From Colwellia sp. (lineage in GTDB: Bacteria > Pseudomonadota > Gammaproteobacteria > Enterobacterales > Alteromonadaceae): a stretch of 64,000 bases of DNA. Below the pieces are notes generated by a model. It searched no databases and was not told the DNA's origin. It was given only the letters and a program-made list of their open reading frames with translations. A program made the translations under genes and the position numbers. Positions 1-64,000 of this stretch are shown here, one piece after another. The number at the start of each line of letters is the position of its first letter. The first letter of the stretch is position 1. The DNA lies in contig JABSOZ010000016.1 in NCBI GenBank assembly GCA_013215295.1, positions 62,001 to 126,000 on the forward strand, in the 5' to 3' direction.

Positions 1-1
1 A

Positions 2-928
2 AAGCTTGATGAACAAGAAAGACCTGCGTATGACAAAGAATGCTTTTTATGCGCGGGAAATACCCGGATAAATGGTGAAGTCAATGATGACTATAAAGAT
101 ACTTTTGTCTTCACCAATGATTTTGCAGCAATGAAGCAAGGTACTCCTATTTCTACAAGTGATGATCCACTTTTTAAAATGGCCACAGAGCAAGGTGAGA
201 GCAGAGTTATTTGTTTTTCACCTGATCATAGTAAAACCTTGCCTCAACTATCAGTGAAGGAAATTTCAAGCGTTGTTGATACATGGCAACAGCAGTGTGC
301 TGAGTTAGGCGAAACGTATTTAAATGTACAAGTATTTGAAAATAAAGGCAGTGTGATGGGGTGTTCTAACCCTCATCCTCATGGACAGATATGGGCGCAG
401 CAACAATTGCCGACCTTAGTGATGAAAAAACAAAAGGCGCAACAAGCTTACTTGAAGCAATACGGCAGTAATTTATTGCAAGATTATGTGGTAAGAGAAA
501 TAGAAAATAAAGAACGACAAGTCGTGATAAATGATGATTGGCTGGTTGTTGTCCCATATTGGGCCACATGGCCGTTTGAAACCTTACTCGTACCACGCTT
601 TACTGTGACACGTATCACTGAACTTAATGCCCAACAAAAACAGTCTCTCGCGGATATTCTTAAACAAATCACTGTTAAATATGACAACTTATTTGAGTGC
701 TCCTTTCCTTATTCAATGGGTTGGCATGGTGCACCTTTTGATGGACAACAACACGATGAATGGACATTGCATGCGAGCTTCTTCCCGCCACTATTAAGAT
801 CTGCCACCGTCCGTAAATTTATGGTGGGTTATGAAATGATGGCTGAAGCGCAACGAGATCTTACCGCAGAGCAAGCAGCGAAAAGACTACGTAATGTGTC
901 AGACATTCATTATAAAGAGCAAACTTGA
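2..928 (+). CDS. galT: Galactose-1-phosphate uridylyltransferase, 5' end missing
   Basis: Leloir-pathway enzyme that exchanges UMP between UDP-glucose and galactose-1-phosphate in the cytoplasm. The reading frame is open from the left window edge, before the first internal Met at 131, and the upstream codons encode a CFLCAGN zinc-ligand region followed by the family's TRINGEV and FVFTNDFAA segments. The catalytic HPH motif (SNPHPHGQ) is at 374-382, where the second His is the uridylylated residue in the family. The C-terminal GWHGAP and ELHASFFPP-like segments are present. Roughly 35-45 N-terminal residues lie outside the window. The stop TGA shares one base with the galK ATG, so the two are almost certainly translationally coupled. 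Confidence 0.97.
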
Positions 929-2100
929 TGACAAAGCAATTTGTAGAACAACAAAACTCTGATCAAAAAGTATTTGCCAAAATTATATTTGAACAACAAT
1001 TTGAGCATTCAGCTGAACTTGTTTGTCATGCGCCAGCTCGGGTCAACTTAATTGGCGATCATACTGATTATAATGACGGTTTTGTACTGCCTGCTGCGAT
1101 TAACTACGGCACTACTATTGCGGCTTCTGCTCGTGAAGACAATCTTGTCAAAGTGTACGCCCATGACTGTGCCGAAGAGACTAATGAATTCAGCCTCAAT
1201 GAAATAACATTTGATGAAGAGATGATGTGGAGCAATTATGTTAAAGGCACGTTGCAAGCATTAATGAACAAACATCCTGAAATTAAAGGCGCCAACCTAG
1301 TCGTTACGGGTAATGTACCGCAAGGTGCTGGTTTAAGCTCTTCTGCCAGTTTCGAAATCGCCATTTTAAAAGCGTTTACTCAGCTTTATCAATTAGATTT
1401 AAATGGCATTAATGCCGCACTAATAGGGCAGCAAGCTGAAAATGACTTTGTTGGCTGTAACTGCGGCATCATGGATCAACTTATCTCTGCCATGGGACAG
1501 CAAGGTCATGCCATGTTACTTGATTGCAAAGATTTATCTTTTGAAGATGCGCCTATTCCAGATAACTTAACGCTATTTATTGTTAATTCAAACGTAAAAC
1601 GTGGCTTAGTTGAAAGTGCTTATAACTTAAGACGTCAGCAATGTGAGGATGTGGCAAGCCATTTTGGTGTTTCCGCATTGCGTGATGTAACCCTAGAACA
1701 ACTCAATTCAGCTCAAGATAAAATCGATCCGGTATTATTTAAGCGTGCTCGACACGTTATTACTGAAAACTTACGTGTAGTCACTACGTTAAAGGCACTT
1801 AAAAATAATGATATGGCAACGATTAGTGTGGCAATGAAAGAATCCCATGCGTCATTGCGGGACGACTTTGAAGTGACCACCAAGGAAATGGATGGCTTGG
1901 TTGATATCATCGATAGCGTTTTAGGCACTAATGGTGGTGTTCGTATGACAGGTGGCGGTTTTGGTGGTTGTGTTGTTGCCTTAGTACCGACAGTTATGGT
2001 CGAGCAGATAAAAGATGTTGTGGATAACCGATATGAGAAAGAATTTAATTTAACACCAAGTGTTTATCTATGCCGTGCAACCCAAGGTGCATTTAGGTAA
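928..2100 (+). CDS. galK: Galactokinase
   Basis: Phosphorylates galactose at C1 with ATP, the first committed Leloir step. All GHMP-kinase landmarks are visible: the galactokinase signature GDHTDYNDGFVLP near residues 40-55, the glycine/serine-rich ATP loop GAGLSSSASFE near residue 133, and the C-terminal GGGFGGCVV motif near residue 342. The length of 390 aa is normal. A TTG three bases upstream is in frame, but the ATG at 928 overlapping the galT stop (TGATG) is the more natural start. It is followed after 91 bp by a sodium/sugar symporter, making a galactose uptake and catabolism operon. Confidence 0.97.
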   Translation: MTKQFVEQQNSDQKVFAKIIFEQQFEHSAELVCHAPARVNLIGDHTDYNDGFVLPAAINYGTTIAASAREDNLVKVYAHDCAEETNEFSLNEITFDEEMMWSNYVKGTLQALMNKHPEIKGANLVVTGNVPQGAGLSSSASFEIAILKAFTQLYQLDLNGINAALIGQQAENDFVGCNCGIMDQLISAMGQQGHAMLLDCKDLSFEDAPIPDNLTLFIVNSNVKRGLVESAYNLRRQQCEDVASHFGVSALRDVTLEQLNSAQDKIDPVLFKRARHVITENLRVVTTLKALKNNDMATISVAMKESHASLRDDFEVTTKEMDGLVDIIDSVLGTNGGVRMTGGGFGGCVVALVPTVMVEQIKDVVDNRYEKEFNLTPSVYLCRATQGAFR

Positions 2101-2191
2101 TTGATTAAAATAAGTAACTGGCTCAAATACATTATTAGCTAAAACGAATAACAGACTCATATAATAATTATAATTAAAAGGTGAACAATTG

Positions 2192-3766
2192 ATGGAAATT
2201 ACAACAAAATTAGGGACGATAGATAGCACCATTTTTATTGTCTATGTTATAGGGCTGCTTTGTCTTGCCTTGTGGGTTTCTCGAAATGAGAAAAAAGAAG
2301 GCGCGAATACTGAAGATTACTTTTTAGCCAGCAAGTCATTACCTTGGTGGGCAATAGGTGCCTCTTTAATTGCTGCAAATATTTCGGCAGAACAAATAAT
2401 CGGTATGTCCGGCTCAGGTTACGCCATAGGGTTAGCTATAGCCTCTTATGAATGGATGGCGGCTATTACCTTAGTGTTAGTCGGGAAATATATGTTACCT
2501 ATTTTCTTGGAAAATAAAATATTCACCATGCCGCAATACCTTGAACAACGCTTTGATACTAAGGTAAAAACGACCATGGCAATTTTTTGGTTAGCGGTAT
2601 ACACCTTCGTAAATTTAACCGCAGTATTATGGTTAGGTGGTATGGCTATTCAAACGGTGGCTGGCGTCGATTGGATGTTCGGTATGATTTTCTTAGCTGT
2701 ATTCTCAGTAGCTTACTCTTTATATGGTGGCTTAAAAGCCGTTGCTTTTACCGACATATTACAAGTGGTGTTATTGGTTTTTGGCGGTTTGTTATTAAGC
2801 TACTTAGCGCTTGATGCTGTTGCAGATGGTCAAGGGGTGTTAGCCGGTTTTGGTATACTAACCGATACGATGCCTGAGCATTTTGACATGATATTAAGTC
2901 CTGACAGTGATCATTATATGAGCCTACCCGGTATTTCTGTGTTACTGGGCGGCATGTGGGTGATGAACTTTAGTTATTGGGGTTTTAATCAGTATATTAT
3001 TCAGCGTGCTTTAGCCGCTAAAGATCTTAAAGAAGCACAAAAAGGTATCGCTTTTGCTGCCTACCTTAAATTGTTAATGCCGCTTATTGTCGTATTACCA
3101 GGTATTGCCGCGGTTGTACTTTATCCAACCCTTACAACGCCAGACCAAGCTTATCCTTCAATGATGGCAATGTTGCCTGTTGGCATTAAAGGGTTAGTAT
3201 TTGCCGCGTTGGTTGCAGCAATCGTCTCTTCATTAGCATCAATGACAAACAGTATATCTACCATCTTTACTATGGACATTTATACTCGCTTTAAGCCAAA
3301 CGAAAGCCAACGTCACTATGTGCATATTGGCCGCATCGCCGCGTTAGTATCACTGTGTATTGCCTTAATTGTTGCTCAGCCATTATTAGGTGAGTTTGAC
3401 CAAGCATTTCAATATATCCAAGAATTTACCGGCTTCTTTACGCCAGGTATCGTGGTGATATTTGTATTAGGCATGTTCTGGAAACGAGCTACATCAATGG
3501 GCGCGTTATCAGCCGCGTTAGGCTCAGCTGTATTTTCGTTAATCCTTAAGTTTGCTTGGCCTGAATTACCCTTTATGGACCGAGTTGGTTTAGTGTTTTT
3601 ATTGTGTTTAGGGCTTTGTTACTTTGTTTCAATTATGGGTAAACCAAATACCACAGATAGCAGTGTTAGTTTAGAGCAAGTGAACTTTGCCACGTCTAAA
3701 CCGTTTAATGTTGCTGCCATTGGCGTAGTACTTATTTTAACGGCTTTATACGCCACTTGGTGGTAA
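2192..3766 (+). CDS. SSS-family sodium/sugar (probably galactose) symporter
   Basis: A polytopic inner-membrane protein of 524 aa with about 13-14 hydrophobic helices, matching sodium:solute symporters of the SglT/vSGLT type. The N-terminal helix is followed by the family segment EDYFLASKSLPWWAIGAS with ANISAEQ, and later by the GFNQYIIQRALAAKD region typical of the sugar-transporting branch. The start chosen is ATG 2192, with AGGTGA at 2178-2183 as ribosome-binding site; an in-frame TTG at 2189 is less likely. Its position behind galTK suggests galactose or a galactoside as substrate, but this is inference because SSS proteins also carry glucose, myo-inositol and other solutes. Confidence 0.92.
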   Translation: MEITTKLGTIDSTIFIVYVIGLLCLALWVSRNEKKEGANTEDYFLASKSLPWWAIGASLIAANISAEQIIGMSGSGYAIGLAIASYEWMAAITLVLVGKYMLPIFLENKIFTMPQYLEQRFDTKVKTTMAIFWLAVYTFVNLTAVLWLGGMAIQTVAGVDWMFGMIFLAVFSVAYSLYGGLKAVAFTDILQVVLLVFGGLLLSYLALDAVADGQGVLAGFGILTDTMPEHFDMILSPDSDHYMSLPGISVLLGGMWVMNFSYWGFNQYIIQRALAAKDLKEAQKGIAFAAYLKLLMPLIVVLPGIAAVVLYPTLTTPDQAYPSMMAMLPVGIKGLVFAALVAAIVSSLASMTNSISTIFTMDIYTRFKPNESQRHYVHIGRIAALVSLCIALIVAQPLLGEFDQAFQYIQEFTGFFTPGIVVIFVLGMFWKRATSMGALSAALGSAVFSLILKFAWPELPFMDRVGLVFLLCLGLCYFVSIMGKPNTTDSSVSLEQVNFATSKPFNVAAIGVVLILTALYATWW

Positions 3767-3782
3767 GTAAAATACTATTATA

Positions 3783-3814
3783 AAAAGGTCAAACAGGTAT
3801 TTAGTTGACCTTTT
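3783..3814 (+). terminator. Hairpin terminator after the gal operon
   Basis: A perfect 10-bp inverted repeat (AAAAGGTCAA / TTGACCTTTT, arms 3783-3792 and 3805-3814) lies 17 bp after the symporter stop and ends in a T run, as expected for intrinsic termination. Confidence 0.8.
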
Positions 3815-3883
3815 ATTATCTGTGTGGAACATGAGCATGTAAGTATTAATTACTGAAAGCTTGGGTCTATTGACTGACATACA

Positions 3884-4054
3884 GTTTTGTCGTTATTAGA
3901 AAATAATGATGACGTTGTCGTTTGAGATGTTTTTGGTCACTCAATTATTGGGTCTATGTGGGCTAATGCCAATGAAACCAGCAATGAATTTAATTGGCAA
4001 GCCAGTCAGCGCTTAGAACAAATGATGGTAGTAAAAATCCTAATGGATATTTAG
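3884..4054 (+). pseudogene. Possible gene remnant of unknown origin
   Basis: Between the symporter terminator and galM, one frame reads a plausible protein fragment with an internal TGA at 3923: a hydrophobic stretch ending in DDVVV, the stop, then DVFGHSIIGSMWANANE and QASQRLEQMM up to a TAG at 4052. There is no start codon or ribosome-binding site in front of it and another TGA just upstream. The composition is more protein-like than random AT-rich spacer, but I do not recognise the family and it may be chance. Confidence 0.25.
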
Positions 4055-4058
4055 ATAA

Positions 4059-5045
4059 ATGAGTGGATTAGAAACGGTTACAATAACTAATAAGAATGGC
4101 ATGCGGGTCGAAATAATTAACTTTGGTGCCCGAGTTAAATCAATAAAATTTCGCGTTAATAACATTCTTACAGAAATGACCTTGGGCTATGGAACAGCAG
4201 AAGAGTATCTGAATGATGACTTATATTTAGGGGCAACTTGCGGCAGAGTTTGTAATCGTATTGCCGGAGGGAAGTTTGAACTTGATGGTTGCCTGTATCA
4301 ATTACCTTTAAATGATGGTGAAAATTGTTTACACGGTGGAGATAACAATTTTTCTCTGCGTTATTGGCAAATTGATAGACAAACACTCAATCATAGTTCA
4401 GTGACTTTATTACTGGTATCTGACCATGGTGATCAGGGATTTCCAGGCACGCTAAATATGTCCGTCACCTATGAGTTAAGGTCAGATAATAAACTCAGTA
4501 TTCAATATTCGGCCAATACCGATTTAACCACATTGATCAATTTAACCAATCATGCTTATTTTAATTTGGGTGAAAAGGATTGTGAATCGTTATATTTACA
4601 ACTATTTTCTTCTGCGTACCTTGAAAGTGATAGGAGCAATATTCCAACGGGCACTATTTTGCCTGTTGAAAATAGCGACTATAATTTTAAGCAACCCGTA
4701 CAAATTGGGCATCAACAAAACAATACTAATGATAAATCACTAAAAGAAAAACAAGGATATGATCATTGTTTTATATTAGATGACTCGCCGTTTGATAAAC
4801 CCAAAGCGATACTTACCTCTTTTCAAAATCAAATAAGCATGTCTATTTATACCGATCAGCCAACTATTCAGCTTTACACTGGCTTCTATTTAACCGGCCA
4901 ATTTATATCATATCAAGGTTTATGTTTAGAGGCGCAAAATTATACTGATGCCCAGAATCATCTTAATTTCCCGAGTAATGTCTTGAAGCCAAATCAAAAA
5001 TATCAGCGCACAATTATTTTTGGATTCGAATCACTAAATGAGTAA
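4059..5045 (+). CDS. galM: Aldose 1-epimerase (galactose mutarotase)
   Basis: Interconverts alpha and beta anomers of galactose or glucose, supplying alpha-galactose for GalK. The 328-aa sequence shows the family order: NFGARVKSI near the N-terminus, GRVCNRIAGGKF and NCLHGGDNNF in the substrate-binding region, LTNHAYFNL with the catalytic His, GYDHCFIL, and LCLEAQNY with the catalytic Glu. No signal peptide is seen, so it is cytoplasmic. The start ATG has only a weak upstream ribosome-binding sequence. It lies 293 bp after the symporter, beyond a terminator, so it probably has its own promoter. Its neighbourhood supports galactose, but a role in the glucan locus further on cannot be excluded. 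Confidence 0.93.
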   Translation: MSGLETVTITNKNGMRVEIINFGARVKSIKFRVNNILTEMTLGYGTAEEYLNDDLYLGATCGRVCNRIAGGKFELDGCLYQLPLNDGENCLHGGDNNFSLRYWQIDRQTLNHSSVTLLLVSDHGDQGFPGTLNMSVTYELRSDNKLSIQYSANTDLTTLINLTNHAYFNLGEKDCESLYLQLFSSAYLESDRSNIPTGTILPVENSDYNFKQPVQIGHQQNNTNDKSLKEKQGYDHCFILDDSPFDKPKAILTSFQNQISMSIYTDQPTIQLYTGFYLTGQFISYQGLCLEAQNYTDAQNHLNFPSNVLKPNQKYQRTIIFGFESLNE

Positions 5046-5354
5046 AATTATTATGGGTATAACTCACGTTGTATTGGGAACGTATTATCACAACATTGGA
5101 AATTTACTGAGCAAGAATTGAAACAAATCCCCCTGATGTTAAGCCTTTAAATCTAGTATTATTACGAGGTTAATTGTAGGGGAATTAGCCGTTAATTTAG
5201 TTTTTACAGTCAGTAAAAATTTTGAAACTTTATATTTTTGTAGTTTCAATGCAAGCTGTTTTCTTGCAGTTTTATCCGTGCAGTCGTTAATAAAACCGTA
5301 CATGAGGTAAAAAGAACAACCAAGGTGCAATTAATAATGTATATAATTATTAGC
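5046..5354. other. Convergent intergenic spacer with weak hairpin
   Basis: 309 bp between two converging genes. No convincing ORF. The only structure seen is an 8-bp inverted repeat (TTGAAACT at 5222-5229, AGTTTCAA at 5242-5249) that could act as a weak bidirectional terminator. Confidence 0.4.
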
Positions 5355-7181
5355 CTATTGTTCAGTAACTCGATCAAACTGCAATTCACAAAGGCGCTGG
5401 TATAAGGTTGAACTTGCCATCAAAGATTTGTGATTTCCCGTAGCCACTACTTCTCCGTGATCCATTACCACGATAATATCGGCATGAATAACCGTGGATA
5501 GGCGATGAGCAATAATTAAAGTTGTACGGTTTACCATTAACTCGTTTAATGCTGCCTGCACGTGATGTTCACTTTGTGCATCTAAGGCGCTCGTTGCCTC
5601 GTCTAACAATAATACTTTAGGATCTTTAAGAATGGCTCGAGCTAGCGCGATACGTTGTTTTTGACCACCAGATAAACGCACACCTTGCTCACCAAGAAAA
5701 CTGCTATAACCTTCTGGTAATTGTTCAATAAATTCATGTGCATGTGCACGTTTTGCGGCATTAATTACATCTTGATCGCTGGCTTCAGGATTACCGTAGC
5801 GAATATTGTGCCAAACATCTGAACTAAATAAAATGGGGTGTTGTGGCACCATCCCCATTTCGTTACGTAAATCGGTGAGTTTGAGCTGAGTAATGTTAGT
5901 TTCATTAAATGAAATAACACCCTGTTGCGGGTCATAAAAACGTTGTAATAATTCAAAGAGTGTCGTTTTTCCTGCACCCGACGGACCAACCAAAGCAATA
6001 ACTTTTCCTGTTGGAATGTCTAAATTAATATTTTTTAATGCCGCGCTATCAGGCCTTGATGGGTAACAAAAATTGACGTTTTTAAATTGTATAATTGCCG
6101 GTTTTTGCGTTTGAATAGCATTCGGAGTATCAAGTTCTGTAATTTCGCTTTCAATTTTTAATAATGCTAATAAGCGTGTAGCCGAACCCGCAGCCCGTTG
6201 CAATTCACCATAAACTTCGGCGACGGTTGCCACTGACATAGCCACCATAATGGCATAAAAAACAAAGGCGCCTAATTCACCACCGCTCATTTTTCCTTGT
6301 AATACATCCATGCCACCAACCCATAACATGCCACTGATAGCACCAAAGGTTAAGAAAATTACAATTGCGATTAAAAATGAGCGTTGTTTTACACGACGTT
6401 TTGCAACGACAAAGGCTTTTTCAACTTCACCAGCAAATGCTTGTTGTTCTCGTGCTTCATGGGTATAGCTTTGAACCACCTTTATATTTTGAATAATCTC
6501 ACCGGCATAAGTGCCAATATCAGCAATAGCATCTTGTGAACTTGCTGCAAGTTTTCTGACTTTTTTACCGTATATCATCATTGGCAATAAAATGAGCGGC
6601 ACGCAAAAAATAACAATCATTGTGAGTTTTAAATTTGTGATTAATAGCATAATTAAACCACCAATCAACATTAAAAAACTACGTAAGGCCATAGAAAATG
6701 AAGACCCAATAATTGATTGTAAAAGTGCAGTGTCAGTGGTCAACCTCGACATCAATTCGCCACTTCTGTTTTCTTCAAAATAACTAGGATGTAGGGTTAC
6801 AATGCGGTTAAATACTGCTTTACGAATATCAGCGCTGATGCGTTCGCCTAACCAAGACATTAAATAAAAGCGACTGAAAGTTCCGATGGCAAGTAAGACG
6901 ATTAACCCGATTAACACTAAAATTGCCGTCTGTAGTTGTTCTGCAGAACCGGCAATAAAGCCACTATCTATAACAAACTTCACGCCTTGACCTAAAGATA
7001 AGCTCACGGCAGAAGTGACTAACAAAGCAACTAATGCTAGTGCTAACATCATTTTATAAGGCTTGATGAAGGAAAAAATCGGTAACAGGCTAGCAAAAGC
7101 TTTCTCGTTCTTGCTTTTATTCGTGTCAGTAGGGGAACTGCTTGTTATCGGCTGCTCTACCGTTAAGTTTTCTTTGCTCAC
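5355..7181 (-). CDS. ABC exporter, fused membrane and ATPase domains (MsbA-like)
   Basis: A half-transporter of 608 aa with six predicted membrane helices (about residues 40-330) and a C-terminal nucleotide-binding domain. Walker A (GPSGAGKTT) has its Lys at residue 405, the signature LSGGQ is at 503-507, and Walker B LLLDEATSALD and the switch His in LIIAHRLSTV follow. This is the homodimeric type IV exporter architecture of MsbA and the MsbA-related subfamily, which moves lipids, lipopolysaccharide core or drugs. The substrate here is not evident and no lpxK or other envelope gene is adjacent. Translation appears to begin at GTG (7179-7181) because no better in-frame ATG with a ribosome-binding site precedes the conserved region. 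Confidence 0.93.
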   Translation of the reverse strand: MSKENLTVEQPITSSSPTDTNKSKNEKAFASLLPIFSFIKPYKMMLALALVALLVTSAVSLSLGQGVKFVIDSGFIAGSAEQLQTAILVLIGLIVLLAIGTFSRFYLMSWLGERISADIRKAVFNRIVTLHPSYFEENRSGELMSRLTTDTALLQSIIGSSFSMALRSFLMLIGGLIMLLITNLKLTMIVIFCVPLILLPMMIYGKKVRKLAASSQDAIADIGTYAGEIIQNIKVVQSYTHEAREQQAFAGEVEKAFVVAKRRVKQRSFLIAIVIFLTFGAISGMLWVGGMDVLQGKMSGGELGAFVFYAIMVAMSVATVAEVYGELQRAAGSATRLLALLKIESEITELDTPNAIQTQKPAIIQFKNVNFCYPSRPDSAALKNINLDIPTGKVIALVGPSGAGKTTLFELLQRFYDPQQGVISFNETNITQLKLTDLRNEMGMVPQHPILFSSDVWHNIRYGNPEASDQDVINAAKRAHAHEFIEQLPEGYSSFLGEQGVRLSGGQKQRIALARAILKDPKVLLLDEATSALDAQSEHHVQAALNELMVNRTTLIIAHRLSTVIHADIIVVMDHGEVVATGNHKSLMASSTLYQRLCELQFDRVTEQ

Positions 7182-7538
7182 AGTTAACTCGAAATAATAA
7201 GGAATAGAAAATTAATATGGTTGCAAAAAATGCAAATTCAAGGTGAAGAAACAAGAGTTTACAGTTTTAGGTCAACTAGATATTTAGATGAACAGTGTGA
7301 GTAAGTGGTGTGTCAATTAAGACCGTCACAACAAGTAAATATTTTTTCAGACTATTGGCGGGATTTTACAAAAGCATTACTAAATCGTTACTCATAAATT
7401 GGCACGTTTCTTATGTTAAGTTGACCTAAGTCAGGGGAATGATACCTAATAGAACGAAAAATATAATTGGTGCTTTACACATAATGTGTTTTAGATAATA
7501 GTAATATAAATCAGTACATTAATAATAAATTGAAAGGC
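7182..7538. other. Divergent AT-rich spacer
   Basis: 357 bp between the ABC exporter and the esterase remnant. I see no ORF, RNA gene or clear palindrome. It presumably holds the exporter promoter. Confidence 0.4.
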
Positions 7539-7765
7539 ATGAAAAGCTTAGGTTACTATTAGTTGTCGTCGTATTATTTACTTCATATGCTCAAGCGAAC
7601 GAGCCTATAATTTCAGGCCATGTTTTGAGCCATCATTCAAAGGTGCTGAAGGAAAATAGGCGTTTTATTGTAGCACTCCCTGAGAATTATCATGACAATA
7701 AGTTAAATTATCCGACTTTGTATGTCGTTGATGGAGACTTTCAGTTGCCTCTTTTTATATTTTAA
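7539..7765 (+). pseudogene. Truncated and frameshifted secreted esterase remnant
   Basis: The frame starting at 7541 reads a signal peptide (KLRLLLVVVLFTSYAQA), then a stretch with RRFIVALPENY and YPTLYVVDGD. This is the N-terminal pattern of the putative esterase family (alpha/beta hydrolases such as IroE and Fes). The protein stops at TAA 7763-7765 after about 75 codons, long before any catalytic Ser would appear. The natural ATG at 7539-7541, preceded by GAAAGG, is one base out of frame: four A residues follow it where five would restore the frame. Loss of one A plus deletion of most of the gene explains what is seen. It is not a functional gene. Confidence 0.7.
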
Positions 7766-7776
7766 CTGACAATTAT

Positions 7777-7793
7777 ATGCCCTTAATGGGCAT
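7777..7793 (+). repeat. Short palindromic hairpin upstream of DinB-like gene
   Basis: ATGCCC and GGGCAT arms flank a TTAAT loop, ending 19 bp before the next start codon. Its core resembles the palindrome at 10909-10930. It may be a terminator for the decayed gene in front or a small dispersed repeat. Confidence 0.6.
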
Positions 7794-7812
7794 TTAATTC
7801 TAAGGAGTTCAA

Positions 7813-8367
7813 ATGAGTTTAGTAAAAAATTTCAAGATGATGTCTTTGTATAATCAAAGAATGAATATTCAATTAATGACAAGTTGTTTAGGTTTATCAA
7901 ATGATATTGTGGAAAAAAAGACACATTCTTTTTTTCCAAATATCATCAGTTATTGGAATCATCTGCTTTTTGGTGACTTGATTTTATTAGGGCGACTCGC
8001 GTTAAACCATATCGGTAAGCTTTCACCAGAAGATTTATCCGAATTCCCAACACCCAATTCACCACAAGACATTTATTATAATAACTTGTCAGATATTGTA
8101 GTATTTAGAAAAAAGATTGATGAATTATTAATAGAATATTGTACAAATTTAACCGAAGAAGACTGCGAAAAATTTATTACTTACACAACCACCGAGGGTC
8201 TTCCTGTTACTAAAGCGGCAGCAGATATTACACAACATATATTTAATCACCAAGCGCATCACCGCGGACAACTAACATGTGTACTCAGTCAATTTGGTGT
8301 AGATTATGGTTGTATGGATTTACCTGCCATTGTTTCAGAAGGTAGTCGTATAAAGAAAGTATGTTAA
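7813..8367 (+). CDS. DinB-family metal-binding protein
   Basis: The 184-aa protein has the DinB four-helix pattern: an early YNQRMN helix, a first metal-ligand His in YWNHLLFGD (His50), and the paired ligands in FNHQAHHRGQL (His146 and His150, with HRGQ after them). DinB proteins bind Zn or Ni through three His; some are thiol transferases (bacillithiol or mycothiol type), but many have no known activity. ATG 7813 is preceded by AAGGAG at a good distance. It opens a run of small plus-strand genes. I cannot infer a substrate. Confidence 0.85.
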   Translation: MSLVKNFKMMSLYNQRMNIQLMTSCLGLSNDIVEKKTHSFFPNIISYWNHLLFGDLILLGRLALNHIGKLSPEDLSEFPTPNSPQDIYYNNLSDIVVFRKKIDELLIEYCTNLTEEDCEKFITYTTTEGLPVTKAAADITQHIFNHQAHHRGQLTCVLSQFGVDYGCMDLPAIVSEGSRIKKVC

Positions 8368-8403
8368 CCGATTGGTTTTTGTTAATAATAATTGAGCGTG
8401 CAA

Positions 8404-8730
8404 ATGGATAATAGGCTAAAAAGTATTTCTGAGGTTGTCGCAAAAGCGAGTGATCTTTTCTCTATTAAGTTTGATAAAGTTGCTACATTGATGGGGATAA
8501 TGGATAAAACTTTGCGTAATCAAGGCATGAATGCTGACGCTATTACCCTTGAATGTATTTCACAGAAGAAAAAGATTGTTGTGTTAATACATGACGATAA
8601 ACCCGATGTTGTTGAAGTTGCATTGGGCAATAAACAAGGTCATATTTATTCATCTACCGAATACGGTATTAATGAATTATCAGTAGCCGTTATCGTTGAA
8701 ATAATGGAAACTAATTTCATATCACAATAA
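8404..8730 (+). CDS. Small cytoplasmic protein of unknown function
   Basis: 108-residue product, acidic to neutral, no signal peptide or membrane segment. It contains an N-terminal helix-rich part and a strand-rich part with KKKIVVLIHDDKPDVVEVALG. I do not recognise the family. ATG 8404 is chosen over in-frame TTG 8392 and GTG 8398; only a short GAG lies upstream, so the start is uncertain. It follows the DinB-like gene by 36 bp on the same strand and may be co-transcribed with it. Confidence 0.55.
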   Translation: MDNRLKSISEVVAKASDLFSIKFDKVATLMGIMDKTLRNQGMNADAITLECISQKKKIVVLIHDDKPDVVEVALGNKQGHIYSSTEYGINELSVAVIVEIMETNFISQ

Positions 8731-8957
8731 ACATTATTCATCATTTAATGGGAAATTGATTGTCAGCTGTCGCCCTTTTGGTAAATTTGAAAACCGTAAT
8801 ATGTTTAACGTTTTAACTTGCATAACCACTCATCTATGTACTCATAAATTGTAACAATTTTAGTGCTTTACTTATTGATGACTTATGTATCAAATGGAGT
8901 CGTGTTTTCATTGTCATTTAAATTAAACCCTTAAAATTTTATAAAAAGAGAAATATA

Positions 8958-9416
8958 ATGAATAAAATAAAATTGATGTTAAGAACTGTTGTATTTTTTA
9001 GTCTTTTTTCCTCTACATTTAGTTATGCAGAAGCTATAACAGGTAAGGAGCATCAAGCTGTTATGCAAACGGCTTATAACTATTTTAATGGTGCAGCAAA
9101 CGGAGACCAAGAACTGCTTTCAAAAGCGTTTGATTTGGACTTCGGTCATATGAAAATGATAACGGTTGACAAAGAAACTGGAAAAGAGACGATAAGAACA
9201 GTTACGCTAAAGGAGTTTACGGGTTACTTCAAAAAAGCGACTAAAGATACATGGGTCGCGAACGTGCTGTCTATTGATATCGTTGATGACAAAATGGCTA
9301 TGGTGAAGCTTAATTTTGAGACCCCAAAAACCCATTACATTGACTACCTTGTGATGTACAAACGTAATAATGAATGGCGTATTATTAATAAAACCTTCAT
9401 AGCAAAGAAAAAATAG
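8958..9416 (+). CDS. Secreted NTF2-like / lumazine-binding-like protein
   Basis: 152 aa with a clear Sec signal peptide (hydrophobic segment ending FSYAEA). The mature part reads AVMQTAYNYFNGAANGDQELLSKAF, then a segment with VDDKMAMVKL and a terminal YLVMYKRNNEWRIINKTF. This is the layout of the putative lumazine-binding (NTF2-fold) family: a helix lined by Tyr/Phe, a central cone, and a WRI-type last strand. Members are often periplasmic small-molecule binders with no proven function. AGAG lies before the ATG. 227 bp separate it from the previous gene. Confidence 0.75.
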   Translation: MNKIKLMLRTVVFFSLFSSTFSYAEAITGKEHQAVMQTAYNYFNGAANGDQELLSKAFDLDFGHMKMITVDKETGKETIRTVTLKEFTGYFKKATKDTWVANVLSIDIVDDKMAMVKLNFETPKTHYIDYLVMYKRNNEWRIINKTFIAKKK

Positions 9417-9527
9417 ATCTAAATAGTGCAGAATGTCAGCTTTTATTAGTGAACAGAACATTCAAATATTAAGCTAAACATTATTTAAACCCATGTTAAG
9501 TTATACGTAGTCGTAAAGGGATGTTTC

Positions 9528-10142
9528 GTGTCAATTGATAGTATATTTACTTTGTTTTGTGCCATGTTTGTATTGGCTATTGTTCCAGGACCTGCGGTAT
9601 TTGCCATTATTGCCCGTTCTTTTTCCTCTGGTAAATTACAAGCATTTTATATGACTGTAGGCATTGTCTTAGGGGATTACATTTTTATTGTGCTCGCACT
9701 ATTTGGTCTCTCAGCACTGGCTGAACTGATGGGCAGCGCTTTTTTTATTATCAAATACCTCAGTGCTATTTATTTAATTTGGCTTGGCGTTAAGCTTCTT
9801 CGAACGAGTACTGATTCAATTGACATTGAAGCATCAAAAAATTCATCCCTCATTGCTAATTTCTTAACGGGCCTTTTTATTACATTGGGTAACCCTAAAG
9901 CTATTATATTTTATATTGGTTTTTTTCCTGCTTTCATTAATGTAAGTGAGGTTACTTTTTATGATACAGGTTTAATTATGCTAGCGGCTACCTTGGCATT
10001 TGGCAGTGTAAATATGTGTTACTCATTCTTAGCAGTAAAAGCTAGAGATACTTTTAAATCACCTAAAGCCTCAACGGTTATTAATAAAACAGCAGGCACT
10101 ATAATGGTCTCAACGGGTATTTTAGTTGCTGTTAAAGCCTAA
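9528..10142 (+). CDS. LysE-family translocator
   Basis: 204-aa inner-membrane protein with six hydrophobic helices. It carries the family N-terminal pattern VPGPAVFAIIARSFSSG, the GxxLGD segment (GIVLGDYIFI), the YLIWLGVKLLR helix, and LFITLGNPKAIIFYIGFFPAF. LysE/RhtB proteins export amino acids such as lysine, arginine, homoserine or threonine using the proton gradient. The substrate cannot be told from sequence. The start is GTG 9528, preceded by AAAGGGA; no ATG lies in a comparable position. Confidence 0.9.
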   Translation: MSIDSIFTLFCAMFVLAIVPGPAVFAIIARSFSSGKLQAFYMTVGIVLGDYIFIVLALFGLSALAELMGSAFFIIKYLSAIYLIWLGVKLLRTSTDSIDIEASKNSSLIANFLTGLFITLGNPKAIIFYIGFFPAFINVSEVTFYDTGLIMLAATLAFGSVNMCYSFLAVKARDTFKSPKASTVINKTAGTIMVSTGILVAVKA

Positions 10143-10308
10143 CAATATGAAGCTTGTTTTTAAGCGTTACTTACAGACAAAGATGTAGAGGACATATAAA
10201 TATTTGGGAAAGCCAACCTCGTTTTACACTTTAGCCAACTAATTATTGACACCTGAATCGGGTGTTATATTTTCCATGGCTTTACACCGATTCTAAAGGA
10301 TTATAGAA

Positions 10309-10842
10309 ATGATTAAACGGATAAGTTTGAGCTTATTAAGCTTAGCTTTTGTCGCGAATGCATACGGTTCATCGGTACCACCTCAGGTTAATTTCGGTGC
10401 ATCAGGGATTTTTATCGGCACCTATAACGATTCAGACGCTCAACCTTATAAAATCAATGCGGGTTACTCTTTAAATCAAAACTTTTCAGTAGAATTAAAC
10501 TATTTTGATTTTGGTGAAGATAACAGTCGTTATGACGGCAGTGGGATTTTTTTTGCCGATGGGTATTCTTTTGAATTCTTGGCTAAGTATCCAATAAGCG
10601 ACTTTTCCATTTATGCAAAGCTTGGCGTTCTGTGGTGGACTGAAGAAGGGGAGAGAGTACATTGGTGGGAAGAGGGCGCTGCTATTGAACATCTTAAAAG
10701 TGATGGAAATGATATTATTTATGGTGTCGGAGTTAGTTATTCTATTACAGAAAATGTTTCTCTAAAAATTGAATTTCAGCAAAGTGATATAAATAATACG
10801 ACGACAAACCCGTTGTCACTTGGCTTTGATGTCCAATTTTAA
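10309..10842 (+). CDS. Small outer-membrane beta-barrel protein
   Basis: 177 aa with a signal peptide ending NAYG. The mature region alternates hydrophobic and polar residues in short strands and ends in Phe (GFDVQF), the usual C-terminal signal for outer-membrane barrel assembly. About eight strands can be drawn, which fits the OmpA-N/OmpW-like small barrels. The motif GYSLNQNFSVELNYFDFGE is typical of porin-like family beta-barrels. Role unknown. AAAGGA precedes the ATG. A short hairpin (ACACC at 10249-10253, GGTGT at 10261-10265) lies in the 166-bp spacer before it. Confidence 0.75.
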   Translation: MIKRISLSLLSLAFVANAYGSSVPPQVNFGASGIFIGTYNDSDAQPYKINAGYSLNQNFSVELNYFDFGEDNSRYDGSGIFFADGYSFEFLAKYPISDFSIYAKLGVLWWTEEGERVHWWEEGAAIEHLKSDGNDIIYGVGVSYSITENVSLKIEFQQSDINNTTTNPLSLGFDVQF

Positions 10843-10908
10843 GATTACGTTTAGGCAATTAAACAGCACTAGCCATTGTTTGTTTTTTCAGTAACTTTAA
10901 ACATTGTA

Positions 10909-10930
10909 AATTGCCCATTAATGGGCAATT
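10909..10930 (+). repeat. 22-bp perfect palindrome before tautomerase-like gene
   Basis: Perfect inverted repeat with core TTGCCCATTAATGGGCAA centred between 10919 and 10920, followed by an A/T-rich tract. It lies 21 bp before the next ATG and just ahead of its ribosome-binding site. The core resembles the hairpin at 7777-7793. It could terminate transcription of the barrel gene or be a copy of a small dispersed palindrome. Confidence 0.75.
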
Positions 10931-10951
10931 AAACTTTTAGGGAAGGTAAAT

Positions 10952-11338
10952 ATGATCGTCGTCTATGGCATCAAAGAAAATCTTAACCCAGTAAAATCAA
11001 AAATGTCTGATCTCATTCATCAATCAATGCAGTCTGTACTAGGAATGCCCGAAGATAAACGAGCGCATCGCTTTATTCCAATGAATAAATCAGATTTTTA
11101 TTATCCCGGCGGTCGTTCAGATAATTATACTGTGATAGAAATAAATATGATGGAAGGCCGCAAAATTGAAACGAAGAAAGCACTCATTAAATCTATTTTT
11201 GCTGCAATTGAATCCGAGCTGAACATTTCACCTGTGGATATAGAAATTACCATTAAAGAACAGCCGAAACATTGCTGGGGCTTTCGTGGCATAACCGGTG
11301 ATGAAGTGGCAGATTTAAAATACAGTATCAATGTCTAA
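10952..11338 (+). CDS. Tautomerase-superfamily protein lacking Pro-1
   Basis: 128 aa, matching the Tautomerase_2 group of the 4-oxalocrotonate tautomerase superfamily: the LPEDKRAHRFIP-like segment (here GMPEDKRAHRFIPM), the SDFYYPGGRSDNYTVIEI region and MMEGRKIETKKALI, ending in CWGFRGITGDE. In classic tautomerases the catalytic base is Pro directly after the initiator Met. Here the second residue is Ile, as in some other members of this subgroup, so enzymatic tautomerisation is doubtful. GGAAGG precedes the ATG. Cytoplasmic, no known partner among its neighbours. Confidence 0.8.
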   Translation: MIVVYGIKENLNPVKSKMSDLIHQSMQSVLGMPEDKRAHRFIPMNKSDFYYPGGRSDNYTVIEINMMEGRKIETKKALIKSIFAAIESELNISPVDIEITIKEQPKHCWGFRGITGDEVADLKYSINV

Positions 11339-11425
11339 GTTATTTTAAAGTAAGGTAACCGTTGATAACAAAATTTTTTGCCTATATATTTATAGATGAA
11401 TTTAACAACTAAACTTCATTCAATA

Positions 11426-14062
11426 TCACATCAATAGTTGCCGTTTAAGTTGAGGAATATTATCAGCACGTGAGCTAATACATTGCTTTATGGTTTCATC
11501 AACCGTGTTTAGCTTTTCTTTTAAACCTGGAATTTCGTTAATCCAAGTAGAAAAAACTTCATTAACTCTAACTCTGATATCTTCTTCACAGCTGGTAATG
11601 AAATTATACGGAAACCATTGCTTTTCATTAATATGCTTCAATATTTCATCTTTATTATTTTCAATATAGTCAATGACATAATGTCGTAGTGCCGGGTTAA
11701 ACGATGGGTACTGAAATCGATAACCAATTTCGTCGGTAGGAACTTTCCCTGACAATAGAAAATCATAGTAACGTGTTACTATTTTAGGAGAAGCAAAGTA
11801 TCCCATCGAGGAGATAATATCTGATTTTAAGCGGCTGTTTGTTGTCTTTTCATAAGCGCTTTCAAACAATTTATATTCATCTTCACCAAAATTAGATGCC
11901 ACAACATTCAATATTTCACTCGACAGACTTGAGTCAAGTAAAGACTTCTCTGACAAAATATCCAGATAGTTTTCTTTAGCAAACTCAATCGCACTTTTAT
12001 CTCGAAGTCGACTACCAGCCAATCTGAACAAGCTTGCCATAAGTGCTTTATCAGCCATTGAAGTTTTGCGGGTTATGTTGTTGGATCGTTCTGGAATAAG
12101 ATGCCATTTTAGCGTGGTTAATCTAGGCTTGAGGTGCTTCGCTATATAGCGTGAATATTCATTGACTATATTTTCAGGAATGAAATCCGTATAGCTATGG
12201 TCAATATCTCTGATGATATCAGTCGCAATTTTTTTGTTTAATGAAATATCAGACAATAAAGCCAGTTTTGTAGAAAGCACATCAGCATATGCGTGTTTCC
12301 CAATTTTAGCGAGGTGTTCGTTGTTATTAAGCCAAGCCAGTTTTTCGTTATCATCTAACTGAGTAATATTCCTCTTGATATAATTTTCATCTTCATCAGC
12401 AAGAAGGTAGCGATAATAACCTACCGCATTGGCATCAGGAAAAATAGCTTTTACACCATGAGGTATAGTTAACTCGAGCGTTTTATTCTTTAAAAAAACA
12501 CTTTGAGTGATAACGCCGCTTTCAGATAAAAACTTAATCATAAGAGGTACATGCCATAACATCTTATCATTGCGGTTATTTTCATGCTTAGCGCCAAAGG
12601 GGTGTTGTGTTATCAACAATTTTCCTTCGTTTCTCTTCAACGTTAATAATGGGAACCCTGGTTGTTCTAGAAAAGAAGAAAAAAATCCTGCCAAATCTTT
12701 ATTACTTACTTCTTCGATATGTTTAACAAAATCTTGCAGTGTAGCATTGCTATTTTTGTATTCTAAAAGGTAAGCGATAACAGCCTGACGAAATTTGTCT
12801 TCACCAACATAGTATTCAATCATATTTAAAATAGCGTTGCCTTTATTATAAGCAATATCGCCCATTGAATCGGCGTCAATTTTAGATTTTACTGTTCGTC
12901 TGATAGGTTGTTGATTATCTACATTGTCGTCAAACAAGGATCTTATTTGTGGTAAATCAAGTTCGGCAGAAAGTGATGGAAAAGCATTTATTACAACTTT
13001 ACGGGCAAGCCATTCGGCAAAGGACTCGTTTAACCATAAGTCATTCCACCAGTGCATAGTGACTAAATTCCCAAACCACATATGTGCAATTTCATGAGCG
13101 AAGAGTTTAAGTGAATACTTCTGCTCTCTAATTGAAGGTGTATCGTCTAATAAAATAAAGTCTTCTTTATAATAGATTAAACCAACATGCTCCATAGCTG
13201 CATTACTATAATTGGGCACAGCAATCATATCTAATTTTTTATAGGGATATTTGATAGAGAAGAAAGATTCAACTTCTTTAAATATTTTACTCATATGTTT
13301 TATGGCAAAACTAGTCTGTGGCAGTTTGCCTTTAAGCACATATAATTTACTTGGCACTGGCATATGAGGAATATCTATTGAGTCAAATTTACCGACAGAA
13401 AATGCCAGTACATCGGTATAAATTGGGGCAGTGGGTTCAAACACAAAAGTGTTCAAACGGTTATGTGAAGTTAGTTGTTTTTGTGGAGTATTACTTATGG
13501 CCATAAAACCCTTTGGCACGCTAATCTTGAATTGGAAAGATATTTTGAAGTTCGGCTGATCAAAAGATGGGAAAACAGTTCGGGCGAGCATGGCTTGGAA
13601 TTGTGTAAACAAATAATTTTCATTATTTTCAGTAACTTTGAATAAACCACTTCCGTTGTCTGTATATTTACCTTGATAAGATAAGGACAATTTATACTTA
13701 CCTTTAGGCAAAGTGTTTTTTGCAGAGAAAGAAGTAATATCAAACTCATTGGTACCCACTACCGCCAATTTCATTGGGCTATGTAAGCGACTTTTACTTT
13801 CTACCATTACTGAGCTTATTAACAAGCCTTTTGAATAAAGTTTTATGACTTTAGTCGCTTTTGTAATGTTAATTTCTATGGTTGTAGTTCCAGAATATTG
13901 CGCTAATTCAGGGTCTAGCGTTAGCTCTATCAATTGAAATGAAGGAACAATGTCATCGGACAATTTGAATTCTTCTGTAGGCGCCGACATAACACCCACA
14001 CTGATAAAATACGCACTGCAAAATAAAAGGCAGAGCATGTTAAAGGATTTAAGTTTATTCAT
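11426..14062 (-). CDS. Secreted M1-family zinc aminopeptidase
   Basis: 878-aa gluzincin with a signal peptide (cleavage near the Ala-Pro after VGVMSA). The zinc site is complete: HEIAH at 323-327 and the third ligand Glu346 in WLNESFAEW. The exopeptidase signature usually written GAMEN is AAMEH at 288-292, keeping the Glu (291) that binds the substrate amino group. The N-terminal beta domain and a long helical ERAP1-like C-terminal domain fit aminopeptidase N relatives. It is likely periplasmic and trims peptides. It starts 8 bp after the stop of a small membrane protein that itself follows a PadR regulator, so the three form an operon on the minus strand. Confidence 0.93.
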   Translation of the reverse strand: MNKLKSFNMLCLLFCSAYFISVGVMSAPTEEFKLSDDIVPSFQLIELTLDPELAQYSGTTTIEINITKATKVIKLYSKGLLISSVMVESKSRLHSPMKLAVVGTNEFDITSFSAKNTLPKGKYKLSLSYQGKYTDNGSGLFKVTENNENYLFTQFQAMLARTVFPSFDQPNFKISFQFKISVPKGFMAISNTPQKQLTSHNRLNTFVFEPTAPIYTDVLAFSVGKFDSIDIPHMPVPSKLYVLKGKLPQTSFAIKHMSKIFKEVESFFSIKYPYKKLDMIAVPNYSNAAMEHVGLIYYKEDFILLDDTPSIREQKYSLKLFAHEIAHMWFGNLVTMHWWNDLWLNESFAEWLARKVVINAFPSLSAELDLPQIRSLFDDNVDNQQPIRRTVKSKIDADSMGDIAYNKGNAILNMIEYYVGEDKFRQAVIAYLLEYKNSNATLQDFVKHIEEVSNKDLAGFFSSFLEQPGFPLLTLKRNEGKLLITQHPFGAKHENNRNDKMLWHVPLMIKFLSESGVITQSVFLKNKTLELTIPHGVKAIFPDANAVGYYRYLLADEDENYIKRNITQLDDNEKLAWLNNNEHLAKIGKHAYADVLSTKLALLSDISLNKKIATDIIRDIDHSYTDFIPENIVNEYSRYIAKHLKPRLTTLKWHLIPERSNNITRKTSMADKALMASLFRLAGSRLRDKSAIEFAKENYLDILSEKSLLDSSLSSEILNVVASNFGEDEYKLFESAYEKTTNSRLKSDIISSMGYFASPKIVTRYYDFLLSGKVPTDEIGYRFQYPSFNPALRHYVIDYIENNKDEILKHINEKQWFPYNFITSCEEDIRVRVNEVFSTWINEIPGLKEKLNTVDETIKQCISSRADNIPQLKRQLLM

Positions 14063-14070
14063 TGTTTTTC

Positions 14071-14763
14071 CTAGGTAAAGCAGCGTTCGCTCATTCGTAG
14101 TCTATTGATAAATTGATAACTTATTGGCAAAATTAAATACAATGTGCTTATCCACATAAACGCAACGATGGGGCCTGCTTCTGTCATTTTTATATCCATA
14201 AAGAAAAACAATGCATTACCGATTAAATATGGTATTAGCAAAGTTAACATGGAGACCAAAGAATATTCGGTTATTGAAAGGTGTAGTTTCGCAGTAATTT
14301 TATAAAGGGTATAAAACGAAATTAGCGCATAGATCACTGAGGGTTGATAAAACCACATATTCCAATCTACAGGTTGTGACCATGCTTGAGGAGCACTTTG
14401 CCAAAGTACTGGTTCAAGGAATATTTGATAGGTACTGCCATTTAGCCATTGTTGCCAAAAAGCATCACTTAATACGCTAGCATCTTCTAAATCACTTAAC
14501 CAAGATACCGATACGATCATGGTGAATGAAATTGATATTGCTGCCACACTCACTAAAAGTGACAAAAGGTTGTTTTTGGAAAGGATGAAATGAATACAAA
14601 TTTTTAACGTCTGTTGAATCATCCAAAGATCAGCGTTACTTTTTCCCTTAATAGACTGGGAAATAGTGGTATGTTCTTCTTCTAAATCACCGCAAATATC
14701 ATCAGAAAAACTATTGGGACTGCATAAACGGATGAACCATTTACACCATGTTAAAATGCTCAT
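14071..14763 (-). CDS. Membrane protein with permease-prefix-like N-terminus
   Basis: 230 aa. The first ~55 residues (LCSPNSFSDDICGDLEEEH, then an Asp/Trp/Gln-containing helix) resemble the permease prefix domain 2 found at the N-terminus of some MacB/FtsX-type permeases that sit beside PadR regulators. The rest has about five hydrophobic helices but no FtsX or MacB periplasmic domain. It may be a short, stand-alone relative. It lies 15 bp downstream of the PadR gene and 8 bp upstream of the M1 peptidase. Function unknown. Confidence 0.65.
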   Translation of the reverse strand: MSILTWCKWFIRLCSPNSFSDDICGDLEEEHTTISQSIKGKSNADLWMIQQTLKICIHFILSKNNLLSLLVSVAAISISFTMIVSVSWLSDLEDASVLSDAFWQQWLNGSTYQIFLEPVLWQSAPQAWSQPVDWNMWFYQPSVIYALISFYTLYKITAKLHLSITEYSLVSMLTLLIPYLIGNALFFFMDIKMTEAGPIVAFMWISTLYLILPISYQFINRLRMSERCFT

Positions 14764-14778
14764 ATTGCCACCCTTTAT

Positions 14779-15120
14779 TTAATAAACGTCATCACAAGTG
14801 ACATTTTTCCACATGGTATCCATGCGCTTTTTTGTCTCAATTAATTCTTTTTGTCCTAAGGATGTTACTTTTACAAGACGTTTAGGCTTTCCGCCGCGCT
14901 CTGGCAATGCTTCACTTTTTTTAGATTGTATTAAGCCTTTATTTTCCAGCCGTTCAATCGTCGAATATATCGCGCCCAAAGATACATCTCTATCAATGGC
15001 TTTTTTAAGCTGTGCCCGAATAGTAACGCCATAAGCGGACTCTTTTAATTGTAAAATACTCAGTAAAACGCAATGTTCAAATTCGCCTAAATAACTTCGC
15101 TTGTTCGCCATTAACTTCAT
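14779..15120 (-). CDS. PadR-family transcriptional regulator
   Basis: 113-aa winged-helix protein with the PadR pattern: LGEFEHCVLLSILQLKESAYGVTIRAQL, then SLGAIYSTIERLENKGLI and the wing GGKPKRLVKVTSLGQKEL. PadR proteins are usually repressors of the operon they lead, here the prefix-domain membrane protein and the M1 peptidase. Two Met codons are possible starts: the first at 15118-15120 and a second nine bases in, giving MANKRS. Neither has a strong ribosome-binding site. Confidence 0.92.
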   Translation of the reverse strand: MKLMANKRSYLGEFEHCVLLSILQLKESAYGVTIRAQLKKAIDRDVSLGAIYSTIERLENKGLIQSKKSEALPERGGKPKRLVKVTSLGQKELIETKKRMDTMWKNVTCDDVY

Positions 15121-15324
15121 CCGAAAACAATAATAACTACATAATAGTACTTATTGAGGATTTAAGTCAAACACCTTCAGGAATTTTAATTTTTAACCTG
15201 TTTATTCGCAGGTTATTAATTGATTTCTGACAATGAAAAATACGCACAATAGCTATAATCAATTATTTTCATCGTGGCTTGTATTTAATCTTTCTAATAC
15301 AAATATCGTTAATGGTCATTAAAC

Positions 15325-16947
15325 TTATTTCATGCGTTGTCGTACTTTGTATGAATGGAATATTGAAGGTATGATGACAACTATCGCGATAAAAGCCATA
15401 ATCCATTGGTGACTTTGTCCGAGTAACGTTAGGTTTGAAATGTTAGCAGCTAGCTCATTGTTGATTTGATCTGCAAAAGCAACAGGGCCTAAAGCAGCGT
15501 CTTTTGCTATAGAAAAGCCATTGCTAAACGCACTTTCCCATCCCAGAGCTGATAAAGAACCGTAAGCTTTGTATCCAATAGCTGAAGCACCGAATCCAAT
15601 GATACCAATGGCTACTGTACCTATGGCGAGGATCCCAAAACCGACAGCCCCAACGCTTATTATCCCAACCGAAATAATGCCAACACTGATTGGCGCAATT
15701 GCGACACCGCCCCACGCAAAGAGTAAACCATAAGCCTTACTTCCACCTGCGATCCAACCAATGGCAGGTTTATCGCCTTTTTCTAACATGCCAAATTTAA
15801 AATGAAATAAAGGCGTGCCTAAAAGACTTATTTTACTTTGGTATTCATGCTTTTTTGAACCTATTTGATCAGCTTGATGTTGGAACGCTTGCGGATTAAA
15901 TATTCGCTCCTCCGTGCGAATATTTTGTGTTTGTTTGAACATTCGATAAACAAGAAATAGATAAGTTGCAACAAAGGTCAATACCATAAGTTGTGAAGCT
16001 ATTGCATAAATCTGTAAGCTAACATCGTTATGAATATTGTTATTCAAGGCAAAGTACTTCAGCGTAAACATGCCAAACACATAGATGAGAGCCGTTAACA
16101 TAAACATCGCCACAACTTTGTAAGCGTTTTGGCGTTCTCGTTGAGTTCGTGATTGATCAAGACTCGCTCTTAAACCAAAAAATGTACTAATAACGCCAGA
16201 AAAAGCGGCTAAGAATGTCAACAATGTTCCAAGTTTGATAAATGTTCCTGCTTTTGTTACTCCGGTCCCTATTACTGCAGCCTTGGCAGGTGGGGCAATA
16301 CTACTTATAGCTGCCAAAACACCTGCGGTGAAACCAACACCAGGTTTACTTTTTGTTAAGGTTTCTTCAACAAATGAGATCATGGCGCGTTTAAGGAGTT
16401 TTCTTCCTCGAGATAGTCGCTGCTTTGTTGTGTCTACTGATAAATCTAATTCGGCAGCTACGCGCTCTACTGATTGCTGTTCACGGTAAAATAAGATTAA
16501 CGGCTCTCGATAAGTACCATCCATTTTGTCTAATGTTTGCCATAGTAGGGCTTGTTCTTGTTCACGTATTACTGTGTCTTCCATTTTGTCGTTGTCTGAG
16601 TTAGGAACATCATGTTCTTCAAAACTACTAGCAGCTTTGGTGGGTTGAGTATTCTCCTTTCGACGATAGCGGCTGATTTTAAATCTGAGTATGCCGCAGA
16701 GCCAAGCTTTTAACTTCTCTGGGTCTTTAAGTGTGTCGAGCTTTTTCCATGCTTCAACAAAAGCCTCTTGGGATATATCTTCACTGTATTTTATGTCTCC
16801 AACAGATGAATACGCTAAAGAGCACAATAAATTCTGGTAACGCGATACTATTTCACAAAATGCTTCACGATCGCCTCCCAATGACAACATAACTAAATTA
16901 GCGTCGTTGGTTTCAGTGATTGAATTTCGTTTGCTGAATAGACTCAT
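15325..16947 (-). CDS. ECF-type sigma factor fused to a membrane domain
   Basis: 540 aa. Residues about 20-100 form sigma-70 region 2 (YSEDISQEAFVEAWKKLDTL) and about 125-195 region 4 (LDKMDGTYREPLILFY, then VERVAAELDLSVDTTKQRLSRGR). After a linker the protein continues with three hydrophobic helices (about 233-255, 278-300, 315-336). A Gly/Ile-rich region (about 405-480) then has a repeating VGIISVG-type pattern, and a final membrane helix lies near residue 515. Ordinary ECF sigma factors end after region 4 at about 180-200 aa, so this is a sigma factor with a built-in membrane anchor, perhaps replacing a separate anti-sigma factor. AAAGGT precedes the ATG. No anti-sigma gene is adjacent. 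Confidence 0.88.
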   Translation of the reverse strand: MSLFSKRNSITETNDANLVMLSLGGDREAFCEIVSRYQNLLCSLAYSSVGDIKYSEDISQEAFVEAWKKLDTLKDPEKLKAWLCGILRFKISRYRRKENTQPTKAASSFEEHDVPNSDNDKMEDTVIREQEQALLWQTLDKMDGTYREPLILFYREQQSVERVAAELDLSVDTTKQRLSRGRKLLKRAMISFVEETLTKSKPGVGFTAGVLAAISSIAPPAKAAVIGTGVTKAGTFIKLGTLLTFLAAFSGVISTFFGLRASLDQSRTQRERQNAYKVVAMFMLTALIYVFGMFTLKYFALNNNIHNDVSLQIYAIASQLMVLTFVATYLFLVYRMFKQTQNIRTEERIFNPQAFQHQADQIGSKKHEYQSKISLLGTPLFHFKFGMLEKGDKPAIGWIAGGSKAYGLLFAWGGVAIAPISVGIISVGIISVGAVGFGILAIGTVAIGIIGFGASAIGYKAYGSLSALGWESAFSNGFSIAKDAALGPVAFADQINNELAANISNLTLLGQSHQWIMAFIAIVVIIPSIFHSYKVRQRMK

Positions 16948-17495
16948 ATTGCTTTACCTTTGGCTTTGCTTTTAGCTTAAAAAGAGTATGTGCCGTTTCA
17001 TTAGTAATAGGTGACAATTTTATCTAATAAAAATAAATCTATTTTTATTACATACATTTCCCCCCTTGCAGGAGTTATTTCAAACTATCACTTCACCGTA
17101 ATATTACTTCGAATCTGTAAAGATGAGAAAGAGCAATGAAAGATAGAGTAATGAAAGATAGAGTAATAAGTGAATAATAATTTGTTCAACAGCTCTTAGA
17201 TAATATTAGGTATTTTTTATCATATTTATCAACTAAATGAGATGTTTGTACAGCATAACTCACTTCATTTATAAAAAAGTATATTTTCTGTGACTATTCC
17301 ACTGCAGCTGCGAATCATTAGGTAATCAAATAAATTTTACTTAAGTGCCAGTGCTAATAAATATAAATTGACTACCTACTTATCATTTTTAGTTTTAAAA
17401 AGGTTTTAAAAAATAATTTTATTTATTTTGTCACTTTTATATTTATTTGGGTACTTGTTTAAAAATACACAACCTTATTAATTTGGAGAACAATA
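16948..17495. other. Long divergent AT-rich regulatory spacer
   Basis: 548 bp between the sigma-factor gene and the CIA30-like gene. No ORF. An 11-bp perfect AT-only inverted repeat (arms 17025-17035 and 17040-17050) is followed by a short C run; it could be an autoregulatory or transcript-end structure. The final 120 bp before 17496 are extremely A/T-rich and probably hold the promoter of the plus-strand gene set. Confidence 0.4.
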
Positions 17496-18095
17496 ATGAA
17501 CTTATCAAAGAAAACTGTTTTAAATATAGGAAGACTTTTCAGCATTGCATCAATTTTTGCTTATTCTAGCATCTCTTTTGCGGGAGAATTAGCTTCAGTT
17601 GTAGATGATTTCAGTCATGCAACAAGCAACAGTTTAGGTATTCCAAGACAATTTTTAGACGACAAGATTGCTGGCGGAAAAACTCAAACTGAAATAAAAG
17701 TTTCAGGTGGAAAACTGCATATAAAAGGTGAAATTGTTCCTCCTCGTGGCCAACCCGGTTGGGCAAGCTCAGTATTGTTACTCAACGAAAAAGGCTTGCC
17801 GCAGGACGCTAGTAAATACGAGGGTGTTAGATTACTTATTAAGCTAGATAAGGGAAGTATTTCTGTATCTGCCAATAGCGTTGAAGTAACAAACTACGAT
17901 TATCACGCGGCTATGATTGCTGTGCAATCAGATGGTAAGTTCCACGAGGTTAAGATCCCTTTTACCTCGATGAAACGCGCTTGGTCAGAACAAACGGAAC
18001 TAAATACAACAACTATAAGCGGTTTGAGCATTGTGGCCTTTGGTATGCAACCAACACACTTTGATTTTGAAATCGACGAAGTTAGCTTTTATTAA
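17496..18095 (+). CDS. Secreted CIA30-like beta-sandwich protein
   Basis: 199 aa with a signal peptide ending SFAGE. The mature part reads as a jelly-roll: VVDDFSHATSNSLG at the start, GVRLLIKLDKGSISVSANS in the middle, FHEVKIPFTSMKRAW near the end, and a last strand FDFEIDEVSFY. This is the layout of the complex I intermediate-associated protein 30 (CIA30) family, whose bacterial members are galactose-binding-like domains of unknown function. GGAGA precedes the ATG. It heads a plus-strand set with an acyltransferase, a small membrane protein and a serine hydrolase. Confidence 0.7.
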   Translation: MNLSKKTVLNIGRLFSIASIFAYSSISFAGELASVVDDFSHATSNSLGIPRQFLDDKIAGGKTQTEIKVSGGKLHIKGEIVPPRGQPGWASSVLLLNEKGLPQDASKYEGVRLLIKLDKGSISVSANSVEVTNYDYHAAMIAVQSDGKFHEVKIPFTSMKRAWSEQTELNTTTISGLSIVAFGMQPTHFDFEIDEVSFY

Positions 18096-18159
18096 TCGAT
18101 AAAAGATTACTGCGGGGCTGAATATAGCCCTAATTATTTACATTTATTGAGACCATATA

Positions 18160-19404
18160 ATGGCAACAACTATAAGTAAACTACCCGAAAACAATATCAG
18201 GCTTGATTATTTAGATGCGGTTCGAAGTTTCGCATTGATATTGGGCGTTATTTTTCATTCAAGCTTATCCTTTATGCCAGTATTCATTGGTTGGGCTGTT
18301 ATGGATATATCCACCAGCGGTTTTGTTTCCATATTTATGATGATTATTCATTCTTTTCGTATGGAGTTGTTTTTCCTGATAGCTGGTTTTTTTAGCCATA
18401 TGAAATACCATAAACATGGCGTGCAAGCCCTACTAAAATCACGCTTGGTTAAAATTGTCCTACCATTTATCATCGGCTGGTTTTTACTGAAACCATTAAT
18501 CATATCCGGTTGGATAATGGGGGCTGAAAGTATGCGTGGTGATGTAAATATCTTAAATGGTCTTTGGGCAGGTTTTACCAGTTTAGCCGGACTCCCCAAA
18601 GACTTGTTTACCGGAACACACTTATGGTTCTTGTACTACCTGCTAATTATTTCGGTATGTGTGATTTTGCTTCGCATGCTTATTGGTTTGCATAAACCTC
18701 TTTATAGCAAGTTAACTCACTGGGGTGACAATACTATTTTTTGGCTAAGTAATTCACCGATGGCCATTTTAGTTATTGCCATTCCATCAGCCGCTTGCCT
18801 TTGGTTTATGGATCACTGGGGTGTAGATACGCCAGATAAATCCCTTGTCCCTGATATACCGGTGTTATTACTTTATGGAACATTTTTTTTATTTGGCTGG
18901 TTACTTAATCGCCACTCGTCTTTGATGGAAAAATTTGCCGATTTGACTTGGCATAAACTGGTCATTGGACTCATGGCTATTGTCGTGTCTGTTGTGCTGT
19001 CGAGTTTCCAAATGAAACTTGGTCACGCCTATTATTTGTATATTAAAGCCGGCTTCGTGCTCAGTTATGCCGTTATGATGTGGTCTCTTGTTTCGATAAC
19101 AATCGGCGTATGTCAGCGTTTATTTAGTCGTACTAACAGTTCAGTGCGCTATATTGCTGATTCTTCTTACTGGCTTTACCTTATCCATTTACCCATTGTT
19201 GTGTGGCTACAAATTGCTTTTGCAGAGCTACCACTTCATTGGTTATTGAAACTTGTTAGCATAAGTGCGATAACGATTTTCATTTCTATCTTACTGTACG
19301 ATGCGCTCATACGTTCGACGTTTATCGGCGCAGCATTAAATGGCAAACGAAAAGCTCGTTGCATTTTTAAATTAAATAAAGCATATAAAGGAAAAACAAT
19401 ATGA
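18160..19404 (+). CDS. Acyltransferase 3 family membrane protein (OpgC-like)
   Basis: 414-aa integral membrane protein with about ten helices. It starts with the acyltransferase 3 signature RLDYLDAVRSFALILGVIFHSSLSF, containing the catalytic His, and ends with RYIADSSYWLYLIHLPIVV. The layout resembles OpgC/MdoC, which succinylates periplasmic glucans, and other O-acyltransferases acting on envelope sugars or lipids. The exact acceptor cannot be deduced; there is no opgGH in the window. Its stop overlaps the next gene's ATG (ATGA at 19401-19404), showing coupled translation. Confidence 0.87.
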   Translation: MATTISKLPENNIRLDYLDAVRSFALILGVIFHSSLSFMPVFIGWAVMDISTSGFVSIFMMIIHSFRMELFFLIAGFFSHMKYHKHGVQALLKSRLVKIVLPFIIGWFLLKPLIISGWIMGAESMRGDVNILNGLWAGFTSLAGLPKDLFTGTHLWFLYYLLIISVCVILLRMLIGLHKPLYSKLTHWGDNTIFWLSNSPMAILVIAIPSAACLWFMDHWGVDTPDKSLVPDIPVLLLYGTFFLFGWLLNRHSSLMEKFADLTWHKLVIGLMAIVVSVVLSSFQMKLGHAYYLYIKAGFVLSYAVMMWSLVSITIGVCQRLFSRTNSSVRYIADSSYWLYLIHLPIVVWLQIAFAELPLHWLLKLVSISAITIFISILLYDALIRSTFIGAALNGKRKARCIFKLNKAYKGKTI

Positions 19405-19667
19405 TCATTAACTTATGGTTGTTTTTAAGTATTAGTGTAATGTTTATCACGTTATTGGTCATAACAACGACGATGATTGTAAATAAAACCAAGTTAAAGA
19501 CGTTAGAGGTCGAGGCATTGAAAATCAAAAATATCGACATAAAAACTGAAGGTGAAGATAGTTTAAGGCGACAACTTAATAGTCAAAATGACAGAATTGC
19601 CGTGTTAGAAGCTATTATTACCGATAAAAACTATGAGCTCAATGAAAGTATTAACCATCTTCAGTGA
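19401..19667 (+). CDS. Small single-span membrane protein with coiled coil
   Basis: 88 aa: one N-terminal membrane helix (LWLFLSISVMFITLLVITTTM), then a charged helical tail with RRQLNSQNDRIAVLEAIITDK. The arrangement of one anchor plus a cytoplasmic coiled coil ending in a RIAVLEAII-type segment recalls phage-shock protein B, but no pspA, pspC or pspF is nearby and I do not assign that name. It overlaps the acyltransferase stop by four bases and is probably co-translated with it. Confidence 0.6.
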   Translation: MIINLWLFLSISVMFITLLVITTTMIVNKTKLKTLEVEALKIKNIDIKTEGEDSLRRQLNSQNDRIAVLEAIITDKNYELNESINHLQ

Positions 19668-19752
19668 TCTGTAAATTTTGATGATTTATCTCACAAGATG
19701 AGCCATTTCTAATCGAATTTCATTCATTATTTTTTTATAACGGCTAAGTATC

Positions 19753-20811
19753 ATGACGAAGAAACAAATAACACGATTACTCAGAATTATATTCATTATT
19801 GCAAGTATAATCTCCTTGTTCTTCGTACCATGGATATTGGTAAAGGCTTGGATTTTACCACTACCCGATACCGTTCAAGAACAAGTTAATGAAACTATCG
19901 GTCATGGGTTTGACGGTATGATTGTGTATGTTGATGAGGCTGGTAAATCACCATATTTTTATAGTGCTGGTTTGAAAAGTAGAAAGAACAAGGTACCCGC
20001 CGATGCTCAATCCTTGTTTAAAATTGCCAGTATCAGTAAGTTGTATGTCGCTGTTGCTGTCGCCAAATTGGCTAATGATCAGCGTTTGAATATAGAAAAA
20101 ACGCTTGCTGATTATATTCCTTCATTGAAGGGGCGAATTGCACATGCAGATAAAATCACCTTGAAGTTGATGGTGCAACACCGCAGCGGTATCCCCAATT
20201 TCACCGATCACCCTGGTTATTGGGAAAATCCTCCAGAAAACAGTGAACAAAGACTTGATTTGATATTAGATAAGCCTGCTGATTTTGAGCCTGGTGCGGA
20301 ATATAGTTATTCAAATACGAATTTTCTATTGATTGGCGAGATCCTCGATAAAATATTAGGATATAGCCATCGTGAGTATATTAAGCAAGAAATTCTTAAG
20401 CCTCTCGGGCTAAATAATACTTACAGTTTACTCAGTGAAGTGGATTTAGACGAAGTTGCAAGTGGTTATTATGTAGGTTATGAAGCCGATATGAAATTTA
20501 ATTATAATTCTGTAGGAATTAGTGGTTCAATGGTGGCGACAGCGCAAGATGTTGGGATATTCATACGGGCATTAAACGATGGTTCTTTGTTAAACGAAAA
20601 TGAACAAGCTATTTACTCTGCCATTTATGTCTATAAGCACGGCGGTTTATTACCTGGATATCAAAGTCTTGCTGAGTACCACAAAGATATAGACACGGTT
20701 GTCATTCAATTTTTGAATACAACTGATTTTGATGGCTACCAATGGAATTTATCTCAAATCGCCTATAATCGGATTGTAAAAATCATCAGACGTGACCAAG
20801 CTGATGAGTAG
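19753..20811 (+). CDS. Serine hydrolase, class C beta-lactamase family
   Basis: 352 aa with an N-terminal membrane helix (residues about 10-33) that acts as anchor or uncleaved signal. The active-site set of the family is present: Ser93-x-x-Lys96 (SISK), Tyr186 in YSN, and HGG near 296-298 in the place of the KTG triad. These proteins include peptidoglycan DD-peptidases, esterases and amidases as well as AmpC-type enzymes. Nothing here points to antibiotic resistance. It follows the acyltransferase set on the same strand after 85 bp. Confidence 0.9.
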   Translation: MTKKQITRLLRIIFIIASIISLFFVPWILVKAWILPLPDTVQEQVNETIGHGFDGMIVYVDEAGKSPYFYSAGLKSRKNKVPADAQSLFKIASISKLYVAVAVAKLANDQRLNIEKTLADYIPSLKGRIAHADKITLKLMVQHRSGIPNFTDHPGYWENPPENSEQRLDLILDKPADFEPGAEYSYSNTNFLLIGEILDKILGYSHREYIKQEILKPLGLNNTYSLLSEVDLDEVASGYYVGYEADMKFNYNSVGISGSMVATAQDVGIFIRALNDGSLLNENEQAIYSAIYVYKHGGLLPGYQSLAEYHKDIDTVVIQFLNTTDFDGYQWNLSQIAYNRIVKIIRRDQADE

Positions 20812-20829
20812 TCTCTTATAGCGGCATCT

Positions 20830-21834
20830 TTAAGGTTGAAATTTAGTCACTGATTTTCTTGATAATAATGTGGGTGAAAACACATGTTGAATATGTAAAT
20901 CTTCAACTTTATATACATTTTGTAAAACTAACTTCGCACTCATTCTGCCCATTGAATAGACGGGGTTGTCGATTGTTGTGAGTTTAGGATAAAGATAATT
21001 CGCAAAATTAACATTATCAAAGCCCATGATTGATAAATCTTCGGGTAATCTAAATCCGTGTTCTCTTGCGTACTTCATCGAGCCTGAAGCCATCTCATCA
21101 TTGGCACAAACGATGGCAGAAAAAGAGACTTTCTTATTAATAAAGTGTTTTAAACCCTCTGTACCACCCGTTTCTTTAAAATCACCAATATATAGCAGGT
21201 TTTCATAGAAGGGAATGTTTTGCTCTGCAAGTGCTCTTTTATGACCCGTTAAGCGGGTACTAGCATCAGTTTTAAATAAAGGGCCTGCTATATAAGCAAT
21301 ATCTTTGTGCCCTAAGTCAATCAATGCTTTTGTCGCAAGATAACCCCCCATTTCATTATCTAAACTGATGCAGTTATCAACGAGTTTATCAACATATCTA
21401 ATCATTAAGTATATTGGGGTTTTACCTTTACTTAATTCAATTAAATATTCGTCACTTACCGCTTCAACGTGAATAATTATCGCATCACAACTGCGACTGA
21501 AGAGAAATTCAATGCCATCTTTTTCTTTTTCTTCTTCACTGTGTCCTGTTGTAATAATAACGTGCTTACCGGCAGCTCTTAACTCTGATTCTATGCCCGC
21601 CATCATTTGACCGAAAAATGGCCCGTGCAGTTCAGAAACTAAAACGCCAATACTATTAGACCGACTTGATGCCAGTGATTGTGCAATTGAGTTAGGACGA
21701 TAGTTTAACTCTTTCATTGCTTCTTCAACTTTTACCCGTGTCTTTTCGCTGACTTTAGCATTTTTATTCATTACTCTAGAAACAGTTGCTAAGGAAACGC
21801 CTGCAAGTTTAGAAACTTCGTAAATTGTAGCCAT
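20830..21834 (-). CDS. LacI-family transcriptional regulator of the glucan locus
   Basis: 334 aa. The N-terminal helix-turn-helix reads TIYEVSKLAGVSLATVSRVMN, followed by the hinge region NYRPNSIAQSLASSRS and a periplasmic-binding-protein-like sensor domain (IGVLVSEL to the C-terminus). ATG 21832-21834 is chosen because the DNA-binding domain begins right there and AGGACG lies upstream; an earlier in-frame ATG at 21888 adds 18 residues without family similarity. It is the last gene after a GPH symporter and a GH1 beta-glucosidase on the minus strand. As the only LacI-type protein in the window, it is the best candidate to bind the AGCGCT-centred sites at 24.9, 34.2-34.5 and 60.6 kb, with a beta-glucoside or breakdown product as inducer (inference). 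Confidence 0.93.
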   Translation of the reverse strand: MATIYEVSKLAGVSLATVSRVMNKNAKVSEKTRVKVEEAMKELNYRPNSIAQSLASSRSNSIGVLVSELHGPFFGQMMAGIESELRAAGKHVIITTGHSEEEKEKDGIEFLFSRSCDAIIIHVEAVSDEYLIELSKGKTPIYLMIRYVDKLVDNCISLDNEMGGYLATKALIDLGHKDIAYIAGPLFKTDASTRLTGHKRALAEQNIPFYENLLYIGDFKETGGTEGLKHFINKKVSFSAIVCANDEMASGSMKYAREHGFRLPEDLSIMGFDNVNFANYLYPKLTTIDNPVYSMGRMSAKLVLQNVYKVEDLHIQHVFSPTLLSRKSVTKFQP

Positions 21835-21860
21835 GAACGTCCTGTTGGTACGGGTAGTGG

Positions 21861-21903
21861 ATGTGGTATTAATAAAATAATACCACATAGATTAACGCGT
21901 TAA
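21861..21903 (-). promoter_or_regulatory. Hairpin and palindrome in front of lacI-type gene
   Basis: An 11-bp perfect stem (arms 21861-21871 and 21878-21888, six-base loop) ends 27 bp before the regulator's start codon, and is followed by the 12-bp palindrome TTAACGCGTTAA at 21892-21903. The stem has no T run, so it may be an mRNA processing or attenuation element. The palindrome has the central CG typical of LacI-family operators and could serve autoregulation. Confidence 0.5.
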
Positions 21904-21940
21904 CTAGTTGATTAGTAAAGTCATCAATATTAGTTGTGTT

Positions 21941-23470
21941 TTACGTAGTTAATGCACGTTTTTGAGCTAAGTCATCACTAATTTGTTGGCTTTTATTGCA
22001 AGAAAGCGGATATAACATCATTAATGCCGCGGCAGCAAAAGCAAAAGCAGCAGGGATCCAACTCATCAGTAATTGCATACCGGGTAATGCGCCATCAATG
22101 GTGCTTTTATCCATGCCATCGTACCCGTAACCCGCTAGCACGACTAAAACTAATGCACCCGCAAATCCGCCACCTGTTTTTTGAACAAAAGTACCTGCAG
22201 AGTATATTAAGCCTGTTGCTCTGCGGTTATTTTTCCATTCAGAATAATCAGCACTATCACCTAACATAGTGAAAAATAACGTTGGCATCATGGCAGCAAA
22301 AAATTCAGCAGAGCATCCTAAAACAAAAATGGCTTGAATGTTTCCTGCAGGTACCCAGTAGAAGCCGGCAGTTAATATTCCACTCGCTAATAAAGCGACA
22401 ATAAAAAGTTTTTTCTTACCCAATATTTTTGCTAAATATCCAGTGCACAAAGCGCCTAAGATTGAGACTAAAAGCAGACCGATAAAATATTTACCTGCCA
22501 TTAATTCATCACCTATTTGGTATTTAAAGTAATAAGCAATAACGCCATATTTTATGCCATTGAACATCATGGTTAAAAATCCCATGCCCAATAATATTAA
22601 CCAAGGTTTGTTGGTTAGTAAGTCCATCATATCTTGTTGGGTGCCACTTAAATTTTTAATATCTTTATTTAATAGGCGTTTTATCAGACGCCACATAATG
22701 AATGCAACAGCAAAGAAGAATAGAGCAGTGTACAAATTTCGATAATAGAAAAATAAAGTTATCGCTAATAAAGGTAAAATAATAAAAGGTAAGTTTTTAC
22801 TTAAATCAATTAAATCTGATTTCAAGCTATGAGACGTATCTACCTTAGAGGTGACTCGCTCTTTTGTCGTGAAAAAGGTTACTAGCATTAATCCTGTCAA
22901 CAAAGCAGCAAATAAGTACATAGTGTATTGATAACCTTGAGCGTCATTCCCCTGACCAAAGTAGGCAACTAAATCGGGTAGAAATCCCATAACCAGTAAT
23001 CCCCCAGCAAAAGCACCGGCAAAGCGAAAACCTGAAAGGCTAGTGCGCTCAGTATTACTTGGCGTCATTACACCCATTAAGGCTGAGTAGGGCACATTAT
23101 TCACGGTATAAGCGAGTGTTAAGCCAATGTAAGTCGCGTAGGCATAGATGAGTTTGTTGGTATAACTGAACTCAGGCGTAGTAAAACAAAGCACCATAAA
23201 TAGGGCTAAAAAGGGTGTCGACCATAAAATCCAAGGGCGAAATTTCCCCCAAGGTGTATTTGTTCTATCCGCTATCATGCCCATGATAATATCGGTGACA
23301 CCATCCGTTAAACGCACCACTAAAAATAGCATGGCAGCGGCGGCAGCGGTTAACCCAAAGGTATCCGTATAAAAAACAGCCAAATAGGCTAAAGCGCCAC
23401 GCCAAACTAAATTGGCCGCAGCATCTCCCATGGCGTAACCCACTTTTTCATAATATGGCAGTTTATTCAT
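21941..23470 (-). CDS. GPH-family sugar:cation symporter
   Basis: 509-aa inner-membrane protein of the glycoside-pentoside-hexuronide group within the major facilitator superfamily, with 12 helices and a soluble insertion after helix 6. Diagnostic pieces are GYAMGDAAANLVWRGALAY near the N-terminus, VRLTDGVTDIIMGMIADRT with the substrate/cation region, and TPWGKFRPWILW. It sits 22 bp behind the GH1 gene and ahead of the LacI gene. It probably imports beta-glucosides or short glucan oligosaccharides that GH1 then splits. A paralogue lies at 34655. Confidence 0.92.
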   Translation of the reverse strand: MNKLPYYEKVGYAMGDAAANLVWRGALAYLAVFYTDTFGLTAAAAAMLFLVVRLTDGVTDIIMGMIADRTNTPWGKFRPWILWSTPFLALFMVLCFTTPEFSYTNKLIYAYATYIGLTLAYTVNNVPYSALMGVMTPSNTERTSLSGFRFAGAFAGGLLVMGFLPDLVAYFGQGNDAQGYQYTMYLFAALLTGLMLVTFFTTKERVTSKVDTSHSLKSDLIDLSKNLPFIILPLLAITLFFYYRNLYTALFFFAVAFIMWRLIKRLLNKDIKNLSGTQQDMMDLLTNKPWLILLGMGFLTMMFNGIKYGVIAYYFKYQIGDELMAGKYFIGLLLVSILGALCTGYLAKILGKKKLFIVALLASGILTAGFYWVPAGNIQAIFVLGCSAEFFAAMMPTLFFTMLGDSADYSEWKNNRRATGLIYSAGTFVQKTGGGFAGALVLVVLAGYGYDGMDKSTIDGALPGMQLLMSWIPAAFAFAAAALMMLYPLSCNKSQQISDDLAQKRALTT

Positions 23471-23492
23471 AACGTTTCCTATTAATTATTTC

Positions 23493-24821
23493 TTATCGAT
23501 TACTGATTAGCGTTTTATACGCATGACCACTATTTTTTATTGTTCTCAACTGGCTCTCATAATCAACATATACAATGCCGAATCGTTTTAAGTAGCCTTC
23601 TGCCCATTCAAAATTATCCATTAAACTCCAGGCAAAATAGCCCTGAATGTCTACGCCACTTTCAATCGCATCGTTAACCGCCAATAAATGTTGCTGATAG
23701 TAATCAATTCTGTCTTGGTCAATAACTTCATTATTAACAATTTTATCATCAATAGCTGCACCATTTTCAGTGATATACACAGGCGGTAAATTGTAACGCT
23801 CATTGAGTGATATTAATAACTCGCTAAAAGCTTTTGGAAAAACTTCCCAACCAATATCAGTCAACTTTCCTGTTGCGGGTAATTCATCAAAATAATCAAC
23901 ATCGGAAGCTTGATATACTGCACGGGTGTAAAAATTAACCCCTAAAAAATCGACAGGATGAGAAATTATTGCCATATCCTCTCGATGAATGTCCGGATGA
24001 CAGCTTTGTGGGAGTTGCTGCATTATTTCTGGGTATTTACCGTCGAAAATAGGTTTGATATACCATTGATTAAAGTAATCGTCTGCAAAGGACGCCGCTG
24101 TAATGTTTTCAGGTTTATCATCAATAGCATAAGCAGGGGTAAAGTTTAATACAATACCATTAAGAGAGTCAGGGCTATTTTTGGTTAATACCGACATAGC
24201 AAGACCATGGGCAAGTAATAGATGATGAGCGGCTTTTTTACCGTTTTCTCTTCCTACTAACCCTGGCGCATGAACGCCAACCTCATAACCTAAATAAGCA
24301 CTACAAAATGGTTCGTTTAGTGTGGCATATGAATGAACACGGTCACCAAAAGCTTGTGATATTAAATCGGCATATTGTTGAAATTTATAAGCAGTTTCTC
24401 TATTGAGCCAACCACCATTGTCTTCCAAGTGCTGAGGTAAATCCCAGTGATAAAGCGTCACAAAGGCTTTAATATTTCGTTTTTTGAGTTCATTCAAAAT
24501 ATCGAGATAAAAATTAACGCCTGTTGAATTAAGTTCACCTGACTCGGTTATCACTCTTGGCCACGAAATAGATAATCTATAGGCATCTACACCGAGTGAG
24601 TCAATGAGTTCAATATCTTCTTTCCAGTGATTATAGTGATCACAGGCAATATCGCCATTTGAACCGTCGACAACAGTATTTTCTTTTGCGCAAAAGGTAT
24701 CCCATATGCATGGTAATCTTTTCTCTGAAGCGCCCTCTATTTGGAATGACGCTGTCGCCACTCCATAGGTGAATTCTTTTGTTAGCATCTTTGAATTTAA
24801 CGGTAATGAAATCTTATTCAT
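23493..24821 (-). CDS. GH1 beta-glucosidase
   Basis: 442 aa without a signal peptide, so cytoplasmic. It shows the full GH1 (BGL-type) pattern: FTYGVATASFQIEGA and IWDTFC at the start, LYHWDLPQHLEDNGGW, acid/base Glu170 in TLNEPF, nucleophile Glu352 in YITENGAA, and the substrate-binding WSLMDNFEWAEGY near the end. It cuts glucose from beta-glucosides such as cellobiose, laminaribiose or gentiobiose. It leads a minus-strand operon with a GPH symporter and a LacI regulator. Two LacI-type operator sites lie 55-124 bp upstream. Confidence 0.96.
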   Translation of the reverse strand: MNKISLPLNSKMLTKEFTYGVATASFQIEGASEKRLPCIWDTFCAKENTVVDGSNGDIACDHYNHWKEDIELIDSLGVDAYRLSISWPRVITESGELNSTGVNFYLDILNELKKRNIKAFVTLYHWDLPQHLEDNGGWLNRETAYKFQQYADLISQAFGDRVHSYATLNEPFCSAYLGYEVGVHAPGLVGRENGKKAAHHLLLAHGLAMSVLTKNSPDSLNGIVLNFTPAYAIDDKPENITAASFADDYFNQWYIKPIFDGKYPEIMQQLPQSCHPDIHREDMAIISHPVDFLGVNFYTRAVYQASDVDYFDELPATGKLTDIGWEVFPKAFSELLISLNERYNLPPVYITENGAAIDDKIVNNEVIDQDRIDYYQQHLLAVNDAIESGVDIQGYFAWSLMDNFEWAEGYLKRFGIVYVDYESQLRTIKNSGHAYKTLISNR

Positions 24822-24875
24822 TCTTATATCAATCCTTACTGGAAATTTGTACTTTAGCCTTTCTGATATTTTAAT

Positions 24876-24889
24876 TGAAAGCGCTTACA
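24876..24889. promoter_or_regulatory. LacI-type operator site 1
   Basis: TGAAAGCGCTTACA, a near-perfect palindrome around AGCGCT, 55 bp upstream of the GH1 start and in the region shared with the divergent sugar transporter at 25105. It is paired with a second copy 56 bp away. Confidence 0.85.
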
Positions 24890-24931
24890 AGTTCATTTTT
24901 AAAAAAAACGCTAAGTGAGTAAAAAATACTG

Positions 24932-24945
24932 TGAAAGCGCTTACA
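24932..24945. promoter_or_regulatory. LacI-type operator site 2
   Basis: An identical TGAAAGCGCTTACA in the same orientation, 56 bp (centre to centre) from site 1. The paired arrangement suits a tetrameric or looping repressor, or one site for each of the divergent promoters. Confidence 0.85.
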
Positions 24946-25104
24946 TTTAGGTTAATGTGTTCTACAGAAAAGGTCAATAGCTTTTAAACTCTTCTTGATG
25001 TTTTTTTATTCATTAAACATCTTTAAGGCGATAAATTGCCTTTGATTAAAACAATAAATAAGCATGCCGATTAAAAGGTAATGATTTTTGTCAGGAGAAA
25101 TACA

Positions 25105-26379
25105 ATGGTTGATAGTCCACTTAGTAGTCAAGTATCTCAAGAAAATAATAATGGACATGAAAATTATCGTTTCGCACTACTATCTTTAACTTCATTATTT
25201 TTTATGTGGGGCTTCATTACTTGTTTAAATGATATTTTAATTCCTCATTTAAAAAGTGTTTTTAATTTATCTTATACGCAAGCCATGCTGGTACAATTTT
25301 GTTTTTTCGGTGCATATTTTATTGTGTCTATTCCAGCCGGAAAAATTATTAAATCAATAGGTTATCAAAGAGGAATTGTGCTAGGTTTAGTCATTGCATC
25401 AATAGGGTGTTTTACTTTTTATCCTGCGGCCTCACAACATAGCTACCCAATATTTCTTCTTGCGCTCTTTATTCTTGCCAGCGGCATAACGATATTGCAA
25501 GTATCCGCTAACCCTTATGTAAGTTTGCTCGGTGAAGCCAAAACAGCATCTTCAAGATTAACGATGACACAAGCCTTTAATTCTTTGGGCACGACAGTAG
25601 CGCCATTTTTTGGTGCTTTCCTTATCTTAAACAGCGCTGCCGATGCAATGTCTATTGAAGCAAGTGCAGAGTCGGTACAATTACCTTATGTCTTATTAGC
25701 AGGCACCTTATTATTGCTTGCGGCAGTATTTTCAATGATAAAACTGCCAAAATTTGAAACCGTTAAACAAGATGAAGCACAAAATGTTGTACCTGAGTCA
25801 GGCAGTGCTTGGCAATACAGACATCTTGTTTTAGGCGCTGTTGGTATTTTTGTTTATGTAGGGGCTGAAGTTTCGATAGGCAGCTTCTTAGTCAGTTTTT
25901 TTAATGACCCAGACATTGCGGGTTTAGAAGAGTCACAAGCCGCTAATTATATTGCGTATTATTGGGGAGGGGCAATGATTGGTCGCTTTGTCGGTGCATT
26001 CGTTATGCAAAAAATAGCCGCAGGTAAAGTATTAGCGTTTAATGCGGTTATTGCCATTTCTTTTATATTGATGGCCATTTTTACCAGTGGTGCAGTCGCA
26101 ATGTGGTCAATTTTATTGGTAGGTCTGTGTAATTCGATAATGTTTCCAACTATATTTAGTCTCGCTATTAATGGATTAGGGCAACATACCAGCCAAGCTT
26201 CTGGTATTTTATGTTTGGCTATTGTTGGTGGCGCAATTTTACCCTTACTGCAAGGCGTTACCGCTGATGCTGTTGGTGTACAAAATTCATTTATTTTTCC
26301 GGCATTATGTTACGTGTTTATTGTCTATTATGGTTTATTGGGGAGTAAGCCAAGTAAGTCAAATTTATCAGATCAATAA
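25105..26379 (+). CDS. Sugar MFS transporter, GluP/FucP type
   Basis: 424 aa with 12 membrane helices. It carries the FHS-subfamily signature [20 protein letters not shown], then [20 protein letters not shown], and [13 protein letters not shown] in helix 5. Members take up glucose, galactose, fucose or N-acetylglucosamine with protons or sodium. ATG 25105 is chosen because AGGAG ends 7 bp before it; the in-frame ATG at 25081 has no such site. It is divergent from the GH1 operon and shares its operator region. It is followed after 24 bp by a halogenase-family gene. A close paralogue is at 42495. Confidence 0.91.
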
Positions 26380-26403
26380 ACTTAAAAATGAGAGGAATTC
26401 ACT

Positions 26404-27915
26404 ATGTCTAAACCTATAAATAAAATTGTGATTGTTGGTGGAGGTTCTACCGGTTGGATGGCTGCTGCTAGTCTTTCTCGGTTTATTGAAGATAAAGAAA
26501 TATCCGTTACCTTAATCGAGTCACCTGATATTCCTACTGTCGGGGTTGGTGAAGCAACGATTCCTAATATTGTTGGTTTTAATAAAGACTTAGGTATAGA
26601 TGAAGTTGAATTAATTAAAGCGACTCAAGCGACTTTCAAGTTAGGTATTGAATTTGAAAATTGGCATAAGAAAGGCGAGAATTTTTTTCATCCTTTCGCT
26701 GATTACGGTCTTAAGATACAAAATGTCGACTTTCATCATTATGTTAATCGCGCAAAACAAGCCGGCGCTAAGCACAATTTACAAGATTATAGCTTTGCTT
26801 GTGCGTTGGCTAAACAGGGAAAATTTGCCCAAGCAAACTCTGATCCTCAATCACCTTTGGCCGATTATTCCTATGCCTATCATTTTGATGCGGTACTTTA
26901 TGCTAAATTTTTACAAGAATTTTCAGTTAAAAGGGGGATTAAACATATTTCGGCCAATGTTTGTGCTGTGCAATTAAATCAAACGTCTGGTTTTATTGAG
27001 TCGGTTCAATTAGCAGATGGACGAAAAATTGAAGGTGACTTATTTATAGATTGCTCAGGGTTCAAAGCGTTATTAATTGATGGAGCAATGGAGGTAGGGC
27101 TTGATGATTTAAGTAAATCTTTACCCTGTGATAAAGCTATTGCTGTGCAAACTGAACTGGTAACAGACCCGACACCATATACGCGTGCCATTGCTAATAA
27201 TGCTGGATGGCAATGGTGTATTCCTTTGCAGCACCGCATGGGAAATGGTTATATATATAGTAGTCAGTTTATTAATGATCAAGATGCAGAAGATGAAATG
27301 CTGGCAACTGTTGATGGAAAAACGATTAATGATGTTAGACATTTTGATTTACCTTTGGCCAAGCGTAAAGTTATTTGGCATAAGAACTGCTTCGCTTTAG
27401 GGTTAGCCGCCGGGTTTCTTGAACCGCTTGAATCTTTAGGCTTATCTTTGATCCAATCAGGCTTAGCAAAGCTCTATACTTTCTTTCCTGATATGTCGTT
27501 TAATGAACATGACATGGCAGAAGTGAATAGATTACATAATGCTGAGTTAGACCGCGCCGTTGATTTTTTAGCGTTGCATTATAAATTAACCAAACGAGAT
27601 GATACGGAATTTTGGCGTTACTGTCAGAATATGCCAATAAGCGCTGCGTTAACCCATAAAATAGAGGTTTATAAAAGCCAAGGTCAGATTGTTATGTATG
27701 ATAATGAATCGTTTGAAGAAGCGAGTTGGTTAAGTATGTTCACAGGCTTTGATGTAAACCCACAACGTTTTGATGTTAGAGCTAAAAATATCCCACTAGA
27801 GATTATTGAAAGAAACTTGGCTGAAATGAAAATGTCGATGAATAGTGCAGCGCAACAAGCAATGACTCATCAACAGTTTCTTGATAAGCATTGCCGCGCA
27901 GACCGAGATATTTAG
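26404..27915 (+). CDS. Flavin-dependent halogenase-family protein 1
   Basis: 503 aa, tryptophan-halogenase family. The FAD-binding GGGSTGWMAA is at residues 12-21. The catalytic Lys79 (ATFKLG), the WxWxIP motif (269-274, WQWCIP) that blocks monooxygenase activity, and Glu343-Ser344 (EPLES) are all present. Their numbering is close to that of tryptophan 7-halogenase PrnA (Lys79, Trp272/Trp274, Glu346/Ser347). The family needs reduced FAD from a separate reductase, none of which is seen in the window. Marine Proteobacteria often carry such genes next to TonB-dependent receptors of sugar loci, where their substrate is unknown. It lies in tandem with the GluP transporter under the LacI-type operators. 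Confidence 0.88.
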   Translation: MSKPINKIVIVGGGSTGWMAAASLSRFIEDKEISVTLIESPDIPTVGVGEATIPNIVGFNKDLGIDEVELIKATQATFKLGIEFENWHKKGENFFHPFADYGLKIQNVDFHHYVNRAKQAGAKHNLQDYSFACALAKQGKFAQANSDPQSPLADYSYAYHFDAVLYAKFLQEFSVKRGIKHISANVCAVQLNQTSGFIESVQLADGRKIEGDLFIDCSGFKALLIDGAMEVGLDDLSKSLPCDKAIAVQTELVTDPTPYTRAIANNAGWQWCIPLQHRMGNGYIYSSQFINDQDAEDEMLATVDGKTINDVRHFDLPLAKRKVIWHKNCFALGLAAGFLEPLESLGLSLIQSGLAKLYTFFPDMSFNEHDMAEVNRLHNAELDRAVDFLALHYKLTKRDDTEFWRYCQNMPISAALTHKIEVYKSQGQIVMYDNESFEEASWLSMFTGFDVNPQRFDVRAKNIPLEIIERNLAEMKMSMNSAAQQAMTHQQFLDKHCRADRDI

Positions 27916-27966
27916 TTAAAATACGGGCAGACTCTCGATGTAAATGACTGCATTTTTATTATGTAG

Positions 27967-29481
27967 TTATATTTTTTTAGCTTTGCAGTATTCATTTATA
28001 AATTGGTCATGAGAAGGTTGTTGCTGTGCAATATCCTTCAGTCCTTGACTACCTTGAGCCAAAATATCCTTTAGTTTTTCACTGTCCCATATATTTAATG
28101 TTGGGTTGTAGTTGTCTGGTTGTACACCTAATCCTTCAAGTACTGCGTACCAACTCGTTGGCCGAAATAACGCTTCATCTTTAAGATTGAGGGCACCAGA
28201 GGCTTTAAATAGTTTTAACTTTTGTTCAAGTGTTTCAGGCAGTTCCATGCTTTTACACCATTGCCAGAAATCACTGTCGGTTCGAGATGTTTTACAATAA
28301 TGCAGCACTAAAAAGTCCCGTATTTCTTCATAATCAACCCTAACATTTTGGTTGAATTGATCAATTAAGGCCGGTTCACAGTTTTTGTTTGGAAATAGCC
28401 GAATAAAATGAGCAATAGACTTTGATACTAAGTGAATAGCTGTCGATTCAAGAGGTTCTATAAAACCCTGAGCAAGCCCTAAAGACAGGCAATTTTTAAC
28501 CCAAGACTTCTTTCGCATTCCGGTGGTAAACGGAATTGTTCTTGGCTCGTTGATAACTTCGCCTTTTACTGACGCAAGCAATGTTTTTTTAGCTTGCTCG
28601 TCTGTAATGTACTTGTCACAATAAACATAACCATTTCCGGTACGATGCTGCAGTGGAATATGCCACATCCAGCCCGCTTCTTTTGCTGTAGAAGTGGTAA
28701 AAGGAGGAGTAGCACCAACATTTTTTGTTTGTACAGTAACGGCCTTATTACAAGGTAGGTAATGTGACCATGATTCATATCCAGCTTTAAGTGCTTTTTC
28801 TATTAATAGGCCATGAAATCCCGAGCAATCAATAAAAAAGTCTGCGGCTATTTGTTGACCACTCTTTAAAACTAAGTTGGCGATATTACCATTAGCCTTT
28901 AAGTTGACACTTTCTACCAGTCCTTCTGTTCTTATAACACCAATATTTTCTGCAAAATTACGTAGGTATTTCCCTGCCAAAGATGAATCTAAATGTAAGG
29001 CATAAAAAGCACGAGAAAGTGGCGTGTTTTTGGCTTTATGGGGTAAAAAGAACTTACCTTGCGCTGCTAAAACTGATTCAGCAGAATGTGCCATCAAGGG
29101 TGTTTTGTCATTTTCAGCTTTGCACTTAAGCCAGCATTGATAAAAGTCAAAGCCGTCAATACTTTGCCCTAAAGTACCAAAGGGATGAAAGTAAGATTCT
29201 CCAACGGTACCCCAATCTTCAAATTTAATGCCTAATTTGAAACTGGCTTGTGTTTCCTTGATAAAATCAACAAGGTCGATACCTAAGCTCTCGATAATAT
29301 TTATTAATGGTGGGATTGTAGCTTCGCCCACACCAACAATACCGATGTCATCAGATTCTACAACCTCTATCTTCATCGATGTGTTCTTAAAAATATTACC
29401 TATGGTGGCTGCTGCTAACCAACCAGCTGTGCCTCCACCGAGGATGACTATTTTTTCTATGGGATCTTCAGTAGTGTTCAT
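27967..29481 (-). CDS. Flavin-dependent halogenase-family protein 2
   Basis: 504 aa with the same architecture: GGGTAGWLAA at the FAD site, Lys82 in QASFKLG, the WMWHIP motif, and EPLESTAIHLV carrying the Glu-Ser pair. All residues thought necessary for halogenation are present, so inactivity cannot be claimed from sequence. The gene overlaps the stop of halogenase 3 by four bases (27967-29481 against 29478), showing coupled translation downstream of the TonB-dependent receptor. It converges on halogenase 1 with only 51 bp between stops. By eye it is clearly paralogous to, but well diverged from, the other two. Confidence 0.88.
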   Translation of the reverse strand: MNTTEDPIEKIVILGGGTAGWLAAATIGNIFKNTSMKIEVVESDDIGIVGVGEATIPPLINIIESLGIDLVDFIKETQASFKLGIKFEDWGTVGESYFHPFGTLGQSIDGFDFYQCWLKCKAENDKTPLMAHSAESVLAAQGKFFLPHKAKNTPLSRAFYALHLDSSLAGKYLRNFAENIGVIRTEGLVESVNLKANGNIANLVLKSGQQIAADFFIDCSGFHGLLIEKALKAGYESWSHYLPCNKAVTVQTKNVGATPPFTTSTAKEAGWMWHIPLQHRTGNGYVYCDKYITDEQAKKTLLASVKGEVINEPRTIPFTTGMRKKSWVKNCLSLGLAQGFIEPLESTAIHLVSKSIAHFIRLFPNKNCEPALIDQFNQNVRVDYEEIRDFLVLHYCKTSRTDSDFWQWCKSMELPETLEQKLKLFKASGALNLKDEALFRPTSWYAVLEGLGVQPDNYNPTLNIWDSEKLKDILAQGSQGLKDIAQQQPSHDQFINEYCKAKKI

Positions 29482-30998
29482 ATACGTTCCTTAAAACCAC
29501 AATGTTGATTTAAAAAATCACTGTGCGTTTGTGAATTATTAACCTTATTTTTAATGCTATTACGCATTTTAGTCAGTTCATTAGATAATAATTCAGTAGA
29601 AAACTTATCAATAGATTTATCATAAAATTCGGGCCTAAAATTGAGTCCGTCAAATATAGCTAACCAACTGTCCTTACCAAATATTTCCCAAGGATATTTA
29701 ATAATATCTCCCTTGGTTTTAAAAGCGGCTATTTTATCGGCTAATGTTTGTGGAACGGCCAAGTCGCGACAATGTTGCCACATGGGAGAGTCAGTTCTGC
29801 CATTTAATTTATAATGAAGAATAATAAAGTCACGGACACGCTCGTATTCTTGCGCCATGGCATAATTGAACTTATCAGCGTCTTCTTGAGAGTATTCAGC
29901 TTCAGCCAAAAAGGATGATATTTTTTCAATAGCCGTTTCAACTAATGCAATACTCGTGCTTTCTAACGGCTCTAAAAATCCAGAGGCTAAACCAACGGCG
30001 ATACAGTTTTTGTTCCAGGACTTTTTGCGTCTACCTGGAGTGAAAGAAAATGAACGAGGCTCATGAAGCAGCTTACCTTTTATATTTTTCAACATACTAT
30101 TGATAGCTTCATCTTCACTGATAAATTCTCGACTGAAAACTATGCCATTACCCGTTCGGTTTTGTAAGGGAATTTGCCATTGCCAACCCGCTTTTTGCGC
30201 ATGGGAAATAGTATAGGGTACTGGATCAGCTACTAACTCACTTTGTACCGCGGCAGCGGTATCACAAATTAAATATTGACTCCAATCTTCATAGCCAGTT
30301 TTTAACGTTTTTTCAATGAGTAAAGCACTAAATCCCGAGCAATCAATGAATAAATCACCAGAAATTGTGAGACCATTTTCTAGGTTAAGACAATCGATAT
30401 CCTCTGTTAAACAATTTAAATTGACTTGTTCAATTTTACTATCGATGTGCTTCACACCATTATTAATTGAATAATCACGCATCAACTTAGCAAATAGACC
30501 CGCATCAAAATGTAGTGCCCAATCGAATATTTCCAATTGATTTTTTGGTTGAATTATTGGCTGAATGAACTTGTCGTTTTTAGCTAATTGCACACCGAGT
30601 GAATAATCCGCGAAAGGCGTTTTATCACCACTTTGGCGTAGCTTAGTAAAATAATGATGAAATGGAACACGATTGACTTCTTGACCAAACAAGCCAAACG
30701 GATGAATAAAAGCGCTTTCGTCGCCAGACCATCCCTTAAATTCAATACCTAATTTACACGTAGCATTGGTTGCCTTAAGTACTTCAATATCGGTAAAGCC
30801 TAATTTTTTATAGAAGCGCCTTAGTGTGGGTATCGTTGCTTCACCTACGCCTATTGTTCCCATGGCGGATGAAGCAATTAGGGTTATATTGACCGGGCTT
30901 TCTTTAAATTGTTGGCTTAACGTTGCCGCTGTCATCCAACCAGCTGTTCCGCCGCCAACAATAATGATATCTTTCACTGATTTTTTGATGGCATTCAT
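29478..30998 (-). CDS. Flavin-dependent halogenase-family protein 3
   Basis: 506 aa from the Met at 30998, which places the start at the same distance from the GGGTAGWM FAD motif as in the two paralogues; the frame itself is open up to a TTG at 31076. Lys in ATCKLG, WQWQIP and EPLESTSIALV are all present. None of the possible starts has a good ribosome-binding site, so the N-terminus is uncertain. It lies directly behind the TonB-dependent receptor (receptor stop at 31087) and is translationally coupled to halogenase 2. The trio probably modifies, or senses through flavin chemistry, something brought in by that receptor; this is speculative. Confidence 0.87.
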   Translation of the reverse strand: MNAIKKSVKDIIIVGGGTAGWMTAATLSQQFKESPVNITLIASSAMGTIGVGEATIPTLRRFYKKLGFTDIEVLKATNATCKLGIEFKGWSGDESAFIHPFGLFGQEVNRVPFHHYFTKLRQSGDKTPFADYSLGVQLAKNDKFIQPIIQPKNQLEIFDWALHFDAGLFAKLMRDYSINNGVKHIDSKIEQVNLNCLTEDIDCLNLENGLTISGDLFIDCSGFSALLIEKTLKTGYEDWSQYLICDTAAAVQSELVADPVPYTISHAQKAGWQWQIPLQNRTGNGIVFSREFISEDEAINSMLKNIKGKLLHEPRSFSFTPGRRKKSWNKNCIAVGLASGFLEPLESTSIALVETAIEKISSFLAEAEYSQEDADKFNYAMAQEYERVRDFIILHYKLNGRTDSPMWQHCRDLAVPQTLADKIAAFKTKGDIIKYPWEIFGKDSWLAIFDGLNFRPEFYDKSIDKFSTELLSNELTKMRNSIKNKVNNSQTHSDFLNQHCGFKERI

Positions 30999-31086
30999 AA
31001 AGTCACATTGTTTATTAAATGAAAAATCCGCCATAGACAAATCTATAGCGGTATTTTGATTTACACTAAACTTCAATAAGCAAAGT

Positions 31087-34000
31087 TTAGAATATTACAC
31101 GTGTACCGAAAGTCCAGCGTGCTTCATAAACATTTTGAAAAGCTTTCTGTCCTGAAAACTCTACATATGTTTGTTGATACTCTTCTGTAATGTTAGAGCC
31201 ATTAATATAAAAGCTCATATTATCATTCAAGTTATAAGTAACATTTACATCAAGTTGAGCATAATCATCTTGGTAAAGAGATTGACCACCCGTTGCACCG
31301 CTACCTGCTGTCATTAAACGTGGGCTACGTGCGTTGTAAGCCATACGAGCAGAAAAGGTTTCATTTTCATACCATAAAACAAAGTTGTAGGTATCTTCTG
31401 ACATGCCAACAAAGGGTAAGTCATCGCCATGAATATCTTTAGCGTCTTGAGAGCTTTCACTAAAGGTATAGTTAGCGTCAACACCGAAGTTTGCAAATAT
31501 ACTATCGGTACCTAAGAAATCACTTATAGCAACTTTAGCACCAATTTCATAGCCTGCAACATCACCACCTTTACCTTGTACATTTGCTGTGAAAGGATGA
31601 GGTCCACGACTAACACCATCAGAATCAGGTTCATCAATCATAATGGTATCAGACTCGGTAAAGCTTTCAATGTCTATGCCATAAGTAGCAATATAAGCCA
31701 TTGAAGCGTCACCCGTATACCATTCCGCCGTTAATGAGAAATTCTCTGAACGCCAAGGGTCTAATTCTGGGTTACCATTTAATGTACCGTTAACAACGCG
31801 CATACAGCCACAGTCGTTATCAAATACGGTACCTACAGTTTTACCAGCACCCCATTGGTCCATATTTAAGGCTTGCATGTTTTTAGACCAAGCTGCTCGA
31901 AGTACAATTTCTTCACTTGCGGCATAAGCTAAGTTAAATGAAGGTAAGTAATCGGTATAACTTCTTTCCGTTAACACATCGCCAATATCTGGGCCTAAAC
32001 CTGAATGTGGTAAATTAGGTCCAACAAGGTTTTGTTTAACGGATAAATCAGTTTCAACAACTTTCATACCGACGTTACCGGTTAATGCATCCCATTCAAA
32101 ATTTGCCTGCACAAAGTAGGTAATTTCATCTAGGCCAACATTGTAGGTAGCGCCACCATTTTCTGTACGTGCAACATTGCCAAAGGTTCTTTCATGAAAA
32201 GCTTTTGGATCTCTAAAGTTACTTGGGTCAATTGACCATATTCCTGGAATACCCGTAACATTACCAAAATTTGTCTGCCAAGAAACCGTAGTGTGTTCGT
32301 CTAAAGCGGTTGGATTTAATATTGTATAAGGCGTCCATACACCATCAACATTTTCACCCGTGCCTGCTACTTCGTAACAAGGGTCACCTTCTTCAGCACC
32401 ATTATATTGTTGATCAACCGCTTTCCACTGTGCGATATCACAACCATCACCAAAATCAGACGTATAAGTGAATTGGTCATGATCAACCGTTCTCTGGCTT
32501 AAACGAAGACCAAAATCTACACTGGTAATAAATCCTTCTTCAAATACATAATTCCATTTCGTACTGAAGGTTGATATTTCACTCGTATCGTCAGTATTTC
32601 CTTCTGATGAAAATGCACCAATGTGATATGAATCAAGGTCTGCCATGTAATCAGCGACACTCATTTGGCCTTTGCCACCGTCAACCATTTGGTCGAAACC
32701 ACCAAAAACAGGGAATTCTCCAGATGCATCATGAGTAATTAAGAATGAGTCATCTTCGATACCTTGAGAGTAAGTACCATTACAACCACCTTGGTCGCCA
32801 ATGATTTCTTCGCCATCATTACAATATGCTGCAGGTGTTAACCAACCAGGACCCGTAACAAGCGTACCTTGGTCTATGCTTAATATATCGCCTTCGCCAT
32901 AAGCGTGGCGCATTTTAGCGGTTGCTCTTGCCGTTGTTGCACGAATTTGGCCAGTTAAAGACCCACCATTATCAAAATTTAATTCTAGATTAAAATTTTG
33001 AGAATTCTCTTCATTGACATTCGCTTGGGTAAAAGTTTGCATGCGGTATGGGTTCATTGCATAGGCATTAACACCTTGCCAAGCATTTCCGTCACCATCT
33101 TCAAATGTATCTCCAGTCGCACTCGTCGCAAAACCATAGTTGTTAAAGTTCTGCCAGCGGTTATTATGATTAAAACCACGACGTGCATTGAACCTGTCTT
33201 GATGGGTATAAAAGTAATCAGCGGTGAATTCAAAACCATCGCCTATATCAGCTTGAAATGATAACTGTAAAGCGTCACGCTTTCTTTCCTCAGTTTTGTT
33301 AAAAGCGGTAAAACCATGAGGGACAATATTTCGTGTCGTTGAACCGTTACCTGGATCACCCCAAGCAAAGTTATTTTGTGTCCAGCCAATGCCGCCATTT
33401 TCAGACGTATCATTATGACCATTATAATCTGTCGCTAAATTAACTTCTGACGTTACAGCAGAAACGAGTATTCCCCATTTTTCTGCGTTATAACCGATTA
33501 AAGCATTTAACAGAGGATCAGTTTCATTACTGATGGAACCTTGAGTTACTTCAGCTCCGCCAGAAAACGTAAAACCATCTTGAAGTTCAAAGGGGCGACG
33601 AGTTTTTAAATCAATCGAACCCGCGATACCCGCTGCAGTATTGCTAGATGTTGCTGATTTATATACATCGACACCTGAAAATAATTGTGCCGGTAAATCA
33701 CCTAAATCAGCACCTGAAGAATCAATGGTCGTTGCACTTAGGAAAACTTCACCATTCATTGTTGTATCAATTTGAGGTAAACCACGAATTTGAACGGGTC
33801 CACCTTCACCGGCAACACGTTCAATTTGAACACCTGAAATACGTTGTAATGAATCGGTAATCGTTACATCAGGCAATTTACCAATGTCTTCCGCTGAGAT
33901 ACCATCAACTTGAGAAGCAGCGAAACGTTTTGTATTGATACTCGCTTTACTGCTTCCGCGTATGCCACTTACTTGTATTACTTCAATTTCATTTTCGGTA

Positions 34001-34107
34001 GCCTGTTTAGTTGCTTCTTCAGCTGACATCGCGGGTAAGGCAGTGGCCCCCAATATAAATGACAAGCTCGTTGCTATTTTAGATTTAGTGAATTTATTCT
34101 TAATCAT
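31087..34107 (-). CDS. TonB-dependent receptor 1, glucan locus
   Basis: 1006-aa outer-membrane receptor of the Xanthomonas/Caulobacter sugar-type TonB receptors. It has a signal peptide ending PAMSA, a TonB-box-like segment near EIEVIQVSG, a plug domain (VDGISAEDIGKLPDVTITDSLQRISGVQIER, then VQIRGL) and a 22-strand-type barrel ending with an aromatic (TFGTRVIF). ATG 34105-34107 is chosen for the strong GGGAGG upstream; the frame extends 20 codons further without signal-peptide logic. No SusD-type partner is present, as usual for gammaproteobacteria. Two LacI-type operator sites lie 42-116 bp upstream. It likely imports beta-glucan oligosaccharides, perhaps oxidised ones given the divergent GH94/gluconokinase operon. 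Confidence 0.94.
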   Translation of the reverse strand: MIKNKFTKSKIATSLSFILGATALPAMSAEEATKQATENEIEVIQVSGIRGSSKASINTKRFAASQVDGISAEDIGKLPDVTITDSLQRISGVQIERVAGEGGPVQIRGLPQIDTTMNGEVFLSATTIDSSGADLGDLPAQLFSGVDVYKSATSSNTAAGIAGSIDLKTRRPFELQDGFTFSGGAEVTQGSISNETDPLLNALIGYNAEKWGILVSAVTSEVNLATDYNGHNDTSENGGIGWTQNNFAWGDPGNGSTTRNIVPHGFTAFNKTEERKRDALQLSFQADIGDGFEFTADYFYTHQDRFNARRGFNHNNRWQNFNNYGFATSATGDTFEDGDGNAWQGVNAYAMNPYRMQTFTQANVNEENSQNFNLELNFDNGGSLTGQIRATTARATAKMRHAYGEGDILSIDQGTLVTGPGWLTPAAYCNDGEEIIGDQGGCNGTYSQGIEDDSFLITHDASGEFPVFGGFDQMVDGGKGQMSVADYMADLDSYHIGAFSSEGNTDDTSEISTFSTKWNYVFEEGFITSVDFGLRLSQRTVDHDQFTYTSDFGDGCDIAQWKAVDQQYNGAEEGDPCYEVAGTGENVDGVWTPYTILNPTALDEHTTVSWQTNFGNVTGIPGIWSIDPSNFRDPKAFHERTFGNVARTENGGATYNVGLDEITYFVQANFEWDALTGNVGMKVVETDLSVKQNLVGPNLPHSGLGPDIGDVLTERSYTDYLPSFNLAYAASEEIVLRAAWSKNMQALNMDQWGAGKTVGTVFDNDCGCMRVVNGTLNGNPELDPWRSENFSLTAEWYTGDASMAYIATYGIDIESFTESDTIMIDEPDSDGVSRGPHPFTANVQGKGGDVAGYEIGAKVAISDFLGTDSIFANFGVDANYTFSESSQDAKDIHGDDLPFVGMSEDTYNFVLWYENETFSARMAYNARSPRLMTAGSGATGGQSLYQDDYAQLDVNVTYNLNDNMSFYINGSNITEEYQQTYVEFSGQKAFQNVYEARWTFGTRVIF

Positions 34108-34149
34108 GATTAATCCCTCCCATTTGAAACATTTTATAATTATCTTTTT

Positions 34150-34163
34150 AGTAAGCGCTTTCA
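34150..34163. promoter_or_regulatory. LacI-type operator site 3
   Basis: AGTAAGCGCTTTCA, one base off the consensus TGWAAGCGCTTWCA, 43 bp upstream of the receptor start codon. Confidence 0.8.
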
Positions 34164-34208
34164 TCAATTAATCAAGTTGCCGTGTGTAAGGGAAAATCAA
34201 CAAACCAA

Positions 34209-34222
34209 TGAAAGCGCTTACA
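34209..34222. promoter_or_regulatory. LacI-type operator site 4
   Basis: TGAAAGCGCTTACA, identical to sites 1 and 2, centred 59 bp from site 3 in the promoter region of the TonB-dependent receptor. Confidence 0.85.
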
Positions 34223-34473
34223 TCAAAGCTAAATGATATTTAAATTAAGATCAAACTTTATTTTTGTTTTTAATGAAAATAATTCACTAAATAGTTATGG
34301 ATCTTGCGGAAATTTTCCTTATCTTGTTGATGTTGCACAGTTATTATTTAATTTATGAAACATTGAACTTTTTTGATAATTATAATAATTTAATAAAAAG
34401 TTTAGTAAAATTAAAATATTTTGCCAGTTTACCTTCATTTTTCTACCTAAAAACAGCGAAAATAAAAAAACAA

Positions 34474-34487
34474 TGAAAGCGCTTTCA
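34474..34487. promoter_or_regulatory. LacI-type operator site 5
   Basis: TGAAAGCGCTTTCA, a perfect palindrome that extends to 18 bp (34472-34489). It lies on the side of the divergent region that faces the GPH/GH94 operon. Confidence 0.88.
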
Positions 34488-34542
34488 TTTATGGTGTTTA
34501 TTTGCTATTCCTATAAAAGACAAAATAAATAATAACAACAAA

Positions 34543-34556
34543 TGTAAGCGCTACCA
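34543..34556. promoter_or_regulatory. LacI-type operator site 6 (weaker)
   Basis: TGTAAGCGCTACCA, left half-site intact and right half degenerate, centred 69 bp from site 5 and 99 bp before the GPH symporter start. Confidence 0.7.
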
Positions 34557-34654
34557 AAGTGGTCTGAGTTATTCATTAGCCTAATGCTAAGAAATTCAGT
34601 GGGGTAATTACATGGACATGATTGTAAAGAAAGTAGGAAATAGGTGAGCAACAC

Positions 34655-36034
34655 ATGGACAATGAAAGTAATATTTTAAAGCTAAAAGAAAAAATAGGTT
34701 ATGCCTGTGGAGATGTTGCCAGTAATTTCTATTGGCGGGTTTTTGATGTATTTCTATTTATTTTTTACACGGATGTTTTTGGCTTGTCGGCAGGGGCTGT
34801 TGGCACCATGATGCTGGTAACTCGTTTGATTGATGCTATTTCAGATCCCTTTATGGGCGCATTAGCAGATAGAACAAACACCAAATATGGTAAATTCAGA
34901 CCTTATCTACTTTGGGGAATTATTCCCCTTGTTGCTGCCGGTGTTTTAACGTTTACGGTTCCTGACTTTGATGATAGCGGTAAGCTTATTTGGGCATACG
35001 CTACTTATATTTTCATGATGCTTGCTTATACCTTTATTAATGTACCCTATGGGGCATTACTTGGCGTGATCACCGGTGATTCTCAGCAAAGAACAACACT
35101 GACAAGTTTTCGATTCATTGGTGCTTTTACTGGGGGGAGTTTGGTTGCCTATTTCACCCCCGAATTAGTGAGTTTTTTTGGCGGAGATAACGAGGTGAAA
35201 GGCTGGCAAATGACCATGGCTCTATATGGTGCTATTGCCGCGATACTTTTTGTTATTAGCTTCCTGTCGACAAAAGAAAGGCTGGCACCGCCAAAAAATC
35301 AGCAAACACCGGTTAAACAAGACCTTAAAGATTTAACGCAAAATAAGCCTTGGATTGTACTTTTTGTTTTAGCGTTAATTATTATGATGACGATTACCTT
35401 ACGAGGTAGTTCTGGGACATTTTATTTTAAATACTATGTTGATAGAGCTGACCTTATTGGCAGTTTTTCAATGGCTTATATGTTGTCGTTAGCCTGTGGC
35501 GCAGCGTTAACGCCTTTATTAACTAAATACATTGATAAGCGTAAATTGCTTATTATTTTGATGGTTATCGTTAGCATATTATCACTAGTTTTCTATTTTG
35601 TGCCTAAAGAAAACATTACGACTATGTATTGCTTACAAATCGCTATTGGCTTGGCGCTGGGACCAAAATCTCCGTTAGTGTATTCCATGTATGCAGATAC
35701 GGTTGACTATTCTCTGTGGAAAACAGGTCGACGTGCAACCGCGATGATTTTTTCTGCTGCAGCATTTGCACAAAAATTAGGTGGGGCATTAGCAGGTGCC
35801 ATGATGGGCTGGGTATTAGCTTCTTTAGGTTATGTTGCTAATCAAGTTCAAAATGGCGCCTCTGAACACGGCATTGTTTTACTGATGACACTGATCCCTG
35901 CTGTCTTCGCTTTTATAGCGGTTGGGGTTATTTGGCTTTACCCGCTGACAGATAATAAGCTTATTGAAATTCAGTATTCACTAAAAATTAATACTGCTAA
36001 AGAAAAGGTGATTTTGGAGAGCCAAAATGTCTAA
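34655..36034 (+). CDS. GPH-family symporter, aldonic/beta-glucoside operon
   Basis: 459 aa, 12 helices, with GYACGDVASNFYWRVFDVF at the N-terminus, VTRLIDAISDPFMGALADRT and TKYGKFRPYLLW. It is a paralogue of the symporter at 21941 but without the longer central insertion. AGGTGAG precedes ATG 34655. Its 3' end overlaps the GH94 start by eight bases, so both are coupled. In this operon it probably brings the disaccharide substrate of the GH94 phosphorylase across the inner membrane. Controlled, by inference, through operator sites 5 and 6. Confidence 0.92.
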   Translation: MDNESNILKLKEKIGYACGDVASNFYWRVFDVFLFIFYTDVFGLSAGAVGTMMLVTRLIDAISDPFMGALADRTNTKYGKFRPYLLWGIIPLVAAGVLTFTVPDFDDSGKLIWAYATYIFMMLAYTFINVPYGALLGVITGDSQQRTTLTSFRFIGAFTGGSLVAYFTPELVSFFGGDNEVKGWQMTMALYGAIAAILFVISFLSTKERLAPPKNQQTPVKQDLKDLTQNKPWIVLFVLALIIMMTITLRGSSGTFYFKYYVDRADLIGSFSMAYMLSLACGAALTPLLTKYIDKRKLLIILMVIVSILSLVFYFVPKENITTMYCLQIAIGLALGPKSPLVYSMYADTVDYSLWKTGRRATAMIFSAAAFAQKLGGALAGAMMGWVLASLGYVANQVQNGASEHGIVLLMTLIPAVFAFIAVGVIWLYPLTDNKLIEIQYSLKINTAKEKVILESQNV

Positions 36035-38420
36035 ACTTCCTTTATACACGATAGAAAACCCAGGAAGTAGTGACTCAAGAGTTAACTTAAATTGCCCAAC
36101 GTCATTACCAAAAGCCGCTGGATTTTTATGGAACAAAAATATGATGATTCAAATGAATTGTCAAGGTTATGCTGTTTCACAATTCTTGCAACCAGAGCCC
36201 GCAAAATATTCATATGCTCCTTGTATTGAAGCAAAAACTTTTATGCAGCCTGAACACCATTATTATCGTGATCATCCGGGGCGTTTCTTTTATGTCAAAG
36301 ATGAAGATACAGGAGAAATATTCTCTGCTCCTTATGAACCGGTTAGGGCTGGTCTTGATAGTTTTTCATTTTCTGTGGGTGATCATGATATTAAATGGAA
36401 AGTTGAAGCCTTAGGTCTATGTGTTGAACTTACTTTGTCGCTTGGTGTTGATACGCCCGTTGAACTTTGGTCTGTGGTTATTACAAATATCAGTAAAAGT
36501 AAAATTAACCGCAATATTAGTTTTTATCCCTATTTTACTATTGGTTATATGTCGTGGTTGAATCAATCAGCAACTTACAATGCAGAACTCAATGCCATTG
36601 TTGCCAAGGCGATAACCCCTTATCAAAAAGTTGACGATTATTACAAAAACCAACATTTTAAAGATCATACGTTTCTTGTCTCAGATTGTGTGCCATCAGC
36701 ATGGTCTGCAAATCAAACGACGTTTGAAGGAATTGGCGGTCTGCAAAACCCTGATGAAGTTCATCAAGACGTGCTGAATTGTCAATCATCTTGTTATGAA
36801 GTTCCGGTTGCCGTTTTACAGTATAAAATCACCCTGTTCAGCAACTCAGCTAAACATATTAATTTATGTTTTGGTGCTGCAAAAGATGAACATGAAATAT
36901 TTGACATAAAACAAAAATATCTCAGTAATGAAATTAATTTTTCAAAAGAAAAAGCGAGCTATAAGGATTATTTATCTCAGGCTTCAGGTTGTTTAACGAT
37001 AAAGTCGAATGATGAAAGTTTTGACGACTTTGTTAACCATTGGCTGCCAAGGCAAATGTTCTATCATGGTGATATAAATCGTCTAACAACAGACCCCCAG
37101 ACAAGAAATTATCTTCAAGATAATATGGGCATGAGCTATATTAAACCGGATATTGCACGTCAATCTTTTCTCATCGCGTTAGAACAACAACACAGAAGTG
37201 GAGCAATGCCTGATGGTATCTTAATCCATCGTGATGCGACTCTGAAATATATTAATGAAATACCCCATACCGACCACTGCGTATGGTTACCTATTTGTTT
37301 AGTGGTTTATCTAAATGAGACGGATGACGGGTCCATTTTAAATGAACTTATAGCTTTTGCTGATTCTGAAGAACGGTTAACCGTGCATCAGCATATTGAG
37401 CTAGCACTAGACTGGTTACTTGAACAAACTGATGAAAGGGGACTGAGCTATATAAACCAAGGTGATTGGTGTGATCCCATGAATATGGTGGGACATAAAG
37501 GCAAAGGCGTTTCTGCTTGGCTATCAATGGCTACTGCTTATGCGCTTAACTGCTGGAGTGACATTTCTCAACATTATCTTTCAACAGTAGATAAAAGTCG
37601 GTTAGAAGATTATCGTTATGCAGCAAAAGCGTTAAATAAATCCATTAATAAACATTTATGGGATGATGACTGGTTTGCCCGCGGTATTACTGATGAAGGG
37701 AAAATCTTTGGTGTAAAAACCGATACAGAAGGGCGAATTTATTTGAACCCTCAGTCGTGGGCTTTATTGAGTGGCATTGCGAATGTAGATCAAAAATCAA
37801 GTATGATCAATGAAGTTGAACAGCAACTGTTAACACCTTATGGTGTGATGATGTTGGCCCCAAGTTACACTAAAATGGATGAACGTATCGGACGAATAAC
37901 CCAGAAGTACCCCGGTGTTTCTGAAAATGGTTCTGTCTATAATCATGCTGCCGTATTCTACGCCTATGCATTATTCCAGCAAGGTGAATCACAAAAAGCC
38001 TTTGATATCATTTATAAAATGATCCCCAATATTAAACATGCTGTAGAACAAGGGCAGTTACCGGTATTTATACCAAATTATTATCGTGGCGCTTATTATC
38101 AACACCCTAAACAAGCCGGTCGATCAAGCCAGTTATTTAATACCGGCACCATAGCATGGTTATACCGCTGTTTAGTTGAAGAATTGTGTGGTTTGAAAGG
38201 TAGCAATGGAGAGTTAACCATTGCTCCACAACTTCCTGATTGTTTTGATTACCTGAGCGGCACTCGGAGTATTCAAGGAGCTACATTTAATTTTTCGATT
38301 GAAAAAGCGGCAATTAAACGGATAAGTTTGGATCTAGACGGCGAAACTTTATCGGGGAATATTATTACCAATATTCAGCCTAAACATACCTATAATTTAA
38401 AAATAACCGTTCCAAAATGA
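36027..38420 (+). CDS. GH94 disaccharide phosphorylase, probably cellobionate-type
   Basis: 797-aa cytoplasmic enzyme of glycoside hydrolase family 94 (inverting phosphorylases, two N-terminal beta-sandwich layers, then an (alpha/alpha)6 barrel). The general acid is Asp480 in NQGDWCDP, and the phosphate/acceptor region SENGSVYNHAAVF follows near residue 630. GH94 includes cellobiose, chitobiose, laminaribiose and cellobionic acid phosphorylases. Arg623 and Lys627 (RITQK) are spaced like the Arg609/Lys613 pair I recall as binding the gluconate carboxylate in the Saccharophagus cellobionic acid phosphorylase, and the length is close to that enzyme's. The next gene is a gluconokinase overlapping by four bases. 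Together these favour aldonic disaccharide + Pi giving glucose-1-phosphate + gluconate. Plain cellobiose or laminaribiose remains possible. Confidence 0.88.
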   Translation: MSKLPLYTIENPGSSDSRVNLNCPTSLPKAAGFLWNKNMMIQMNCQGYAVSQFLQPEPAKYSYAPCIEAKTFMQPEHHYYRDHPGRFFYVKDEDTGEIFSAPYEPVRAGLDSFSFSVGDHDIKWKVEALGLCVELTLSLGVDTPVELWSVVITNISKSKINRNISFYPYFTIGYMSWLNQSATYNAELNAIVAKAITPYQKVDDYYKNQHFKDHTFLVSDCVPSAWSANQTTFEGIGGLQNPDEVHQDVLNCQSSCYEVPVAVLQYKITLFSNSAKHINLCFGAAKDEHEIFDIKQKYLSNEINFSKEKASYKDYLSQASGCLTIKSNDESFDDFVNHWLPRQMFYHGDINRLTTDPQTRNYLQDNMGMSYIKPDIARQSFLIALEQQHRSGAMPDGILIHRDATLKYINEIPHTDHCVWLPICLVVYLNETDDGSILNELIAFADSEERLTVHQHIELALDWLLEQTDERGLSYINQGDWCDPMNMVGHKGKGVSAWLSMATAYALNCWSDISQHYLSTVDKSRLEDYRYAAKALNKSINKHLWDDDWFARGITDEGKIFGVKTDTEGRIYLNPQSWALLSGIANVDQKSSMINEVEQQLLTPYGVMMLAPSYTKMDERIGRITQKYPGVSENGSVYNHAAVFYAYALFQQGESQKAFDIIYKMIPNIKHAVEQGQLPVFIPNYYRGAYYQHPKQAGRSSQLFNTGTIAWLYRCLVEELCGLKGSNGELTIAPQLPDCFDYLSGTRSIQGATFNFSIEKAAIKRISLDLDGETLSGNIITNIQPKHTYNLKITVPK

Positions 38421-38989
38421 ACAAGAGCAAACATATGAATAACCGATCATCATTAATTGTTGTGATGGGTGTAAGTGGCAGTGGAAAATCTCATGTTGCG
38501 AGCAAACTCTCTACTACCTTAGGTTTCAGTTTTGTTGAAGCTGATGACTTTCATTGTGATGAATCTAAAAAGCGTATGGCGAATAATATACCCATTACAG
38601 ACAAGGTTAGACAATGTTGGTTTGACCTAGTCTGTCATCATTTAATAAATCATAGTGATAAAAATATTATATTAGCGTTTTCAGGTCTTAAACATAAACA
38701 TAGACAGGGATTAAGATCATTAGGGTTTAACACACAGTTTATTTGGCTTGATGGTAAAGAAGAAATTATCACAGAGCGTCTAAGTAAACGAAGGCATCAT
38801 TTTGTCTCGGCAAATTTTTTATCCGGACAGCTAAAAGCGATGGAGCCACCTGATGAGAATGAGCTTGATATTATAAAAATCAATATAGACGAAGACATTG
38901 AAGCAGTGTTATTTGATTGCTTACAAACGATTGTTAATAAGAATGATCTTTCAATAAATCAAGAGCCTTTAAAAATCAACATAAATTGA
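38417..38989 (+). CDS. gntK: Gluconokinase
   Basis: 190 aa, the short P-loop type of gluconokinase. P-loop GVSGSGKS follows a leader of about 18 residues; then come FVEADDFHCDESKKRM, IPITDKVR, LAFSGLKHKHRQGLR and RHHFVSANFLSGQLKAMEPP, all in family order. The usual DDDRxPWL reads DKVRQCWFDL, a mild divergence. It overlaps the GH94 stop by four bases. In this operon it would phosphorylate gluconate released by GH94 to 6-phosphogluconate, feeding the pentose phosphate or Entner-Doudoroff pathway. An internal Met (MNNRSS, 7 codons in) is a possible alternative start. Confidence 0.92.
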   Translation: MNKSKHMNNRSSLIVVMGVSGSGKSHVASKLSTTLGFSFVEADDFHCDESKKRMANNIPITDKVRQCWFDLVCHHLINHSDKNIILAFSGLKHKHRQGLRSLGFNTQFIWLDGKEEIITERLSKRRHHFVSANFLSGQLKAMEPPDENELDIIKINIDEDIEAVLFDCLQTIVNKNDLSINQEPLKININ

Positions 38990-38997
38990 AACTATAA

Positions 38998-39756
38998 ATG
39001 AAACTACAAGCATACTTTTTTCTGATAATGAACATCGCCTTCTGCCAAAATGCGATGTCTATAGAAGCCAATAAGACAGATAAAAAAATCGTTATAGATG
39101 GTGTACAAGAAGAAGTTTGGTCAACGAGTACTTGGTATCCAATAGACAAACTCATTTTAGGATCCTTATCAAATACAAATGACTTTTTAGGTCGTTTTAA
39201 AATGCTCTGGGATGATAACTACTTGTACTTAACGGCTGAAATTACAGATGATATTTTATTTGACCAACATGCTGATCCATTGAAGCTTTATTGGGACGAT
39301 GATTGTTTTGAAGTTTTCATTGATGAAGACAAATCAGGGGGAAATCATCAATTTAATTACAATGCCTTTGCTTACCATGTTGCTTTAGATAATCAAGTTG
39401 TTGATATAGGAAAAAACAATAAGGATGGCACGGTAAATTTTGTGCTATTAAACGACCATATTTCCAGTGTATGGCGGCGTTCAAATGTTTCTCCTCATCA
39501 CGTTATTTGGGAATTAGCGATTAAAATATATGATGATAAATTCGATGATAAAAAACATGATAATTCAGCGAGTCGAGTAAAATTGCACAAAGGTAAAATA
39601 CTCGGTTTTATGCTGGCCTATTGTGATAATGATGGCAGTTTGGAGCGTGAGACATTTATAGGTTCTACTGAAATTTCACCTATCAATGGTGATAAAAACT
39701 TAGGTTATATAACGGCGGATGTATTTGAAAAACTGATACTTGTTGATAATCTGTAG
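38998..39756 (+). CDS. Secreted CBM9-like carbohydrate-binding protein
   Basis: 252 aa with a weak signal peptide (ending near NAMS). The mature domain matches carbohydrate-binding module family 9-like proteins: IVIDGVQEEVWSTSTWYP at the start, FKMLWDDNYLYLTAEITDD, then DDDCFEVFIDED and a final region with LGFMLAYCDNDG. It is a stand-alone domain with no catalytic partner in the chain. CBM9 modules of cellulases and xylanases bind reducing ends of glucans; here a periplasmic or cell-surface role in holding oligosaccharides is plausible. It follows gluconokinase by 8 bp as last gene of the operon. Confidence 0.8.
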   Translation: MKLQAYFFLIMNIAFCQNAMSIEANKTDKKIVIDGVQEEVWSTSTWYPIDKLILGSLSNTNDFLGRFKMLWDDNYLYLTAEITDDILFDQHADPLKLYWDDDCFEVFIDEDKSGGNHQFNYNAFAYHVALDNQVVDIGKNNKDGTVNFVLLNDHISSVWRRSNVSPHHVIWELAIKIYDDKFDDKKHDNSASRVKLHKGKILGFMLAYCDNDGSLERETFIGSTEISPINGDKNLGYITADVFEKLILVDNL

Positions 39757-39844
39757 TTGGGTAATAACTGTTATATTAGGCCTTTAATTTTTTAACGAAA
39801 ATAATTCAATAACTAGGTTAATCATTATCAATCAGTTGATTAGA

Positions 39845-39881
39845 TACAATGTCTGTTTAATTGATGTAAACAGACATTGTA
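39845..39881. terminator. Bidirectional hairpin terminator
   Basis: A perfect 15-bp inverted repeat (arms 39845-39859 and 39867-39881, seven-base loop) in the spacer between the converging CBM9-like and GH3 genes. No long T run, but position and symmetry fit a two-way terminator. Confidence 0.75.
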
Positions 39882-39922
39882 AATCTAGACAAATATATTA
39901 ACGCAAATGAATACCCATTAAA

Positions 39923-42493
39923 TTAATGGTGACAATTAATAGACGACTTCCCTTTTTGATTTGGGATTAATGCAATATTCGCAAGGCTAATTTCTAGTTG
40001 ACCTACTGATGAAAGTTCAAATGCCGTGGTAACGTCGGCCAAATTTGCACCACTTTTGCTAAAACAAATTAAATCAACAGAGATGGTATGCCACTCATCT
40101 AAGGGTAACATATTCAAGACATCTGTCATGTTTTTACTACCCACACACTCGTCTGTATTAGCACAATACATTGATAAGATGACGTTATCTGACGGATTCT
40201 CACTTAATTTAATATCAAACTTTAAGGCAGATTCAGCGGCTAAATCAACGCGTAAATCTTGGCTGTAATTACCTTCACTTACCATTTTGACACCTGATCT
40301 AACGCCGCCAGCTAAAGTTAGTTTAAACGCATCTTCCTGAATTTTTTTATCGACGGTTCGGTAGTTTACTGTTGAAAACTGATGGGTATTTGAACTAACT
40401 TCAATCTCTTCTTTGCCTGAAAAAAGCCTGAGTAGCCAAGGTTTTTTCATTGAACCCGTAAAAATTTCTCTGTTCAGTGGCGATCTTTTAGTTATTGTCG
40501 TACTTTCGTTTAAATTATCTAAAAGTAAATTTTTATCACCATAAGTTAAACCAAACCCATAAGGCAATAGTGGTGAATAGCTGGCATCATTACGATTCAC
40601 CATTGTTTGATCTGCAGCGTTTGGCCATGAGAACGACAATTTACCTTTAAAATCATGCTGAATATTACCGTTTTGATCAGCTAGAACGACATCTGCTATA
40701 CCGCTACCTTCTGATCCTGGCAACCAAACGGCCACAAAAGCATCTGAGGCATTTAACTCTTCGTTCACCCACATTGGTCGGCCACTAATAAATAATGAAA
40801 CGACAGGTATTCCTTGTCGTTTGAAGTTTCTCAATAAAGAAAGATGTTTATTATCTCCTTGCTGAAAGTCCAAATTATCTAGATCTCCATTACCTTCTGC
40901 ATACGGGTCTTCACCATAAACGACAATTGCAACATCAGGTTTATCTTGATAGCTGCCATCAGCACTTAACGTAGCCGTTCCACCGGCGATGGCAACTTGT
41001 TGTGCAATCCCTTGAAAAATTGATGTTGCTCCTGGAAAATCATCATTTGTGTTTCCTGTACCTTGCCAAGTTACTGACCATCCACCCGATTGTTTTCCTA
41101 TATTATCTGCGCCATCGCCGACCACTAGAATATTTTGATTGGCAGCTATTGGCAGAAGATTGTTTTTATTTTTCAGCAAGACCAAAGATTCGCGTACGGC
41201 TTGTTTTGCGACGTCACGATGTGCTTTAGCTCCAATCAGTGCTGTTTGTCCCGAAAACTTACGCGCAATTGGGCTAGGTTTATCAAAAATACCCGCACGT
41301 AACTTTACCCGTAAAATTCGACTAACGGCATCATCGATGCGTGCCCGTCTAATTTTTCCCGCTCTTACTTGCGCAATAGTATTTTCAAGTAATGGTTTCC
41401 AAATATCAGTTGGCACCATAAAAATATCTAAGCCGGCATTAATCGCCTGTGGACAACTATTATTAGTACAGCCTTCAATTTGGCCATGGCCATTCCAATC
41501 ACCGACAACAAAACCATCAAAGCCCATGCGATTTTTTAATACATCGGTGAGTAGGTATTTATTGCCGTGAACTTTTTGACCATACCAACTATTAAAAGAT
41601 GCCATCACAGATTGGGCTCCGGCAGTTAACCCGCCAACATACCCTTGGCCATGAATGTCGAACAACGTCTGTTCAGTTGATATATTATCACCTTGATCAT
41701 CGCCAGCTTGTGTACCACCATCACCAATAAAGTGCTTAATAGAACTGATCACTCGTCTATCACTTAAAAAATCTTTATCAGCATGGCCCTGCAAACCTTT
41801 TACGATAGCGGATGAATATGACCGCACAATTTCAGGATCTTCAGAATACCCTTCATAGGTGCGTCCCCAACGATCATCCCTTACAACCGCTACAGTCGGT
41901 GCAAATACCCAATCAATACCGGTTACCATGACTTCTTTTGCTGTTATTTCAGCAATTTTTTCAATGAGTGCTGGATTATTCGCTGCCCCTAAACCGATAT
42001 TATGAGGAAACAATGTCGCCCCAACAATATTATTATGACCATGTACCGCATCAGTGCCCCACATGGTTGGAATGCTCGACCCGTCTAATGAATCATCGAT
42101 GGAGGCTTGATACATAGCTTCAGCAAGTTTAATCCAATCTTCAGGTGTAGCATGTTTATTGCCATTAGGAAAAGACCCGCCACCATTTAAATAAGAACCA
42201 AAACCATACTTACGCATATCTTCAACGGTAATATCACGAATTTCTGGCTGGATCATTTGAGCAACTTTTTGCTCTATAGTCATTCGTGAAAGTAAGTAGG
42301 TAATTTTTTCCTCTATCTCATTACTCTTTTTAACTTCAATGTTTAAATCTGGCCAGATATTGATATTCGTTGCTGGTTTAACCCATGGCGCCACTAATTT
42401 ATTCTCGGCTTGTTCATTACCACAGCCCGTTAGCATTAGCACTGAAAACAATAAAGTAGCAACATTGTTCGTTACTTTATTTTGAAAAATCAT
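39923..42493 (-). CDS. GH3 exo-beta-glucanase lipoprotein (ExoP-like)
   Basis: 856 aa with a lipoprotein signal (LMLTGC). It follows the exo-1,3/1,4-beta-glucan glucohydrolase pattern: MTIEQKVAQMIQPEI, FAPTVAVVRDDRWGRTYEGYSEDPE, KHFIGDGGT, nucleophile Asp332 in GFVVGDWNGHGQIEG, the second domain VLLKNKNNLLPI, and a C-terminal beta-sandwich of about 150 residues as in ExoP. It removes glucose from non-reducing ends of beta-glucan oligosaccharides in the periplasm or on the surface. It is the second gene of an operon, one base after the stop of the GluP-type transporter, so released glucose and its importer are made together. Confidence 0.94.
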   Translation of the reverse strand: MIFQNKVTNNVATLLFSVLMLTGCGNEQAENKLVAPWVKPATNINIWPDLNIEVKKSNEIEEKITYLLSRMTIEQKVAQMIQPEIRDITVEDMRKYGFGSYLNGGGSFPNGNKHATPEDWIKLAEAMYQASIDDSLDGSSIPTMWGTDAVHGHNNIVGATLFPHNIGLGAANNPALIEKIAEITAKEVMVTGIDWVFAPTVAVVRDDRWGRTYEGYSEDPEIVRSYSSAIVKGLQGHADKDFLSDRRVISSIKHFIGDGGTQAGDDQGDNISTEQTLFDIHGQGYVGGLTAGAQSVMASFNSWYGQKVHGNKYLLTDVLKNRMGFDGFVVGDWNGHGQIEGCTNNSCPQAINAGLDIFMVPTDIWKPLLENTIAQVRAGKIRRARIDDAVSRILRVKLRAGIFDKPSPIARKFSGQTALIGAKAHRDVAKQAVRESLVLLKNKNNLLPIAANQNILVVGDGADNIGKQSGGWSVTWQGTGNTNDDFPGATSIFQGIAQQVAIAGGTATLSADGSYQDKPDVAIVVYGEDPYAEGNGDLDNLDFQQGDNKHLSLLRNFKRQGIPVVSLFISGRPMWVNEELNASDAFVAVWLPGSEGSGIADVVLADQNGNIQHDFKGKLSFSWPNAADQTMVNRNDASYSPLLPYGFGLTYGDKNLLLDNLNESTTITKRSPLNREIFTGSMKKPWLLRLFSGKEEIEVSSNTHQFSTVNYRTVDKKIQEDAFKLTLAGGVRSGVKMVSEGNYSQDLRVDLAAESALKFDIKLSENPSDNVILSMYCANTDECVGSKNMTDVLNMLPLDEWHTISVDLICFSKSGANLADVTTAFELSSVGQLEISLANIALIPNQKGKSSINCHH

Positions 42494-42494
42494 C

Positions 42495-43763
42495 TTAAAC
42501 TGTGTCCTTTTTATTTTTAAATGTACTGCCTTTTAAACCGTAGTAAACAATAAAAATATAACAAAAAACAGGCAAGATAAATGAAAGCTGTATCCCAATA
42601 ATATCTGCTGTAACCCCTTGCAATAGCGGTACAATTGCACCACCTACAATAGCTAAACATAATATTCCAGAACCCTGAGAGGTGAATTTACCTAGTCCAG
42701 ATAATGCTAAGGTAAATATAGCCGGAAACATAATTGAGTTGCACAAACCAACGAGTAAAATTGACCACATTGCAATTTGGCCTGAAGCTAAAATTGTAAT
42801 GGCAATTAACACTATTGCAAAGGTTGCATTAAACGCTAACACTTTTCCCGCGGGTATTTTTTGCATGACGGCGGCACCAATGAAACGGCCGACCATGGCT
42901 CCACCCCAATAATAGGCAATATATTTCGCAGCGTGAGATTCTTCTAAGTTTGCAATGTTTGGATCACTAAAAAAGCTCACTAAAAAACTGCCAATAGAGA
43001 CTTCAGCGCCAACATAAACAAATATTCCAACTGCGCCTAGCACTAAATGACGATAATTCCATATACTGCCAGCAGGTTTAGAAATATTAGTCTCTTCAAC
43101 ACCATTATTGTCAATTTTTGGAAGTTTTAACCAAGCAAATATAGCCGCTAAAATCAAAAGGGTAGTGGCTAATAAAATATAGGGTATTTGTACGGCTTCA
43201 GCGGAGTTACTCGCTTGCGACATTCCATCAGCAACGTAATCTAAAATAAGGTATGAACCAAAGAAAGGGGCGACTGTGGTGCCTAATGAATTGAAGGCTT
43301 GCGTTAAGGTTAATCGAGAAGAAGCGGTATCGGGGTTGCCAAGTAAACTGACAAAAGGATTGGCAGATACCTGCAATATAGTGATACCACTTGCTAGAAT
43401 AAACAGCGCCAATAAAAACAAAGGGTAGCTTAGTAATATGGCCGCCGGATAAAATGCTAAACAACCCAATGCGGCAACGAGCAAACCAAGGACAATTCCT
43501 TTTTGAAAACCCAATTTTTTAACGATGAAACCTGCAGGCAAAGAAACTAAAAAGTATGCGCCAAAAAAACAGGACTGTATCAACATTGCTTGGGTATACG
43601 ACAGATTAAAAACGCCTCTTAGATGGGGAATTAAAATATCATTCAAACATGTAATGAATCCCCACATAAAAAACAATGACGTTAATGAAACTAAAGCAAA
43701 TTGATTACTTTTTGCTTTTCCTTGTTGTGTAGTGATATTGGTGATTGAATTCTGAATAATCAT
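42495..43763 (-). CDS. Sugar MFS transporter, GluP/FucP type, second copy
   Basis: 422 aa, 12 helices, very similar by eye to the transporter at 25105 throughout (same [18 protein letters not shown] and [13 protein letters not shown] segments). The Met at 43761-43763 is chosen because GAGAA lies just upstream and it matches the start of the paralogue; the frame is open 19 codons further. It is the first gene of the GH3 operon and faces a long spacer shared with the AraC-type regulator. Probable substrate is glucose. Confidence 0.91.
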
Positions 43764-44313
43764 TTGATTCTCATTTATACTAATTGATAGGCATAACAAA
43801 AAAGTTAAATCGAAAAACACGCGTTGCTACTGTAAAATGTTAACGCTATTTAACGCATTCTTAAGCTGACTTTCAAACGTAAATATTAAACAAGAAGGTA
43901 AAAAGACTTTTTTAACATCTACTTTGATAATAACGTTTTATAATAGAATTTTATTGATATCGTTCGTTTGCCTCACTCGAACTCAAAAACCTTGGTTTTT
44001 TAGTGTTCAATTAAAGTTAATTTTAACGAACCCGCCGTTTATAGTGACCTACCGTCAATATTTATACATATCACATTAAAATTACCTTATACCAAAAGTT
44101 ACGTTTCTTTCCCGTATAACCTAAGGTCTGTAAAATTTTTACACATTGTTCTTCAGAAATTTACATTTAATTCGTGTTCATAATAACGAGCTTCAAACAT
44201 ATGAAAATAAAGGAGAAATTATACGTATAATAAAAATCAATTTGCATTGCAACGATAATACAACATGATATGCTCGTAATATTAATTACAACTCACCAGT
44301 ATCAAGTGAAACC
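43764..44313. other. Divergent regulatory spacer between GluP-GH3 and AraC
   Basis: 550 bp without ORF. It contains no AGCGCT-type LacI site, unlike the promoters at 24.9, 34.2-34.5 and 60.6 kb. Direct GTTAACGCTATTTAACGC at about 43839-43856 and a small AAAAACC/GGTTTTT hairpin at 43985-44000 are visible; either may be regulatory, but I cannot assign them. Confidence 0.4.
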
Positions 44314-45492
44314 ATGACCCCTTTCGAATTTCAAACTGTCATATTCAACTCTCATGACGTTATTTTGTTGATGACAGCCATGCAGTGTCTCTTTTTCGGC
44401 GCGCTACTCTATATTACGAATACCCAACGCATCAAAAGTACTTTGTTCCTGACTGCCTTTCTATTAGCCCATGCATTAATTCCTTTAAACGAATTATTGA
44501 TGTGGGGATCTGAGTTTAAGATCCTCGTCAGGCAGGTATGGCCTAGTATCTATTTTGTGCCTGAGCTCGCTTATTATATTGACGGACCCTTATTATTTTT
44601 ATGTATTAAATCCTTAGTCTTTCGAGATTTTTCCCTTAAAAAAATAGACATGCTTCATCTATTACCACTGGTTGCCTTTATTACTTTTATGATGACCATG
44701 TTCTATAGCTATAGTTATGACCAACGTATTCAGATGATATTGAGTGAATCTTTTGTGTATAGTGCGGGCTATGTGAATATGGAGTTCTTTAGTAAGCTGA
44801 CACGTGTCTTTTATGCGATTGCGTGTTTTGTTTTAATTCGTAAATATAAAGATAGATTACTTGATACCCAATCTACTATTGAAAAGGTTCATATAAATTG
44901 GCTAAATGGCCTCGTTGTTGGCTTTATGGTCGTGATGTTATCGGAAACGATATTAGTGGGCGCTAAAGTCGTCAGTCTGTTTTATCCTGTCGGGTTAGGA
45001 ACTTTCACTTCTCTTGGACTTACCGGTAATTATGTATCGTTTGTATTGGTTAATTTATTAGTTTTTACTGCGATTAGATATTTCATGATATTTCAGCAAA
45101 TAACCAATGAAGAACCTATCAGAAAACCCTTAGATGATCAGTTTGTTAACCCTGATATGGCGGCTGAAGTTGACGCTGCTATGTTAAAATACAAGGCCTA
45201 TCTGGAGCCTGATATTACCTTAGACAAATTAGCTGAATCTTTGTCTATTATACCTCGAGATCTCTCCATGTTAATTAATCGGCATTTTGGTATTAATTTT
45301 TATGAATTTATTAACAAATATCGTATCGAAGAAGCAAAGAGAATGCTTACGGATAGCAAATACCAGAACACAACAATTACCGATATATACTTAGCTGTAG
45401 GCTTTAATAGTAAGTCAGTTTTTTACACTTTTTTCAAAAAATTTGAAAGTGTCACACCTTCTCAATTTCGTCAATCGTCTCTTGCTAAGTAA
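44314..45492 (+). CDS. AraC-family regulator with seven-helix membrane domain
   Basis: 392 aa. Residues about 1-250 contain roughly seven hydrophobic helices, and residues about 290-385 a two-part AraC helix-turn-helix domain (ITLDKLAESLSIIPRDLSMLINRHFG, then ITDIYLAVGFNSKSVFYTFFKKFES). So it is a membrane-bound transcription factor that could sense a ligand or membrane state directly. The start ATG has only a weak AGTGAA upstream. It lies between the GluP-GH3 operon, which it diverges from, and the GH30/GH5 genes, toward which it converges. It is the best candidate regulator for the half of the locus that lacks LacI-type operators. Confidence 0.88.
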   Translation: MTPFEFQTVIFNSHDVILLMTAMQCLFFGALLYITNTQRIKSTLFLTAFLLAHALIPLNELLMWGSEFKILVRQVWPSIYFVPELAYYIDGPLLFLCIKSLVFRDFSLKKIDMLHLLPLVAFITFMMTMFYSYSYDQRIQMILSESFVYSAGYVNMEFFSKLTRVFYAIACFVLIRKYKDRLLDTQSTIEKVHINWLNGLVVGFMVVMLSETILVGAKVVSLFYPVGLGTFTSLGLTGNYVSFVLVNLLVFTAIRYFMIFQQITNEEPIRKPLDDQFVNPDMAAEVDAAMLKYKAYLEPDITLDKLAESLSIIPRDLSMLINRHFGINFYEFINKYRIEEAKRMLTDSKYQNTTITDIYLAVGFNSKSVFYTFFKKFESVTPSQFRQSSLAK

Positions 45493-45827
45493 TCACTTTA
45501 TGTCCATTTAGTGATTCAAACCTCCTTTGGCGTATGGAATGCGTCAAGGGAAGTTTGGCTGGGACCTTATCTGTTATCGTGTCTTCCTTACGGCCTAATC
45601 CTGTATGAGGTTTATATTTCAGCATCAAAATAGCTGAAGTAAAATCGTTTGTTCAAGGTGTTTTGAATATACCGTATTGAGGCGTTTAAGATGGTGACTA
45701 ATAGATTATAGTGTTGAATTTATTAAGTGAAGTAGAGGGGGGAGGTATTCATTCGAATGTACGATAATTCATGGTATTTAACCCATAAATGGCAAGGGAG
45801 AAACCTCGCCATTTATATGATAAATAA
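45493..45827. terminator. Convergent spacer with hairpin 45785-45816
   Basis: 335 bp between the converging AraC and GH30 genes. No ORF. The arms ATAAATGGC (45785-45793) and GCCATTTAT (45808-45816) form a stem that extends by three pairs beyond one mismatch, placed 12 bp after the GH30 stop. It probably ends GH30 transcription. Confidence 0.6.
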
Positions 45828-47288
45828 CTAATAAACGATGGTTTGCATCGCGTGCTGAGGGATAGTCAACACTGACTGTTGACCATCGATAATGAAATTG
45901 TATTCAATTTGTTTATCGGTTTCGTTCATGATAATCGTTGCCATCTTGTTATCTTCGTTGACAAACGATGTCGCCAATAAAAAGCTACGACTGCTGCTGG
46001 TACTCACTCGGTATGCGTTAGGTCGAACAAACTTAGAAAAATGTCCGATATAATAATACGTTGGTGTATATATTAACTCACCCGTTCTGGTATCAGCATG
46101 CAAGGGCGCATAACAAAAATTACTGACATGATTTGGCCCACCATTTTGGTCCAATAATATATTCCAATCAGTCCAACCAACAGTGCCGCGATTAAAATCT
46201 TTTATCATCGAATTGCCATAACGTTCTGCATTTGGCCAATATTGATATCGATCCGCTCTAAAACCTTCATTTGTTCCTTCTGTGAATAACAAATTCATTT
46301 TTGGATATGACTCATTAATTAAGGCAAGATTATCATGCATAGTTTCACCACCAGCCCATGTCTCATACCAATGAAAACCAATTCCCCACGCATACTTTGC
46401 CGCTTCTGGATCATCAAAAATGGTATTTGCACGATTGGTGATCAAATCGCGGTTATGATCCCAAACCACAATGTTCTTATCACCGTAACCGGCTTTCTCC
46501 ATCTGTGGACCTAAGTTGTTTTTCAAGAAATCACGTTCTTCCTCAGCCGTATAAATCATCGACTCCCAACGTTGTACAGCCATAGGTTCATTCTGAATAG
46601 TGACTCCCCAAATAGGCATACCTTCTGCTTCGTACGCTGCAATGAACTTCGTAAAGTATTTCGCCCAGGTATCGTAATATTCAGGAAGTAACTTTCCGCC
46701 TTGTAACATGTTATTATTGCTTTTCATAAAAGCAGGAGCACTCCAAGGACTTGCGTATAGCAGTAACTCTCCACCGGCAGCTTTTATCGCTCTCTTAATA
46801 AGGGGGATCCTAAACTCACGATCATGCTCAATACTAAATGTAGATAATGATTTATCGCCTTCTTTAATATAGGTATGACTACCGCTGCCAAAATCAGAAC
46901 TGTGTATCGTCGTTCGAGCCAAAGAATAACCAATACCCTCATCTTTATCATAATAAGCTGTTAACATTTCACGCTGCTTTGCTGGCGGTAATTTAGCAAA
47001 AACTTCTGCACTTGCGTCGGTAATTGCGCCACCAAATCCCAGAACCTTTTGAAAGCGTTTATTAGGATTTACAAAGATAGACACTTCTCCTTCTGTAGGT
47101 TGAACGGCCGGTGTTAATGTCGTTTTAAGCGTAAGGGTCAGACGTTGGTCAGTATCTTTAGCGGTAGTGTAAACCTCAATAGTTTTAGCAACCGATTGAG
47201 CTGCCTGAACTTCCATGATTAGCGCTGTAAAGTTGCAAACAGCCAAGCAGCTAAACAATACTGGCGCCATAATGTTTTTTCGAGTCAT
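45828..47288 (-). CDS. GH30 glucosidase/glucanase (beta-1,6-glucan candidate)
   Basis: 486 aa with a signal peptide ending VQAAQ. GH30 landmarks are clear: GFGGAITDASAEVF, SLARTTIHSSDFGSGSHTY, YASPWSAPAFMK, acid/base Glu234 in IQNEPMAVQRWESM, nucleophile Glu337 in LLFTEGTNEG, and the C-terminal beta domain with YYYIGHFSKFVRP. The family includes beta-1,6-glucanases and beta-glucosidases. In a laminarin-type locus the natural task is removing beta-1,6-linked glucose branches, which is inferred from context. It is exported to the periplasm or beyond. It lies 160 bp downstream of the GH5 gene on the same strand. Confidence 0.92.
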   Translation of the reverse strand: MTRKNIMAPVLFSCLAVCNFTALIMEVQAAQSVAKTIEVYTTAKDTDQRLTLTLKTTLTPAVQPTEGEVSIFVNPNKRFQKVLGFGGAITDASAEVFAKLPPAKQREMLTAYYDKDEGIGYSLARTTIHSSDFGSGSHTYIKEGDKSLSTFSIEHDREFRIPLIKRAIKAAGGELLLYASPWSAPAFMKSNNNMLQGGKLLPEYYDTWAKYFTKFIAAYEAEGMPIWGVTIQNEPMAVQRWESMIYTAEEERDFLKNNLGPQMEKAGYGDKNIVVWDHNRDLITNRANTIFDDPEAAKYAWGIGFHWYETWAGGETMHDNLALINESYPKMNLLFTEGTNEGFRADRYQYWPNAERYGNSMIKDFNRGTVGWTDWNILLDQNGGPNHVSNFCYAPLHADTRTGELIYTPTYYYIGHFSKFVRPNAYRVSTSSSRSFLLATSFVNEDNKMATIIMNETDKQIEYNFIIDGQQSVLTIPQHAMQTIVY

Positions 47289-47448
47289 TGGAAAATCTCT
47301 GTTATTTCATTGTTATATGATTAGAAAACAGCATCACATTCGTTTAAGGGAAACTCATATAATGCTGTGTAAAGAAGAAACTTCTGATGAGCAATATCGC
47401 TGAATAATTAAATTTAGCGATATTGCTATTTACAGACGGATATAGCCG

Positions 47449-50400
47449 TTAATCTATCGATGTCAACGTCCAGTTATCTAATACTGAACCTGTTGAACCC
47501 AGGGTTTCGCCACCAGACCTAAAGAGCAGGTAATAGGTTCCTGCAGTCGTTATTTCAAACTGTCCCTGCATTTCCATGTCACAACCAGATGCTGTTGCAG
47601 CACCTGAATAGGCAGCTGTACCACAATCCCAAGCGTTATAGCCATTAAGAACTTTACCAAAGTCGCCAGTATATTCTACGCCGTCAACAGGTTCTGTTGC
47701 GCCAACGTATAGTTCACCCCAAAAATTAAGAATGTCGTCGCCATAAGCTAAGTCCATATCAAACTGGTATGTGCCGACCGGTAATACGACAGACTTATAT
47801 ACACCCATATGTTGCCATGGAGAAGTGCTTGTCTCACTAAAGGTCACTACACCATCAGCAATTATTACACCGTCACCAGATACGGTGTCACTATTTTGAG
47901 CGATAACACTCCAACCAGTAGCATCTTCAAATGTACCGTTGCTGATAAAATTAGTAGTTTCTGTTACTGGCACTAAAACTTGTAACCAATTAATGTTCCA
48001 AGACTCACCAATAGCGTCTAACCTCAAGGTATGCTCGCCTGCGGGTAAGGTAACCGTACTGCTTTGAGTCACCCATGATTGCCAACCGCCGGTTGCTTCA
48101 ACCACAACGGTATCAACTACATTGCCATCTACAGTCATCGTAAAACCATCACTACCTGTTTCTGTCGCTAAGCGATATTCAACGATATAATCACCTGCAG
48201 TCGGTACATTGATTGAATATTCCAGCCAATCTCCTATGCTAGCAAAGCCGATATTACTCCCACCATCTACATCCAATGTACTTTCCACTTCAAAACCAAA
48301 CATATCAGTATAGTTTTCAGCTTGAATAATACCGGGAATTGAAACAATGTTGCTTCCGGTCATGACTTCAATACTGTCGAAACTAATATCTTGTGCGTCT
48401 ACGGCGGTTATTTTGTAATAATATGCATTGGTATCGGCAATGGTTGAATCAAGGTAGCTTACCGCATTAATGTTTTCAGCAAGTAATTGATAGTTAGTGT
48501 TATTATTTACGCTGCGGTAAACGTTATAACCCGTCACATCACTTTCTGAATTAGCGGTCCAAGTTAAAGTAGCTACGCCAGTATCAACAAATACACTCAA
48601 GTCAGTTGGTTTAGCCGGTAGGGTATATAACGTGGAAGGCTCCGCCGCGGTCATTGCTGAAAGTAATGGCTGATGAATCTCATATTCAACAGTACCAAAA
48701 AGTTTAAAAAGCGCTTCAATTTCTTCTATTGGCGCCGTATCAAAAGCAACTGCAGGTATTGAATCACCAGCGACTACATCGATGCCATCAACAGGCACAT
48801 CAGACACAATATATACTTCAGCCCATGCGTTTACACTTGCGTTGTCTTTAAATACACCTGAAAGTGCATAACTCTTACCACCTTCTAAAGTGATCGATTG
48901 ATAGATACCACCATTAATATCAGTACCAGTCATGCTTAACACTGCACCATCATTTCCCGTGGGAAGTTTACTGGCATCAGTTACGTTAAAGTCAATCGTT
49001 GGCGATGTAGCAGAAGCAGCCCAAGTTGTCCAACCACTATCGGAGCCAAAATTACCGTTTACGATAACTTCATTTCCCATATCATCTAATAAACTTAACT
49101 TATCAATACTTACGTCAAGACTACCGCTAGCAACTGAACCAAATTTTACGACGAGGTAATAGGTTTGTGCTCCTTCAACTACAGGTTGAATAATAGGTGT
49201 AGACGTAGCGCAAGCATCATTTAGTGTGCTGTCCCATCCGGCACAGTCCCAAGTGGAAGCTTTAGTGACTAAACCTAAACCTGATTGTTTATTGGTTACC
49301 ATGCCCCAAGTACCAGCACCCTGACCACCACTCCCCGATATATATTTGTATGACCAATTCGTTGCAGCCCAATTAAACTCAGCAAATTTATCGTAAGTGG
49401 CGCGGGTATTTTCACCGCCAAAATCATAACCGGTATTTGCCCATGGCTGGAATTCACCGACTAATAATGGTGATGATAAGCCTTCCATTTTAGTTGCCCA
49501 TCCACAAACACCTTCAGTGCCGTTTTCACCACAAGTTAGCCAATCACGGTGTGTCTTATAATCCGGTGAGCTCCAGCCAAAAATTCCGGGGTAAAAGTGC
49601 ATTTCAAAGGCAACGTTGGTACCACCAAAATCATCAGGGTGACCATATGAATCAATACCTTGATGATGACCAGGCAAAATAATAATTTTATTTTCGTCAA
49701 CGGTGCGAACAGCGTCATATAAATCAAGCATTACATCTGCAAGGTTATTAGCATCAGTGCCCCAAGGTTCATTCAATAAACCATAACCGGCTACTGTGCC
49801 ATTATCTTTATATCGCTCGGCAATTTGTTCCCATAACCAAGTCGTACGTGTTTGATACTCGGGTGTGCTCCAGTATTCATTTTTTCCTGCACAGCCAGAA
49901 TGGTCGTTTACACCTTGCGCACCTACCGCGCCATGTAAATCTAGGATGACATACATGCCACGTGCTTCAGCTGCTGCAATTGTTGCGTCGATGTATTGCC
50001 ATGCATCAGGTCGTAACGTCATTGGATTATTTTCGTCTTCAATAACATTCCATACAAAAGGCAATCGAATGGCATTTAAGCCAAAATCCGCCATGATGTC
50101 CCAATCGCGTTCAGCTATCCAATTATCACGAAACAGATCTAAAAGACGTTCTCGTTCTTCAAAACCAAAACGTTCATCTAATGTCGCCTCTAACGTACAT
50201 TGGTCTGTAGCGACTGTATTAGAAGATTGATTCATCATCCAATATTCATGCAATAACCAATTACCTAAGTTAGTCCCTTTTAGAATGACGGTTTCATCTT
50301 CTGCATTCACCCATCTAACACCATCAGTATGAAGTGCTGATAATCCTACTATTTCTGCTGTTACTTCTGGCTCGACAACGACTACGGGTGGAACTTCTGG

Positions 50401-50544
50401 ATTATTTCCTGGATTTTCAATCGCTGAGTTACCACTTTCAACACCGAAACATCCCGACAGTGTGACTAGGCTGGCACTAAAAAAAGCCATTTTTGTAAAT
50501 TGATTCAGTCTGAATTCAATTTTGCTAACATTTTTATTTGGCAT
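47449..50544 (-). CDS. GH5 glucanase lipoprotein with CBM4/9-, FN3- and CBM6-like modules
   Basis: 1031-aa surface or periplasmic lipoprotein (lipobox LSGC). Catalytic GH5 domain about residues 65-470: KGTNLGNWLLHEYW, acid/base Glu259 in LLNEPWGTD, nucleophile Glu364 in LLVGEFQPW. Then a CBM4/9-like sandwich (about 475-620), an FN3 domain (about 655-745, YNVYRSVNN), a CBM6 (about 750-870, IQAENYTD to INWLQVL) and a second CBM4/9-like domain to the C-terminus. The GNWL motif resembles exo-beta-1,3-glucanase-type GH5 subfamilies, but beta-1,4 or beta-1,6 specificity cannot be excluded. AAGGGGAG precedes the ATG. It may be the main endo- or exo-acting glucanase of this half of the locus. Confidence 0.92.
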   Translation of the reverse strand: MPNKNVSKIEFRLNQFTKMAFFSASLVTLSGCFGVESGNSAIENPGNNPEVPPVVVVEPEVTAEIVGLSALHTDGVRWVNAEDETVILKGTNLGNWLLHEYWMMNQSSNTVATDQCTLEATLDERFGFEERERLLDLFRDNWIAERDWDIMADFGLNAIRLPFVWNVIEDENNPMTLRPDAWQYIDATIAAAEARGMYVILDLHGAVGAQGVNDHSGCAGKNEYWSTPEYQTRTTWLWEQIAERYKDNGTVAGYGLLNEPWGTDANNLADVMLDLYDAVRTVDENKIIILPGHHQGIDSYGHPDDFGGTNVAFEMHFYPGIFGWSSPDYKTHRDWLTCGENGTEGVCGWATKMEGLSSPLLVGEFQPWANTGYDFGGENTRATYDKFAEFNWAATNWSYKYISGSGGQGAGTWGMVTNKQSGLGLVTKASTWDCAGWDSTLNDACATSTPIIQPVVEGAQTYYLVVKFGSVASGSLDVSIDKLSLLDDMGNEVIVNGNFGSDSGWTTWAASATSPTIDFNVTDASKLPTGNDGAVLSMTGTDINGGIYQSITLEGGKSYALSGVFKDNASVNAWAEVYIVSDVPVDGIDVVAGDSIPAVAFDTAPIEEIEALFKLFGTVEYEIHQPLLSAMTAAEPSTLYTLPAKPTDLSVFVDTGVATLTWTANSESDVTGYNVYRSVNNNTNYQLLAENINAVSYLDSTIADTNAYYYKITAVDAQDISFDSIEVMTGSNIVSIPGIIQAENYTDMFGFEVESTLDVDGGSNIGFASIGDWLEYSINVPTAGDYIVEYRLATETGSDGFTMTVDGNVVDTVVVEATGGWQSWVTQSSTVTLPAGEHTLRLDAIGESWNINWLQVLVPVTETTNFISNGTFEDATGWSVIAQNSDTVSGDGVIIADGVVTFSETSTSPWQHMGVYKSVVLPVGTYQFDMDLAYGDDILNFWGELYVGATEPVDGVEYTGDFGKVLNGYNAWDCGTAAYSGAATASGCDMEMQGQFEITTAGTYYLLFRSGGETLGSTGSVLDNWTLTSID

Positions 50545-51247
50545 TAAGTTCTCCCCTTAATTATTGTAACAAGGCGTTTTGACCAGCTAAGTTTCTTTTT
50601 AAACATCTGATATCAACACTCTGATTTTTCGCTAAACTCATATTAATTTCGAATCATAATGTTGCAGACATACTAACCAGCGTCGTCCTTTTAATGCATT
50701 CGAACAAATAAAAAGAAAGTTATATTTAGTTTGAGTATCTTCAATAGATTCGTACCTTGTAAATATTATACAAAACAGCAAGATACGATTTTTATTTGAG
50801 GTTTTAATCGACTCAAATATACAATTAAATAGTGAAAACTATTGAAAGTTGCCCGCAATGATCTTAAGTGGGGGTTAACAATTTGCTTATAAAACACTGA
50901 TTCAATATTTGTATTTACTCTTCTTAAGTCCAGTAACAATGCTTGAATCAGCTTTGATAAATACCCGTGTAAAATCTTTAGAGAATTAATTACTTATGCA
51001 ATTAACTCTATCAAGCTAGGTTACATTTAAGCTGATGGCTCTTATATTAGTCATTTGAAAACGACGATGAATTTGTGGCCATATTTATCACAACAGAGCG
51101 GCTATTTTATGATAAACGTAAATCTATAATCTGATTTAACGAAACGTAGTCGTATACAGTTTTGAGGTACAAAAAAAGGCTTCTGAATAGTTTCAGAAGC
51201 CTTTAGACTTTGGATAGAGATAGATTAATTAATTTATCTATCTAAAC
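50545..51247. other. 703-bp spacer before GH5, ending in a terminator
   Basis: No ORF of substance. From the GH5 side it holds an AT-rich promoter zone with a 9-bp inverted repeat carrying one mismatch (50752-50760 and 50780-50788) around a TATAAT-like element read on the minus strand. The receptor terminator is at its far end. The length suggests GH5-GH30 is transcribed separately from the receptor. No LacI-type operator is present. Confidence 0.45.
51171..51204 (-). terminator. Intrinsic terminator of TonB-dependent receptor 2
   Basis: A perfect 13-bp stem (arms 51175-51187 and 51192-51204, four-base loop) read on the minus strand runs into seven T residues, 44 bp after the receptor stop. 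A textbook rho-independent terminator. Confidence 0.92.
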
Positions 51248-54200
51248 TTAGAATACATAGCGAGCGCCGAGATTGTATCTTGTATGCCCAACTGAATATT
51301 GTCGAACCTGATAGCTTGAACGACCATGAATACGTTGATCTTCCTCTGTCAAATTAATACCTTCAATGAACATTGAAAATTGATCATTAATTTCATAGCT
51401 AATGTTAGCGTCAACCTGGTAAGACGCTTCCACAAAGCGAGGATCTCGTCCTGCAGACTGTAAATATTTGTCACGCCAGTTGTATGCCACTCTAACTTGC
51501 AAGCCATCCCTTTCATAGAAAGCAACTAAGTTTGCAGTATCACTCATGCCAGGCACTACCCATTGGTCTTCATTTAAATTAATGTCATAATTTAAATCGC
51601 CTTCAACAATAGTGAAGTTAGCTTGCACACCAAAACCTGTTTCACCAAAAGTATGCTGTAAAGCAACCTCCCAACCTTTTACCGTTGTTTTGTTCCTGTT
51701 AACAGGTATATTTACATCGAACGTTGCGACTGGATCTGTAGCTAATCCGGTAACTACTACTTCAATATCATCACCTTCACCTGTAATAACAACGTTTGGC
51801 TCATCAGCAAAGTGTTCAACAAAATAGGCGTTAACATCAGCATTATCATATTCAAATTGTGGGTCACCACCCGTAATGGCTTCCACTGCTTGATTGTAAA
51901 GTGCTCCTTCTATAGGTGTTGTTAAGTCACCGAAAAGTGGCTGGTCTTCAAATTTTTTGTTAACAATAAAGTTATCGACCTCTTTACTCCAATAACCAGC
52001 AGAAACGTAACTTGCTTCATCAAAGTACCACTCTAGTGATAAGTCAAAGTTAGTTGATTCCATTGGTAATAATTGTGGGTTACCTCTGCTGCCACTACCG
52101 CCATCTGACCCTAAGTGGTGAATGATCAATGCACCTTTTAGATCGTTATATACTGGACGAGTAACGGTTAAACTATGTGATGCTCGGAAAATCACATCTT
52201 CACTTATTTCAACATCAAAATCGATACTAGGCAGCAACATATCATAGTCACCGTCTATTTCAGAAAACCCTTGAATAGTTTCACCATCTTCATCAAGTTG
52301 TTTAAATAATTCAAAGTTATTATTAACAATAGACCATTCAACTTTGTCATAAAGTGGTACCAAGGCTTCAGAGTGAACTTTGGTTTCTTCATAACGCAAA
52401 CCAACATATAGATTCATTGGCATATCAAACAGGTCTGCAACATAATGCCCTTGAACATAGATAGAAGTTGATTTTTCTGTTGTAACTTCATCTGAATCAA
52501 AATCATAAGTTGGGCAAAAACCGGTTAAACAAGGGCCATTACCTGCAACATTACCGTGATCTCCTGTTTGTAATAATTCCTCACCACGTGTAATTAATTC
52601 ATCAAAATCCCATGAGAAAAATTCAGTGGCTTGTCGTGGATCTCCGCTACCTTCAATACCATCAAATACCCCAGCAATAGATTCAATAGTTAATAGATCA
52701 GCAATGTCTCCAGGTTCTCCGACGCCACTCCAGGCATTTCGAGATACCCATGCAGATTGACCACGATTGGTGACTTTTACATTGCCAAAGCCAAACTCGA
52801 TTTCATGACCATCGCCAAACGCATATTCAGTACTAAACTGAAATTGTTTAACATCCATTCTGTTATTAAACGAGCCAAAACCGCTGCCGTTTAATTGCAT
52901 GTCATTGGCATTGAGTTCATCATATCGAATGATTTGATTATGAGAGTTGCGCTCACCAAGCTCAATATCCAATACAGGCATGCCATTTGCGGTAAAGTAG
53001 CCATCAGTGGTAATACGATTCAATGAAGCAACTGCGACAAAACCACTTGAGCCATACTTACTATTAGGCTTAGAAACGCCGGTGGAATCATGGTAATCCA
53101 TATGCATGGATAGATTTTCAGTTGCTAACCATTCAACATTGAAACCAATAGATTTATTCTCGTCTACAACGGCAAATTGCCCAACACCTTGATTACGTTC
53201 CTGAGAACAACCAATTTGAGAGTACCTTGTCGGTGAGTATATTTGACCTTCTTTCACCCATTCGCTTTCTCTGGTTTTACAATTAGGATCAAACCAAGCT
53301 GAAATATCTTTATTAACGGTTTCACTTTGATTTTCAGCATATGTATAGTCCAACGTTGCCGTTAAAGATTCAATCGGGCGCCATTGAAAAGTCAATTGGG
53401 CATTTATGCGTTCACGGTGAAATTCAGCCATGTTGTATTGTATATTAGTAGGAATAGCGTATATCCCATCAACAACTTCTGTCGGAAAATTGACTGCCGA
53501 AGGGTCACCCACTACGATCGTGCCCCATTCATCATCAGGGTGAGTCTCTCCTGGATTAGCGAGTTCAAAAGCATCAATATCTGCTTGGCTAACAAAGTTA
53601 CGGCTCATGAAATCTTGCGTTGTAGCAGATTGGTATCCACCGTCACGTTCTTGATAACTGAACGTTAGACCGACACCAAAAGTTTCATCGGCAAAAGTAT
53701 TGCTATATAAACCAGCAAATTCAGGCGTTAAACTATTATTTCCACGACTACTACTGTCATAAACCCCTTTGGTACTAAAAGCTGCTTGTTGTCCTGGATT
53801 ACTGAAAGGTTTGCGAGTAGCAACATTGACAACTGCACCAATTCCCCCTGTAGCGACATTTGCCCGACCCGACTTGTATACCTCAACTGACGATACGCCC
53901 TCAGAGGCAATATTGCCGAAGTCAAATGAACGGCCACCTGTTGTTGGCATTTGTCTGCCATTAAAAGTAACGATGTTGAAATCAGGGCCGAAACCACGGA
54001 CGGTGATTTTAGAACCTTCACCACGTTCACGTTCAATCGCTATACCGGTAATACGTTGCAGTGATTCAGCTAAGTTGGTATCAGGGAATTTCCCCATATC
54101 TTCTGCTGAAATACCATCAACAACTCCTTTGGCTTCTCGCTTTAAATCCATGGAACGTAGTAAGCTGCCTTTAATACCTGTAACGGTAATGATCTCAACT

Positions 54201-54325
54201 TTCTCTTCTTCTTTTTCTTCTAATATTTTATTTTCGAGAGCCGTTTCTGCAGCATAAGCACTGGTAGAACATATTGCGGCAATACTTACAGCTAGTAAGT
54301 TATGCTTAAATTTTTTCTTATACAT
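51248..54325 (-). CDS. TonB-dependent receptor 2, glucan locus
   Basis: 1025 aa. Signal peptide ending SAYAAE, a TonB-box-like IITVTG near residue 45, plug domain with VVDGISAEDMGKFPDTNLAES and ITVRGFGPDFN, and a barrel ending in Phe (YNLGARYVF). It belongs to the same sugar-importing group as receptor 1 but the two differ strongly in sequence, so different ligands are likely. It lies 132 bp behind the GH16-like lipoprotein gene, which probably shares its promoter, and ends in a strong terminator. Likely ligand: the glucan oligosaccharides released by GH5, GH30 or bound by the GH16-like protein (inference). AAGGGT precedes the ATG. Confidence 0.94.
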   Translation of the reverse strand: MYKKKFKHNLLAVSIAAICSTSAYAAETALENKILEEKEEEKVEIITVTGIKGSLLRSMDLKREAKGVVDGISAEDMGKFPDTNLAESLQRITGIAIERERGEGSKITVRGFGPDFNIVTFNGRQMPTTGGRSFDFGNIASEGVSSVEVYKSGRANVATGGIGAVVNVATRKPFSNPGQQAAFSTKGVYDSSSRGNNSLTPEFAGLYSNTFADETFGVGLTFSYQERDGGYQSATTQDFMSRNFVSQADIDAFELANPGETHPDDEWGTIVVGDPSAVNFPTEVVDGIYAIPTNIQYNMAEFHRERINAQLTFQWRPIESLTATLDYTYAENQSETVNKDISAWFDPNCKTRESEWVKEGQIYSPTRYSQIGCSQERNQGVGQFAVVDENKSIGFNVEWLATENLSMHMDYHDSTGVSKPNSKYGSSGFVAVASLNRITTDGYFTANGMPVLDIELGERNSHNQIIRYDELNANDMQLNGSGFGSFNNRMDVKQFQFSTEYAFGDGHEIEFGFGNVKVTNRGQSAWVSRNAWSGVGEPGDIADLLTIESIAGVFDGIEGSGDPRQATEFFSWDFDELITRGEELLQTGDHGNVAGNGPCLTGFCPTYDFDSDEVTTEKSTSIYVQGHYVADLFDMPMNLYVGLRYEETKVHSEALVPLYDKVEWSIVNNNFELFKQLDEDGETIQGFSEIDGDYDMLLPSIDFDVEISEDVIFRASHSLTVTRPVYNDLKGALIIHHLGSDGGSGSRGNPQLLPMESTNFDLSLEWYFDEASYVSAGYWSKEVDNFIVNKKFEDQPLFGDLTTPIEGALYNQAVEAITGGDPQFEYDNADVNAYFVEHFADEPNVVITGEGDDIEVVVTGLATDPVATFDVNIPVNRNKTTVKGWEVALQHTFGETGFGVQANFTIVEGDLNYDINLNEDQWVVPGMSDTANLVAFYERDGLQVRVAYNWRDKYLQSAGRDPRFVEASYQVDANISYEINDQFSMFIEGINLTEEDQRIHGRSSYQVRQYSVGHTRYNLGARYVF

Positions 54326-54457
54326 AATAATTTACCCTTAATAACGCTTCGATGAGCTGTTATTTTATAAACTTCAGTGTCATAGTATTTTTAAGTGTTC
54401 AACTCTAACGACAGGTCACTTCGCTACATGGCTCGGTGACTCGAAAGAGCTATACTT

Positions 54458-56950
54458 TTACTTTGTTATTTTGAACCAGTTAATATTGATTTCTTTACCA
54501 ATAAAATCGACACGCATAGTTTGCTCACCTTGCACCAACTCTATGGTTGATGTTTGTGAAATCCACTCTTGCCAACCTCCTGTTGCCTCAATTGATACTG
54601 TGTCAACTACATTGCCATCAAAAGAAAGTTCAAAACCGTCACTGCCAGCTTCTGTTGCGAAACGATATTCGATGTTATACGTACCGTCTGCGGGAATATT
54701 TACTGAGTATTCTAAGAAATCACCGGGATCTGCAAAACCAATATTTTGTCCGCCACCTTCATCAGCAGAGTTTTCTAATTCAATACCAGATTGGGCATCA
54801 TAATTTTCAGCTTCAATGAAAATTTCAAAAGCTGGCTCAAATATTTCAAACCAGTTGATATTGATTTCTTTACCAATGAAGTCTATGCGGAGCATATGCT
54901 GACCTGCAGTCATTTCAAACTCAGCACCCGTTTGCGTTATCCATTCCTGCCAACCACCTGTTGGTTCTACCGTTACTGTGTCAACAACAACACCATCAAT
55001 TGATACTTCAAAACCGTCACTTCCTGGATCGGTCGCCAATCTGTAATCAATGTAATAGGTACCGTCAGATGCCGCAGTAATGGAATATTCCAAATAATCA
55101 CCGGGATCAGCATAACCAATATTTTGACCACCACCTTCATCAGCCGTATTTTCTAACTCTATGCCTGATTGTGCATCAAAGTTTTCTGCTTGGTATACTG
55201 TACTGGGCGCCTTATCTCCGCTTTCTTCTTGTATTGCTAACGGGCCTTGAATGCAATTTTCAGACGAAATACAGGTGAGGTAAATATTGTCTAATTGAAT
55301 ATGTGTAGCATCTTGAAATTCTATCGTTAACAAAGAGCCAATATTGTTTGGATCTAAAGGCAATATGTCACCTGGAGCTATATTTGGATCCCAAGTGAAC
55401 CAATCAGGTGCAACAAATGGGCTATTAATAAAGTCGCTTACAGGAATTGAATAAGTCACCCAAGTATCTAAGGTAAGTTCAGCTGTATTCCAAGTAATCA
55501 CCCCCATGTATGGCCAACCGGTTTCCATTCTAATATCAAAGACTTCGGTTAACGTATTAGCACTGTCGATATACATATCAAAAGATAAAACTGCATCATG
55601 GCCGATAATCGCTACACCCGGTGCATTAATGGCTATATTGGCATCTCCTGCGGTAGACGTTACATCAATGACTAAGTTGTGATCATTTTCCAAGGTGATA
55701 GTTTCTATCACTGGACTGTTATTACCCGAAATTGATAATTCAATCACTTGATCGGTATAGTGGTAAGATAAAGTTTCTAGATTTGAAATTTTGACTTCTT
55801 CATCATATACACCGTCAATAAAGATATGTTGAATCCCTTCAGTTACTAACGGGATCAGATCAGAGGCTAGTTTATCAATTGCGGTGTTAATATTAGATGC
55901 ACAATGAGTGATCTCAGGTGCTACGGTAAGGTCACAAGTCCAAACGTTGACATAGTCGACTAACAGAGTAACGGGTTCTTCACTGCTACTTTCAAGATCG
56001 AAGAAAAGTTGCAAATCTTGATTAAATGGCCCCGACGACTCATTTGCCGAATGCACACTTGGAATTACCTCATCACCCGATAAGTTATAAGCCCAAACGT
56101 TAAGCATATCAACAGTATGTATATGCACACCATCAAAATACCAACGTATATTATCTTCATTCCATTCAACGGCATAGGTATGGAAGTCTGATGTTGCAGC
56201 TACCACAGAGTCACTATTATAACCAACACCATTGGTGATATTTAAACCATAATGTGCTGCTGCGATCATGTTCCCATTATCAAGTTCTGCAGCCGTGAAA
56301 CCATTTTCGCCATCGAATATATCTGCCTTTGGCATAGCACCAAAAGCAGAAGATATATTTGATCCTGTAGGTAATTGTATTCTTGCTTCAAAACGCCCAT
56401 AAGGAAGTACAGTTAATGAATTAACCGTAGACATTTCATTGGCAACAGAGCTAATAACTAAATGACCATCTGCTACGGTAGTATTATTACCAAGCCAAAT
56501 AGTTTCATTTAAACTGTCCCCATCAAAGTCATCACGCCATGTGTTTGTCCATCCTGCTTCAGCAATAGTTTCAAAATCACTTAACACCTTGATGGTTAAA
56601 ATTGCACTGTCAGATTCACCTGTAGAGGCTTGTGAAGCAGTATAAGTGTAATAATCATTACCAGAAAAATCAGCGTTGGGAGTGTATATAAACGTGCCAT
56701 CTTCGTTAAAAACTAATGTCCCATTTCCTGTTTCAGTTGTGTCGTTAAGTGTAAATATTAAACCTTCGCCTTGGTCATTTTCACTCACATCGCCTTCAAT
56801 GGGATCGCTATCTTCTACTCCTTCAAAAGTGTCACCTACAGCAAATAAATTACGGACGACATTTTTATTTGCGTCTCCGTCTCCGCCACACGCTGTAATA
56901 GACGTTGATATTGCTAAAGCCAGTGCGAGAAGTAGTTTATTTTCTCTCAT
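54458..56950 (-). CDS. GH16-like lipoprotein with two CBM6, active site degenerate
   Basis: 830-aa lipoprotein (SITACGG at the lipobox). Order: a cadherin/VCBS-like Ig domain (about 30-120), a GH16 fold (about 130-345, with RFEARIQLP, DFHTYAVEWNEDNIRWYFDG and LLVDYVNVW), a galactose-binding-like sandwich (about 350-570), and two CBM6 modules. The GH16 catalytic motif ExDxxE reads Glu222-Leu-Asp224-Asn-Gly-Asn227: nucleophile and helper Asp are kept, but the general acid/base is Asn. The WPAFW substrate segment is also lost (SSAFG). It is therefore probably a beta-glucan-binding protein serving receptor 2 rather than a laminarinase. Start at 56950 chosen because GAGG lies 7 bp ahead; an in-frame ATG is 12 bp upstream. 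Confidence 0.88.
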   Translation of the reverse strand: MRENKLLLALALAISTSITACGGDGDANKNVVRNLFAVGDTFEGVEDSDPIEGDVSENDQGEGLIFTLNDTTETGNGTLVFNEDGTFIYTPNADFSGNDYYTYTASQASTGESDSAILTIKVLSDFETIAEAGWTNTWRDDFDGDSLNETIWLGNNTTVADGHLVISSVANEMSTVNSLTVLPYGRFEARIQLPTGSNISSAFGAMPKADIFDGENGFTAAELDNGNMIAAAHYGLNITNGVGYNSDSVVAATSDFHTYAVEWNEDNIRWYFDGVHIHTVDMLNVWAYNLSGDEVIPSVHSANESSGPFNQDLQLFFDLESSSEEPVTLLVDYVNVWTCDLTVAPEITHCASNINTAIDKLASDLIPLVTEGIQHIFIDGVYDEEVKISNLETLSYHYTDQVIELSISGNNSPVIETITLENDHNLVIDVTSTAGDANIAINAPGVAIIGHDAVLSFDMYIDSANTLTEVFDIRMETGWPYMGVITWNTAELTLDTWVTYSIPVSDFINSPFVAPDWFTWDPNIAPGDILPLDPNNIGSLLTIEFQDATHIQLDNIYLTCISSENCIQGPLAIQEESGDKAPSTVYQAENFDAQSGIELENTADEGGGQNIGYADPGDYLEYSITAASDGTYYIDYRLATDPGSDGFEVSIDGVVVDTVTVEPTGGWQEWITQTGAEFEMTAGQHMLRIDFIGKEININWFEIFEPAFEIFIEAENYDAQSGIELENSADEGGGQNIGFADPGDFLEYSVNIPADGTYNIEYRFATEAGSDGFELSFDGNVVDTVSIEATGGWQEWISQTSTIELVQGEQTMRVDFIGKEININWFKITK
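54476..55195 (-). repeat. Tandem CBM6 module repeat inside the GH16-like gene
   Basis: Two CBM6-coding segments repeat with a period of 375 bp (125 codons); for example CCAGTT followed by the same TTGATTTCTTTACCAAT occurs at 54476 and 54851. Both modules carry AENxDAQSGIELEN, GGGQNIG, and end INWF. A more distant CBM6 relative is in the GH5 protein. Confidence 0.85.
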
Positions 56951-57586
56951 AGTAAACCTCATATCTAATATTTTTCATATTTTTTATTTTATAATAAACT
57001 TAGTAGTGCGCTTTGCGTTACCGCTTTAGTACCTACTTATAGTTCCGTCGAATCTCCCCTAAACGAGCTTTAGGACATAACATAACGTTAGCCAAAAGAA
57101 TCGTAGGATTAACTTTTATAGCAGTGGTCAATTCATGTCGTCCTGTTGGATAACTCGAACAGAAATAAAATGCAACGAAGGCGTTTGAGTAAGTCATACT
57201 ATAATGGACACTATATAAATAAAGGGTTGCGAGCGATTTGTATTTATAGTGTATTTCCAATAATGTTATAAAATATTATTGAGTCAGGGACAATATGTCG
57301 TGGTTCATTTATTTTGTGGACCATTATACAAGCTTAATATCTATGCAATAATCACCTCGAAATTTATATTCTTAAGCTATGCTAGCGAATCTTAGTGAGT
57401 GGTTTTTCGAGGGAGTTTAATGATACATTTGTCTTATTTAGTGCTTTTTTTTCTCGAGTTTAAAAATACTGCTCCAATGTTACCGACCTTAACTTTTATT
57501 CCATCACCGTTCATAACAAGCAGTGGCGATAAGGTACGCTTTAGCTGTTAATTTCGTGATAGTAATAGGTATGAACTGGTTAATTG
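56951..57586. other. 636-bp spacer between GH16-like gene and BenE
   Basis: No convincing ORF, RNA or LacI-type operator. It should hold the promoter for the GH16-like/receptor 2 unit and the transcript end of the BenE gene, but I see no strong hairpin. Confidence 0.4.
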
Positions 57587-58768
57587 TTAATGAGATTTCT
57601 TTAGTAAGCTTTGAACAAGTAAGGTTATACTGCCGGCAATTAACCCCCATAATACCGAGCTAATATCCCACAGTGTCAAGTTTGACGCTGTTACCAGAAA
57701 GGTTATTATTGCCGCTTCAGACATTTTATCTTCAGAGAGTGCTTGTTGAATACTACTATTAATAGTAGTAAATAAAGCAATTCCAGCTAATGAATAGATA
57801 AGTGCATTAGGTAATGTTGCAAAAGCCTCCATTAAGTATCCAGCAGAAATGGCCATTAATATATAAAAGACACCTCCTGAGATTGCCGCCCAATATCGCC
57901 TTTCAGGCTTTATATCGACTTCTTCGGTCATGCAAATTGCTGCGGTTATCGCAGCTAAATTTATTGCGTAGCCGCCAAAGGGAGCGGCAAGCATATTTAC
58001 AAAACCTGTAACACTTAAGATTGAAGATACCGGAGCCTTATAATTGTGTGCTTTTAATACAGCAATACCTGGCAAATTCTGCGCCGCCATAGTAACAAGG
58101 AATAATGGAATACCTATGCCTAATATTGCAGAAATATTAAATTCAGGCGAAATATACCTAAATTCACTTAACTGCCAAGAAAATACCGTAAAGGTAATTA
58201 ACTCAAGTTGCCACGCAAGTACAATACTCACTATTAGCACTAACAGCATGGCGAATTTAGGCAGTAACTGTCTACATAATAAATAGGTTAAGAACATGAC
58301 AATGACCAGTAATGGTTCGTCATTCATCTGGTTAAAAACATTAACGCCAAAATTTACCAAAATTCCAGCAAGCATTGCACAAGCGAGTTGCAAAGGTAGT
58401 TTATTGATTAATTTTTCGAACCAACCCGTAATACCGCACAAGAATATTAAGAGTGCAGAGAACATGAATCCCGCTATAGCTTCGTTGAGATTGAAGTTTT
58501 GAGTATTTGCAATAAGGAGTGCTGCACCAGGCGTTGACCAAGCAATCAGTATTGGTATGCGGAAATAAAAAGATAAGGCGATAGAAGTCACGCCCATCGA
58601 TAACCCTAAAGTTAATATCCAACTTGATGCAAGACTTGCGTCACCTCCCAAATTAATCACTGTTTGATAGATCAAAGCTACGGAGCTCGTAAATCCAATT
58701 ACAACTGCAACCAATCCCGCAACAGTCGAACTTATAATACGATTGACTAACATACTTATTATCCCCAT
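57587..58768 (-). CDS. BenE-family (benzoate/H+ symporter-like) transporter
   Basis: 393-aa inner-membrane protein with about 11-12 helices. It matches the BenE family: TVAGLVAVVIGFTSSVALIYQ, IPILIAWSTPGAALL, a central GIGIPLFLVTMAAQNLPGIAVLK, and FGGYAINLAAITAAICM. BenE of Acinetobacter moves benzoate with protons, but most family members are uncharacterised, and no aromatic degradation genes are nearby. ATG 58766-58768 is chosen over the open frame that runs back into the regulator's start; GAGA precedes it. It is divergent from an XRE-cupin regulator with two palindromes between them. Confidence 0.88.
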   Translation of the reverse strand: MGIISMLVNRIISSTVAGLVAVVIGFTSSVALIYQTVINLGGDASLASSWILTLGLSMGVTSIALSFYFRIPILIAWSTPGAALLIANTQNFNLNEAIAGFMFSALLIFLCGITGWFEKLINKLPLQLACAMLAGILVNFGVNVFNQMNDEPLLVIVMFLTYLLCRQLLPKFAMLLVLIVSIVLAWQLELITFTVFSWQLSEFRYISPEFNISAILGIGIPLFLVTMAAQNLPGIAVLKAHNYKAPVSSILSVTGFVNMLAAPFGGYAINLAAITAAICMTEEVDIKPERRYWAAISGGVFYILMAISAGYLMEAFATLPNALIYSLAGIALFTTINSSIQQALSEDKMSEAAIITFLVTASNLTLWDISSVLWGLIAGSITLLVQSLLKKSH

Positions 58769-58779
58769 AATATTCTCGC

Positions 58780-58797
58780 TGTGCGCTATAGCGCACA
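58780..58797. promoter_or_regulatory. 18-bp palindromic operator, benE/XRE region
   Basis: TGTGCGCTATAGCGCACA is a perfect palindrome 11 bp upstream of the benE-like start. A second, related palindrome lies 27 bp away (centre to centre). Probable binding site of the divergent XRE-cupin regulator. Confidence 0.85.
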
Positions 58798-58808
58798 ATG
58801 TATCATTA

Positions 58809-58822
58809 TGCGTTATAACGCA
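58809..58822. promoter_or_regulatory. 14-bp palindromic operator, benE/XRE region
   Basis: TGCGTTATAACGCA, a perfect palindrome with the same TGCGYTATARCGCA pattern as the neighbouring 18-bp site, just ahead of the regulator's ribosome-binding site. Supports autoregulation. Confidence 0.85.
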
Positions 58823-58833
58823 CAAGGAAAGCA

Positions 58834-59391
58834 ATGAGTATAAATTTCAATAATGCGATAGGTATTCAACTTAAATTGGCGAGAACCAATAATGATTGGA
58901 GTCTTGATGTTGCGAGTAAGAACACAGGTGTTTCAAAGGCAATGTTAGGACAAATTGAAAGAGGCGAATCAAGCCCAACCGTTGCGCGTTTATGGGATAT
59001 AGCCACGGGCTTTCATTTACCCTTAAGTTATTTTTTCCTAGCAATAGAAGATGATAACTTACCTAAAAACATGTTGAATACTGAAGCTGGAATATCGATA
59101 TCAACTATATTTCCGTTTGATTTAGAAACAAAAAGTGAAATATTTTCCTTAACCTTAGCGCCATTGCATCAGCAAATATCTGCTCCTCATAACGAAGGGG
59201 TGATAGAGCTTATTTTGGTGATAGAAGGAAGTATTGAATATTTGCTAGAAGATCAATGGCACCATTTACGTACGGGTGAAGTTGTAAAATTTAAGGCCAA
59301 TCAAAAGCACGGTTATCGTAATGTGTCTGAAAGTAAGGCGGTATTTCATAATATTATTTATTATACCGGTGAAAATAGATCCTCAATATAA
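58834..59391 (+). CDS. XRE-family regulator with C-terminal cupin domain
   Basis: 185 aa. Helix-turn-helix at about residues 7-65 (IQLKLARTNNDWSLDVASKN, then SKAMLGQIERGESSPTVARLW) and a cupin fold at about 105-180 (ISAPHNEGVIELILVIEGS, WHHLRTGEVVKFKANQKHGYRN). This two-domain class often represses a divergent transporter gene and responds to a small molecule bound in the cupin, although here the cupin metal ligands are not obvious. GGAAAG precedes ATG 58834. The two palindromes in the shared promoter support control of itself and the BenE-like transporter. Confidence 0.9.
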   Translation: MSINFNNAIGIQLKLARTNNDWSLDVASKNTGVSKAMLGQIERGESSPTVARLWDIATGFHLPLSYFFLAIEDDNLPKNMLNTEAGISISTIFPFDLETKSEIFSLTLAPLHQQISAPHNEGVIELILVIEGSIEYLLEDQWHHLRTGEVVKFKANQKHGYRNVSESKAVFHNIIYYTGENRSSI

Positions 59392-59501
59392 ATTTAAGGC
59401 CTATTTGAAGGAGTTTGGCATGTTCTGGTTTCTGACGAGGGCTGATGTTACCTGTACTTTTATGGCCATGTAATACTTTTAAAGCTTTACATATTATTCA
59501 C

Positions 59502-60368
59502 TTAATTCATTGAAACGTTAATTATTGGAGCTTCGATAGAAAGCGCTAGCTCCAAAAATAATTCATTAATTGTTTTTGGAAAGTTATGCTGATACTCATT
59601 ACTCATAAAGCTTCTTAACGTTTTATTGGTACTTGTGTTTAAGGTAAGCAGCATGCCAGAAACGTTGTGATCTGCTAAGCCATGCTGACTTACCTTCTGT
59701 TCTTTGTAATGTTTTTGCCAAAAATAGCTAAAAGACTTTGCGTTAATATTAACGATATTTTGTCCGTCTGTGGGGATCAATGTATAGTCAAATGTAGCCA
59801 TTGGTGTTGAAATATTCTGGTTGTCATGATTTTCTCCAAATAAAGTCAAGGTTAATACAGGCGGATTGATTAAGAGTTCTTTTAACCACTGCACTTTAAT
59901 AAGACCCTTTTCAATTTCATCCTTATAATAGTATTTGGCTTGTTCGATACTCGGCTGCAGTGAATTCGAATGGTTGATGGTGAGAGCAAAGTTAACCCCT
60001 CTAAATTGACTAAATGATAACTGTTTTTCTGCTAAGTTAAATTTCACACCATTGATATGTTGCTGATGCCAATTGGCAAGTTTTCTGACGAATACCGTTG
60101 ATATAGTGATTAAAGGATTATTTTTATTGATAACTTGAGTTGTTGAAATGTTGTATTTCGTAAGTTCGACGTTTATTAATTTTTGTAAATCAACGTTATT
60201 TTCTAGATGATTCCAGCCGCTAACTTCATTGATATTAATTGAAACTGACGATGTATTTAACGTTGGTTTCAATTCGGGTTTTCTCGCGTGTACGTTGCCA
60301 CTAATGCAAAATATTAGTAATAATAAAAATAGAGAGGGTGGCGCTAAGTTATTATTTATAAGGTGCAT
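59502..60368 (-). CDS. Secreted protein of unknown function
   Basis: 288 aa with a signal peptide (LFLLLLIFCISGNVHA). The mature part is strand- and Asn-rich, has no Cys pattern, and I recognise no domain. Segments NPPVLTLTLFGENHDNQ and FDYTLIPTDGQNIVNIN suggest beta structure. Likely periplasmic. It diverges from the GH3 gene at 60634, and the 265-bp spacer contains a LacI-type operator, so it may belong to the same regulon. GAGACC lies close before the ATG. Confidence 0.65.
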   Translation of the reverse strand: MHLINNNLAPPSLFLLLLIFCISGNVHARKPELKPTLNTSSVSININEVSGWNHLENNVDLQKLINVELTKYNISTTQVINKNNPLITISTVFVRKLANWHQQHINGVKFNLAEKQLSFSQFRGVNFALTINHSNSLQPSIEQAKYYYKDEIEKGLIKVQWLKELLINPPVLTLTLFGENHDNQNISTPMATFDYTLIPTDGQNIVNINAKSFSYFWQKHYKEQKVSQHGLADHNVSGMLLTLNTSTNKTLRSFMSNEYQHNFPKTINELFLELALSIEAPIINVSMN

Positions 60369-60466
60369 AATGGTCTCAAAATTTTAATCGCTTCGTTTGA
60401 AAGGGTTTAGTCTTTATATAAAATCGTATTAATAAAAAAGAGAAATAAAGTAAAATATCATGACAA

Positions 60467-60501
60467 TGTAAGCGATTATATTTGCGTAAATAATCGCTAC
60501 A
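60467..60501. promoter_or_regulatory. Inverted repeat in the GH3 promoter region
   Basis: TGTAAGCGATTAT (60467-60479) faces ATAATCGCTACA (60490-60501), complementary apart from one extra base. Each arm holds a half-site like the LacI-type operators (TGTAAGCG), so it may be a second, weaker operator or a hairpin. Confidence 0.5.
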
Positions 60502-60588
60502 ATTAGGGTGTATCTGATATATGTGATTACTGTCTTTTATGTTAATTCTCTTGCATGAAATTGCTTGAATGATTATGCTAACACAACA

Positions 60589-60602
60589 TGAAAGCGCTTT
60601 CA
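60589..60602. promoter_or_regulatory. LacI-type operator site 7
   Basis: TGAAAGCGCTTTCA, a perfect palindrome identical to site 5, 31 bp before the GH3 start codon. It connects this gene to the regulon 26-36 kb away. Confidence 0.87.
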
Positions 60603-60633
60603 TTTGTAGCGTGTAAAATGCAAAAGGTAAATA

Positions 60634-63198
60634 ATGAAGTTCATATCTACGGTTTTTAATCTCGTTATCGTCTCAGCTTTACTGGTTTCTTGTAGTCAAA
60701 ATGAACAAATACAAAAATCATCAAAGCATATTAATATAACAACCTCAGAACGAATAAGTATGGTTGAAGAAAATGTAGAAAATTTATTGGCTGCATTAAC
60801 ACTTGAAGAAAAAATTTCTTTGGTACATGCCAGTGGTAAATTTCATATTAATGGCATTGACCGAGTTGGTATTCCAGAAATGTGGTTATCTGATGGCCCT
60901 CATGGTGTGCGTCATCAAATAAATCGAGATGACTGGAATTCAGCAGGTTGGACAGATGATCACGCCACTTATTTACCTCATTTAACTTCTGTTGCAGCGA
61001 GTTGGGATACTGAAATAGCTGCTTTACATGGTCAAGTACTTGGGGCAGAAGCTAGAGATAGGAAAAAGGACTTCATTCTTGGACCCGGGGTAAATCTAGC
61101 TCGCCTTCCTTTGTACGGTCGAAATTTTGAATATATGGGAGAAGATCCTATCCTGGCTGCAAAACTTGTGGTGCCTCAAATTAAAGCAATACAAGCCAAT
61201 GACGTTGCCGCAACGGTTAAACATTATGCTTTAAACACGCAAGAGCTTAATCGTACGGGTGTTAATGCTAAGCCAGATGAACGAACACTAAGAGAAGTGT
61301 ATTTGCCTGCATTTGAAGCTTCGGTGAAAGAAGCGAATGTATTGGGAATGATGGGCTCCTATAATGAATACTTCGGCACGAATGCAAATCAAAGCAAGCA
61401 TTTAGTCATGGATATTCTTAAAGGTGAGTGGGGTTATAAAGGCGTATTATTAACTGACTGGAATGTAGATATTAATACTCATGATGCTGCAATGTATGGT
61501 TTAGATTTAGAAATGGGGACCGATGTCGCAAGTTACGATGATTACTTTCTAGCAGACCCATTACTCGCTGAAATTAAAGCGGGAAATATTCCTGTAGAAG
61601 TACTCGATGACAAAGTTCGACGGATTTTACGCGTGCAATACAGCATAGGAATGTACGATGAAAAACGCTTACCGGGTGAACGTAATACTAAAGCGCATCA
61701 AGCAGCAGCGAGAAAAATTGCTGTTGAAGGTATTGTTCTCCTCAAGAATGAAAAGGTGGGGGCAGGCAGCGTATTACCTTTAAACCAAAGTACTATTAAA
61801 AATATTCTCGTACTAGGTCCGAACGCAGAAAAAAAACATGGTACAGGTGGTGGTTCATCTGAAGTTAAATCACTTTATGAAATTACGCCGTTAGCAGGTT
61901 TGAAAGCCCAGTTAGGTGGTGATGTAAATATTACAGTGATGCGTGCACGTAGCAGTGTTTTAACACCCATTGCCAGTGATTATGTTGCCAGCCGTCATTG
62001 GACAGGCACGCCTGCATGGAATATTTCCTATTTTCAAGACCAAGCAAGAAAAACACTCATCAATGAATCCTGGATTGTTGACTCCAAGTTTCAGTCGAAT
62101 AAAAATAAGACAGAATATATAACAATGAAGGGGAAAATCAAGCCATTGAAAAACGGGGTTCATACGTTAAATATATCAGTCGAAGGACTTTTTACCTTAA
62201 CCGTAGATGGCGAGAGTATAATTAACTTGTCTGTTATTGATGACAAGGTAACTTCATATGAAATTGATTTAAACGCAGATCAAAATTATGATTTTGAAAT
62301 TACTTATGATGGTCATTCCAGATTTGTTTTAGGTTGGGATGCACCGGGTAATTTATTTGTCGAAGAATCCGAATATATTGCGGCGGCAAAAAAGGCCGAT
62401 GCAGTTATATATTTCGGTGGTTTAAGCCATGGTGATGACAGAGAATCTATCGACCGCTCCGATATGAAATTGCCTAACAGTCAAGATGAAATTATCAGTA
62501 AGTTACTTAATGCTAATAATAAAACAGTCATATTTTTGGTCGCTGGTTCTGCGGTAGAAATGCCATGGGCTGAGCAGGCCAATGCAATCGTTTGGGGATG
62601 GTATGGCGGAATGGAAGCGGGTCATGCTTTTGCTGATATCTTATTTGGTGAGGTAAATCCAAGTGGGAAAATGCCAATCACCTTACCCGAGAAATTAGCG
62701 CACACCGCGCCGATTGCGCTTAATGATTATAACGAGAAAGAATCGCTATACAGTGAAGGTGTTTTTATCGGTTATCGTTGGTTTGAACAACAAAAAATAA
62801 AACCCACTTTCACATTTGGACATGGCTTATCTTACACCCAGTTTGATGTTTCGGATATTCAACTATCGAGTCAATCCATTACCGGTAATGAGACAATAAC
62901 GGTTACCGCACAAGTACGAAATATTGGCAAGGTTGCTGGCGCTGAGGTGGTTCAGCTGTATTTACATGATAAAAAAGCAAGTGTAGACCGACCAATAAAA
63001 GAATTGAAAGGTTTTGATAAGGTGTTTTTACAACCCGGTGAAACTCAACAAATTTCTATTGAGCTAACTAAGCGTGATTTGTCATTTTGGGATATAAAAA
63101 CCAACAACTGGTTAGCCGAACCCGGTGATTTTGAGGTCCAACTAGGAACATCGTTAGATAATATTCTACTAAAAAGTGTGTTCAATTATTCTAATTAG
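60634..63198 (+). CDS. GH3 beta-glucosidase lipoprotein with PA14-like insert
   Basis: 854 aa with a lipoprotein signal (LLVSCS). GH3 order: LTLEEKISLVHASGKF, LSDGPHGVR, GPGVNLARLPLYGRNFEYMGEDP, KHYALNTQE, nucleophile Asp275 in VLLTDWNVD. The second domain (IVLLKNEKVGAGSVLPL) is interrupted at about residues 440-580 by a PA14-like module (HTLNISVEGLFTLTVDGES, RFVLGWDAP). A C-terminal fibronectin-like domain (VRNIGKVAGAEVVQLYL) closes it. This layout is that of beta-glucosidases acting on short beta-glucans, distinct from the ExoP-like GH3 at 39923. AAAGGT precedes the ATG and a LacI-type operator lies 31 bp upstream. Confidence 0.94.
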   Translation: MKFISTVFNLVIVSALLVSCSQNEQIQKSSKHINITTSERISMVEENVENLLAALTLEEKISLVHASGKFHINGIDRVGIPEMWLSDGPHGVRHQINRDDWNSAGWTDDHATYLPHLTSVAASWDTEIAALHGQVLGAEARDRKKDFILGPGVNLARLPLYGRNFEYMGEDPILAAKLVVPQIKAIQANDVAATVKHYALNTQELNRTGVNAKPDERTLREVYLPAFEASVKEANVLGMMGSYNEYFGTNANQSKHLVMDILKGEWGYKGVLLTDWNVDINTHDAAMYGLDLEMGTDVASYDDYFLADPLLAEIKAGNIPVEVLDDKVRRILRVQYSIGMYDEKRLPGERNTKAHQAAARKIAVEGIVLLKNEKVGAGSVLPLNQSTIKNILVLGPNAEKKHGTGGGSSEVKSLYEITPLAGLKAQLGGDVNITVMRARSSVLTPIASDYVASRHWTGTPAWNISYFQDQARKTLINESWIVDSKFQSNKNKTEYITMKGKIKPLKNGVHTLNISVEGLFTLTVDGESIINLSVIDDKVTSYEIDLNADQNYDFEITYDGHSRFVLGWDAPGNLFVEESEYIAAAKKADAVIYFGGLSHGDDRESIDRSDMKLPNSQDEIISKLLNANNKTVIFLVAGSAVEMPWAEQANAIVWGWYGGMEAGHAFADILFGEVNPSGKMPITLPEKLAHTAPIALNDYNEKESLYSEGVFIGYRWFEQQKIKPTFTFGHGLSYTQFDVSDIQLSSQSITGNETITVTAQVRNIGKVAGAEVVQLYLHDKKASVDRPIKELKGFDKVFLQPGETQQISIELTKRDLSFWDIKTNNWLAEPGDFEVQLGTSLDNILLKSVFNYSN

Positions 63199-63234
63199 TC
63201 GATAAAATTCGATGTTAATCGCTATTAGCATCGC

Positions 63235-63277
63235 TAAACCAAAGAAAGCAAAAACGTTATCAACTTCCTTTGGTTTA
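63235..63277 (+). terminator. Hairpin after the GH3 gene
   Basis: TAAACCAAAG (63235-63244) and CTTTGGTTTA (63268-63277) form a perfect 10-bp stem that extends a few pairs past one mismatch. It lies 36 bp after the GH3 stop and probably ends its transcript; no T run follows. Confidence 0.6.
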
Positions 63278-63485
63278 GAATTTATCGGTGCTATGTCTAG
63301 AAAACGCTTCTCATTCTGAAAATAACAACTTTATCGAAGTTGCCCAATTAACTAAAGCCCAGTTACTTTTAAGAATGTATCTCATTGTTATTAAATTATA
63401 TATTATTGTAAATTTAGTTTTGTCAGCTACAATGGCCCATGAAATAACAGGGTAAATAAAGACAGAATTAAAATGAGCAAGGTAT

Positions 63486-64000
63486 ATGAATATATTAACT
63501 TATAAAAAAATAGCGGCTAACTTTTCTCCGTGGTCCCCCGTTTATGGTGATGTTGCTCAAGCGGTTATTAATTTCATATCATTAGAACGTTTTGATGTTA
63601 TCCATATTGGATCTACATCATTTAAAGTGGGTGGCAAAGGGATAATAGACTTAGCGCTGTTATATAAAAGCAATGAATTAGCTTTAGCCACTCAACATTT
63701 ATCAAGGTTAGGTTTTCAAGACCAAATTAGCATAAAACCCTTTCCTGCTGAACGCCCTCGAAAAGATGGTGCTGTTAATGTGAATGGAAAAGAGTATTAC
63801 CTTCATATACACGTTATCGCTAATGAATGTGATGAGCATAATGAGTTACTAAAATACAAAAATTACATGTTAGATAATTCCACGGCAAGAAAAGCGTATG
63901 AGGATTCTAAGAAAATAATTCTAGCTGATGGCTTTACCGATCAAGATGATTACGGAAAAAAGAAATCACCTTTTGTAAAATCTGTATTAGATAAGATTAA
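63486..64000 (+). CDS. GrpB-family protein, 3' end beyond window
   Basis: Open frame from ATG 63486 to the window edge (171 codons) with no stop. The segment DVIHIGSTSF, followed by KGIIDLALLY, is the GrpB-family nucleotidyltransferase-fold motif (usually HIGSTAVPGL then KPIIDI), with YYLHIHVI and a Lys-rich C-terminal helix also in place. The VPGL portion is altered to FKVG. GrpB-family proteins are mostly uncharacterised; some are fused to CoaE. AAGG precedes the ATG. Only a few residues are likely missing at the C-terminus. Confidence 0.85.
   Translation, partial: MNILTYKKIAANFSPWSPVYGDVAQAVINFISLERFDVIHIGSTSFKVGGKGIIDLALLYKSNELALATQHLSRLGFQDQISIKPFPAERPRKDGAVNVNGKEYYLHIHVIANECDEHNELLKYKNYMLDNSTARKAYEDSKKIILADGFTDQDDYGKKKSPFVKSVLDKI

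Follow-up and report, generated by a model that had tools for sequence, protein, structure and literature searches.

A BrvH-type halogenase and TonB-receptor cassette that appears to have changed sugar regulon in Colwellia

In a stretch of 64,000 nucleotides from a Colwellia genome (the window), three flavin-dependent halogenase-family genes, HAL1, HAL2 and HAL3, lie beside a gene for a sugar-type TonB-dependent receptor. To judge from comparison with related loci, halogenases of the BrvH type apparently make up, with their receptor, a portable cassette that switched from one sugar regulon to another. We give an even chance to the reading that all three function as FADH2-dependent halogenases with an open pocket, of the BrvH and Xcc4156 kind, which would be accessory to the receptor and not enzymes of glucan breakdown, and whose target would be generic to receptor use and not specific to the sugar of the locus; this draws on alignments, on a predicted structure and on gene neighbourhoods in relatives. 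For BrvH and Xcc4156, structures have been solved and activity is seen in vitro, without an established natural substrate. With the receptor link and the apparent change of regulon, the annotation 'tryptophan 7-halogenase' becomes a question open to experiment, namely what the receptor or its ligand needs a halogenase for.

Three halogenase genes in a beta-glucoside regulon

All three halogenase genes are full-length, intact open reading frames (Table 1), placed as the first-pass annotation of this DNA had described, one behind a sugar transporter and two, coupled, behind the receptor. The stop of the MFS gene (26379) is followed after 24 bp by the HAL1 ATG (26404), there is a 4-bp overlap between the HAL2 ATG (29481) and the HAL3 stop (29478), and the likely HAL3 ATG (30998) is 88 bp from the receptor gene, with a TTG at 31076 upstream also open. 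Against the Pfam Trp_halogenase profile (PF04820; cut-off 21), HAL1–3 score 552–574 bits, with matches running from profile position 1 to 454–456 of 458; profile and structure-sequence comparisons used HAL3 from 31001, one residue longer than from its likely start. The receptor scores 467.6 bits against TIGR01782, for which the curated cut-off is 310.

Table 1. Features of the halogenase locus and its operators, in window coordinates
Feature	Position	Strand	Remarks
LacI/GalR-family repressor	20830..21888	-	
GPH-type sugar symporter	21941..23470	-	
GH1 beta-glucosidase	23493..24821	-	divergent from MFS-HAL1, two operators between
Two operators, TGAAAGCGCTTACA	24876..24945	.	between GH1 and MFS-HAL1
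MFS sugar transporter (gluP-type)	25081..26379	+	probable HAL1 operon partner
HAL1, flavin-dependent halogenase family (PF04820)	26404..27915	+	BrvH/Xcc4156/9luq-like; halide motif ESLG
HAL2 (PF04820)	27967..29481	-	motif ESTA
HAL3 (PF04820)	29478..30998	-	nearest to BrvH (569 bits); motif ESTS
TonB-dependent receptor, sugar type (TIGR01782)	31087..34107	-	likely ATG 34107; TTG-started ORF to 34167
Three operators	34150..34487	.	between receptor-HAL3-HAL2 unit and GPH-GH94
MFS_2/GPH-type symporter and GH94 gene	34655..38420	+	divergent from receptor
Operator, TGAAAGCGCTTTCA	60589..60602	.	upstream of GH3 gene (60634)
GH3 gene	60634-63198		operator upstream

All three window genes retain GxGxxG, the catalytic Lys, Glu-Ser and WxWxIP when aligned within a set of 240 homologues. 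The residues in HAL1 are K79, E343 and S344; family-wide, the Lys is present in 223 and the Glu in 224 of the 240. Weak similarity to QhpG, LodB and GoxB, flavoproteins that act on proteins, was found with NCBIfam, all of it well under cut-off. The two residues after Glu-Ser, expected to be Thr and then Gly or Ser, are Leu-Gly in HAL1, Thr-Ala in HAL2 and Thr-Ser in HAL3. With ESLG, halide use by HAL1 could differ or be lost; the change of side chain is not decisive because the BrvH paper assigns the halide site to backbone amides (PMC5945002).

No signal peptide was visible by eye in the halogenase sequences, so the proteins are probably cytoplasmic. As had been noted at first pass, secondary-metabolite genes were absent among the scanned window proteins, which represent part of the window's open reading frames, and a flavin reductase of the PF01613 type was absent from the locus, the only match in the genome being on another contig. 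A halogenase context without secondary metabolism is common, given that 83 of 103 halogenases of bacterial genomes fell outside biosynthetic clusters in one survey (PMC8269204).

The palindrome TGWAAGCGCTTWCA, with up to one mismatch, occurs at six sites in the window against 0.04 expected, and at 11 sites in the 5.77-Mb genome, for which a reversed-pattern control gave three; five of the genome's six exact sites are inside the window. Operators stand before the GH1 and MFS-HAL1 units, before the receptor-HAL3-HAL2 and GPH-GH94 units and before one GH3 gene, so the earlier claim that the halogenase genes are controlled by the same operators as beta-glucosidase genes was right. At the same mismatch limit, none precedes the unit ending at 43820 (MFS, GH3) or the GH30, GH5-CBM6 and GH16-CBM6 genes further downstream in the window. 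The locus is thus a LacI-type beta-glucoside regulon, with one palindromic operator before several units that is rare elsewhere in the genome, and the window's LacI/GalR-family protein is its likely regulator, which would bind these sites. The glucan region also holds a second receptor (51248–54325), without a halogenase. By eye, an extra degenerate operator was seen near 34543.

Fold, substrate loop and nearest characterised enzymes

By sequence, the solved structures nearest to all three proteins are 9luq, 6frl (BrvH, from Brevundimonas) and 6y1w (Xcc4156, from Xanthomonas campestris). The best match of HAL1 is 9luq (446.9 bits), by its entry title a tryptophan halogenase of Pseudoalteromonas sp. 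L11, whereas BrvH is the best match of HAL2 (461.7 bits) and HAL3 (569.4 bits); Xcc4156, about 40% identical to HAL1, is the third-best match of each. The predicted structure of HAL1 (pLDDT 92, from 50 aligned relatives) gave TM scores of 0.93–0.95 to BrvH, Xcc4156 and 9luq (0.94–0.95 for BrvH, 0.93–0.94 for 9luq) and of about 0.9 to PrnA, PyrH and RebH. The catalytic residues of BrvH are those of the HALs, with ESTS in BrvH where HAL1 has ESLG.

PrnA, RebH and PyrH have the fold (by the HAL1 model), the K79 numbering of HAL1 and WxWxIP in common with the HALs, at 30–34% identity, and no biosynthetic cluster was seen. The Trp-binding loop of RebH (residues 440–467) is long and its counterpart in BrvH short (PMC5945002); the C-terminal loop region of HAL1, HAL2 and HAL3 aligns without gaps to BrvH 423–501 or nearby. 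Judged by sequence for all three and by modelled fold for HAL1, the proteins belong with BrvH, Xcc4156 and 9luq and not with PrnA and RebH. Their substrate loop is, by alignment, short and of BrvH length, and by likeness their pocket is probably open. The resemblance to PrnA that had been proposed for HAL1 thus held for the numbering of K79 and failed for kinship, and the structure prediction that had been suggested as a check returned a BrvH-like model. A tryptophan halogenase proper, of the PrnA or RebH type, was considered and rejected, the long loop that contacts the Trp backbone being missing in HAL1–3.

Both BrvH and Xcc4156 halogenate model substrates in vitro, and neither accepts free tryptophan (PMC5945002, PMC7336383). 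BrvH brominates indole and loses activity with K83A, but indole turnover is slow and its authors doubt that indole is the natural substrate (PMC5945002). The active site of Xcc4156 is reported to be open, and natural substrates may be larger, perhaps peptides (PMC7336383; compare PMC5945002). The BrvH gene is reported to adjoin a second halogenase gene, as in the paired HALs; it is described without receptor or sugar context, the words 'TonB' and 'receptor' being absent from the accessible text of that report (PMC5945002).

A receptor-linked cassette under two sugar operators

The window's genome contains seven PF04820 genes in five loci. At four of these the halogenase match and a TIGR01782 receptor are no more than about 135 bp apart; at the remaining one the receptor is 5 kb off on the opposite strand. 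Counting the window's genome, six genomes of the genus yielded 43 PF04820 match rows (up to 18 per genome, a few of them fragments), and 55 of 59 sampled genomes of the family have PF04820 (one by a weak match, 3.2e-5), with 396 matches summed. By eye, a receptor adjoins a halogenase in 20 of 23 own-genus stretches (the window and L008–L029), and the two stand in one same-strand run in 22; five of these stretches are GlcNAc loci (L010, L024, L026–L028). Of 80 named relatives, Alpha-, Beta- and Gammaproteobacteria by their titles, 61 have a receptor no further than 600 bp from the halogenase run and 69 have one anywhere in the locus, counting profile matches on six-frame open reading frames, with a receptor profile built from own-genus receptors in place of TIGR01782 and a receptor between halogenases scored as gap 0. 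The other 11 show none, and five of these (L031, L051, L073, L081 and L096) are cut by contig ends. Chance would account for about 1%, taking the receptor density of the 59 family genomes, a different set from the 80: at least 438 TIGR01782 receptors over about 250 Mb. Copy numbers of halogenase and receptor also correlate across the 59 genomes (rho 0.64, or 0.55 with genome size taken into account, relatedness being uncorrected). Genome annotations often show halogenase–receptor pairs; among the matches listed for the open literature on halogenases, as far as their text was accessible, we found no description of the link.

In the window the cassette has the order HAL1 (+), HAL2 (−), HAL3 (−), receptor (−). 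It recurs in two loci of the same genus (L019 and L020) and in L031, L032, L126, L127 and L128, and at lower identity in L033 and L034, and so is spread over several genera; L030 is the same contig stretch as L019 and was dropped from the homologue, receptor and Mantel sets. Copies differ in detail: L020 has HAL1 in the other orientation and a cut receptor, an insertion lies between HAL2 and HAL1 in L128, only HAL2-HAL3-receptor is present in L129, L031 runs into a contig end and shows no receptor, and the receptors of L032 and L127 are partial. The cassette adjoins GH20, BcrAD-type kinase and NagA genes in L031, L032, L126, L127 and L128, and a NagP-type transporter is also found in chitin-linked loci where the stretch extends to it. 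Between the window and the chitin-linked blocks, identity is 56–61% for HAL1, 58–70% for HAL2, 50–59% for HAL3 and 66–73% for the receptor (four receptors, two of them partial; 66–67% at full length).

A second operator, TGACARCGYTGTCA, is exact in L031, L032, L126, L127, L128 and L129 and has three sites in the nag locus of the window's genome; by context, its repressor is probably NagR. Within one mismatch, TGACARCGYTGTCA has no site in the window. L019 and L020 carry exact copies of the window-type operator; L020 is a short contig on which no glucan genes are visible. The LacI protein beside the L126 cassette is 80% identical to the LacI of the window genome's nag locus and 33% identical to the window's LacI, which has a 90% counterpart in L019.

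In a concatenated-protein tree rooted on L034, the window, L019 and L020 (bootstrap 100) are sister to the chitin-linked L031, L126 and L127 (bootstrap 100), and L032, L128 and L129 branch outside those two groups. Because the window branch is nested among cassettes with the TGACARCGYTGTCA operator, the block apparently moved on that branch from the chitin to the glucan regulon. On the branch of this change, the ESTS motif seen in chitin-linked HAL1 orthologues became ESLG in HAL1. With copies linked to chitin genes and copies linked to glucan genes, the cassette offers a natural pair for comparing substrates.

Possible targets of the halogenases

Halogenase divergence weakly follows that of the receptor (Mantel r 0.23, 0 of 500 permutations, n = 83; r 0.20, 2 of 500, in a subset of n = 30) and does not follow that of LacI (r 0.08, 77 of 500, n = 30); the receptor does co-diverge with LacI (r 0.46, 0 of 500, n = 30). 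Together with the presence of the cassette in chitin loci under a second operator, the direction of these correlations favours a receptor-accessory enzyme with a generic target. In such a system, sugar would relieve a LacI-type repressor and the receptor and halogenases would be made together. The halogenases, probably in the cytoplasm, would use FADH2 from a general reductase and bromide or chloride to form HOX, and the Lys/Glu site would pass this to a target that carries an indole or phenol group and probably exceeds free tryptophan in size. That target would be something common to receptor use, either an envelope peptide or protein or a generic indole compound. Since the receptor travels with the enzymes, the cassette makes no distinction between the receptor protein and the receptor's ligand as target; with the full-length receptors 66–67% identical across contexts, the ligand may be common to both and could itself be the target.

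The first-pass annotation had linked the genes to glucan use, suggesting that the halogenases modify algal phenolics which are attached to beta-glucan or set free along with it, and the operators common to the halogenase units and the GH1, GPH and GH3 genes, as well as the GH16/GH5/GH30 locus downstream, agree with this. We now find that proposal quite improbable: the same block lies beside GH20, BcrAD-type kinase and NagA genes in five chitin/GlcNAc loci under another operator, the glucan region's second receptor has no halogenase, and halogenase divergence does not track LacI. Family, residues and co-regulation stand from the earlier interpretation, and the glucan or phenolic chemistry is not supported. 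We also strongly doubt that HAL1–3 have ceased to be halogenases and act, halide-free, as flavin monooxygenases or redox proteins on receptor-linked material. Although the sub-threshold similarity to QhpG, LodB and GoxB, the ESLG of HAL1 and the loss of the catalytic Lys, Glu or both in a related clade would fit such a change, WxWxIP, Lys and Glu are retained in all three proteins, and BrvH and Xcc4156, of the same group, are active as halogenases on model substrates in vitro (PMC5945002, PMC7336383).

Small-molecule halogenation is a possible alternative, which we hold with some reserve: the substrate would be a free indole or phenol, either taken up via the receptor or synthesised in the cell, and its bromination or chlorination would give a signal or a compound that inhibits competitors during feeding. 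The K83-dependent bromination of indole by BrvH (PMC5945002) is consistent with it, as are transcripts annotated as rebH or prnA that were assigned to Colwellia sp. MT41 and to phages in a marine experiment (PMC11337851), and the receptor, which moves with the enzymes, could import the substrate. However, the activity of BrvH on indole is low and its natural role is doubted by the authors (PMC5945002), and the four-gene cassette is without a biosynthetic or export gene.

It is also conceivable, though unlikely, that the HALs and the SapC and Cupin_8 partners of related loci act before export on the outer-membrane receptor, or on an associated envelope protein, and halogenate its aromatic side chains, with a fast-evolving, dead second halogenase as the substrate-recognition subunit in multi-copy operons. 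If true, this would be bacterial receptor halogenation switched on by sugar repressors. We aligned 111 receptors and compared 83 linked with 14 unlinked ones (two of the latter share a locus with halogenases at a distance above 6 kb), leaving out 14 that were ambiguous; receptor matches below about 2300 nt, halogenases below about 1300 nt and the duplicate first receptor of L116 were excluded from the alignments. No aromatic column was specific to the linked receptors, and Trp was not enriched in them (1.40 versus 1.28%, p 0.31); Tyr, His and Met were lower in linked than in unlinked receptors. This negative search for a receptor site lowers the probability of protein modification, leaving room for a variable site or another envelope protein.

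SapC (PF07277) is present in nine and Cupin_8 (PF13621), which is hydroxylase-type, in five of the 23 own-genus sources, and the numbers of SapC and halogenase genes correlate across the 59 genomes (rho 0.78; 0.73 after genome size, again uncorrected for relatedness). In the wider set of 80 loci, SapC occurs in three and Cupin_8 in 13, so the partners are common in the lineage and not general; the window's cassette has neither. A predicted structure of SapC, from three sequences, had a pLDDT of 50.6, too poor for use.

Among the 240 halogenase proteins, a single clade of 18 (support 1.0), with no member in the window, has lost both the catalytic Lys and Glu (15 proteins) or one of them (three). 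This dead sister clade points to a multi-subunit organisation. Where an operon has both a receptor and a dead copy (16 operons), the correlation with the receptor is 0.46 for active and 0.54 for dead copies, values that may reflect species relatedness. All 18 dead copies come second among two to four successive halogenase genes, and their divergence is faster than that of the first and third genes, with a median identity of 27% versus 53%.

Halogenase paralogues and the halide site

Halogenase paralogues that have lost the catalytic lysine, the catalytic glutamate or both form one monophyletic clade and are predicted from their residues to be catalytically dead. In 18 of 18 cases such a paralogue stands in second place within a run of several halogenase genes, and these copies diverge faster in sequence than the active neighbouring halogenases. 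For L066 and L080, the stretch covered around the run contains no receptor. Separately, internal stops break one halogenase copy in L028, in a genome with 18 PF04820 match rows. At the halide site, HAL1 of the window's genus reads ESLG, whereas its chitin-linked orthologues read ESTS.

Operon partners

Receptor–halogenase operons of the window's genus repeatedly carry SapC (PF07277), at times together with Cupin_8 (PF13621). Copy numbers of SapC and halogenase correlate across 59 genomes of the family.

Other genes of the window

The laminarin-type genes comprise GH30, GH5-CBM6, a second TIGR01782 receptor and GH16-CBM6. This receptor is without a halogenase, and a window scan found no site there for the LacI-type operator of the HAL regulon. 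The serine-hydrolase gene, weakly similar to class C beta-lactamase/AmpH, scored far under the cut-off for all 25 families among the matches listed; by sequence, it probably encodes an ordinary esterase or peptidase.

Coordinates and loci of the features (L008–L029, window's genus; L035 onward, relatives)
Feature	Position	Loci
Serine-hydrolase gene	window 19753-20811	
HAL1 halide-site motif	residues 343-346; gene at window 26404-27915	
Laminarin-type genes	window 45828-56962	
Second TIGR01782 receptor	window 51248-54325	
Broken halogenase copy	G004:C64:130762-132140	L028
Dead-paralogue clade		L035, L038, L042, L049, L059, L061, L065-L067, L069, L070, L074, L078, L080, L086, L095, L104, L107
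Dead-paralogue example	L065:7051-8463	L065
SapC in receptor–halogenase operons		L013, L015-L017, L024, L026-L029
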